Source: an uncultured Alphaproteobacteria bacterium
Lineage (GTDB): Bacteria > Pseudomonadota > Alphaproteobacteria > Micropepsales > Micropepsaceae
Assembly (NCBI GenBank): GCA_903928515.1
Contig: CAIYRG010000426.1
Location: forward strand, 1-33,822
DNA length: 33,822 bases
Direction of reading: 5' to 3'
The notes under the pieces were generated by a model. It did not search any database. It saw nothing but the letters and a program-made list of their open reading frames with translations, and had not been told where the DNA came from. Below are positions 1-33,822 of this stretch, in pieces; within the stretch, counting starts at the first letter, position 1, and every line of letters begins with the position of its first letter. The position numbers and the translations under genes are program-made.

Positions 1-356
1 CCGATTGCGTGCTGGCCGAGATGGAAAGACTGGGCGCGCGGCGCGAACGCATCGCCGCCGCCATAGGCCCGTGTATCTCACAAACGGCTTATGAAGTCGG
101 CCCGGAATTCCGCGAGACATTTCTCGTGGCCGATTCGCAACATGCGCGGTTTTTCGTAGCGAGCGCGAACGCGCATTGGCAATTCGATCTGCCCGGCTTT
201 TTGCGCCGGAAGCTCACATCGGCCGGAATCGGCAGCGTGGAAGACCTCGCCTGCTGCACTTATGAGCAAGAGAGCGTGTTTTTCAGCTATCGCCGCACCA
301 CCCACCGCAAAGAACCCGATTACGGACGGCAAGTTTCGGCAATCGTTCTCAGCTGA
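1..356 (+). CDS. pgeF: Polyphenol oxidase/laccase-domain protein, YfiH/PgeF family (3' part only)
   Basis: This is the C-terminal ~117 residues of a YfiH/PgeF (DUF152) protein; the start lies before the window and the open frame enters at base 3. The family has a Cys-His-Cys metal site and acts in purine nucleoside phosphorolysis/oxidation or peptidoglycan-precursor editing. Visible family signatures are AAIGPCIS (the conserved Cys in a GPCI context) followed by AYEVGPEF, and the C-terminal CTYEQESVFFSYRR segment with a second conserved Cys and the FFSYRR tail. The stop TGA is at 354-356. The GTG at 9 is only an internal codon and should not be taken as the start. prs follows 90 bases downstream. 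I am confident of the family and less so of the precise physiological role. Confidence 0.85.
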   Translation, partial: DCVLAEMERLGARRERIAAAIGPCISQTAYEVGPEFRETFLVADSQHARFFVASANAHWQFDLPGFLRRKLTSAGIGSVEDLACCTYEQESVFFSYRRTTHRKEPDYGRQVSAIVLS

Positions 357-446
357 GGTCTGTGGGCGGATCAAGGCCTGTGTTTACGCCCCCGATGCCG
401 CTTGCTAGAAGACCCCGCAATCGCGGGCTATTGGGACAGTACGGCC

Positions 447-1379
<933 letters not shown>

Positions 1380-1411
1380 GCGCTCGCTGAGCGACAACGA
1401 CACTTTCTCAT

Positions 1412-1453
1412 CACGTCATGGCCGGCTCCGCTTCGCGGTCCGGCCATGACGTG
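1412..1453. repeat. Palindromic hairpin after prs (REP-like)
   Basis: A perfect 14-bp inverted repeat (CACGTCATGGCCGG at 1412-1425 and its complement at 1440-1453) encloses a 14-base loop. There is no T-run after it, so it is not a classical intrinsic terminator, although it may protect or end the prs mRNA. Its core CATGGCCGG...CCGGCCATG resembles the larger repeats at 18486-18602 and 20931-21096, so I treat it as a short member of that family. Confidence 0.6.
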
Positions 1454-1506
1454 TTGATAGAATGAGCGATCTGGGGCCAGCGAGGCGCTAGTTGCGATGC
1501 CCTCTC

Positions 1507-1515
1507 TGGTATACC
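1507..1515. promoter_or_regulatory. GGTATACC palindrome, candidate GntR/FadR-type operator
   Basis: The perfect 8-bp palindrome GGTATACC sits at 1508-1515, preceded by T, about 110 bases before the SDR start. Operators of FadR/FCD-type GntR regulators are typically TGGTNTACCA-like, so this is a plausible operator for the SDR-to-BKACE gene group. No GntR gene is in the window, and such an 8-mer can occur by chance. Confidence 0.3.
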
Positions 1516-1547
1516 GGCGCAACTTAGAGCTTTTCTGACTCTTATCG

Positions 1548-1575
1548 TTGACGCCTCGCGGGCGCGGTCTTTATT
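1548..1575 (+). promoter_or_regulatory. Possible sigma-70 promoter upstream of the SDR gene group
   Basis: TTGACG (1548-1553) is separated by 16 bases from TTTATT (1570-1575), a fair -35 and a weak -10 (4 of 6). It lies between the GGTATACC palindrome and the SDR ribosome-binding site GGGAGG at about 1615-1620. This is the only reasonable promoter candidate I see in the prs-SDR gap. Confidence 0.3.
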
Positions 1576-1627
1576 GTCCGCGCCAAGCGGGAAAACACAC
1601 AAAACTTTGGGAATGGGAGGCCGCGTC

Positions 1628-2416
1628 ATGGCTGATAGCGTACGCGATTTGTTCAATGTTTCCGGGCAATCGGTGATCATCACAGGCGCGACCGGAGCCT
1701 AGGGCGGTGCTGCCGCCAGGGGCCTGGCCGCCCGCGGCGCCAAGCTGACCCTCGCCGGGGGCAACGCCAAGGCGCTGAAGGCCTTGGCCGACGAGCTCAA
1801 TGCCGGGGATCGCGTCACCCTGATCGAGCGCCGCCCTGACACCGAGGCGGATGCCACCGCCATCGCCGAGGCCGCCGTGAAGGCCTATGGCCGCATCGAC
1901 AGCATGCTCGTGGCTTCGGGCATGAATAAGGTCGCCCCCATCGTCGATATGCCGACCGCAGATTACGACGCCGTCATGGACGCCAACGTCAAAGGCTCCT
2001 GGCTGATGTGCCAGGCCGCCGGTCGCCAATTTAAGAAGCAGGGCCGAGGCGGCTCGGTCGTTCTCGTCTCCTCGACGCGCGGCAAGCTCGGCCATCCGGC
2101 CGGTTACGCGGTCTATTGCGCCTCGAAAGCCGCCGTCGATCTGATGGCGAAATCGCTGGCCGCCGAATGGGGCGCCAATGGCACGCGCGTGAACGTGATC
2201 GCGCCGACCGTCTTTCGCTCCGAACTCACCGCCTGGATGTATGCCGACGACGAGAAGGGAAAGAAGACGCGCGAAGGCATGCTCTCGCGCATTCCGCTCG
2301 GGCGTTTGGCCGAACCGGATGACTTCGTCGGCGCGCTGGTTTTCCTGCTGGCCGATGCGTCGTCGTTCATGACCGGCCAAATCCTCTATCTGGATGGCGG
2401 CTACACATCGTGCTGA
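1628..2416 (+). pseudogene. Short-chain dehydrogenase/reductase with in-frame amber stop at codon 25
   Basis: Read from ATG 1628 (ribosome-binding site GGGAGG just upstream), the frame gives MADSVRDLFNVSGQSVIITGATGA, then TAG at 1700-1702, then GGAAARGLAARGAKLTLAGG and the rest of a classical SDR in the same frame to TGA 2414-2416 (262 codons). The stop falls inside the glycine-rich NAD(P)-binding TGxxxGxG loop, where a Leu or similar residue would be expected. Downstream are the catalytic Ser in VSSTRG (about 148-149), the YxxxK motif YCASK (Tyr163, Lys167) and the C-terminal LDGGYTSC. Any start after the TAG would lack the cofactor loop. The 3' end overlaps the next gene by 7 bases. Its last ~68 residues resemble the partial SDR at 33615. 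It may be a nonsense mutation or a sequencing/assembly error. Confidence 0.85.
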
Positions 2417-3306
2417 ATGTTGCCGTCATCGGCGCGGGTCTTATGGGCCGTAACCTCGCGCGCGTGGCAGCCACCGCGGGCGCGAATGTTGCTATCTTCG
2501 ATTCCTTCCCGAACGCGCTCGACGCATCGCTGAAGGATTTGGGCCAAGCCGGGCTCAAAGTGCGCGGCAGCGGCGATCTGGCCGAGGCCGTTCGGGGCGC
2601 CGATTTCGTGATCGAAGCGATCATCGAAAACATCGAAGCCAAGCAAGCAATCTTCGAGCAGCTTTCCAAAATTCTGCCCGACGCCATCCTGGCCTCGAAC
2701 ACGTCGGTTCTTCCCATCACGCAGATCGCGGCGCGGGCGCACAACTCCGAGCGCGTCGTCGGTACGCATTGGTGGAACCCGCCGCATCTCGTGCCCGTGG
2801 TCGAAGTGATCCGCGCCAAGAACACCTCAGATGCGACGATGGACAAAACCGTCGCCATCCTGAAATCGCTGGGCAAGACGCCGGTGCGCGTCGAAAAAGA
2901 CATTCCGGGTTTTGTCGGCAATCGCTTGCAGCATGCGCTGTGGCGCGAGGCCATCGCGCTGATCGCCGATGGCGTGTGCGATGCCGAAACCGTCGATCTC
3001 ATGGTGCGCAACACGCTCGGGTTGAAACTTGGCATGATGGGCCCTATCGAGAATGCCGATTATGTCGGCCTCGATCTCACGCTCGCCATCCACGAAGCGG
3101 TGCTCCACGATTTGAACCGCGATCAACATCCCTCGCCCCTGCTGAAGAAGCTGGTCGCCGAGGGCAAGCTGGGTGCCAAGACCGGCTCCGGTTTTTACGA
3201 ATGGCCGGCCGGCGAACGCGAAGCAGCAGCCGCCCGTCTGTCCGAACACGTGACGCAACAAATGGAATCCCCGAAGCCAAAGCGCGGGTTGAAATCCGCG
3301 AAGTAA
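2410..3306 (+). CDS. 3-hydroxyacyl-CoA dehydrogenase family protein (first copy)
   Basis: This 298-residue enzyme is an NAD-dependent L-3-hydroxyacyl-CoA dehydrogenase-fold protein, a family that also includes carnitine and L-gulonate dehydrogenases. The Rossmann loop GAGLMG is at residues 8-13, and Asp31 after strand 2 favours NAD over NADP. The conserved catalytic His is in GTHWWNPPHLVP (His120), followed by DIPGFVGNRLQHAL and the C-terminal domain with KTGSGFYEW. The start is GTG 2410, overlapping the SDR stop, which suggests translational coupling. If the SDR stop is real, ribosomes would drop off early and coupling would suffer. The free-acid versus CoA substrate is unknown; the BKACE downstream suggests it makes a beta-keto acid. 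A paralogue lies at 32373-33296. Confidence 0.88.
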   Translation: MLNVAVIGAGLMGRNLARVAATAGANVAIFDSFPNALDASLKDLGQAGLKVRGSGDLAEAVRGADFVIEAIIENIEAKQAIFEQLSKILPDAILASNTSVLPITQIAARAHNSERVVGTHWWNPPHLVPVVEVIRAKNTSDATMDKTVAILKSLGKTPVRVEKDIPGFVGNRLQHALWREAIALIADGVCDAETVDLMVRNTLGLKLGMMGPIENADYVGLDLTLAIHEAVLHDLNRDQHPSPLLKKLVAEGKLGAKTGSGFYEWPAGEREAAAARLSEHVTQQMESPKPKRGLKSAK

Positions 3307-3350
3307 GCTCCGGCAAAAGTGATCAGCATTTCATCAGGAAGGAACGCACA

Positions 3351-4214
3351 ATGATTGATACGAGCAACTATCCCTTTCCGCCGAAGGCCACCACGACGCC
3401 GAATTGGCCGATGGGCCCGAAGGAAGCCGGCCTCGAGTTCGTCGAGCTGTCGCATCCGTGGGGTTTGGGCCAACCGTGCTGGCCGTATTTCGAAGACGTG
3501 AAGATCGAGCGCCTGCACTCGATGTCGAAGAGCCGCGTGCTGACGCAGCGCATCACCACCGTGATGCACTCCGGCACGCATCTCGACGTGCCCGCGCACG
3601 TCGTCGAAGGCACGCCTTACTTGCACGAAATTCCGCTGCAGCAATTCTTCGGCACCGGCGTTGTGGTGTCGATCCCGAAGGGCAAGTGGGGCGTCATCAC
3701 CGCTGACGATCTCGAGAAGGTCACGCCGAAGATCGAGAAGGGCGACATCGTGATGGTCAACACCGGTTGGCATCATCACTACGCCGACAGTGCACAATAT
3801 TACGCGTACTCGCCCGGCTTCTATAAGGAAGCCGGCGAATGGTTCGCTGCCAAAGGCGTGAAAGCTGTCGGCACTGACACGCAGGCGCTCGACCATCCGC
3901 TCGCCACTGCCATAGGCCCGCACGGCCCTGGCGCGCCGAACGGCCTCTGCCCCTGGGCCTGCGAAGAATACAAGCAGGAGAAGGGCCGCGACGTGCTGCA
4001 GGACTTCCCGGAATGGGAACCGTGCCATCGCGCGATCCTGTCGAAGGGCATTGTCGGCTTTGAAAATGTCGGCGGCGACATCGACAAGGTGACCGGCAAG
4101 CGCGTGACCTTCGCCATGTTCCCGTGGCGCTGGGTTGGCGGCGACGGTTGCATCGTCCGCATCGTGGCGATCACCGATCCGAAGGGCACCTATCGCATCG
4201 AATCCGGCAAGTAA
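3351..4214 (+). CDS. Cyclase-family metal-dependent hydrolase (kynurenine formamidase-like)
   Basis: This 287-residue member of the cyclase family (PF04199 type) starts at ATG 3351 with a strong ribosome-binding site AGGAAGGA at 3336-3343. The metal-binding signature is clear: HSGTHLDVPAHV, the HxGTHxDxPxH motif, with GDIVMVNTGWHHHY and VKAVGTDTQALDHP further on. Characterised relatives hydrolyse N-formylkynurenine, isatin and cyclic or amide-like substrates using Zn or Mn. It is longer than typical bacterial KynB (~210 residues) and carries an extra insert around GAPNGLCPWACEEYKQEKG, so KynB function should not be assumed. It lies 44 bases after the dehydrogenase gene and just before a cupin and BKACE gene, suggesting a shared catabolic route. 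Confidence 0.85.
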   Translation: MIDTSNYPFPPKATTTPNWPMGPKEAGLEFVELSHPWGLGQPCWPYFEDVKIERLHSMSKSRVLTQRITTVMHSGTHLDVPAHVVEGTPYLHEIPLQQFFGTGVVVSIPKGKWGVITADDLEKVTPKIEKGDIVMVNTGWHHHYADSAQYYAYSPGFYKEAGEWFAAKGVKAVGTDTQALDHPLATAIGPHGPGAPNGLCPWACEEYKQEKGRDVLQDFPEWEPCHRAILSKGIVGFENVGGDIDKVTGKRVTFAMFPWRWVGGDGCIVRIVAITDPKGTYRIESGK

Positions 4215-4236
4215 GCCGGTTCAAAAGGAGGCGAGC

Positions 4237-4584
4237 ATGCGGATCACGCGTTTCGCAGAAGCACCGACATACAATCCGCCGCTGCACACCGGTGTGCAGT
4301 GCAAGCGGCTTCAGGGCCATGAGGCGGGACCGACCGAGAAATTCTGGGTCGGCCTCTCCGTCTATCCCCCCGGAAGCTCGGCGGATGAAAGCACGACCGG
4401 CGAGGAGACCATCTACACGGTTCTCGACGGCGAGCTGGTGCTGCGTTCGGACGGACAGACGCAAACCCTGCGCAAGCTGGATTCCGTGCATTTCAAGAAA
4501 GGCGAGGTGCGTGCCGTAAAGAACGAAAGTTCGGCAGACTCCACGCTCCTCGTCTCCATCGCCATCCCCCAGACCGTCAAATAA
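4237..4584 (+). CDS. Small cupin-domain protein
   Basis: This 115-residue protein starts at ATG 4237 after a textbook ribosome-binding site AAGGAGG (4225-4231), 22 bases past the previous stop. The single-domain beta-barrel pattern is recognisable: PPGSSADESTTGEETIYTVLDGELVLRSDGQ matches cupin motif 1 (G..., E, G) and LRKLDSVHFKKGEVRAVKNESS matches motif 2. The usual His pair of motif 1 is absent (ESTTGEE rather than HxHxxxxE), so a metal-binding role is uncertain. Such small cupins accompany catabolic operons as isomerases, dioxygenase-like enzymes or ligand binders. Upstream in-frame ATG 4135 lies inside the cyclase gene and has no good ribosome-binding site. Confidence 0.75.
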   Translation: MRITRFAEAPTYNPPLHTGVQCKRLQGHEAGPTEKFWVGLSVYPPGSSADESTTGEETIYTVLDGELVLRSDGQTQTLRKLDSVHFKKGEVRAVKNESSADSTLLVSIAIPQTVK

Positions 4585-4599
4585 TCAGGTCGTAAAATA

Positions 4600-5415
4600 A
4601 TGAGCGCAGTCATCACGGTGGCCCCGACCGGGCCTATCGCCACCACGGCGGACAATCCCAATCTGCCGACGCAGCCGCATGAGATCGCGGATGCGGTGTT
4701 CGAGGCCTATCAGGCCGGCGCCACCGTGGCGCATCTGCATTTGCGCGACGAAGAGCAACGCCCCACGGCGAATCTCGATGTCGCCAAGCGCACTATGGAT
4801 TTGATCCAACAGCGTTGCCCGATCCTCATTCAGCTTTCGACCGGCGTTGGTCTTTCGGTCTCGTTTGAAGATCGTGAGAAGATGGTCGAGCTGAAGCCGC
4901 GTATGGCCACGCTCAACCCCTGCTCGATGAGCTTCGGCATGGGCGAGTTCCTGAACCCGCCCAAGGGCGTTCGCCGCCTGGCCGCGCGCATGCGCGAATT
5001 GAACGTGAAGCCGGAGTTGGAAATCTACGACACCGGCCATCTCGACGCCTGCATGAAGCTGTACGACGAAGGCTTGCTGCCCGATCCGCTGCAATTCTCC
5101 ATCGTGCTCGGCGTGCAGGGCGGTGCGGCCGCCACGCCGGACAATCTGCTGTTGATGGTGCGCCGTTTGCCGCCGGGTGCGATCTGGCAAGTCATCGCGG
5201 TGGGCCGTAACAACCTCCAGCTCACGGCCATTGCCTTGGCTTTGGGCGGCAATGCGCGTGCGGGCCTCGAAGACACGCTCACACTTCGCAAAGGCGTGGC
5301 CGCGACGAACATCGAACTCGTGAAGCGCGCCGTGCAGCTCGCGAAAGACCTCGAAGTGCCGATCTCCACGGTCGAAGAGGCCGAGAAGCGACTGCAATTG
5401 CCGAAGCAGCTTTAA
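4600..5415 (+). CDS. Beta-keto acid cleavage enzyme (BKACE, DUF849 family)
   Basis: This 271-residue TIM-barrel protein belongs to the BKACE family, founded on Kce (3-keto-5-aminohexanoate cleavage enzyme). The family transfers acetyl-CoA onto a beta-keto acid to give acetoacetate and an acyl-CoA, using Zn. Visible signatures are the N-terminal VAPTGPIATT, the metal ligands in VAHLHLRD (HxH), QLSTGVG, then EIYDTGH and FSIVLGVQGG, and the C-terminal GNARAGLEDTL. It begins 15 bases after the cupin gene. Together with the upstream dehydrogenase, which could supply a beta-keto acid, it defines a beta-hydroxy acid to acetoacetate module. The beta-keto substrate specificity cannot be inferred from the sequence. 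Confidence 0.9.
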   Translation: MSAVITVAPTGPIATTADNPNLPTQPHEIADAVFEAYQAGATVAHLHLRDEEQRPTANLDVAKRTMDLIQQRCPILIQLSTGVGLSVSFEDREKMVELKPRMATLNPCSMSFGMGEFLNPPKGVRRLAARMRELNVKPELEIYDTGHLDACMKLYDEGLLPDPLQFSIVLGVQGGAAATPDNLLLMVRRLPPGAIWQVIAVGRNNLQLTAIALALGGNARAGLEDTLTLRKGVAATNIELVKRAVQLAKDLEVPISTVEEAEKRLQLPKQL

Positions 5416-5474
5416 TTGCAGGTGTTAGAGATTATCTCAATCAAGCTTTAGATCGAACCAACAGGATGCGCGAC

Positions 5475-6128
5475 ATGAAATGGAGAATGATTTTATCGTT
5501 CGCGCTGGCTCTAGATTGTGTTGGCTGCATTGCGTATCGCGATGTGGGAGATGCAACGGACACGTATAGGTCTGCTCCGCTGTGCTGTACTTCCTTCGAA
5601 GCGATGACCTTTGACAATCTAAAGATCGGTTCAACCAATTTTTCTTTAGATGAAAAGAGCCTCGCTTTCGCCTTCCCGTCTCCTGAAGGTAAGAGCTACT
5701 TCAAAGCCTTTGCGCTGCCTATTACCGGCTCCGGCTCCATAACCGTTCGAAGCACGGTCTTTTCCGATGGATATCCCTCCAAAGGATTTGCGCTCTTTTT
5801 CCCGGAACTAACTCTCCTCGATCAGAATAAGCGAATGATTGCTTCGGTCGATTGGGTCAACGACCACATACTTCATAAGGGCGAATTTAGTGGGCCTGCA
5901 TATGTCCAAACGAAGGTTGACCTATCGAGCTACCCATCAGCCAGATTTGTGATCGTCCATACCAATGCAACGCGGATAGGCACCATGCAGGATTTGCAAT
6001 CCTCGTATAATGCGACCGTGAGTGGTCCACCCTATTTCGCAACTGTCGATGCTGGCGGCACCTCACCGGCGCCGGCAGTCAGTTCGCCGATTGGACCCAG
6101 CTCATTGGTAATTGAGGTCGACCGTTGA
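5475..6128 (+). CDS. Exported MalM-like protein of low GC content
   Basis: This is a 217-residue exported protein. I chose ATG 5475 because ACAGGA at 5461-5466 is then a well-spaced ribosome-binding site; the upstream ATG 5466 would overlap it. The N-terminus MKWRMILSFALALDCVGC has a basic n-region and hydrophobic core. The Cys at the end could be a weak lipobox (CVGC, with Cys at -3), so a lipoprotein is possible but unproven. The body (AFALPITGSGSITVRSTVF, FFPELTLLDQNKRMIASVD, LVIEVDR at the end) resembles the MalM family of periplasmic beta-sandwich proteins, though no maltose genes are nearby. Codon use and base composition are clearly more AT-rich than in neighbours, suggesting a separate origin. 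The MalM assignment rests on memory of family patterns. Confidence 0.6.
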   Translation: MKWRMILSFALALDCVGCIAYRDVGDATDTYRSAPLCCTSFEAMTFDNLKIGSTNFSLDEKSLAFAFPSPEGKSYFKAFALPITGSGSITVRSTVFSDGYPSKGFALFFPELTLLDQNKRMIASVDWVNDHILHKGEFSGPAYVQTKVDLSSYPSARFVIVHTNATRIGTMQDLQSSYNATVSGPPYFATVDAGGTSPAPAVSSPIGPSSLVIEVDR

Positions 6129-6190
6129 AGACCTCTCGACCGCCGCAACTTCCGACGTTTAGTTAGCTCCTACCGTGACAATCGGCAGTA

Positions 6191-6907
6191 CTACTTCGCC
6201 GCCGTCTTATTCGGCATATAGCTCGAATAGCCAATCGCGGCTTGCAGCATCTTCGTCGCCAATTCCACTTCTTCCATAGTGCGCGGCGCATAGATCAGCG
6301 TGTAGGTGAGCGGCGCGCGTTGACCCACCATGCGGTACATTTCGCCCCAGCCCGCGTCGATCACCGTCTTCGTGTCACTCGGCGACAGCACCAAATGCAG
6401 CGAACCATCCACAGAGTGGATGTGCCCCACCTCGCCCCACACGCGGGTTTTCACAATCGATGGATTGCCGGGATCGGGGTTCTTCAAAAGGATTCCGTCG
6501 GTGCCGTTTTCGACATGGCTCGGTCCCCACTCCACGACATCGGAATTTTCGCCGACAACAGCATCGAACCGCTCATGCAGATATTTGCGAATGTCCTGCT
6601 CGCTGCGCTGTGTGATCTGGCGGTGCGGAATGGGATGCGGATCGACCACCGGGCGCTCGCCAACGCGCTTGGGCAAATCCTTCAGCAGCGCATTATCGCC
6701 GGGTTTTCCGATGCGGCCCGAAAATACCGATTCATCGAAGGCGCCGTTGCTGTTGAACAATCGCCATTCGGTGACTTGCAGCCAGCCTTGAAAATTGTGC
6801 GGCACACCGGCGGGGCCAAGATCGTACCAGCTGCGATAATCCCACACCGTCCAGGCGGAGACGGCCAACAGCACCAGCGCCGTCACCGCGACGATCACAC
6901 TGCGCAT
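6191..6907 (-). CDS. Membrane-anchored luciferase-domain (DUF5519-like) protein
   Basis: This 238-residue protein starts at 6907 with a good ribosome-binding site (AAAGGAG, 6 bases upstream). Residues ~5-23 (VIVAVTALVLLAVSAWTVW) form one membrane segment or uncleaved signal anchor, so the rest is probably periplasmic. The C-terminal half contains HSVDGSLHLVLSPSDTKTV, then DAGWGEMYRM and YTLIYAPRTMEEVE, a pattern I associate with the so-called luciferase domain family (formerly DUF5519), whose biochemical function is not established. It does not resemble bacterial LuxA/LuxB. It lies 39 bases downstream of the LysR gene on the same strand and may be cotranscribed with it, and is convergent with the MalM-like gene. 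Confidence 0.6.
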   Translation of the reverse strand: MRSVIVAVTALVLLAVSAWTVWDYRSWYDLGPAGVPHNFQGWLQVTEWRLFNSNGAFDESVFSGRIGKPGDNALLKDLPKRVGERPVVDPHPIPHRQITQRSEQDIRKYLHERFDAVVGENSDVVEWGPSHVENGTDGILLKNPDPGNPSIVKTRVWGEVGHIHSVDGSLHLVLSPSDTKTVIDAGWGEMYRMVGQRAPLTYTLIYAPRTMEEVELATKMLQAAIGYSSYMPNKTAAK

Positions 6908-6946
6908 GTCCGCTCCTTTCCGCCCGAGGACAAAGTCAGCATCGCG

Positions 6947-7846
6947 CTATTTCGTCAGTGTTTCAACGAACTCGCGCACGATGTTCGACGCCGGCAAATG
7001 ATAGGCGCAGCGGATTTGCAGCATCGGCGCCGATTTTCCAAATTCCTTGGTTTTCAACTTCAGCGCCACCAGCGTTCCCGCTTTCAACTCTTCGGCGACA
7101 TTGAAGGCCAGCATGCAGGCGATGCCCGCACCGTGGCGCGCCAACTCGCGCACGCTTGCGAAATCCTGCGCCTCCATTGCAATTGTGTATTCGTCCAAGC
7201 CCATCTTTTTCAGGATGGCGTCGCTCATGCGGAAATGGCGCGAGTTCTTCAACCCCGTCACGAACGGATGCGCCGCCAGATCGACAGGCGCGACATCGGT
7301 CTTCGCCGCCAGCGGATGGCGCGGCGAGACGACAAGCAGCATCGGCTCGCGCCGCAACAGCTTTGTGTGCATCTGGCGGTCCGGCCCCGACGCCACCAGG
7401 AAGCCGACATCGACGCGGCGCTCTCGCACCTTCGCCAGCACGTTCTCCAGCGTATCGGTGTGCGTGACGAAGCGCGTGCCCGGATGCGCGGCTGCAAATG
7501 AAGTGAGCAGCGGCGGCAGATAATATTGGGCGATGTCACGCTGTGCGGCGATGACGATCTCGGTCTGGTCCTTGGCGCGCAATTTGGTGAGTGCGGCGTC
7601 CGCCTCGCCGGATTTGCGTAAGAGATCGACCGCATAGGCATAAAGCGTCTCGCCCGCAGGCGTCAGCCTCGGCTTTGCGCCCCGCTGCCTATGGAACAAC
7701 GGCTGCCCGGCCTGGCGCTCCAGTGCGGTGATATGGGCCGAGACCGACGGCTGGGCGATGTTCAGCTTCTCGGCAGCCACATTGAAGCTGCCCGCATCCA
7801 CCACGGTCTTGAACACATTCAGGCGGCGGGGGCTGGCCGAGATCAC
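6947..7846 (-). CDS. LysR-family transcriptional regulator
   Basis: This 299-residue regulator has an N-terminal winged helix-turn-helix (residues ~4-63, FKTVVDAGSFNVAAEKLNIAQPSVSAHI... in pieces, ending LFHRQRGAKPRLTPAGE) and a two-lobed effector-binding domain from about residue 90. It begins with GTG 7846, supported by AAGGAG (complement of 7852-7857) five bases upstream. It is divergent from the seven-gene hyuA operon, the classical arrangement for a LysR activator of a catabolic operon that also represses itself. Candidate operator dyads lie between the two starts. The inducer is unknown and is probably the operon substrate or an intermediate. Confidence 0.92.
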   Translation of the reverse strand: MISASPRRLNVFKTVVDAGSFNVAAEKLNIAQPSVSAHITALERQAGQPLFHRQRGAKPRLTPAGETLYAYAVDLLRKSGEADAALTKLRAKDQTEIVIAAQRDIAQYYLPPLLTSFAAAHPGTRFVTHTDTLENVLAKVRERRVDVGFLVASGPDRQMHTKLLRREPMLLVVSPRHPLAAKTDVAPVDLAAHPFVTGLKNSRHFRMSDAILKKMGLDEYTIAMEAQDFASVRELARHGAGIACMLAFNVAEELKAGTLVALKLKTKEFGKSAPMLQIRCAYHLPASNIVREFVETLTK

Positions 7847-7855
7847 TGAGGCTCC

Positions 7856-7876
7856 TTGGCCTCAACATATAGCCAA
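7856..7876. promoter_or_regulatory. TTGGC-N11-GCCAA dyad, possible regulator site
   Basis: TTGGC at 7856-7860 and GCCAA at 7872-7876 form a 5-bp dyad with an 11-base spacer, in the divergent intergenic region and overlapping the LysR gene's own ribosome-binding site. This position would suit autorepression. The dyad is short, so chance is a serious alternative. Confidence 0.3.
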
Positions 7877-7879
7877 ATA

Positions 7880-7896
7880 GCTTCATTCATGGAAGC
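7880..7896. promoter_or_regulatory. Candidate LysR box (T-N11-A) between lysR and hyuA
   Basis: GCTTC-N7-GAAGC at 7880-7896 is a perfect 5-bp dyad. Its inner part, TTCATTCATGGAA (7882-7894), fits the LysR-type T-N11-A rule exactly. It lies about 34 bases upstream of the LysR start and about 78 bases upstream of the hyuA start, a suitable place for a recognition-binding site serving both directions. Confidence 0.5.
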
Positions 7897-7973
7897 CAGT
7901 TGGGCCGTTGCTTGAACCCGTCCACCCATGGCCCAATGCCGCAAATAACAAAGATTTTGGGAGGATTCGGCGA

Positions 7974-10010
7974 ATGCTCGTAGTCGCGATCGATATTGGC
8001 GGCACCTTCACCGATTTGATGGGCTTCAACGACAAGACCGGCGAATTCGTCGACGCCAAAAGCCTGACGACGCCCCAGCACCTCGTGCAGGGCATCATCG
8101 ATTGCATCCGCAAATGCGGCATCGATCCCTCGGGCATCAATGAGCTGCTGCACGGCTCCACCACCGCCATCAACACGCTGATCGAGCGAAAAGGTGCCAA
8201 GACCGGCCTGATCGTCACCAACGGCACACGCGATGTGTATTTGATCGGCCGCGGCAATCGCCCCGAATCCTACAATCTATTCTTTCATCGCCATGAGCCG
8301 CTGGTGGCGCGCCGCCTTACGCGCGAAGTGAACGAACGCATGCTCGCCTCGGGCGAAGTGTTCGAACCGTTGAACGCGAGCAGCGTGGAAGATGCGTGCA
8401 AGGTGCTGGCCGAGGAAGGCGTTGATGCCGTCGCTTTGTGCTTCCTGCATTCCTATGTGAACCCTGAGCACGAGAAGCAGGCCGGCGAGATCGTCCGCAA
8501 GATGCTGCCCAACGCCTATCTCTCGCTCTCTCACGAAATCCTGCGCGAATATCGCGAGTTCGAGCGCGTCTCCACCACCATCGTGAACGCCTATATCGGC
8601 CCCACCGTCGGCGGCTATGTGCGCACGCTGGAAAAGGGCTTGGGCGATATCGGCTTCAAGGGCGACCTCACCATCATGCGCTCGAACGGCGGCGTGATGA
8701 GCCCGGAGATCGCCACCATGCGCCCGGTGGCGATGATGGAATCCGGCCCTGTCGGCGGCATCATTGCGGCGGCGCAAGTGGGCCAAACGCTTGGCTTCCC
8801 GAACACGATCTCGTTCGACATGGGCGGCACCACGGCCAAAGCCAGCCTCATCAAGGACGGCGAACCCACCATGGCACCCGGCTATTACGTCGGCGGTTAT
8901 GCGAGCGGTCACCCGGTGATGGTGCCCGTGGTCGATCTGGTGGAAGTCGGCGCGGGCGGCGGCTCTATCGCGTGGATCGACGAAGTCGGCGCGTTGAAAG
9001 TCGGCCCGCATTCGGCCGGTGCCGAGCCCGGCCCCATTTCTTATGGGCGCGGCGGCACCGAGCCCACGATCACCGATGCCAACGTGGTGCTGGGCCGTCT
9101 GGACCCCGACAATTTCCTCGGCGGCGACATGAAATTGGATGCCGCCGGAGCCGCGAAAGGCATCGAAGAAAAAAACGCGAAGCCCTTGGGCCTTTCCACC
9201 GTGAAAGCGGCGCAGGCCATTCTCGATATCGCGATTTCGAAAATGTCGCTGGCGGTGCGCGAAGTGTCAGTCGCCAAAGGCTATGACCCGCGCGATTTCG
9301 CCCTTGTCGCCTCAGGCGGCAATGGCGCCATGCACGTCATCGCCATCGCGCGTGAGCTGCATATCCCCACCGTCATCGTGCCGCTGTTCCCGGCGCATTT
9401 CTCCGCACTCGGCATGATCGTGGCCGACGAGCGGCACGATCTGATCCGCACGCATTTCACCGATCTGTCGCAGCTCGATTTCGCCAAACTGATCGTCGTC
9501 TACAAAGAGATGATGGCCGAAGCCCAAGCCAGCCTGCGCCAGAAGAACGAGGTGGAATATCAGTGCCATCTCGATCTGCGTTACGTCGGCCAAGAGTTCA
9601 CTCTGCCGATCCCGGTGACGCTGGGCATGATGGAAGCGGGTGATCGCGCCACCATCCGCAACGCCTTCGACCAGATGTATGAGCGCCGCTACGCCAACAA
9701 CTCGCCCACCGAACCGGTGGAGCTGGTCAACATCCGGCTTTTTGTCGTGGGCAAACGCCCGCACATGAATTTCCCGACGCTGCCGAACAAAGGCGTACCT
9801 TCCCCCACCCATCACCGCGACGTATATTTCGCCGATGCCTCAAAAGCGCTGCGCTCGCCTGTCTATCAACGCGCAGATTTGGGGCCGGATGTGGCCTTGC
9901 AGGGACCGGCGCTGATCCAAGAGCGCGGCACAACGACCGTTCTTTTCGAAGGCGATACGCTGAAAATGGCGCCCTCGGGCGAGATGATTATCACGGTAGG
10001 AGGCAAATAA
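7974..10010 (+). CDS. hyuA: Hydantoinase/oxoprolinase family protein, subunit A
   Basis: This 678-residue protein is the ATP-binding HyuA-type subunit of the hydantoinase/5-oxoprolinase/acetone-acetophenone carboxylase superfamily. The N-terminal VVAIDIGGTFTDL is the actin-like phosphate loop; HGSTTAINTLIERKGAKTGL and SFDMGGTTAKASLI are further family motifs, and VASGGNGAMH and FPAHFSALGMI follow in the central domain. ATG 7974 is chosen because GGGAGG at 7959-7964 is ideally spaced and the family N-terminus begins there; an earlier in-frame start at 7908 has no support. It overlaps hyuB by one base (TAATG). Members hydrolyse cyclic amides with ATP or activate ketones for carboxylation, and the sequence does not distinguish these. 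It heads the seven-gene operon. Confidence 0.93.
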   Translation: MLVVAIDIGGTFTDLMGFNDKTGEFVDAKSLTTPQHLVQGIIDCIRKCGIDPSGINELLHGSTTAINTLIERKGAKTGLIVTNGTRDVYLIGRGNRPESYNLFFHRHEPLVARRLTREVNERMLASGEVFEPLNASSVEDACKVLAEEGVDAVALCFLHSYVNPEHEKQAGEIVRKMLPNAYLSLSHEILREYREFERVSTTIVNAYIGPTVGGYVRTLEKGLGDIGFKGDLTIMRSNGGVMSPEIATMRPVAMMESGPVGGIIAAAQVGQTLGFPNTISFDMGGTTAKASLIKDGEPTMAPGYYVGGYASGHPVMVPVVDLVEVGAGGGSIAWIDEVGALKVGPHSAGAEPGPISYGRGGTEPTITDANVVLGRLDPDNFLGGDMKLDAAGAAKGIEEKNAKPLGLSTVKAAQAILDIAISKMSLAVREVSVAKGYDPRDFALVASGGNGAMHVIAIARELHIPTVIVPLFPAHFSALGMIVADERHDLIRTHFTDLSQLDFAKLIVVYKEMMAEAQASLRQKNEVEYQCHLDLRYVGQEFTLPIPVTLGMMEAGDRATIRNAFDQMYERRYANNSPTEPVELVNIRLFVVGKRPHMNFPTLPNKGVPSPTHHRDVYFADASKALRSPVYQRADLGPDVALQGPALIQERGTTTVLFEGDTLKMAPSGEMIITVGGK

Positions 10011-11764
10011 TGGCCGCTCAGCTCGATCCCGTTACGCTGGAAGTCATCCGCAACGCCCTGCCCGCCGTGGCCAATGAAATGGCCGTGGATCTGCAGCGCA
10101 CCTCCTACAACATGATGATCTACGAGGTGCGCGACTATTGCACCGCGTTGGTCTCGGTAGAGGGCGAACTCATCAGCCAGAATGTCGGCGGCGTGTCGCA
10201 TTTCGTGGCCGATCTCGGCGTCATCATCGTCGATGGCGTGAAGCGCTACGGCCGCGATGGCTTCAAGCCTGGCGATGTCATTATCACCAACCACCAGGCG
10301 GTGGCGGGCCAGCACCTGAACAACATCGTCATCTACGTGCCCTATTTCTATCAGGGCGAGTTGATGATGTTCTCGATGGTGCGCGCCCACTGGATTGATA
10401 TCGGCGGCACTTCCACCGGTTTCGGCGCTGGGCCCGAAGTGCCCGATCCGTGGCAGGAAGGCCTGCAGCTCGATCAGATCAAGATTTACGAAGACGGCAA
10501 GCTGAACGACACGATCTGGCGCATCATCCGCGACAACATCCGCTTTCCGGAATCCTCGCTCGGCGATTTGCGCAGCCAAGTCGCCGCGTGCCGTTTGGGC
10601 GTGCGCCGCACCGACGAGCTGTTTCAGAAATACGGCAAACAAACCGTTCTCGCCGCCATCCAGCACATCTTCGGCGAGACCGAACAGAAATGCCGCAACG
10701 TCGTGTCGCAACTGGCCGATGGCGTGTACGAAGCCGAATCTTCCTTCGACGATGACGGCGTGGCATTGGGCGAGAAAATCCGTCTGCATGCCAAAGTCAC
10801 TGTCAGCAAAGGCTCGATGACCATCGATCTTTCCGGCTGCTCGAAGGAACGTAAGGCGGCCATCAATTCGCGCACATTGGCGGGCGCACGCGTGGCTTAC
10901 AAAGCGTTGACTGCACCTCTGGAGCCCGTGAACGAAGGTTCGTTCCGCGCCCTCGATGTGATCATTCCCGAAGGCAGCATCATGATGGCGCGCTACCCTG
11001 CGCCGATGGCGCAGTGGAGCATGATCGTGCCGTGCGTTGTGGAAACCATCGTCACCTCGCTCGCCAAGGCGATGCCGGACAAAATTCCCGCAGCGCATCA
11101 CGGCCTGCTTGGCGGCGCGCTGGTGTTCTTCGGCGTGAACCCGAAAACCAAACGCCGCTTCATCGTGCAGAGCATCGAAGGCGGCGGCTGGGGCGGGCGT
11201 CCGGGCGAAGACGGCCAATCCGGCACCGTGTCGGTGTGCCAGGGCGACGTGCGCAACGGCTCCATCGAAGGCATCGAGATGAAATGCCCGGTGGTGATCC
11301 AGAAGCGCGGCCTGCGCAAAGATTCTGGCGGTGCGGGCAAGCATCGCGGTGGCCTGGGCATTGAGGTTCAAGTGAAGAATTTCGTCGATGGCAAATGGAT
11401 GTTCGAATCCGCGCATCGCGAGGGCTGCCCGGCCTGGGGACTGTGGGGCGGCGGTTCGGGCCAACTCGGCGGCTATGAACTGCGTGAAACCGACAAGAAC
11501 GATTTCCGCAAAGTCGAGGGCAGCCGCTTCGTGCCGGCGCAATCCGAAGCCGTGCTGCAAACCGGCGGCGGCGGCGGCTGGGGCGATCCCTTCGAACGCG
11601 ATGCGGAGAAAGTCCGCTGGGACGTGCGCGAGGATTTCATCTCTGTGGAAGCCGCGCGCGAAAAATATGGCGTGGTGTTGAAGGGCGATTTGTCTGTTGA
11701 CGCCGCCGCCACCGATACGCTGCGCAAATCTCGCGTGAAGACGCCAGCACCGGAATTACACTGA
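10010..11764 (+). CDS. hyuB: Hydantoinase/oxoprolinase family protein, subunit B
   Basis: This 584-residue partner of HyuA starts with DPVTLEVIRNALPAVANEMAV, the standard HyuB opening. It continues with RDYCTALVS, the metal-site region NHQAVAGQHLNNIVI, MVRAHWIDIGG, and the late GGGWGGRPGEDG and TGGGGGWGDPFERD glycine-rich segments. In this superfamily A and B form a complex that opens cyclic amides (N-methylhydantoin, 5-oxoproline) or carboxylates ketones. Carboxylases usually carry additional small subunits, and I see none here, which slightly favours a hydrolase; this is inference. It shares one base with both hyuA and the next gene, so stoichiometric coupled translation is likely. Confidence 0.93.
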   Translation: MAAQLDPVTLEVIRNALPAVANEMAVDLQRTSYNMMIYEVRDYCTALVSVEGELISQNVGGVSHFVADLGVIIVDGVKRYGRDGFKPGDVIITNHQAVAGQHLNNIVIYVPYFYQGELMMFSMVRAHWIDIGGTSTGFGAGPEVPDPWQEGLQLDQIKIYEDGKLNDTIWRIIRDNIRFPESSLGDLRSQVAACRLGVRRTDELFQKYGKQTVLAAIQHIFGETEQKCRNVVSQLADGVYEAESSFDDDGVALGEKIRLHAKVTVSKGSMTIDLSGCSKERKAAINSRTLAGARVAYKALTAPLEPVNEGSFRALDVIIPEGSIMMARYPAPMAQWSMIVPCVVETIVTSLAKAMPDKIPAAHHGLLGGALVFFGVNPKTKRRFIVQSIEGGGWGGRPGEDGQSGTVSVCQGDVRNGSIEGIEMKCPVVIQKRGLRKDSGGAGKHRGGLGIEVQVKNFVDGKWMFESAHREGCPAWGLWGGGSGQLGGYELRETDKNDFRKVEGSRFVPAQSEAVLQTGGGGGWGDPFERDAEKVRWDVREDFISVEAAREKYGVVLKGDLSVDAAATDTLRKSRVKTPAPELH

Positions 11765-12744
11765 TGCCCAAGCTCACACTCTCATTCGCCTGCGGCGATT
11801 ATGAGATCATGCGGCCTCTGGTGGATGGCCGCGTGCAGCCTGACGGCATCGAGCTGATTTGCATCACCACGGAATCGCGCGAGCGGCACGCCCGCATGGC
11901 GCGCGAATTCCAGTTCGATGTCTGCGAATACAATGTCGGTTCGTACTTCATGGCGCGCGAGCGCGGCCTGAAATTGACCGCCATTCCGGTTTACGGCCAT
12001 CGCCGTTTCCGCCATGGCTTTGCCTTTGTGAACACAAACGCCGGTATCAAGGCGCCAAAGGATTTGATCGGCAAACGCGTGGGCGGGCCCAGCTTCGCGC
12101 CTGCGGGCTCCATTTGGCTCCGCGGCATCTTGGAAGAACATTACGGCGTGCCGCATCGTGACATGACCTGGGTTGTGGAGCGCGGCGAAGATGTGGATTT
12201 CACACCCCCGCCGGGATTGCGCATCGAACGCATCACGTCCGGCAAACCCGTCGACCAGATGCTGGCCGACGGCGAAATCGATGCGATGATCACACCCGAC
12301 ATTCCGCCCGTGTTCCTGAAAGGCGATCCGCGCGTCGTGCGTCTGTTTCCCGATTATCAGGCGGAAGAACGCAGTTATTTTCAGAAGACCGGCATCTTCC
12401 CGATCATGCACGTCACCGCGATCAAGCAAGAGGTCGTGGACAAGCATCCTTGGGTGCCGATGAATCTGATGAAGGCATTCGAGCAGGCCAAGGCGATGGG
12501 CTACAAGCGCACCGCCAATCCGCGCACGTTGCCGCTCGCGTGGGGCCGCGATCTTTGGGAAAGCGAGCGCGCATTGCTCGGCCCCGATCCCTGGGCTTAT
12601 GGCCTCGGCGAAAAGAACCGCAACAATCTCGAAACCCTCGCGCGCTATCTGCACCAGCAGGGCTTGGTCAAGACGCTGCCCAAGCTCGACGACGTATTCG
12701 AGAATGCCGAATTGAAAGACATGGGCTCCGAGGGAGGGCTTTGA
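11764..12744 (+). CDS. 4,5-dihydroxyphthalate decarboxylase (Pht5)-like, substrate-binding-fold protein
   Basis: This 326-residue protein begins LTLSFACGDYEIMRPLVDGRV, with FDVCEYNVGSYFMARERG, RFRHGFAFVNTNAGIKAPKDLIGKRVG (in parts) and MLADGEIDAMITPD. These match the Pht5 family, which has a periplasmic-binding-protein fold but includes 4,5-dihydroxyphthalate decarboxylase. There is no signal peptide, so it is cytoplasmic and unlikely to be a transporter component; no ABC permease or ATPase gene is nearby. Annotation pipelines often call such proteins ABC substrate-binding proteins. Its place inside an enzyme operon, with one-base overlaps on both sides, supports an enzymatic or chaperone-like role. 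Whether the catalytic residues of Pht5 are kept cannot be judged without an alignment. Confidence 0.75.
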   Translation: MPKLTLSFACGDYEIMRPLVDGRVQPDGIELICITTESRERHARMAREFQFDVCEYNVGSYFMARERGLKLTAIPVYGHRRFRHGFAFVNTNAGIKAPKDLIGKRVGGPSFAPAGSIWLRGILEEHYGVPHRDMTWVVERGEDVDFTPPPGLRIERITSGKPVDQMLADGEIDAMITPDIPPVFLKGDPRVVRLFPDYQAEERSYFQKTGIFPIMHVTAIKQEVVDKHPWVPMNLMKAFEQAKAMGYKRTANPRTLPLAWGRDLWESERALLGPDPWAYGLGEKNRNNLETLARYLHQQGLVKTLPKLDDVFENAELKDMGSEGGL

Positions 12745-13862
12745 TGAATCTCGCGCAACGGCGTGAGGCCATCCGCAAACAGATGGCCGCCGAAGGGCTC
12801 GATATGCTCTTCGCTTTTCACGACGGCACGCATTTCATCGAAAAGCCCGATCCCGTCACCATCCTCTCAGGCTTCAAGAGCATGGGCGATTGTGTGGCGG
12901 CGCTGCCGCGCGAAGGCGAGCCCATACTTCTGGTGAGCCCGGCCTGGGATGCCGAGCGCGCCAAGGATATGGCGCCGGGTTTCAAGATTCTGCCGGTAGA
13001 CCAGATCGTGCCGGTACTGCCCGACGTGCTGGAGAAATTGCGTATCCCGCCGGGCCGCGTGGGGCTCGCAGGGCTCTCGGAATTGTCCTGGCAATACGGC
13101 ATCCAGATCAGAGCCGTGCATGGCGGGCAAGCGCGCATGGCGGATTCACTGCTCGCTGCGCACGCCAAGCGCAAGACGGACGACGAGATCGCAAACGCGC
13201 GCGAAGCCGTACGCATCGCCGAATTGGGTTACGCGCATTTCCTGAAGATCGCGCGCACCGGCATGACCGAATACGAACTCGCCGCCGAAATCCGCTGGCA
13301 CACAAAGACGCTCGGCGCCGACGACAATTTCTTCCTGATGTGTGCCTCGCCACACAACCGCGCGGTGCAGCCTTCAAGCGGCCGCAAGCTGGAAGCCGGT
13401 GACATCATCCTGGCAGAGATCACGCCGTCATATCGCGGGCAGTTGGCGCAAATCTGCCGCACGGTTTCGGTGGGCGAGCCATCGGATGTGTTGAAGACAA
13501 AATACGCGTTGGTGGTGGATGCCATGGAGCACGGCATTGCCGTTGCCAAACCCGGCACGGCAATGTCATCGGTATGCGATGCCATCAACAAGGTGTTGGA
13601 GGCCGAAGGCTACGGCGAGTATTGCCACCCGCCTTATATCCGCCGCCGCGGCCATGGACTGGGCTTTGCTTCGATCCTTCCCGGCGATGTGGCGCTCGAC
13701 AACACAACCATTCTCGAACCCGGCATGTTCTTCGTGATCCATCCCAACCAATATCTGCCCGAGACCGGATATCTGCTGTGCGGCGAGCCCACGCTCATCA
13801 CTGAAAACGGCCCGGAGCCGCTCACCAAAACGCACGCCGCTTTGGCGCAGATCGAAGCGTAA
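12744..13862 (+). CDS. M24 pita-bread hydrolase lacking metal ligands (creatinase/ectoine-hydrolase-like)
   Basis: This 372-residue protein has the creatinase N-terminal domain (about 1-145) and the M24 pita-bread domain (about 150-370). In metal-dependent aminopeptidase P the first two Asp ligands are spaced by 11. Here these positions are Glu225 (LAEITPSYRG) and Gln236 (QICRTV), so the dinuclear site is incomplete. His304 (RRRGHGLG), Glu325 (LEPGMFFVIHP) and Glu348 (CGEPTLIT) remain. Creatinase and the DoeA ectoine hydrolase are metal-free relatives that hydrolyse C-N bonds in small compounds using the conserved His, so a small-amide hydrolase is more likely than a peptidase. ATG 12744 overlaps the preceding TGA by one base. 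Confidence 0.8.
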   Translation: MNLAQRREAIRKQMAAEGLDMLFAFHDGTHFIEKPDPVTILSGFKSMGDCVAALPREGEPILLVSPAWDAERAKDMAPGFKILPVDQIVPVLPDVLEKLRIPPGRVGLAGLSELSWQYGIQIRAVHGGQARMADSLLAAHAKRKTDDEIANAREAVRIAELGYAHFLKIARTGMTEYELAAEIRWHTKTLGADDNFFLMCASPHNRAVQPSSGRKLEAGDIILAEITPSYRGQLAQICRTVSVGEPSDVLKTKYALVVDAMEHGIAVAKPGTAMSSVCDAINKVLEAEGYGEYCHPPYIRRRGHGLGFASILPGDVALDNTTILEPGMFFVIHPNQYLPETGYLLCGEPTLITENGPEPLTKTHAALAQIEA

Positions 13863-13865
13863 CCC

Positions 13866-15011
13866 ATGCAAACGATGCACCCCACGCTTTTGATCGGCGC
13901 TTACGATTGGGATTCCGAGCGCTTCCCGAAATCCGAATTCGCCGAACGCATTGATGCGTTGTGGAAGACACTCAGCCCGGCCGTGGCGGGCGTGCTGATC
14001 TATGCCGATCCGCGCCACAATGGCGAGCTTGCCTATTTCACCAATTACATTCCTCGGCTGGAACCCGCGCTGGTGCTGATCCCGCGTAAAGGTGATCCTA
14101 TCATGCTGCCGAGTGATCCGCCTTCGATGTGGTCGTCCGCCAAGCGCGTGACCTGGATCGAGAATTTCGTGCCGCTTCGGCAAGCCGATAAGTCGTTATC
14201 CGAATGGCGCAAGGGCCCGACGGGCGGGCCTGTGACCACATTCGGCTTCAACGCCATGCCGCCCGCTTTGCACCGTGCCATCGCCATCGCGCTGGGCGGC
14301 ATCGCGCTGCCTGACGCCACGGCCGCCGCGCGCAACCTGATGCGCCGCAAACGCCCGCGCGAATTGCAGGCCCTGCGCGAAGCCGCCGCCATCTTGCAGA
14401 CATGCGCCGATGCCTTGATTGCCACCGGTGCGATTCTGGAAGCCGAACACGCCGGCCTGAAAGCCGGCGCGCAAGATGTGCGGATACTTTACAGTGTCGA
14501 CAAGGGCCGCACGCTGCGTCCCTTCTCCGACATTTCAGGCGCCAAGTCTGATCCGCTGCTCGCCTACATCGCCATACGCCATGCGGGGTATTGGGCCGAT
14601 GGTTTTGTGACCGCGGCATCCAAACCCGGCCCATTGCAAACGAAACTCGCGGACGCCCTGCGCGCTGTTGTTTCCAAGGCAAAAGCGGGCGCCACGCTGC
14701 ACACGCTGGCAGCGGAGAATCCGTTGCCACCGCATGCGATGACGAAATCCACGCTCGGTTGCGTGCTGGGCTTGGGGCTGGAAGACGAACCGCTCTCCTT
14801 CGTGGCGCAGGTGGGAACCGAAACCTCCTTTGGTAGCGCACTGGGCCTTGGCCCGAAAGATTCGCCCGCATCAAGCCAGAGCAGCGCGTTGGAAGAGGGC
14901 GCGGTCTATTCTTTGCGCATCGGCGCCTCGCAAGACGGCAACCATGCGTTGGCATCCGCCATCGTGCTGGTCGGCAACGAGGCCAGCGAAATTCTTTGGA
15001 CGTCGCCGTGA
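13866..15011 (+). CDS. Degenerate M24-family protein (second pita-bread paralogue)
   Basis: This 381-residue protein follows the first M24 gene by three bases. The N-terminal half (AGVLIYADPRHNGELAYFTNYIPRLEPALVLI in parts) is a creatinase N-domain and the second half has the RRKRPRELQALREAAAI helix typical at the M24 domain entry. The ligand region LAYIAIRHAGYWADGFVT has Tyr234 at the first Asp position and Asp245 at the second. The catalytic-His segment is replaced by GCVLGLGLEDEP without the His. It is therefore unlikely to be a canonical peptidase. It could be a non-catalytic partner of the preceding protein or an enzyme with a new active site. It overlaps the next start by four bases if GTG 15008 is used. 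Confidence 0.7.
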   Translation: MQTMHPTLLIGAYDWDSERFPKSEFAERIDALWKTLSPAVAGVLIYADPRHNGELAYFTNYIPRLEPALVLIPRKGDPIMLPSDPPSMWSSAKRVTWIENFVPLRQADKSLSEWRKGPTGGPVTTFGFNAMPPALHRAIAIALGGIALPDATAAARNLMRRKRPRELQALREAAAILQTCADALIATGAILEAEHAGLKAGAQDVRILYSVDKGRTLRPFSDISGAKSDPLLAYIAIRHAGYWADGFVTAASKPGPLQTKLADALRAVVSKAKAGATLHTLAAENPLPPHAMTKSTLGCVLGLGLEDEPLSFVAQVGTETSFGSALGLGPKDSPASSQSSALEEGAVYSLRIGASQDGNHALASAIVLVGNEASEILWTSP

Positions 15012-16348
15012 CGGCACCAAAAGCGGCAATCGAACGCCTTGCAGAATTTCTCTGCCGCCCCGGCATCGCTGCTGCTGCGCCCGATCTTTTACGCCGCCAC
15101 ACCGTAGATATCGCGGGGGCTTGGCTCGCAGGCTCGGCCATCCCGGAAGGCCACGCGGTTTCGCAATTCTTTGGCAGCGACTCGCTAGGCGATCTTCTCG
15201 CGGCCAATGTCGCCGCCGCGCGCTCCAGCGAGATCGACGATATCCATCTGCCTTCGCTCACCACGCCCGGTGCAGCAATCGTCGTCTGCGCCCTCACGAT
15301 TGCCGCGAGGCATGAGGGCGTCGCAGGTAACGATCTCGCCGATGCAATCGCAGGCGGCTATGAGGCGCTAATCCGCCTGGGCCTCGCCATCGACGGCGCG
15401 ACCGTTTCTTCGCGCGGCATATGGCCGACCTATTTCGCGGCCCCCTTCGGCGCAGCGGCGGTCGCGGCGCGACTGTTGAAACTCAGTCCGGCCCAAACCG
15501 CGCACGCGCTGGCGATGACCATCACCATGGCCTCACCCAGTGCGGGCCATCAGCACGGGCCGCTCACCTCACGCTGGCTCGCCTTCGGCCTCGTGGCGCG
15601 CAACGGTCTGACGGCGGCGCAAGCCGCACAAGCAGGCTTCCTTGCCGATCCCGACATTCTGGAAAGCAATTTCCTGAATGCCGCCTACGGCATCAAACCC
15701 GACATTTCCGCCTTCACCCACAACCTCGGACAGCGCCTCGCCATCGAAGATCTTTCCTTCAAGCCATGGTGCGCGGCGCGCCAGACCATCGCCGGCGCGC
15801 AAGCGATGCGTGAGCTGATCGCACAAGGCATCGTGCCTTCGGAAATCGAAGCGTGCGAGATCGCCATCCCACCGCTGCACGTGAAGATGGTGGATCACGG
15901 CGTGCATCCGGGTGACCGCACCTCGCATCTCACCAGCCTGCCCTGTCAGGTCGCACAAGCAGCACTCAACCCCGATAGCGCGATGGATGTGGCGCAGACG
16001 CCCGGCGAAACGCCCGCGCCCATCGCCGCTTTGATGCGCAAAATCACCGTGCACGGTGATGACAGCTTTATGGCGGCCTACCCGAAAGCCTGGCACGCGC
16101 GCCTCACCCTTCACACCAAGAAGGGCACGCACGAGCGCACAATTGCGGCGGTGCCCGGCGATCCCGCGCGTCCCTTCGACGACACCCGGACCCGCCAAAA
16201 ATTCTTAGACCTCACGACCCCTGTTTTGGGCGAAACGGGCGCGAACGAAGCCCTTGCGATAGTTTGGAACGTGTTGAATAACCCTGAGAACGCAAAAATC
16301 ATTCTAAACACCGCATCACAGGCACAGAAAAGGAAGCGTGGCTTATGA
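15008..16348 (+). CDS. MmgE/PrpD family protein
   Basis: This 446-residue protein is an MmgE/PrpD-fold enzyme (2-methylcitrate dehydratase, cis-aconitate decarboxylase and iminodisuccinate epimerase are characterised members). DIAGAWLAGSAI near the N-terminus, GYEALIRLGLAIDG, HAHALAM-type helices (TAHALAMTITMASPSAGHQHG) and the KPWCAARQTIAGAQAM segment are family-like. GTG 15008 overlapping the previous TGA (GTGA) is preferred over TTG 14996. No prpB, prpC or acn gene is nearby, so propionate metabolism is not indicated. In this operon it could dehydrate, epimerise or decarboxylate a carboxylic intermediate. The 3' end overlaps the next gene by four bases (ATGA). Confidence 0.85.
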   Translation: MTAPKAAIERLAEFLCRPGIAAAAPDLLRRHTVDIAGAWLAGSAIPEGHAVSQFFGSDSLGDLLAANVAAARSSEIDDIHLPSLTTPGAAIVVCALTIAARHEGVAGNDLADAIAGGYEALIRLGLAIDGATVSSRGIWPTYFAAPFGAAAVAARLLKLSPAQTAHALAMTITMASPSAGHQHGPLTSRWLAFGLVARNGLTAAQAAQAGFLADPDILESNFLNAAYGIKPDISAFTHNLGQRLAIEDLSFKPWCAARQTIAGAQAMRELIAQGIVPSEIEACEIAIPPLHVKMVDHGVHPGDRTSHLTSLPCQVAQAALNPDSAMDVAQTPGETPAPIAALMRKITVHGDDSFMAAYPKAWHARLTLHTKKGTHERTIAAVPGDPARPFDDTRTRQKFLDLTTPVLGETGANEALAIVWNVLNNPENAKIILNTASQAQKRKRGL

Positions 16349-17325
16349 AGGGCAAGATCGCCGTCGAAGAACATTTTGCCCTTCCCGATATGGAGGTCGC
16401 GAAAGCCAACGGTTTCCGCCCCGAATATCTCGCCAACGTTCTGAAGCGCCTGCCCGATCGCGTGCAGCGCCTGGAAGTGATGGATGAAGTCGGCATCGAA
16501 GTCTCGCTGCTCTCGCTCACCGAACCCGGCACGCAAGGCATCATCGACAAGAAGAAATCCATCGAACAAGCCCAGCGCATCAACGATTGGCTCGCCGAAT
16601 ATTTCGTGAAGTGGAATCCCAAGCGCTTCCAGGGCCTGGGTGTCGTGCCGATGCAAGACCCGGCCGCCGCTGCGCGCGAACTCGAACGCATGGTGAAAGA
16701 TCTCGGCCTGAAGGGCACGATGATCAACGGCTTCTCCAACATCGGCGAAGGCGACGAGATCATGTATCTCGACGAAAAACCGTGCTGGGAATTCTGGGCC
16801 GCCGCCGAGCAGCTGAACGTCCCCATCTCGCTGCATCCGCGCGTGCCATTGCCCAGCCAGCGCCGCTCGATGAAGGATTACGACGTGATCCGCGGCTCTC
16901 TCTGGGGCTTTGGCCGCGAGACCTGCGAGCACGCCATCCGCCTGATGCTGTCGGGCGTGTTCGATCAATATCCCAAAGCCATCTGCGTCTTGGGCCATCT
17001 GGCCGAAGGCCTGATCTTCGCATTGCCGCGCATGGATGCGCGCATGCGCTATCAGGAGCCGGGCACGCATGGCGCACACAAGCGCATGCCGACCGAATAT
17101 TTCCGCGACAATTTCATCATCTCGACCAGCGGCATCACGCACACGCCGGCGATGCACAACGCGCTGATCGAAATCGGCGCGGACAAGCTGATCTTCGCGG
17201 TCGATTATCCGTTCGAATCCTCACACGAAATCTGCGCCTGGTTCGACGCGTTCCCGATCAACGAGGACGACCGTCTCAAGATCGGCCGTCTGAACGCCGC
17301 GAAATACTGGCACATCGCGCTGTAA
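16345..17325 (+). CDS. Amidohydrolase-superfamily decarboxylase (gamma-resorcylate decarboxylase-like)
   Basis: This 326-residue enzyme resembles 2,6-dihydroxybenzoate (gamma-resorcylate) decarboxylase along its whole length. It begins MKGKIAVEEHFALP with the metal-binding Glu8/His10 pair, then GLGVVPMQDPAAAARELERM, the metal His in SLHPRVPLP, the active-site His in CVLGHLAEGL, and the Asp in FAVDYPFES. These are the residues that hold the divalent metal and bind the carboxylate in the ACMSD/gamma-RSD group. Length and organisation match the family (~327 residues). Non-oxidative decarboxylation of a hydroxyaromatic or related acid is likely, but a hydrolase or hydratase role cannot be excluded. 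It is the last gene of the operon. Confidence 0.85.
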   Translation: MKGKIAVEEHFALPDMEVAKANGFRPEYLANVLKRLPDRVQRLEVMDEVGIEVSLLSLTEPGTQGIIDKKKSIEQAQRINDWLAEYFVKWNPKRFQGLGVVPMQDPAAAARELERMVKDLGLKGTMINGFSNIGEGDEIMYLDEKPCWEFWAAAEQLNVPISLHPRVPLPSQRRSMKDYDVIRGSLWGFGRETCEHAIRLMLSGVFDQYPKAICVLGHLAEGLIFALPRMDARMRYQEPGTHGAHKRMPTEYFRDNFIISTSGITHTPAMHNALIEIGADKLIFAVDYPFESSHEICAWFDAFPINEDDRLKIGRLNAAKYWHIAL

Positions 17326-17354
17326 ATCACCGCGTTTCAGACAGGGGATCAGCC

Positions 17355-18041
17355 GTGATCGACCGGAGAACGATGCAATGGGTCGCGATATTTGTGGCAA
17401 CCCTGGCAGGCGTTTTCGCGTATTCGGCCACCGCCCAAACACAGACGGACGGCTTGGACGCAGCAACGCGCGACAATCTCCAAAAGTTGGTCGCTGATCC
17501 GGTGCATCAAAAGGCAATCCGCGACGAATCGATTTCCGGTTTTCTTCTCGTTTCCGCCTGCATGACACCGCCAATCGATTTCATGCTTTCGGACAATGTT
17601 TCTTCTTATGCGCCGCTGAAAATCGATGTTGACGGCAAAATACAATCAGGCGTTTTGGTTGAACATGGAACGGTGTCTGGCTGCGGCACGCAGCTGATTG
17701 TCAATATCCTCACCGTCAAAGATAAGGACGCAAATCATTCCGTGTTTGGAATGCCAGGCTCGACGCTTGCCGATCCTATCTTGGTACACGACACAATCGG
17801 GTATGTTTATCGCGCGGCGATCCGCAAGGTTGGCGAATGCAAGACTGTTCGCGTCGTGAATACCCAGTTCGTCGAATTCTTCGGTGAACCCAATCCACAA
17901 GCCAAATTTCAAAAGAATAGCGGCCGTGCGTGGCGGGAGATTTGGACACTCGATATTTGCCGCCAGCAGAAAGTCGATGTCCCAGTGGAGTACATCCCCG
18001 ATGCCACCGGCACGACCATCAGCGTTCGCGCCATTCCGTAG
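17355..18041 (+). CDS. Exported four-cysteine protein of unknown function
   Basis: This 228-residue protein is unlike any family I recognise. GTG 17355 is preferred (AGGGGA at about 17343-17348) because it gives a basic n-region, MIDRRTMQWVAIFVATLAGVFAYSATAQ, with a hydrophobic core and a likely signal peptidase I site after SATA. ATG 17373 would remove the arginines. The mature part contains four cysteines (in SACMTPP, SGCGTQL, GECKTV, DICRQQ), which suggests two disulfides in the periplasm. It sits 29 bases after the amidohydrolase stop and may be read through from that operon, but composition is somewhat more AT-rich and no enzymatic motif is visible. Confidence 0.65.
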   Translation: MIDRRTMQWVAIFVATLAGVFAYSATAQTQTDGLDAATRDNLQKLVADPVHQKAIRDESISGFLLVSACMTPPIDFMLSDNVSSYAPLKIDVDGKIQSGVLVEHGTVSGCGTQLIVNILTVKDKDANHSVFGMPGSTLADPILVHDTIGYVYRAAIRKVGECKTVRVVNTQFVEFFGEPNPQAKFQKNSGRAWREIWTLDICRQQKVDVPVEYIPDATGTTISVRAIP

Positions 18042-18150
18042 GCTCGCTGCCCCGATAGGCCGGTTGCACGCGTTTTAAGTTTCATCGCGGAACCTGGAAA
18101 CTCGCACTCTTCACATGCGTTAAGTGATGTGAGTGAAGGAGAGCATTCTC

Positions 18151-18393
18151 ATGGGCAATTCGAACGCGAACGAAAACAACAAGGATTCCGGCAAATCCGG
18201 CAAGCCTACTGTTGAAGGTGAAGGCAGCTATTCCGGCACCCGCGACTACGACAAGGCCACCGGCGACTTCATCGCCAAGAACAAAGACAAGATTCCCGGA
18301 CTGGCCAAGGACGCGGAAGACGCGCTGGAAGGCCCCGAAGGCGCGGAACTTCGCGAGGCGGAAGACAAAGGAAAGTCGAAAGCCCGGCATTAG
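18151..18393 (+). CDS. Small hydrophilic protein of unknown function
   Basis: This 80-residue, highly charged protein has no hydrophobic segment. ATG 18151 follows a strong ribosome-binding site (GAAGGAGAG, 18136-18144), better than the upstream GTG 18133. The segment GSYSGTRDYDKATGDFIAKN followed by an acidic/basic tail ending in AEDKGKSKARH matches my recollection of small conserved proteins common in proteobacteria with an RDYDKATG-like core. Their function is not established and a stress role is only guessed. It appears monocistronic, with 109 bases of apparently empty sequence upstream (18042-18150) and a repeat element downstream. Confidence 0.7.
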   Translation: MGNSNANENNKDSGKSGKPTVEGEGSYSGTRDYDKATGDFIAKNKDKIPGLAKDAEDALEGPEGAELREAEDKGKSKARH

Positions 18394-18485
18394 GAACATC
18401 GGTAGACCGGCACCACAAGAACCGGCAATCGATCAAACTGGCGCGGCGGGTTTCCCGCCGCGCTTTTCTTATGTTCGTACCACCT

Positions 18486-18602
18486 CCACCATGGCCGGGC
18501 TTGACCCGGCCACCCAGCAGGCGCGCGATGCGCGCCATAACTCATTTCCTCACGCGCGGACGCTCGCTTACTGGGTGGCCGGGTCAAGCCCGGCCATGGT
18601 GG
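18486..18602. repeat. REP-like element with perfect 32-bp terminal inverted repeats
   Basis: Positions 18486-18517 and 18571-18602 are exact reverse complements over 32 bases. Each arm also folds on itself (GGCCGGG, 5-base loop, CCCGGCC). The 53-base centre is GC-rich with its own GCGCGC palindrome. A divergent copy with the same internal sequence order lies at 20931-21096. It resembles a BIME or small non-autonomous MITE; no transposase is present. It occupies most of the 288-base gap between the 80-residue protein and the oxidoreductase gene. Confidence 0.85.
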
Positions 18603-18681
18603 CATTGGTATAATCGCGGGCATTTCCTGGCACCGCTTCCATGCTAAGTTCCGGGCCTGCAGCGTTCGAAGAAACGCCCCC

Positions 18682-20916
18682 ATGGTCGCAACAGGAATTT
18701 CCCGTCGTCATTTCGTGGTGAGTGCGTCCGCGCTCTCAGGCGGACTTGCGCTCGGCGTCAGCACAAAACTCGCAGCAGCAGCGCCCGCCGGCCCTGCCGT
18801 GCATTATTGGGGCCCGGACGCAGCCGAGCCGCGCGAAGTCACGGCATGGGTCTCCATCGCGCCCGACGATATCGTGACATTCCGCTTCGCCATCGGAGAA
18901 GTCGGCCAAGGCTCCTCGACCGGCTGGTCAATGCTGCTGACGGAAGAATTGGAATGCGAATGGTCGAAGGTGCGGTTCGAATGTGCCTCCGCCAATCGCA
19001 ACCTCGCGGGCAAACCCTACGGCACCATCGTCGGCGGCGCGGATAACGGCATCCGCATCTATTGGGCGCTGGTACAGCAGGCCGGAGCATCGGCACGCGC
19101 ACGCTTGATCGCGGCGGCCGCGAAACGCTGGAACGTGGCCGATGCCGATTGCTACGCAGCCAAAAGCAAAGTCTTTCACAAGCCTTCCGCGCGCTCGTTC
19201 CGCTTCGGCGAACTCGCACCTGAGGCTGCCGCTATCGTTCTGGCGAAAGAGCCGGACATCAAACCACCGGAACAATACAAAATCGTCGGCACGCGCCTGC
19301 CGCGCCTCGACACAGCGATCAAGGTCGATGGCTCGGCCGTGTTCGGCCCGGACGTTCGTTTGCCGGACATGCTCTATGCCTCGGTGATAATTTGCCCGGT
19401 GTTCGGCGGCAAGCTCGTTTCCGCCGACGAGACGTCGATCCAAGGCCGTCGCGGCATCGTGCAAGTGGTGAAGCTCGACAATGCGGTCGCCGTGGTCGCC
19501 GACAATTATTGGCGCGCCAACGAAGCATTGAAGGCGCTGAAAATCGTTTGGGATTTCGGCGCGAACGGACACGCCAACAGCGCGCAATACCGCAAGGATT
19601 ACCTCGCAGCACTTGATGCGCCGCAGACGGTCGCGTGCGACATCGGCGATGCCAAGGCCGAATTGGCCAAAGCTGCCAATGTCCTCACCGCCATCTACGA
19701 AGTGCCGCTGCTCTCGCACTCACCGTTGGAAACACCCAATGCGACGGTGCATTTGCAAGCTGACCGGCTCGATGTCTGGATGGGCACGCAGGTCGCCGAC
19801 CGCTTCCTGCAGATGGGTTCGCAGATCACCGGGCTGAAGCCGGAGCAGGTGTTCATCCACAATTGCTATGTCGGCGGCGGCTTCGGACGACGCGGCCCGC
19901 CGGGCGACGATATTCGTTACGCGCTGCTGGTGGCGAAAGCTGTCGGCCATCGTCCCGTGCAAACGTTGTGGACGCGCGAAGAAGACACGCGCAACGATCA
20001 CTATCGCCCGCAAGCTGCGATCCGCCTTAAAGGTGCGCTCGACGCGCAAGGCAATCTTTCCACCTTCCACGCGGAAACCGCGGTGGCGTCCTTGATGGCC
20101 AGCATCACCGGCAAGCCGGTGGAAGGCGTAGAAGTGCATGCGGTGGACGCGCTGGTGCCGGAACGCGAAGACGTGAATTTTATCTCCACGCCGTATAACC
20201 GCATTCCACACCGCTATACGGGGCAAGTGTTGAAGAACACGCATGTGCCTGTGGGCTTCTGGCGCTCGGTGGGCGGCTCCCAAAACGGCTTCGCGCTGGA
20301 AAGCTTTCTTGACGAGATGGCGCACATGGCAGGCAAGGACCCTTTCGCATTCCGCCGCGCCATCACCGACCGTGCCGATGTTCTCACGGTGCTGAAGTTG
20401 CTCGAAGAGAAAAGCGATTGGAACAAGCCGCTACCGAAGGGGCGTGGGCGCGGGCTGGCGCTGATGGAAAATCACGCGTCATTGATCGGACAAGTTCATG
20501 AGGTGACGGTTTGCGATAGTGGCGTGCTGAAGGTCGACAAAGTGACCGCCGTCATCGACACCCACCACATCGTCAACCCGAAGCTGGTCGAAGCCCAAGT
20601 GCAGGGCGGCATCATGTTCGGGCTCTCCGCCGCACTGTATGGCGAGATCACCATCAAAGACGGTGCGGTCGAGCAAGGCAATTTCGACAGCTACCAAATG
20701 GTGCGGCTGGCCGATTCACCAGACGTGGACGTGCATTTCTCGCTGTCGGGAGGATTGGATCGCGATGGCAAACCGCGCTGGGGCGGTGCCGGCGAATGTG
20801 CCGTGTCGCCGGTGGCGCCGGCTGTGGCCAACGCGATCTTCGCGGCCACCGGCAAACGCATTCGCATGCTGCCGATCAAAAATACAAAGCTGACGACTGC
20901 GCTGGCGAATAACTGA
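18682..20916 (+). CDS. iorB: Isoquinoline 1-oxidoreductase-type molybdopterin-binding (beta) subunit, copy 1
   Basis: This 744-residue protein is a molybdenum hydroxylase large subunit of the IorB type, in which the aldehyde-oxidase domains are permuted relative to XdhB/CoxL. The N-terminus has a Tat signal (ISRRHFVVSASALSGG), so it is probably exported folded with cofactor. Characteristic segments are GGGFGRRGPPGDD (molybdopterin contact), FWRSVGGSQNGFALESFLDE, HHIVNPKLVEAQVQGGIMFG and the C-terminal WGGAGECAVSPVAPAVANAI, whose Glu is at the position of the catalytic base. Family members hydroxylate N-heterocycles or oxidise aldehydes. No [2Fe-2S] subunit gene adjoins this copy; the only one is at 21713. 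ATG 18682 places the Tat motif near the N-terminus as expected. Confidence 0.9.
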   Translation: MVATGISRRHFVVSASALSGGLALGVSTKLAAAAPAGPAVHYWGPDAAEPREVTAWVSIAPDDIVTFRFAIGEVGQGSSTGWSMLLTEELECEWSKVRFECASANRNLAGKPYGTIVGGADNGIRIYWALVQQAGASARARLIAAAAKRWNVADADCYAAKSKVFHKPSARSFRFGELAPEAAAIVLAKEPDIKPPEQYKIVGTRLPRLDTAIKVDGSAVFGPDVRLPDMLYASVIICPVFGGKLVSADETSIQGRRGIVQVVKLDNAVAVVADNYWRANEALKALKIVWDFGANGHANSAQYRKDYLAALDAPQTVACDIGDAKAELAKAANVLTAIYEVPLLSHSPLETPNATVHLQADRLDVWMGTQVADRFLQMGSQITGLKPEQVFIHNCYVGGGFGRRGPPGDDIRYALLVAKAVGHRPVQTLWTREEDTRNDHYRPQAAIRLKGALDAQGNLSTFHAETAVASLMASITGKPVEGVEVHAVDALVPEREDVNFISTPYNRIPHRYTGQVLKNTHVPVGFWRSVGGSQNGFALESFLDEMAHMAGKDPFAFRRAITDRADVLTVLKLLEEKSDWNKPLPKGRGRGLALMENHASLIGQVHEVTVCDSGVLKVDKVTAVIDTHHIVNPKLVEAQVQGGIMFGLSAALYGEITIKDGAVEQGNFDSYQMVRLADSPDVDVHFSLSGGLDRDGKPRWGGAGECAVSPVAPAVANAIFAATGKRIRMLPIKNTKLTTALANN

Positions 20917-20930
20917 AGCGCTAGCCCTTC

Positions 20931-21096
20931 ACCATGGCCGCCCTCCGAGGCGGCCACCCAGCAGGCGCGCAATCGCGCGCCAATAACTCTTCTAGGCTCG
21001 CAGACGCTCGCCCCGCGCGGCTTCGCCGCGCAATGAAAATAAGAAGATCGGCGCGCTAAGCGTGCCGTGGGTGGCCGGGCGTGACCCGGCCATGGT
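20931..21096. repeat. REP-like element, second and longer copy
   Basis: The left arm starting ACCATGGCCG at 20931 and right arm ending CGGCCATGGT at 21096 are imperfect inverted repeats related to the arms at 18486-18602. The segment CACCCAGCAGGCGCGC and the following CGCGCCA and AACTC pieces are shared in the same order. This copy carries an additional internal hairpin (CGCGCGGCTTCGCCGCGC at about 21014-21031) and some 50 extra bases. It fills the gap between iorB copy 1 and the convergent CHRD gene and may act as a bidirectional terminator. Confidence 0.75.
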
Positions 21097-21101
21097 CGAG
21101 T

Positions 21102-21656
21102 TTAATTTGGCAACAAATAAATCTGTCCGCGGATTTCGCCATCACGATACAGATCCGTGTGGATGTCGATGTAGAACTGTCCGGCGAGCAATTCCGCGGC
21201 CTGCTCCGGCGTCAACATCAGCGTGCCGCTATAGGGGCCAACATGGCTCGGCTCGTCGCCGATCGGCAATGTCGCGATCACCGGCGCACCCGATTGCAGC
21301 GTGCCGGGCCCGTGAATATCGACGACATTCACCGGCGTCGTCAGCGCGTCGAACGCCAATGAATATCCCAACATTCGGGTTTGATCGTCGAAGGTGAATC
21401 GGCCTGTGCCATACCCCGGCATGCTGGTCGGCGGCGTGCCATCCTGTGTACGCAGCGTTGCGGCAAGGGTGAATGTCCGAGCCTGCACGTCTGACGACGG
21501 GCCGCAAAAAACCACGGCCAGAAAAACGGCCATACTTTGTAAAAGGGTGCGGCGGGAGAGGCGGATAGTACGGTCCTCATATGAACGGCCTGCATGAAAA
21601 TTGCCGCGAAAACCGGGGTTCCGCCAGCCTTCTTTTGGTTCTTTCCAAACTGCCAC
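21102..21656 (-). CDS. Tat-exported CHRD-domain protein
   Basis: This protein of up to 184 residues ends with the CHRD-domain pattern GTLMLTPEQAAELLAGQFYIDIHTDLYRDGEIRGQI (spread over residues ~143-180), found in extracellular and periplasmic proteins of unknown biochemical role. The segment LSRRTLLQSMAVFLAVVF is a Tat-type signal (SRRxLLQ) and a Sec-like hydrophobic core, with cleavage likely near DVQA. The start is uncertain: the only in-frame upstream start is GTG 21656, giving a 30-residue leader before the twin arginines and no clear ribosome-binding site; the internal ATG after LLQS would cut off the Tat motif. It lies between the two iorB genes on the opposite strand. Confidence 0.7.
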   Translation of the reverse strand: MAVWKEPKEGWRNPGFRGNFHAGRSYEDRTIRLSRRTLLQSMAVFLAVVFCGPSSDVQARTFTLAATLRTQDGTPPTSMPGYGTGRFTFDDQTRMLGYSLAFDALTTPVNVVDIHGPGTLQSGAPVIATLPIGDEPSHVGPYSGTLMLTPEQAAELLAGQFYIDIHTDLYRDGEIRGQIYLLPN

Positions 21657-21712
21657 CTGTGCTAAGAAAGTAGCAGTAGAACAGCCCCTTAGAGAGGCCT
21701 CAGGAGGTCACA

Positions 21713-22165
21713 ATGGTCGCTTTGAAAATCAACGGTCAGCTTCATCAGCTCGATATCGAGCCGGATATGCCGCTGCTCTGGGCCATTCGTAACGAGATTG
21801 GCCTGACGGGCACCAAATATGGCTGCGGCATCGCGCAATGCGGTGCCTGCACCGTGATTGTCGACAACCAGCCTGTGCGCTCCTGCTCCCTGCCCGTGTC
21901 GGGCGCAGAAGGCCACGACATCACGACCATCGAAGGCCTCTCGCCGAAAGGCAAACTGCATCCCGTGCAAGCCGCCTGGGTGGCCGAAGATGTGCCGCAA
22001 TGCGGCTATTGCCAATCCGGCCAAGTGATGGCCGCCGTGGCGCTTTTGAAGCAGAAGCCGAAGCCCACGGACGAAGACATAAATACGATCACCAATATCT
22101 GCCGCTGCGGCACCTATGTGCGCATCCGCAAGGCGATCCATCGCGCCGCCGGCCAGAAAGCTTGA
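21713..22165 (+). CDS. iorA: Isoquinoline 1-oxidoreductase-type [2Fe-2S] (alpha) subunit
   Basis: This 150-residue protein is the small iron-sulphur subunit of a molybdenum hydroxylase. The plant-ferredoxin-type cluster ligands are Cys38, Cys43, Cys46 and Cys58 ([15 protein letters not shown]...RSC). The second, alpha-helical cluster uses Cys97, Cys100, Cys130 and Cys132 (QCGYCQSGQ ... CRCGTY). It passes electrons from the molybdenum site to an external acceptor. It has no signal peptide, as expected if exported bound to the Tat-bearing large subunit. It begins with AGGAGG about seven bases upstream and is followed 14 bases later by the second large subunit, so this pair is an intact iorAB operon. 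Confidence 0.94.
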
Positions 22166-22179
22166 GGCGGGAGAGAACC

Positions 22180-24405
22180 ATGGGTGACATGAAACCGATT
22201 GAAGTCTCTCGCCGTCAGCTCGTGCTCACCGGCGCCACGATCGGTGGCGGTATGGCGCTGGGCCTGCTCGTGCCGGGTGCGGCGAAAGCTGCGATGCCGG
22301 AACTGGGCGCGCAATATTGGGGCGCGGACACCGTCAACCCGAACGAAGTGACGGCTTGGGTTGTCATCAATCCCGACAACACCATTGTGTTGCGCTGCTC
22401 GATGGCCGAAATGGGCCAGGGCACCGGCACGGGCTTCCCGATGATCCTCGCGGAAGAATTGGAATGCGACTGGTCGCAAGTGAAAGTCGAATTCCCCTCC
22501 GTAAATCGCAACATCCGCGAGAAGGCCGTCTACAAAGACATGCTCACGGTCGGCAGCCGCGGCATCCGATCATCATGGGAATTCGTGCAGCAGGCCGGCG
22601 CGTCTGCGCGCGTGCGCCTGATCCAAGCAGCCGCCGCGCGCTGGAAGGTCGATGCGTCGCAATGCACGGCATCGAACAGTCTGGTGACGCACATGGCATC
22701 AGGCCGCAAATTCACCTATGGCGTGTTGGCGCATGAGGCAGCCAAGATTCAGTTGGCTGCCGAACCGGCCATCAAGCCGCCGGAAGAATACAAGCTGATC
22801 GGCACGCGAAAGCCGCGTCTGGATTCGGAAATCAAAACCAACGGCACGGCCAAGTTCGGTATCGATACGAAGGAGCCGGGGCAGCTTTACGCCTCGATCA
22901 TGAGCTGCCCCGTGTTCGGCGGAAAGCTGGTGTCGGTTGACGATTCCGCGCTGAAAGGCAAACGCGGCAATCTGCAAGTCGTGAAACTTGCCGATGCCGT
23001 GGCCGTGGTCGCCGACAATTATTGGCGCGCCAATGAAGCATTGAAAGCGCTGAAGATCGTGTGGGATGGCGGGGAAGCCGCCAAGACCGACAGTGCGCAA
23101 TTCCGCAAGGAATACCGCGATGCGCTGGATGGCCCGATGGTCACCGCGCGCAACGATGGCGACGCCAAAGCCGTTCTCGCCAAGAGCACACGCGTGATTA
23201 CCGTGGATTACGAAACGCCGCACCTGGCGCATGCCACGATGGAGCCGTGCAACGCGACGGTGCACCTGCAACCCGACCGTCTGGATATCTGGATGGGTTC
23301 GCAGTCTGCGCTCGAAAACGCGAAGATGGCGGCCGAGCTTGCGGAGATGAAGCCCGAGCAGGTTTATTTCCACCAGCAATATCTCGGCGGCGGTTTTGGC
23401 CGTCGTTCGTTCGGTGACGAACTCAAGCACGCGGTTCTGGTTGCCAAGACGGGCAACATCACCAAACCGCTGCAGCTTCTGTGGTCGCGTGAGCAGGATA
23501 TGCGCGCCGACCGTTATCGCCCGCAATCGGCCATCCGCATGAAAGCCTCGTTGACGGCCGATGGCACGCTGGAAGCAATCCACGTCGAAAGCGTGTGCGG
23601 CTCGATCATTCGCTCCACCGGAATCAACCGCGCGGAGAACGGCTTGGATGGTCCCGCACTGGAAGGCATTGGACCTTCGGTGCCCTACAACAAGGTGCCC
23701 AACTGGTACACGGGCCTGATGTTGAAGAACACGCATGTGCCGGTCGCTTTCTGGCGCTCGGTGGGCGGTTCGCAGAACTGCTTCTACATGGAGAGCTTCA
23801 TCGACGAACTGGCGCACGCTGCCGGTAAGGACCCCATGGCCTTCCGCCGCGAACTGACCGACCGGCCGGATTCGCTTTCGGTGTTGAACAAGCTGCAGGA
23901 GGTGAGCGGCTGGGGCACGCCGATCGGTGCGGGTCGCGGGCGTGGCATGTCGCTCGTCGACAATCATGGCGCCGTGGCCGGCCATGTCGCCGAAGTGACG
24001 GTGGACGACAAAGGCCAGGTGCGCGTGGACCGCGTTTATGCCGCGACCGATGCCTATCACGTGGTGAATCCCAATCTGGTGGAAAGCCAGATCGAGGGCG
24101 GCGTGATCTTCGGCATGACCGCGATGATGTATGACGAAGTCACCATCAAGAATGGTGCGGCCGAGCAGAGCAATTTCGACAGCTACCAAATGGTGCGCTT
24201 GGCCGATGCGCCGGACGTGCACGCCCATCTGGCGCTCACCGGCGGCAAAGACGACAAGGGCAAACCGAAATGGGGCGGCGTGGGCGAATGTTCTGTCGCC
24301 CCGGCGGCGGCGGCGATTGCCAACGCCATCTTCGCGGCCACGGGAAAACGCATTCGTTCACTGCCCTTCAAGAACGTGAAGCTCTCGGAGCTGGCGGCCC
24401 TCTAA
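22180..24405 (+). CDS. iorB: Isoquinoline 1-oxidoreductase-type molybdopterin-binding (beta) subunit, copy 2
   Basis: This 741-residue paralogue of the protein at 18682 aligns with it over its whole length. Its Tat motif is VSRRQLVLTGATIGGG, and it shares YLGGGFGRRSFGDE, FWRSVGGSQNCFYMESFIDE, YHVVNPNLVESQIEGG and WGGVGECSVAPAAAAIANAI with the catalytic Glu. ATG 22180 is used, with GGCGGGAGAG just upstream. Being directly downstream of iorA, it is probably the cognate large subunit. Copy 1 may compete for the same small subunit, giving two enzymes with different substrate range. The natural substrate is unknown; hydroxylation next to a ring nitrogen would fit the Hyu-type ring opening encoded upstream. 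Confidence 0.92.
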   Translation: MGDMKPIEVSRRQLVLTGATIGGGMALGLLVPGAAKAAMPELGAQYWGADTVNPNEVTAWVVINPDNTIVLRCSMAEMGQGTGTGFPMILAEELECDWSQVKVEFPSVNRNIREKAVYKDMLTVGSRGIRSSWEFVQQAGASARVRLIQAAAARWKVDASQCTASNSLVTHMASGRKFTYGVLAHEAAKIQLAAEPAIKPPEEYKLIGTRKPRLDSEIKTNGTAKFGIDTKEPGQLYASIMSCPVFGGKLVSVDDSALKGKRGNLQVVKLADAVAVVADNYWRANEALKALKIVWDGGEAAKTDSAQFRKEYRDALDGPMVTARNDGDAKAVLAKSTRVITVDYETPHLAHATMEPCNATVHLQPDRLDIWMGSQSALENAKMAAELAEMKPEQVYFHQQYLGGGFGRRSFGDELKHAVLVAKTGNITKPLQLLWSREQDMRADRYRPQSAIRMKASLTADGTLEAIHVESVCGSIIRSTGINRAENGLDGPALEGIGPSVPYNKVPNWYTGLMLKNTHVPVAFWRSVGGSQNCFYMESFIDELAHAAGKDPMAFRRELTDRPDSLSVLNKLQEVSGWGTPIGAGRGRGMSLVDNHGAVAGHVAEVTVDDKGQVRVDRVYAATDAYHVVNPNLVESQIEGGVIFGMTAMMYDEVTIKNGAAEQSNFDSYQMVRLADAPDVHAHLALTGGKDDKGKPKWGGVGECSVAPAAAAIANAIFAATGKRIRSLPFKNVKLSELAAL

Positions 24406-24436
24406 ACCCTTTCATCGCGTGATATTTCAGCGGCGT

Positions 24437-24470
24437 CACGGCCCTTGGGCCGTGGCGCCGTTGGCGTTTT
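24437..24470 (+). terminator. Probable intrinsic terminator after iorAB
   Basis: CACGGCCC (24437-24444) pairs perfectly with GGGCCGTG (24447-24454); a few bases later comes GCGCCGTTGGCG and then TTTT at 24467-24470. It lies 31 bases after the iorB stop and before the ribosome-binding site of the hydrolase gene. The T-run is short and offset from the main stem, so termination may be partial. Confidence 0.5.
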
Positions 24471-24528
24471 CAGACTACAAATTTCGAGCAAAAGCGCCGG
24501 TGAAGGCGCGCGTTTGAAGGGGGACATC

Positions 24529-26337
24529 ATGACATCGCCAACCGACACCATTCGCGGCATCCCGCAGCAGGCCGATTGTCCCCCCGTTCCTTACGATCGC
24601 GCGCCGACGCATGAGGGCATGATCGAAGACCGCGATGTGATGGTGCCGATGCGCGACGGCGTGAATCTCGCCATCGATGTCTACCGTCCGAAAGAAAACG
24701 GCAAATACCCGGTGCTGCTGGCTTTCGCTGTGTACAACAAGGATCTGCAGGGCCCGGACGTGTCGGCCGTGCTGCCGCCGCAGCCCGCCTGGTCAACCCT
24801 GTGGACAGGTCCGCTGGAGGCCGGTGACACGCGCTTCTTCGTGAGCCGCGGTTACATCCATGTGATCGGCTGCCCGCGCGGCATCGGCAAATCCGAAGGC
24901 GGCGGCTCGCGCTGGTGGGACAGCTACGACCTCATCGAATGGATCGCCAAGCAGCCGTGGTGCGATGGCAATGTCGGCATGGTCGGCATCTCGGGCTTCG
25001 GTGCGGAGCAATACCATGTCGCCAAGCAACAGCCGCCTGCACTCAAAGCGATCTTCCCGTTCGACCCGCGCGGCGCGTACGGCGATTTCGGCGGTTTCCG
25101 CGACGAATATCCCGGCGGCGTGCTGCACCTCTTCCGCTATTTCATCCAGGTCTATTCCGCCTTCCACGGCCATCGCGGTTCACCCGGCACGCTGCCGCCC
25201 GAGCGCGAGGCGCTGTGGCAAGAGGCGATGAACAATCCCGACTACAAGATGTATCCGCACATCTACAACGTGATCGCGCAGAAGGGCCAACATTACCCGT
25301 CGTATTTCGACGTGCTCATCAATCCGTACGACACCACGGCCGCCGTGGAGAAAAGCGACAAGGAATTCGACAACATCACCGTGCCGACCTACACGGGCGC
25401 GGGCTGGTATGCCTACACGTATAAAGGCCATCTCAACGGCGCGCAGAACTGGTTCCGCAACATCAAGTCGCCGAAGAAGCTGGCGTTCATGGGCCCGGCA
25501 CATCTGGAGCGCCCGTTCCACACCATGCACAGCGAAATCCTGCGCTGGCACGACCATTGGTTGAAGGGCATCGACACCGGCGTGATGAACGAACCGGCGG
25601 TGCGCTACTGGCTGATGGGCGCGAACCAATGGCGCACGGCCGCTGAATGGCCGCCCGAAGATGTGAAGCTCACGCCGTTCTATCTGAAAAGCTGGGAACG
25701 CCTGTCGCCGGTTGCCCCCGTGAAGGGCAGCGTGGACGACGATCTTCCGCCCGATGCCTTCGTGCAGATGCCGCCGACGCAAACAAACGACGTGCAATCC
25801 TTGCGCTTCATCAGCGAGCCTCTGCCCGACGATCTCGAAATCGCAGGACCGTCCGTGCTGACCATTCACGCCGCCATCGATCAGACCGACACCAACTGGA
25901 TCGTGATCCTGAAAGATGTTGGCCCCGATGTGTCGGTGCAAACCGCGCGCGACGGCGAACGCTGGCGTCCGAACGATCTGTTCGAACGCGAGCTATGCCG
26001 CGGCTGGTTGAAAGCTTCGCACCGCGCGGTGGACGAGAAACGCTCGAAGCCGGGCCGCCCGTGGCATCCGCTGACGCGCGAAGCGCAGAAGCCGGTGGAG
26101 CCCGGCAAAATCGAGGAATACGCCATCGAGATCATGGCGACCGCGAATCTGTTCCGCAAAGGCCACCGCATCTGCATCGAGGTGACGACGCTCGACATGC
26201 CCACGGGCGTGGGTGGTGCCACCAATGCGGAATACATCCCGAACCATATCGGATCGTCGAAGACGACGGTGGCGAAGATCTATCACGACACCAAACGCCC
26301 GTCGCATTTGCTGCTGCCTGTCCGGCCGCGGGGGTGA
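24529..26337 (+). CDS. CocE/NonD family alpha/beta hydrolase (X-Pro dipeptidyl-peptidase-like)
   Basis: This 602-residue serine hydrolase starts at ATG 24529 with AAGGGGG at 24517-24523. The N-terminal alpha/beta hydrolase domain opens DRDVMVPMRDGVNLAIDVYRP, then VIGCPRGIGKSEGG and the nucleophile elbow GISGFG (the usual family form is GxSYxG; here Gly-Phe replaces Tyr-x). The C-terminal jelly-roll domain, with LEIAGPSVLTIHAAIDQTDTNW-like strands, is standard for X-Pro dipeptidyl peptidase, cocaine esterase and glutaryl-7-ACA acylase. Substrates in the family are esters or amides. No signal peptide is seen, so it is probably cytoplasmic. It stands alone after the iorAB terminator and before a repeat element. 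Confidence 0.85.
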   Translation: MTSPTDTIRGIPQQADCPPVPYDRAPTHEGMIEDRDVMVPMRDGVNLAIDVYRPKENGKYPVLLAFAVYNKDLQGPDVSAVLPPQPAWSTLWTGPLEAGDTRFFVSRGYIHVIGCPRGIGKSEGGGSRWWDSYDLIEWIAKQPWCDGNVGMVGISGFGAEQYHVAKQQPPALKAIFPFDPRGAYGDFGGFRDEYPGGVLHLFRYFIQVYSAFHGHRGSPGTLPPEREALWQEAMNNPDYKMYPHIYNVIAQKGQHYPSYFDVLINPYDTTAAVEKSDKEFDNITVPTYTGAGWYAYTYKGHLNGAQNWFRNIKSPKKLAFMGPAHLERPFHTMHSEILRWHDHWLKGIDTGVMNEPAVRYWLMGANQWRTAAEWPPEDVKLTPFYLKSWERLSPVAPVKGSVDDDLPPDAFVQMPPTQTNDVQSLRFISEPLPDDLEIAGPSVLTIHAAIDQTDTNWIVILKDVGPDVSVQTARDGERWRPNDLFERELCRGWLKASHRAVDEKRSKPGRPWHPLTREAQKPVEPGKIEEYAIEIMATANLFRKGHRICIEVTTLDMPTGVGGATNAEYIPNHIGSSKTTVAKIYHDTKRPSHLLLPVRPRG

Positions 26338-26360
26338 GGCTTAGCGTCCTACAAAAATAT

Positions 26361-26459
26361 GCTGTCATGCCCGCGAAGGCGGGCATCCAGGATTAAAGGC
26401 CGACGCCGGCTCGTTGGTGATAGCTAATCCTGGGCCCCCGCCTACGCGGGGGTGACAGC
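26361..26459. repeat. Inverted-repeat element (TGTCATGCCCGCG type), copy 1
   Basis: Two 35-base arms, 26361-26395 and 26425-26459, are inverted copies with six mismatches. Each arm itself forms a hairpin (CCCGC/GCGGG). The arm consensus, roughly CTGTCATGCCCGCGAAGGCG..., belongs to a dispersed repeat type common in alphaproteobacterial intergenic DNA. It fills the gap between the CocE-like gene and the convergent FkbM gene, and probably serves as a two-way terminator. Confidence 0.8.
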
Positions 26460-26485
26460 GTTGCTGTGATTGGCAATGTGGGCGC

Positions 26486-27367
26486 TTATCCCAAATTCAA
26501 AAACTTCGGCTCCAACCGGCGCTTGGTGAAGGCATCGTTGTAGCGCGCGCAGAGGGATGTGCCGCTACGCCTGTCAAATTCCTTTAGCAGCAGTCCCGCG
26601 AGATCGTAGGAATTGTAGACGAGATCGAGGATAGCAGCGGCTTTGAGCAGATCGTCGTCGGAATAGCGATTCAGCTTGGTGAAATCCTTCACGAAGATCG
26701 CATCGGCCCAGAGCAACTGGCTGATCGGCGCATCCGGCTTCTCGATTTCATACGGTGAGAACGGGCGGCCACCGACATCGATCAGCTTGTGCAGCACGAA
26801 ACCGTGTTCGCGCAGGAAAAGCTGCACATCGCCGAACAAAGGTTGGTTCTTGTAGAGTGGCACGAACTCCACTTCACATTCGATGACTAGCGCGTTGGCT
26901 AGTGTTTTCGTGCCGTGGCGCAGGATTTCCAGTTCATAGCCCTGCACGTCGAGCTTTATGAGATCGCACGCGATACCGGAAATGTCGTCCAGCCGTTTTG
27001 TCTCAACGGGAAATGTTTCGACCACGTGGAAATTTCCGTCGGGCCGCGCGCAGGCCATCTCCATGAAGAGATCAATGACAGCCGGATCGGGTTCGAGCAA
27101 CGACGAACAGCCGGGGTAGAACGTGCGGTAAAAAATGGCCGGTTCGCCGGTCCCTAAGAAATACGGCAGATAGCGAAACGGTCCGCCGCGCGCTTGCAGC
27201 TTGGCGAATTCGTCCGGGTTTGGCTCGAAGCCTGTGACGCGGCCCAGGCCCGTCACCATCAACGGCAGATAGCGATCCGCCCCCTGCTCCATCGCACCGA
27301 TATCGAGGATGTCGATAGTGGGGATGGGGTGGTTGAGAACTTTGGAGAGGTCGATGATGAAGGCCAT
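26486..27367 (-). CDS. FkbM family methyltransferase
   Basis: This 293-residue protein is a SAM-dependent O-methyltransferase of the FkbM type. DIGAMEQGADRYLPLM and VTGFEPNPDEFAKLQ form the SAM-binding motif I and II regions, and LIKLDVQGYELEILRHG is the hallmark FkbM motif (DVQGYE). FkbM proteins methylate sugars, lipids or secondary metabolites. There is no signal sequence. It has no functional link with its neighbours, is slightly more AT-rich, and is bracketed on both sides by related inverted-repeat elements, so it may be an independent insertion. ATG 27367 is the start; no strong ribosome-binding site is visible because the repeat begins 20 bases upstream. Confidence 0.87.
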   Translation of the reverse strand: MAFIIDLSKVLNHPIPTIDILDIGAMEQGADRYLPLMVTGLGRVTGFEPNPDEFAKLQARGGPFRYLPYFLGTGEPAIFYRTFYPGCSSLLEPDPAVIDLFMEMACARPDGNFHVVETFPVETKRLDDISGIACDLIKLDVQGYELEILRHGTKTLANALVIECEVEFVPLYKNQPLFGDVQLFLREHGFVLHKLIDVGGRPFSPYEIEKPDAPISQLLWADAIFVKDFTKLNRYSDDDLLKAAAILDLVYNSYDLAGLLLKEFDRRSGTSLCARYNDAFTKRRLEPKFLNLG

Positions 27368-27387
27368 GGTTTCTATTCATATCCTGA

Positions 27388-27503
27388 GCTGTCATTCCCA
27401 CGCCGGCGGGAATCCAGGATTGGTGTTGATGGCGCGCAAGTTTTTGTCGACTAGGCGGCGTTGAGATTTAGTCCTGGATGCCCGCCTTCGCGGGCATGAC
27501 AGC
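27388..27503. repeat. Inverted-repeat element (TGTCATGCCCGCG type), copy 2
   Basis: Arms at 27388-27419 and 27472-27503 are inverted copies with about five mismatches in 32. They match the arms at 26361-26459, so the FkbM gene lies between two elements of the same family. The 52-base centre is unrelated to that of copy 1. No transposase or target-site duplication is apparent by eye. Confidence 0.8.
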
Positions 27504-27541
27504 GCTATATTGGAAGCAGATAGGTTTTACGATCGCCTGGG

Positions 27542-27562
27542 TGGCCCGCACTAGGCGGGCCA
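27542..27562. terminator. Hairpin downstream of the ubiD operon
   Basis: TGGCCCGC and GCGGGCCA pair perfectly around a 5-base loop, 33 bases past the ubiD stop on the minus strand. No T-run follows on that strand. It resembles an arm of the REP-like elements (GGTGGCCCG...CGGGCCATG) and may cap the leftward operon transcript. Confidence 0.5.
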
Positions 27563-27594
27563 TGACAACGGTGCGGTGGCGACAAAAGGGAAGC

Positions 27595-29118
27595 CTACTT
27601 ACCTTCAAGAAACCACTCGCCGTTGGGTTTGCGGCCCACGATTCCTTGGTCTTGCAGTGTGCCTAGCTCTACGGCGATGGCACGGCCGTCTTTGTCGCCG
27701 AGCGCATCCATCAGCCCCATGAAGAATTTGGGGCCGCTTTCCAACGCTTCGCGCACCGACGCCGCCTTTTTCCCACCGGAGATGCGCGGCGAATAGGACG
27801 ACCAATGAATCAGATCGTCCGGCTCGCTCAAATCGCGCGTCATGTCGAAACCGGCGACCGATTGCTCGCCGTGGTCGCTGGTGGGGTCCATCGTCAGCGT
27901 GCGGTGGCCGTGCTCGACAATAAGGTCTTTGCCCACGCGGAAGCGCGTGCACATGGCGCGTTCCACCTCGCCATCGGAAAACACGTCGATATCCTCGTCC
28001 ACCACGAACACATGCTTGACGAGCGGCCGCTTGAGCAGCGCCTCAACCGCCTTGCGCCCGTCACCGGCCTGCTTCTGGCGGATGGCCGCACGGATGTGGT
28101 GCATGCCCACGGCCGAGGGCGGCGCATGTACCGCCTGCACATCCAGCCCCGCGTCTTTCAGCGCGTTCCAGGCCTTCACTTCGGCATCCAGCCCCGACAT
28201 ATGCGCCGCATCGTTGCGGGTGAGAATCTGCCCGCCATGCAGCAACGTGTGATGCAGCACGTCTTTGCGCATGGTGATCGCCGTCACATGGAACAGCGGA
28301 TCGGGGTGCATGGGGCCGTAAAGCCCATACAGCTCGCCGTAGGGGCCTTCGATTTCGGCGTAACCGCGCTCGTCGAAATAGCCTTCGATCACCAACTCGG
28401 CATCGGCGGGCACAGGAATATCGTTCGAGACGCTTTTCACCATCGGCATGGTTTCACCACGCAATTGCGCCACCAACTCGAATTCGTTGACGGGCAGACG
28501 GATGGCCGCACCCAAACACACCAGCGGATGCGCGCCCACGACGAAGCTGACAGGCAAAGTCTCTTTGCGTTCCACAGCTTCCAGATAGATGCGCCGCAAA
28601 TCGCTGATCTGCGTGAGGTTCGCGCGCATGGTGCGCTTGCCCTTCAGCATCAGCCGCCGGAAGCCGACATTCGGTTTGCCGCTCTTCGGATCAACCGTGA
28701 AATCCATCGCTGCCGACAGATACGTCGCGCCATCCAATTCGTGCTGCAGATAGAAGGGCAGCTTGGCGAGATCGATATCATCGCCGGTGATCACCACCTG
28801 CTGCACCGGCGCCTCAACGCGCGATACCTCCGCGACTTCCTGCGGCGTGGCGAGGCGGCGCATATATTCCTGCTGAAGCTCAGCCTCGGAGCAGCCGAAC
28901 GCCATCGCCAGCCGTTTGCGGCTCGCCATTATGCCCGCGGTCATCTCGAAATGCTCAGGCCCCACATCCTTGAACCACGTCGCCTTCGGCGTGGCTTCGA
29001 TCAGGGCTGCGAGATCGATCAGTTCGACATGTTCGTTGTGAACTTCCACCTCGCCCGCTTGCACCAAGCGATTCAGGAAGTTGCGCAGGCGATATTTTTC
29101 GTAATCGAACTCAGCCAT
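27595..29118 (-). CDS. UbiD-family (de)carboxylase
   Basis: This 507-residue enzyme is a prenylated-FMN-dependent decarboxylase of the UbiD family. It opens LRNFLNRLVQAGEVEVH, with LPFYLQHELDGATYLSAAMDFT, the VVGAHPLVCLGAAIRLP segment, EIEGPYGELYGLYG (the conserved acidic active-site region), HTLLHGG and the C-terminal KHVFVVDEDIDVFSDGEVE. Length fits the family (~480-510). It needs prenyl-FMN made by UbiX, which is not encoded in this window. Family members decarboxylate, or reversibly carboxylate, aromatic, heteroaromatic and alpha,beta-unsaturated acids. It is the last gene of the minus-strand operon, 18 bases after the hydratase gene; its stop codon is TAG. Confidence 0.93.
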   Translation of the reverse strand: MAEFDYEKYRLRNFLNRLVQAGEVEVHNEHVELIDLAALIEATPKATWFKDVGPEHFEMTAGIMASRKRLAMAFGCSEAELQQEYMRRLATPQEVAEVSRVEAPVQQVVITGDDIDLAKLPFYLQHELDGATYLSAAMDFTVDPKSGKPNVGFRRLMLKGKRTMRANLTQISDLRRIYLEAVERKETLPVSFVVGAHPLVCLGAAIRLPVNEFELVAQLRGETMPMVKSVSNDIPVPADAELVIEGYFDERGYAEIEGPYGELYGLYGPMHPDPLFHVTAITMRKDVLHHTLLHGGQILTRNDAAHMSGLDAEVKAWNALKDAGLDVQAVHAPPSAVGMHHIRAAIRQKQAGDGRKAVEALLKRPLVKHVFVVDEDIDVFSDGEVERAMCTRFRVGKDLIVEHGHRTLTMDPTSDHGEQSVAGFDMTRDLSEPDDLIHWSSYSPRISGGKKAASVREALESGPKFFMGLMDALGDKDGRAIAVELGTLQDQGIVGRKPNGEWFLEGK

Positions 29119-29136
29119 TGCCGTAGCCCCGGTGGG

Positions 29137-29880
29137 TCAGTGTTTGCCGCGCATCTCGCTCGACGTGTTGATGGTGGCGTGCAGATTGCGCGCGAAATCG
29201 TTGGCGCCTTGCGCGTCCATCGTGCGCGCCGCGCGGGCAAATTCCTTCACGCCGAACAAAGCGGGCGGTGCGATGGCCAGCATCTTGGCGACGAGGCCCT
29301 CGACCGTGGCATGCAGGCTGCCGCCCGCCGCCACCTTGCTGACCAAACCGATGCCGAGCGCCTCTTGCGCCGTCAGCATCTCGGCCGAATAGAACATGTA
29401 CATCAGCGGCTTCAGCGCCACGCGATCCACCATCGAAGACATTGCCATGGTCGGCATGATGCCATGCGCGGTTTCCGGGAATGCGAATTGTGCATCGTGA
29501 TCGGCCACGGTGATATCGGCCACCGCCGTGAGCGCGCAGCCGAAGCCCAGCGCCTTGCCCTGCACTGCCGCCACAACGGGAGCATGCGAGCGGCGGAATG
29601 CGCCATAGGCGTTGAAGATCACTTCGTTCTGCCGGCGCAGCGCCAAGGCTTCGGGTGCGGCTGCTGTGGCACCCGCTGTGGGGCTCATCATCGCGCGCCC
29701 CAAGCAGAAATCGTTGCCAGCGCCGGAGAGCAGGATCACGCGCGTGGCATCGGAGACCGTGCCGATGATCTCACCCAATTCCTTTGCCATCGCGTCGGTG
29801 AAGCGATTGCCTTCGTTGGGGCGATTCAGCGTGACGCGCAGCAGCGCGCCATCCTGTTTGACATCGATCTCTGCGCTCAT
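29137..29880 (-). CDS. Enoyl-CoA hydratase/isomerase family protein
   Basis: This 247-residue crotonase-fold protein starts at ATG 29880, eight bases after the stop of the upstream CoxL-like gene, with AAGGAT upstream. The oxyanion-hole segments LLSGAGNDFCLGRA and VQGKALGFGCALTAVADITVA (in parts) are clear, and FAFPETAHGIMPTMAM holds one acidic residue at a usual catalytic position. It could hydrate an enoyl-CoA or act as an isomerase, dehalogenase or ring-cleaving hydrolase. Its operon with a hydroxyacyl-CoA dehydrogenase supports CoA-ester metabolism. No CoA ligase or thiolase is present in the window to complete such a route. Confidence 0.9.
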   Translation of the reverse strand: MSAEIDVKQDGALLRVTLNRPNEGNRFTDAMAKELGEIIGTVSDATRVILLSGAGNDFCLGRAMMSPTAGATAAAPEALALRRQNEVIFNAYGAFRRSHAPVVAAVQGKALGFGCALTAVADITVADHDAQFAFPETAHGIMPTMAMSSMVDRVALKPLMYMFYSAEMLTAQEALGIGLVSKVAAGGSLHATVEGLVAKMLAIAPPALFGVKEFARAARTMDAQGANDFARNLHATINTSSEMRGKH

Positions 29881-29888
29881 GACTTCGC

Positions 29889-32279
29889 CTATCCTTGAGA
29901 TTGTTTCGAGTCTTGAATGAGCCGCCACACGCGCTCCGCACTGGCGGGCATTTCCACGTGCGTGATGCCGAATTCCGACAGCGCATCGACCACGGCATTG
30001 ATGACGACAGCGAGCGCCGGTGTTGTGCCGCCTTCACCGCCCGCGCGCACGCCGAGCGGATTGGAGGGCGACGGCACTTCCGAGAGGCCTGTGTCGAACG
30101 AGGGCAATTTGTCGGCGCGCGGCATGGCGTAATCCATGAACGAGGCCGTCAGCAGCTGGCCCGAGTCGGGATCGTAGATCGTGTGTTCCCACAAAGCCTG
30201 GCCGACGCCCTGCACGATTCCGCCATGCGTTTGCCCATGCAGGATCAGCGGATTGATCGCGTGGCCGACATCATCCACCGCCGCGTAGCGCACCAGATCC
30301 ACCACACCGGTTTCGGGATCGATTTCCACCTCGGCCACGTGGCTGCCATAGGGGAAACCGCCGGCGGTGAATTTCACATCGGCCTCGGCGGCAAACCGGC
30401 CTTTCAGATTTTCGGGCAGATCGGCGCGCTCGTTCGCGGCCTGCGCCACATCGAACAGGCCAATGAATTTGTTGGTGTTGGCGACGAAGAAACGCCCATC
30501 GGCAAAATCGACGGTATCTTCCGGCGCATCCAAAACATGCGCGGCAATGGTTCGGCCGCGCGCGATCACCGCCTCGGACGCCCGGCCCATCGCCACGCCC
30601 GCCATGCGCATGGAGCGGCCCGAATGCGAGCCACCGCCCACCGGCACGCGATCCGTGTCGCCCTGCACGAGACGCACCTGATTGAACGGCACACCGAGCC
30701 ATTCCGACACGCATTGCGTGAAGCTGGTCTCATGGCCCTGCCCGCTGGACAGCGTGCCGACCGCCACATCCACCATGCCTTCGGCATGCACCACCACTTC
30801 CGACCATTCGCGCGGATAGCCCATGGTGAGTTCGATGTAATTGGCAACGCCGATGCCGCGCACTTTGCCGCGCGCTTTGGCCTCAAGCTTGCGGGCCGCA
30901 AAGCCATCCCAATCGCCGAGCTTCAGCGCGTCGTCCATCACGCGCTCATATTCGCCGTTGTCGTAAGTGACTCCGGTGGGATTTGTGTAGGGCAGTTCTT
31001 CCGGCGCAATGAAATTCCGGCGGCGAAGCTCGATAGGATCGATGCCGGTTTTGTCCGCGGCCATGTCGATGAGGCGTTCGAGGATAAACATCGCCTCGGG
31101 GCGGCCAGCGCTGCGATAGGGAATCGTCGCAGGCGTATTCGAGACGACAGCTTGCGCATGCACGTAAGCGACGGGGACTTTGTAGACGCCCGAAAGGATG
31201 CCGATGCCTTTGCGCAACGGAATGAACGACGAGGCATAGGCGCCAAGATTGGAGCAATTGCTGCCGCGCATGGCGAGGAATGTGCCGTTCGCATCCAGCG
31301 CCAATTCCATATGCGAAAGCAGATCGCGGCCCTGGTGATCGCTGACAAAGGCTTCCGAACGATTGGCCGTCCACTTCACAGGGCGGCCCACTTTCTTCGA
31401 GGCCCAGGCGGCAAACGGAAATTCGGGGAAGATGGAATTCTTGGTGCCGAAATTGCCGCCGATGTCTTCGGCGACAACCCGCACTTTATCCTCGGGCACG
31501 CCGAGCACGCCTGCGATCTCGCGCTTCTGGCGCACGACGCCGCCGCTGCCCGCATAGACGAGATAGCGACCCGTTTCGGGATCGTAGTGGCCGGTGACAG
31601 AGCGCGCTTCCATCGGCACGCCGGTGACGCGCTGAATCCAGGTATTCAAGCGCACCACGTGCGCGGCGCGCGCGAAGGCGGCTTCGGTGGCTTGCTTGTC
31701 GCCGATGGGGCAATCGAAACATTGGTTGCTGGCAGCACCTTCCCAGACAACAGCCGCGTCTTTGTCTGCGACAGTCGGCGTTGCGGTGGCGGAGGGCAAC
31801 GGATCGTAATCGACGTAGATACGCTCGGCGGCATCCGCCGCTTGATAGGGCGTTTCCGCCAGCACGGCGGCCACCGATTCACCGACGAAGCGCACGCGCC
31901 CTTGCGCCAGCAACGGATAGGGCGAGTCATATTCGAGAAGCGGCACGCCTTTGGAATTCACCAGGATCACGTCGGGCAGCGCCCGCATCATCTCGACCGT
32001 GCCGTGCATAGCGAAATCCGACGGGAGCGGCTTCACGCCATCGGCCAGCAAATCCTCGCCGGTGAACACCGCGACGACGCCGGGCATGTCGCGCGCTTCC
32101 GAAATGTCGATGGCATTGATGGCGGCATGGGCATGCGGCGAGCGCGTGAACGCCGCATAAACCTGATTGGGGAGATTGTGATCGTCGCTGTAACGGCCAC
32201 GGCCGACGATCAGCCGCGAATCCTCCTTGCGGCGGACCGGCTGTCCAATACCAAAACCGTTGGGGTCCGTCCCCGTCAT
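29889..32279 (-). CDS. CoxL-like molybdopterin-binding subunit of a xanthine dehydrogenase-family enzyme
   Basis: This 796-residue protein is a molybdenum hydroxylase large subunit of CoxL/XdhB order. It begins IGQPVRRKEDSRLIVGRGRYSDD, contains VRFVGESVAAVLAET, DIGGNFGTKNS (molybdopterin contact), PYRSAGRPEA (residues ~387-396) and the C-terminal GEGGTTPA with the catalytic Glu (~749). True CO dehydrogenase has AYRCSFR with a Cys that binds Cu; here the loop is PYRSAGR, so it is not a CO oxidiser but a form-II-like hydroxylase of unknown substrate. It has no Tat signal and is presumably cytoplasmic. Its usual FAD (CoxM) and [2Fe-2S] (CoxS) partners are not within the window. The stop is TAG, eight bases before the hydratase start. 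Confidence 0.9.
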   Translation of the reverse strand: MTGTDPNGFGIGQPVRRKEDSRLIVGRGRYSDDHNLPNQVYAAFTRSPHAHAAINAIDISEARDMPGVVAVFTGEDLLADGVKPLPSDFAMHGTVEMMRALPDVILVNSKGVPLLEYDSPYPLLAQGRVRFVGESVAAVLAETPYQAADAAERIYVDYDPLPSATATPTVADKDAAVVWEGAASNQCFDCPIGDKQATEAAFARAAHVVRLNTWIQRVTGVPMEARSVTGHYDPETGRYLVYAGSGGVVRQKREIAGVLGVPEDKVRVVAEDIGGNFGTKNSIFPEFPFAAWASKKVGRPVKWTANRSEAFVSDHQGRDLLSHMELALDANGTFLAMRGSNCSNLGAYASSFIPLRKGIGILSGVYKVPVAYVHAQAVVSNTPATIPYRSAGRPEAMFILERLIDMAADKTGIDPIELRRRNFIAPEELPYTNPTGVTYDNGEYERVMDDALKLGDWDGFAARKLEAKARGKVRGIGVANYIELTMGYPREWSEVVVHAEGMVDVAVGTLSSGQGHETSFTQCVSEWLGVPFNQVRLVQGDTDRVPVGGGSHSGRSMRMAGVAMGRASEAVIARGRTIAAHVLDAPEDTVDFADGRFFVANTNKFIGLFDVAQAANERADLPENLKGRFAAEADVKFTAGGFPYGSHVAEVEIDPETGVVDLVRYAAVDDVGHAINPLILHGQTHGGIVQGVGQALWEHTIYDPDSGQLLTASFMDYAMPRADKLPSFDTGLSEVPSPSNPLGVRAGGEGGTTPALAVVINAVVDALSEFGITHVEMPASAERVWRLIQDSKQSQG

Positions 32280-32323
32280 TGCCCCACTTCCCCGACCTTA
32301 TTGTTTTTGTTTTAGAACCGAAA

Positions 32324-32338
32324 TTTGTCCCGGACAAA
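32324..32338. promoter_or_regulatory. TTTGTCC-C-GGACAAA palindrome upstream of the CoxL-like gene
   Basis: A perfect 7-bp dyad with a single central base lies in the 93-base gap between the dehydrogenase stop and the CoxL-like start, about 45 bases before the latter. A related half, CGGGACAGAAATTTC at 32360-32374, is an inverted near-copy of GAAATTTGTCCCG (32320-32332), so the sites may pair into a larger operator. It is the only sizeable gap in this operon and could hold an internal regulated promoter. Confidence 0.45.
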
Positions 32339-32372
32339 CGCCGGTGGGAATAGGAATTGCGGGACAGAAATT

Positions 32373-33296
32373 TCAGGTCTTTTTTGCAGCAGTCTCGGCG
32401 GCCGAGCGCGCCATAAATTCCTTGAAGCGCACGCGCACGGCTTCGGCCTGCTCCGGCGTCCACTCCCGGAAGCCCTTGCCGGTTTTCATGCCCAGCTCGC
32501 CCTTGGCGACCAGCGCATCGAGATAGGGATGCGTGACGGGCGTGACATCCAGATACGGCATCAGCACGTCGTGGATATCCTTGGTGAGGTTCAGACCCAC
32601 CATGTCGGATTGTTCGAGAGGCCCCAACACGGCTAGGCGCGCGCCGAAGCCAAGCTTCACCACATCGTCCAGCGCTTCGGCGTCGCACACGCCCGCCGCG
32701 ACGAGCGCAATCGCTTCGCGCTTGAGCGCGTGCTGCATGCGGTTGCCGATGAAACCGGGAATGTCGCGCTTTACCAGAACGGGGTGACGGCCGATGGCGC
32801 GCAACGACGCCATCATGGATTGCGCGGCGGGGAGATTGTCCGGCGTCATCGTCACCACTTCGACCAGCGGCACGAGATGCGGCGGATTCCAGAAATGCGC
32901 GCCGACGACGCGCGATTTGTTCGTGATGTCGCGGCAAATCTCGGTGATCGGAATGGCCGACGTGTTGCTGGCGAGGATGGCGTCGGGGCGTGCGTGCTTT
33001 TCCAGCGCGGCAAAGATGGATTGCTTGAGCGGCAGTTTTTCGGGTGCGGCCTCGATAATAAGCGCGGCATCGGCCACCGCGTCTTTCAAATCGGCGTGGC
33101 CTGAAACGCGCGCTGTTGCCGAATGATCGGTTTTCAACAGATCGCAGATCTCGCCGATGCGTTTGGGGAGTGCTTCCAGCGCGGACGGAACAGGGTCGTG
33201 CACGCGCACCGTATGTCCGGCGTTGGCGAACAGATACGCGATGCCGTGGCCCATGAGCCCGGCGCCGATGATGGCGATGGTGTCTTTGCCGCTCAC
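32373..33296 (-). CDS. 3-hydroxyacyl-CoA dehydrogenase family protein (second copy)
   Basis: This 307-residue paralogue of the protein at 2410 has the Rossmann loop GAGLMG at 11-16, Asp34 at the NAD-selecting position, SNTSAIPITEI, the catalytic His134 in GAHFWNPPHLVPLVEV, DIPGFIGNRMQHALKREAIAL and GMKTGKGFREW. Start is GTG 33296; its ribosome-binding site is weak, and it follows the small membrane protein by 18 bases. The two copies are clearly related but diverged, especially in the C-terminal substrate domain, so they probably act on different 3-hydroxy substrates. It is cytoplasmic and likely supplies a 3-keto product to the same pathway as the hydratase downstream. Confidence 0.9.
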   Translation of the reverse strand: MSGKDTIAIIGAGLMGHGIAYLFANAGHTVRVHDPVPSALEALPKRIGEICDLLKTDHSATARVSGHADLKDAVADAALIIEAAPEKLPLKQSIFAALEKHARPDAILASNTSAIPITEICRDITNKSRVVGAHFWNPPHLVPLVEVVTMTPDNLPAAQSMMASLRAIGRHPVLVKRDIPGFIGNRMQHALKREAIALVAAGVCDAEALDDVVKLGFGARLAVLGPLEQSDMVGLNLTKDIHDVLMPYLDVTPVTHPYLDALVAKGELGMKTGKGFREWTPEQAEAVRVRFKEFMARSAAETAAKKT

Positions 33297-33314
33297 TTCA
33301 AAAGCATCTCGATC

Positions 33315-33590
33315 TCATTCCTCATCACGAGGAGGAGCCATGCCGCCGTAGATACGGCCTGCGGCCGAGTAGAGCGCCAGGAGCCCGAACTCGATCAACA
33401 CAATCTTCCCCGGTTCCATACCGTGTTCTTTGTAGTAAAAGGCCGTGCCGACTAGCGCTGCTACACCTGCGAACCAGCCGACGACAAAGATTCGTCCTTG
33501 AATATTGTTTGGACGAATGCGGCGAAACGGTCCCCAACGAAACCACGGTTCCTTAGCGTAGCCGCGATTGCGTTCCCAAAAATCGCGCAT
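33315..33590 (-). CDS. Small two-helix membrane protein of unknown function
   Basis: This 91-residue protein has a basic N-terminal ~30 residues rich in Arg and Trp, then two predicted membrane segments, IFVVGWFAGVAALVGTAFYY (~34-53) and IVLIEFGLLALYSAAGRIY (~64-82), and a short charged tail ending PPRDEE. I do not recognise a family. It lies between the SDR and the dehydrogenase gene in the same orientation, 24 bases after the former and 18 before the latter, so it is probably cotranscribed. Codon use is a little less GC-rich than the enzymes around it. The ribosome-binding site (GAGG) is close to the ATG. Confidence 0.6.
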   Translation of the reverse strand: MRDFWERNRGYAKEPWFRWGPFRRIRPNNIQGRIFVVGWFAGVAALVGTAFYYKEHGMEPGKIVLIEFGLLALYSAAGRIYGGMAPPRDEE

Positions 33591-33614
33591 GTGCCTCGCC
33601 CAAACAGTGCTGCA

Positions 33615-33822
33615 TCACCCAGCCGTGTAGCCGCCATCGACATACATGACCTGGCCGGTGCAGAAGTCGGAGGCTGGCGACAGCAGGTAGATCGCCATGC
33701 CCATCAGATCTTCCACCTCGCCCAAGCGCTTTAACGGAATGCGCGAGAGCGAACGGGCGCGCGTCGCTTGGCCCACTTCGCTATCGCCCCACATCCATTC
33801 GGTGAGTTGCGAGCGGAAGACC
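33615..33822 (-). CDS. Short-chain dehydrogenase/reductase, C-terminal part only
   Basis: The last 68 codons of an SDR are present on the minus strand; the rest lies beyond the window. The end VDGGYTAG and the segments SRIPLKRLGEVEDL and FCTGQVMYVDGGYT are typical of the classical SDR C-terminus. By eye about 38 of these 68 residues equal the corresponding part of the amber-interrupted SDR at 1628-2416, including VFRSxLTxWM, which is a distinctive shared substrate-loop feature. It is the first visible gene of the minus-strand operon. Confidence 0.88.
   Translation of the reverse strand, partial: VFRSQLTEWMWGDSEVGQATRARSLSRIPLKRLGEVEDLMGMAIYLLSPASDFCTGQVMYVDGGYTAG

Follow-up and report, generated by a model that had tools for sequence, protein, structure and literature searches.

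The minus-strand gene string at one end of the window, by which we mean the whole 33,822-nucleotide contig analysed here (C426), is probably an accessory operon through which a (hetero)aromatic carboxylic acid is catabolised, and a variant of the UbiD and molybdenum hydroxylase clusters known from furan degradation (hmf). Linkage between UbiD genes of the type found here and genes for CoxL-type molybdenum hydroxylase large subunits exceeds chance among relatives, and in many lineages a crotonase-fold protein (ECH) is encoded immediately 3' of CoxL. The features considered are as follows.

33615..33822, minus strand: SDR family oxidoreductase, 3' end only, the gene being cut by the contig end (adh_short_C2, 46.5 bits)
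33315..33590, minus strand: predicted membrane protein of 91 aa without a Pfam or NCBIfam match
32373..33296, minus strand: 3HCDH-family NAD dehydrogenase (HCDH; 3HCDH_N and 3HCDH domains), nearest to FHMPC dehydrogenase
29889..32279, minus strand: orphan CoxL-type molybdenum hydroxylase large subunit (MoCoBD_1/2 and hammerhead domains)
29137..29880, minus strand: crotonase-fold protein (ECH; ECH_1, 109 bits)
27595..29118, minus strand: UbiD-family prFMN decarboxylase of a ~507-aa subfamily (UbiD_N, UbiD, and UbiD_C)
21713..22165, plus strand: [2Fe-2S] small subunit of separate IorB-type genes (Fer2_2, 99 bits at 21926-22141; CoxS profile, 153 bits)

The reading frames and families of the six minus-strand genes are those described by an earlier, sequence-only reading, with small gaps of 24, 18, 93, 8, and 18 bp in the order of transcription from SDR to UbiD. 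The ECH start is taken as the ATG at 29880, 8 bp past the CoxL stop, and not as the GTG of a longer reading frame. As the window is a whole contig, the remainder of the SDR gene and anything upstream of it are missing; the string, thus truncated, contains no ring-cleaving enzyme or transporter, and promoter and terminator scans returned nothing exceeding chance. The contig fits its genome, since its PRPP synthase is 84–88% identical to those of same-genus genomes, and misbinning was rejected on this ground.

Active site and subfamily of the UbiD protein

The UbiD domains PF20695, PF01977, and PF20696 each score above cut-off, and the only NCBIfam model passed is the general TIGR00148 (251 bits, cut-off 244.9), with the protein falling far below the curated cut-offs for VdcC, SCO4490, PpcA/B, E. 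coli UbiD, and BagN. The E-R-E triad and the metal ligands N, H, and E are found at N150, R155, H197, E245, E257, and E262, of which H197 is kept in 76 of 83 aligned UbiDs and the other five in all 83. With this triad, and a UbiX (prFMN synthase) encoded elsewhere in the genome (contig C213, 59% identical), the enzyme is intact. The AlphaFold model (pLDDT 91) has HmfF (PDB 6h6v) as its nearest fold, and HmfF is also the nearest solved structure by sequence. Indole-3-carboxylate decarboxylase AnInD and vanillate decarboxylase VdcC/D share the UbiD fold and E-R-E site, however their profile and fold scores are weaker than those of HmfF (VdcC model, 184 bits against a 650-bit cut-off).

Identity within the subfamily is 40–58%, compared with 30% to the hmf-like UbiD, and drops sharply beneath plasmid matches at 42–45%. 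Judged by identity and profile scores, the window UbiD belongs to a subfamily apart from HmfF and the other characterised UbiDs; the comparison proposed by the sequence-only reading thus returned a distinct subfamily with a conserved triad, and not a clade unrelated to catabolism. The 82 related UbiD loci used here came from a scan of genome contigs. A search of the order (96 genomes), a class sample (289), and a phylum sample (399) returned one relative, G210, from the class sample, with none in the 95 other genomes of the order. The genera Paraburkholderia, Caballeronia, Cupriavidus, and Neorhizobium, all cultivable, carry the subfamily. Openly accessible literature, with subscription papers mostly outside this coverage, holds no description of the subfamily or of an orphan CoxL with UbiD.

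Recurrence of the UbiD, CoxL, and ECH genes

Among the 82 UbiD relatives, which span several phyla, 28 have CoxL within 9 kb, 22 have an ECH nearby, and 17 have both, with neither family seen in the retrieved flank of 49, many of these flanks being short. In 10 of the 11 non-Burkholderiales CoxL-bearing loci with roughly full flanks the gap is 3 kb or less, against 30% expected (binomial p ~5e-5). The order CoxL-ECH-UbiD is identical in the window, in L032 (an alphaproteobacterium), and in Burkholderiales, and the UbiD and CoxL pairing also occurs in Myxococcota and Eremiobacterota. L014, L021, and L032 carry the same trio, with 46–52% identity to the window ECH and up to 63% to the window CoxL. 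The uncharacterised Burkholderiales cluster (UbiX-FMO-VOC-FAH-hydrolase-CoxM-CoxG-CoxS-CoxL-ECH-UbiD) is 45, 43, and 37% identical to the window in UbiD, CoxL, and ECH respectively, however it holds a complete molybdenum hydroxylase, an FMO, and a fumarylacetoacetase that the window lacks. Relatives' neighbourhoods include aromatic-acid MFS transporters, TctC receptors, LigXa-type and other Rieske oxygenases, a 3-hydroxybenzoate-6-hydroxylase-like FMO, and fumarylacetoacetase (401.8 bits, cut-off 375.3), and an AMP-binding ligase family recurs in eight of the loci.

Properties of CoxL, ECH, and the dehydrogenases

The window CoxL shows whole-length homology to the large subunits of Mo-Cu CO dehydrogenase and quinoline 2-oxidoreductase (CoxL/QorL), sharing their MoCo motifs, and the hammerhead domain, MoCoBD domains, and Mo-site catalytic Glu749 of xanthine-oxidase-family hydroxylases are all present, as is the GQG motif. 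Unlike Mo-Cu CO dehydrogenase, it carries PYRSAGR in place of the form I active-site motif YRCSFR, and has no CoxM or CoxS adjacent. A CoxL without these subunits is unusual for a hydroxylase, and their absence had gone unremarked in the sequence-only reading. No CoxM scores above cut-off anywhere in the metagenome-assembled genome, and its five Fer2_2 genes (contigs C304, C426, C209, C323, and C231) each lie beside IorB-type, not CoxL-type, molybdenum genes; the [2Fe-2S] protein at 21713-22165 could possibly act as an in-trans partner of the orphan CoxL. The CoxS profile also matches CoxG (L006, 7841-8302), and that match was discounted. A same-genus genome that is 99% complete has 11 CoxL-type genes, of which 8 lie more than 6 kb from any CoxM. 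Orphan CoxL genes are therefore general and not particular to UbiD, and this also weakens a gap in the assembled genome as the cause of the absent subunits. The best matches to the window CoxL within the order reach 50–52% identity, too low for a close orthologue, and so CoxL and UbiD together resemble an accessory acquisition.

In the window ECH an Ala replaces the first catalytic Glu, and the second Glu is kept. Every member of the ECH family has Ala, Ile, Leu, or Val at the first position and retains the second, and the window protein accordingly lacks the canonical two-Glu pattern of 2-enoyl-CoA hydratase (crotonase). The best NCBIfam model for HCDH is FHMPC_DH, and the nearest solved relative is FHMPC dehydrogenase (PDB 4om8, 177 bits; next 147). 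This enzyme, 5-formyl-3-hydroxy-2-methylpyridine-4-carboxylate dehydrogenase, is a non-CoA enzyme of vitamin B6 degradation; its function is not assigned to the window protein, since the score of 231.8 bits is well under the equivalog cut-off of 500. HCDH passes no equivalog or subfamily cut-off, including those for a 3-hydroxyacyl-CoA dehydrogenase assignment. SDR and HCDH lie outside the conserved module and are common to one relative only, L011, in which an SDR (83% over 68 aa) adjoins an HCDH (56%). The 91-aa membrane protein has no match in the relatives' loci.

Proposed function and alternative explanations

In the proposed operon, UbiD, with prFMN supplied by the genome's UbiX, would remove a ring carboxylate, as its family chemistry suggests, and the CoxL-type subunit may hydroxylate a ring or aldehyde, with electron-transfer partners presumably supplied in trans because none are encoded beside it. 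As its catalytic Glu is missing, the crotonase-fold protein would act as an isomerase or hydrolase on the CoxL product, and not as a 2-enoyl-CoA hydratase, whilst HCDH and SDR may provide NAD-linked dehydrogenation steps particular to this lineage. Furan, indole, pyridine, and phthalate were each weighed as substrate, and none was adopted. The sequence-only reading had proposed hydroxylation and decarboxylation or carboxylation of a ring acid followed by beta-oxidation-like steps. The pairing of UbiD with a molybdenum hydroxylase and the aromatic-acid genes near relatives favour the former part; the latter finds no footing in the residues of ECH, in the nearest relative of HCDH, or in the window genes scanned, from which CoA ligase, acyl-CoA dehydrogenase, and thiolase are all missing. 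In its count of three unrelated decarboxylase candidates, those at 11764 and 16345, on the strand opposite to the UbiD string, were family-level guesses without an NCBIfam name; the former matches NMT1-type binding-protein models only, and the latter Amidohydro_2 only.

The hmf furan cluster provides the precedent for UbiD, a molybdenum hydroxylase, and ECH together (PMC12064950). Described from Cupriavidus basilensis and Pseudomonas umsongensis (HmfABCDE, HmfF, and HmfG), it resembles the window in these three functions and also holds UbiX and transporters, and the three co-occur again on a plasmid, within an hmf-like cluster (UbiD, UbiX, MoCo large, FAD, and FeS subunits, AMP ligase, and ECH). 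A furan dicarboxylate or furoate pathway of this type, with UbiD, CoxL, and ECH as HmfF, HmfA, and HmfE and the remaining genes on the missing part of the contig, would accord with HmfF being the nearest structure, however we consider it highly improbable. Identity to the hmf-like plasmid cluster is 30% for UbiD and 31% for CoxL, well under that inside the UbiD subfamily, and none of the operon genes in the window has HmfB/HmfC FeS or FAD subunits or an AMP-type CoA ligase next to it, although the contig end cuts off the upstream side of the operon. Furthermore, His297, which governs the furan specificity of HmfF (PMC7976604), aligns with moderate certainty, given a gap beside it, to Ala304 of the window UbiD and to Thr, Ser, or Ala in nearly all relatives, with His in 1 of 83.

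The presence of both ECH_1 and 3HCDH families, together with the recurring AMP-binding ligase, might instead point to a CoA-bound aromatic, with UbiD starting degradation and ECH and HCDH carrying out a modified beta-oxidation of the dearomatised ring. This is unlikely, given the loss of the first Glu throughout the crotonase members, the non-CoA affinity of HCDH, the enzymes missing from the window genes scanned, and the restriction of close HCDH relatives to one other locus. That UbiD on the one hand and CoxL-ECH on the other are separate units which merely share catabolic islands is similarly unlikely: whilst Neorhizobium galegae has CoxL-ECH without UbiD, more than half of the UbiD relatives have no CoxL in the flank retrieved for them, and some genomes are very CoxL-rich (53 CoxL-type genes in 5.5 Mb), the UbiD-CoxL gaps bunch at 0–3 kb and are not scattered over 10 kb, the gene order is conserved, and divergent UbiD subfamilies likewise adjoin molybdenum hydroxylase genes. 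A more speculative and improbable reading joins the orphan CoxL with the crotonase-fold protein into a two-protein enzyme without [2Fe-2S] or FAD subunits, such as a redox-neutral molybdenum hydratase or transhydroxylase, which would pass its product directly to the crotonase while UbiD takes off the carboxylate; if true, this would be a new use of the xanthine-oxidase fold.

For the catabolic operon that we favour, the recurrence of partner-less CoxL proteins raises the question of how electrons are disposed of, and whether any redox chemistry takes place at all. UbiDs can carboxylate as well as decarboxylate and are sought after as reversible carboxylases, with substrates known, to our knowledge, for few subfamilies only. 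Here a widespread subfamily with an intact active site is repeatedly tied to a molybdenum hydroxylase, and its occurrence in cultivable hosts means that its substrate could be found through simple growth and knockout tests.

Conservation of the UbiD, CoxL and crotonase genes

The minus-strand string of closely spaced genes described by the sequence-only reading is borne out, with gaps of 24, 18, 93, 8 and 18 bp (range 8–93 bp) in transcription order from SDR to UbiD, sizes that are those of a predicted six-gene operon.

Genes of the string and two further decarboxylase candidates
stop at 33615, minus: SDR, 3′ end only, cut by the contig end
33315–33590, minus: membrane protein, 91 aa, unassigned
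32373–33296, minus: 3HCDH-family dehydrogenase (HCDH)
29889–32279, minus: CoxL-type molybdopterin subunit
29137–29880, minus: crotonase-fold protein (ECH), ATG start 8 bp past the CoxL stop
27595–29118, minus: UbiD
11764–12744, plus: candidate decarboxylase, NMT1-type binding-protein models only, no NCBIfam name
16345–17325, plus: candidate decarboxylase, Amidohydro_2 only, no NCBIfam name

A sequence scan revealed no promoter or terminator signals above chance. The window is one entire contig of a 3.09 Mb MAG (90% complete, 524 contigs), and belongs to its bin, since its PRPP synthase is 84–88% identical to those of same-genus genomes. Of the three decarboxylase candidates proposed, the two besides UbiD lie on the opposite strand, surrounded by hydantoinase, M24, and PrpD genes; their products may be decarboxylases, but no tie to the UbiD operon was found.

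A genome scan yielded 80 UbiD loci, which together with plasmid records and genome G210 gave 82 relatives with neighbourhoods. Within 9 kb of UbiD, 28 of these have CoxL and 22 have ECH, the two occurring together in 17; an HMM search of the retrieved stretches places CoxL in about 30 loci. The CoxL-UbiD gap is ≤3 kb in 16/17 non-Burkholderiales loci (30% expected; p about 5e-8), and in 10/11 of those with roughly full flanks (30% expected; p about 5e-5). UbiD-CoxL loci occur across Alpha- and Betaproteobacteria, Myxococcota, and Eremiobacterota, and the order CoxL-ECH-UbiD is identical in the window, the alphaproteobacterial locus L032, and Burkholderiales; the linkage of UbiD to CoxL and ECH is conserved. 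The closest relatives of the window CoxL are the orphan CoxLs of the UbiD loci L014, L021, and L032 (56–63%), with ECH showing the same pattern (46–52%). As the best CoxL match in the window's own order reaches only 50–52%, and no UbiD relative was found in the genomes of that order searched, the operon looks accessory in its lineage.

Elsewhere, three different UbiDs of the subfamily occur in a single Rhodospirillales MAG, Umea2 bin-0321 (L010, L049, L072), and at L035 and L057 UbiD has a different CoxL gene on either side.

UbiD, its accompanying enzymes and the proposed chemistry

The window UbiD matches all three Pfam UbiD domains and passes TIGR00148 (251 bits, cut-off 244.9), and lies far under every cut-off of the VdcC, SCO4490, PpcA/B, E. 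coli UbiD, and BagN equivalogs. All 83 sequences of the subfamily alignment share the E-R-E triad and two of the metal ligands without change (83/83), and 76/83 keep the third ligand. The MAG's UbiX gene lies on another contig, and a second UbiD on contig C285. HmfF is both the nearest fold (6h6v, TM 0.79/0.90) to the AlphaFold model (pLDDT 91) and the top profile match (306 bits, versus 226 for E. coli UbiD). However, identity is 40–58% inside the subfamily versus 30% to the UbiD of an hmf-type plasmid cluster, and the position of His297, which confers the furan specificity of HmfF (PMC7976604), is Ala, Thr, or Ser in nearly all relatives (alignment, with a gap nearby), setting the window UbiD apart from HmfF.

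The combination of UbiD, molybdenum hydroxylase, and ECH is shared with the hmf pathway (PMC12064950), making this a system of known kind; new here are the UbiD subfamily, the orphan CoxL, and the further neighbours, for which no description was found in the searchable literature. A Cupriavidus oxalaticus conjugative plasmid (NZ_CP032520.1, 7926–17218; L111) carries an apparently whole hmf furan cluster (UbiD, UbiX, MoCo large, FAD, and FeS subunits, AMP ligase, ECH). A Paracoccus plasmid (NZ_CP102354.1, 5921–17128; L113) holds another UbiD subfamily with UbiX, amidohydrolases, XdhC, and a complete molybdenum hydroxylase, a putative further uncharacterised UbiD and molybdenum cluster.

The beta-oxidation-like steps previously suggested fare poorly. 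Every member of the crotonase family has Ala, Ile, Leu, or Val in place of the first catalytic Glu and retains the second, which argues against a canonical hydratase; crotonase folds lacking the first Glu fit isomerases or hydrolases. The best match of HCDH, at 177 bits against 147 for the runner-up, is 5-formyl-3-hydroxy-2-methylpyridine-4-carboxylate dehydrogenase, though under that family's cut-off, and the window genes scanned include neither a CoA ligase nor an acyl-CoA dehydrogenase or a thiolase. Among the relatives' loci, only L011 also has HCDH and SDR of this kind, which makes the two look like lineage additions. The plus-strand stretch 2410–5415 of the window holds a second HCDH, 46–48% identical to that of the operon, then a cyclase-family protein and then a BKACE enzyme; a similar cyclase lies beside UbiD, SDR, and HCDH in L011.

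In the scheme we propose, UbiD would decarboxylate a ring acid, CoxL would hydroxylate that acid or a related intermediate with partners supplied in trans, the crotonase would rearrange or hydrolyse the product, and HCDH and SDR would oxidise side-chain alcohols or aldehydes.

Orphan CoxL subunits

The window CoxL keeps the molybdenum-site motifs, Glu749 included, and lacks the CO-dehydrogenase motif YRCSFR. The MAG holds five CoxL-type and five [2Fe-2S] (Fer2_2) genes, the latter all on contigs with an adjacent IorB-type molybdenum gene and none (0/5) with a CoxL-type gene, and no CoxM over cut-off in this 90% complete assembly. Incompleteness is unlikely to be the only cause of the missing CoxS and CoxM, as CoxL-type genes without CoxM within 6 kb are also frequent in the 99% complete same-genus genome G294 (8/11) and the genomes of L021 (31/53) and L014 (9/16). 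Orphan and complete types are interleaved on the CoxL tree, with at least four changes, suggesting that orphan CoxLs are kin of ordinary hydroxylases and may borrow electron-transfer partners.

Across genomes G000, G289–G294, and G748–G750, CoxL-type genes are far more numerous than CoxM genes (53 versus 21 in G750, 11 versus 4 in G294), and many of the CoxL copies have no CoxM inside 6 kb; orphan CoxL seems a general phenomenon. In Neorhizobium petrolearium (NZ_CP123001.1, L110) a divergent UbiD and UbiX lie between or near two CoxL genes, after which come SBP, CoxG, CoxS, and CoxM; this single CoxS/CoxM set would be consistent with partner sharing. Sinorhizobium and Rhizobium plasmids (L114–L116) carry a CoxL-CoxG-CoxS-CoxM part, with a second CoxL in L115 and L116. 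Neorhizobium galegae (CP090555.1, 7007–10091; L109) has a CoxL-crotonase pair about 10 bp apart, without UbiD and near gentisate 1,2-dioxygenase, its orphan CoxL 51.5% identical to that of the window. Two IorB-type subunits at 18682–24405 of the window are 55% identical to each other, and a single IorA-type [2Fe-2S] gene (21713–22165) overlaps the second IorB-type gene when that is read from its longer ORF start.

Locus types and probable catabolism of aromatic acids

Type A loci, from Burkholderiales (Paraburkholderia, Caballeronia, Cupriavidus, Massilia), comprise UbiX, FMO, a VOC protein, fumarylacetoacetase, an alpha/beta hydrolase, CoxM, CoxG, CoxS, CoxL, ECH, and UbiD, whilst in type B loci, the window and 17 others, the retrieved flank shows CoxL but neither CoxS nor CoxM. 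The FMO of Paraburkholderia largidicola (L006, 2985–4225) is annotated as two hypothetical proteins, two overlapping ORFs matching its two halves; it may be frameshifted, and is intact at other loci. The FMO, scored on a homologous Neorhizobium protein, best matches 3-hydroxybenzoate 6-monooxygenase (301 bits, below the 459 cut-off), the fumarylacetoacetase is genuine (401.8 bits, cut-off 375.3), and the Paraburkholderia type A copy adjoins aromatic-acid symporters. TctC/NMT1-type receptors and a LigXa-type Rieske oxygenase (11 loci) recur across UbiD loci, and L014 carries a two-subunit ring-hydroxylating dioxygenase. Together, these neighbouring genes point to a role of the UbiD loci in the catabolism of aromatic or heteroaromatic acids.
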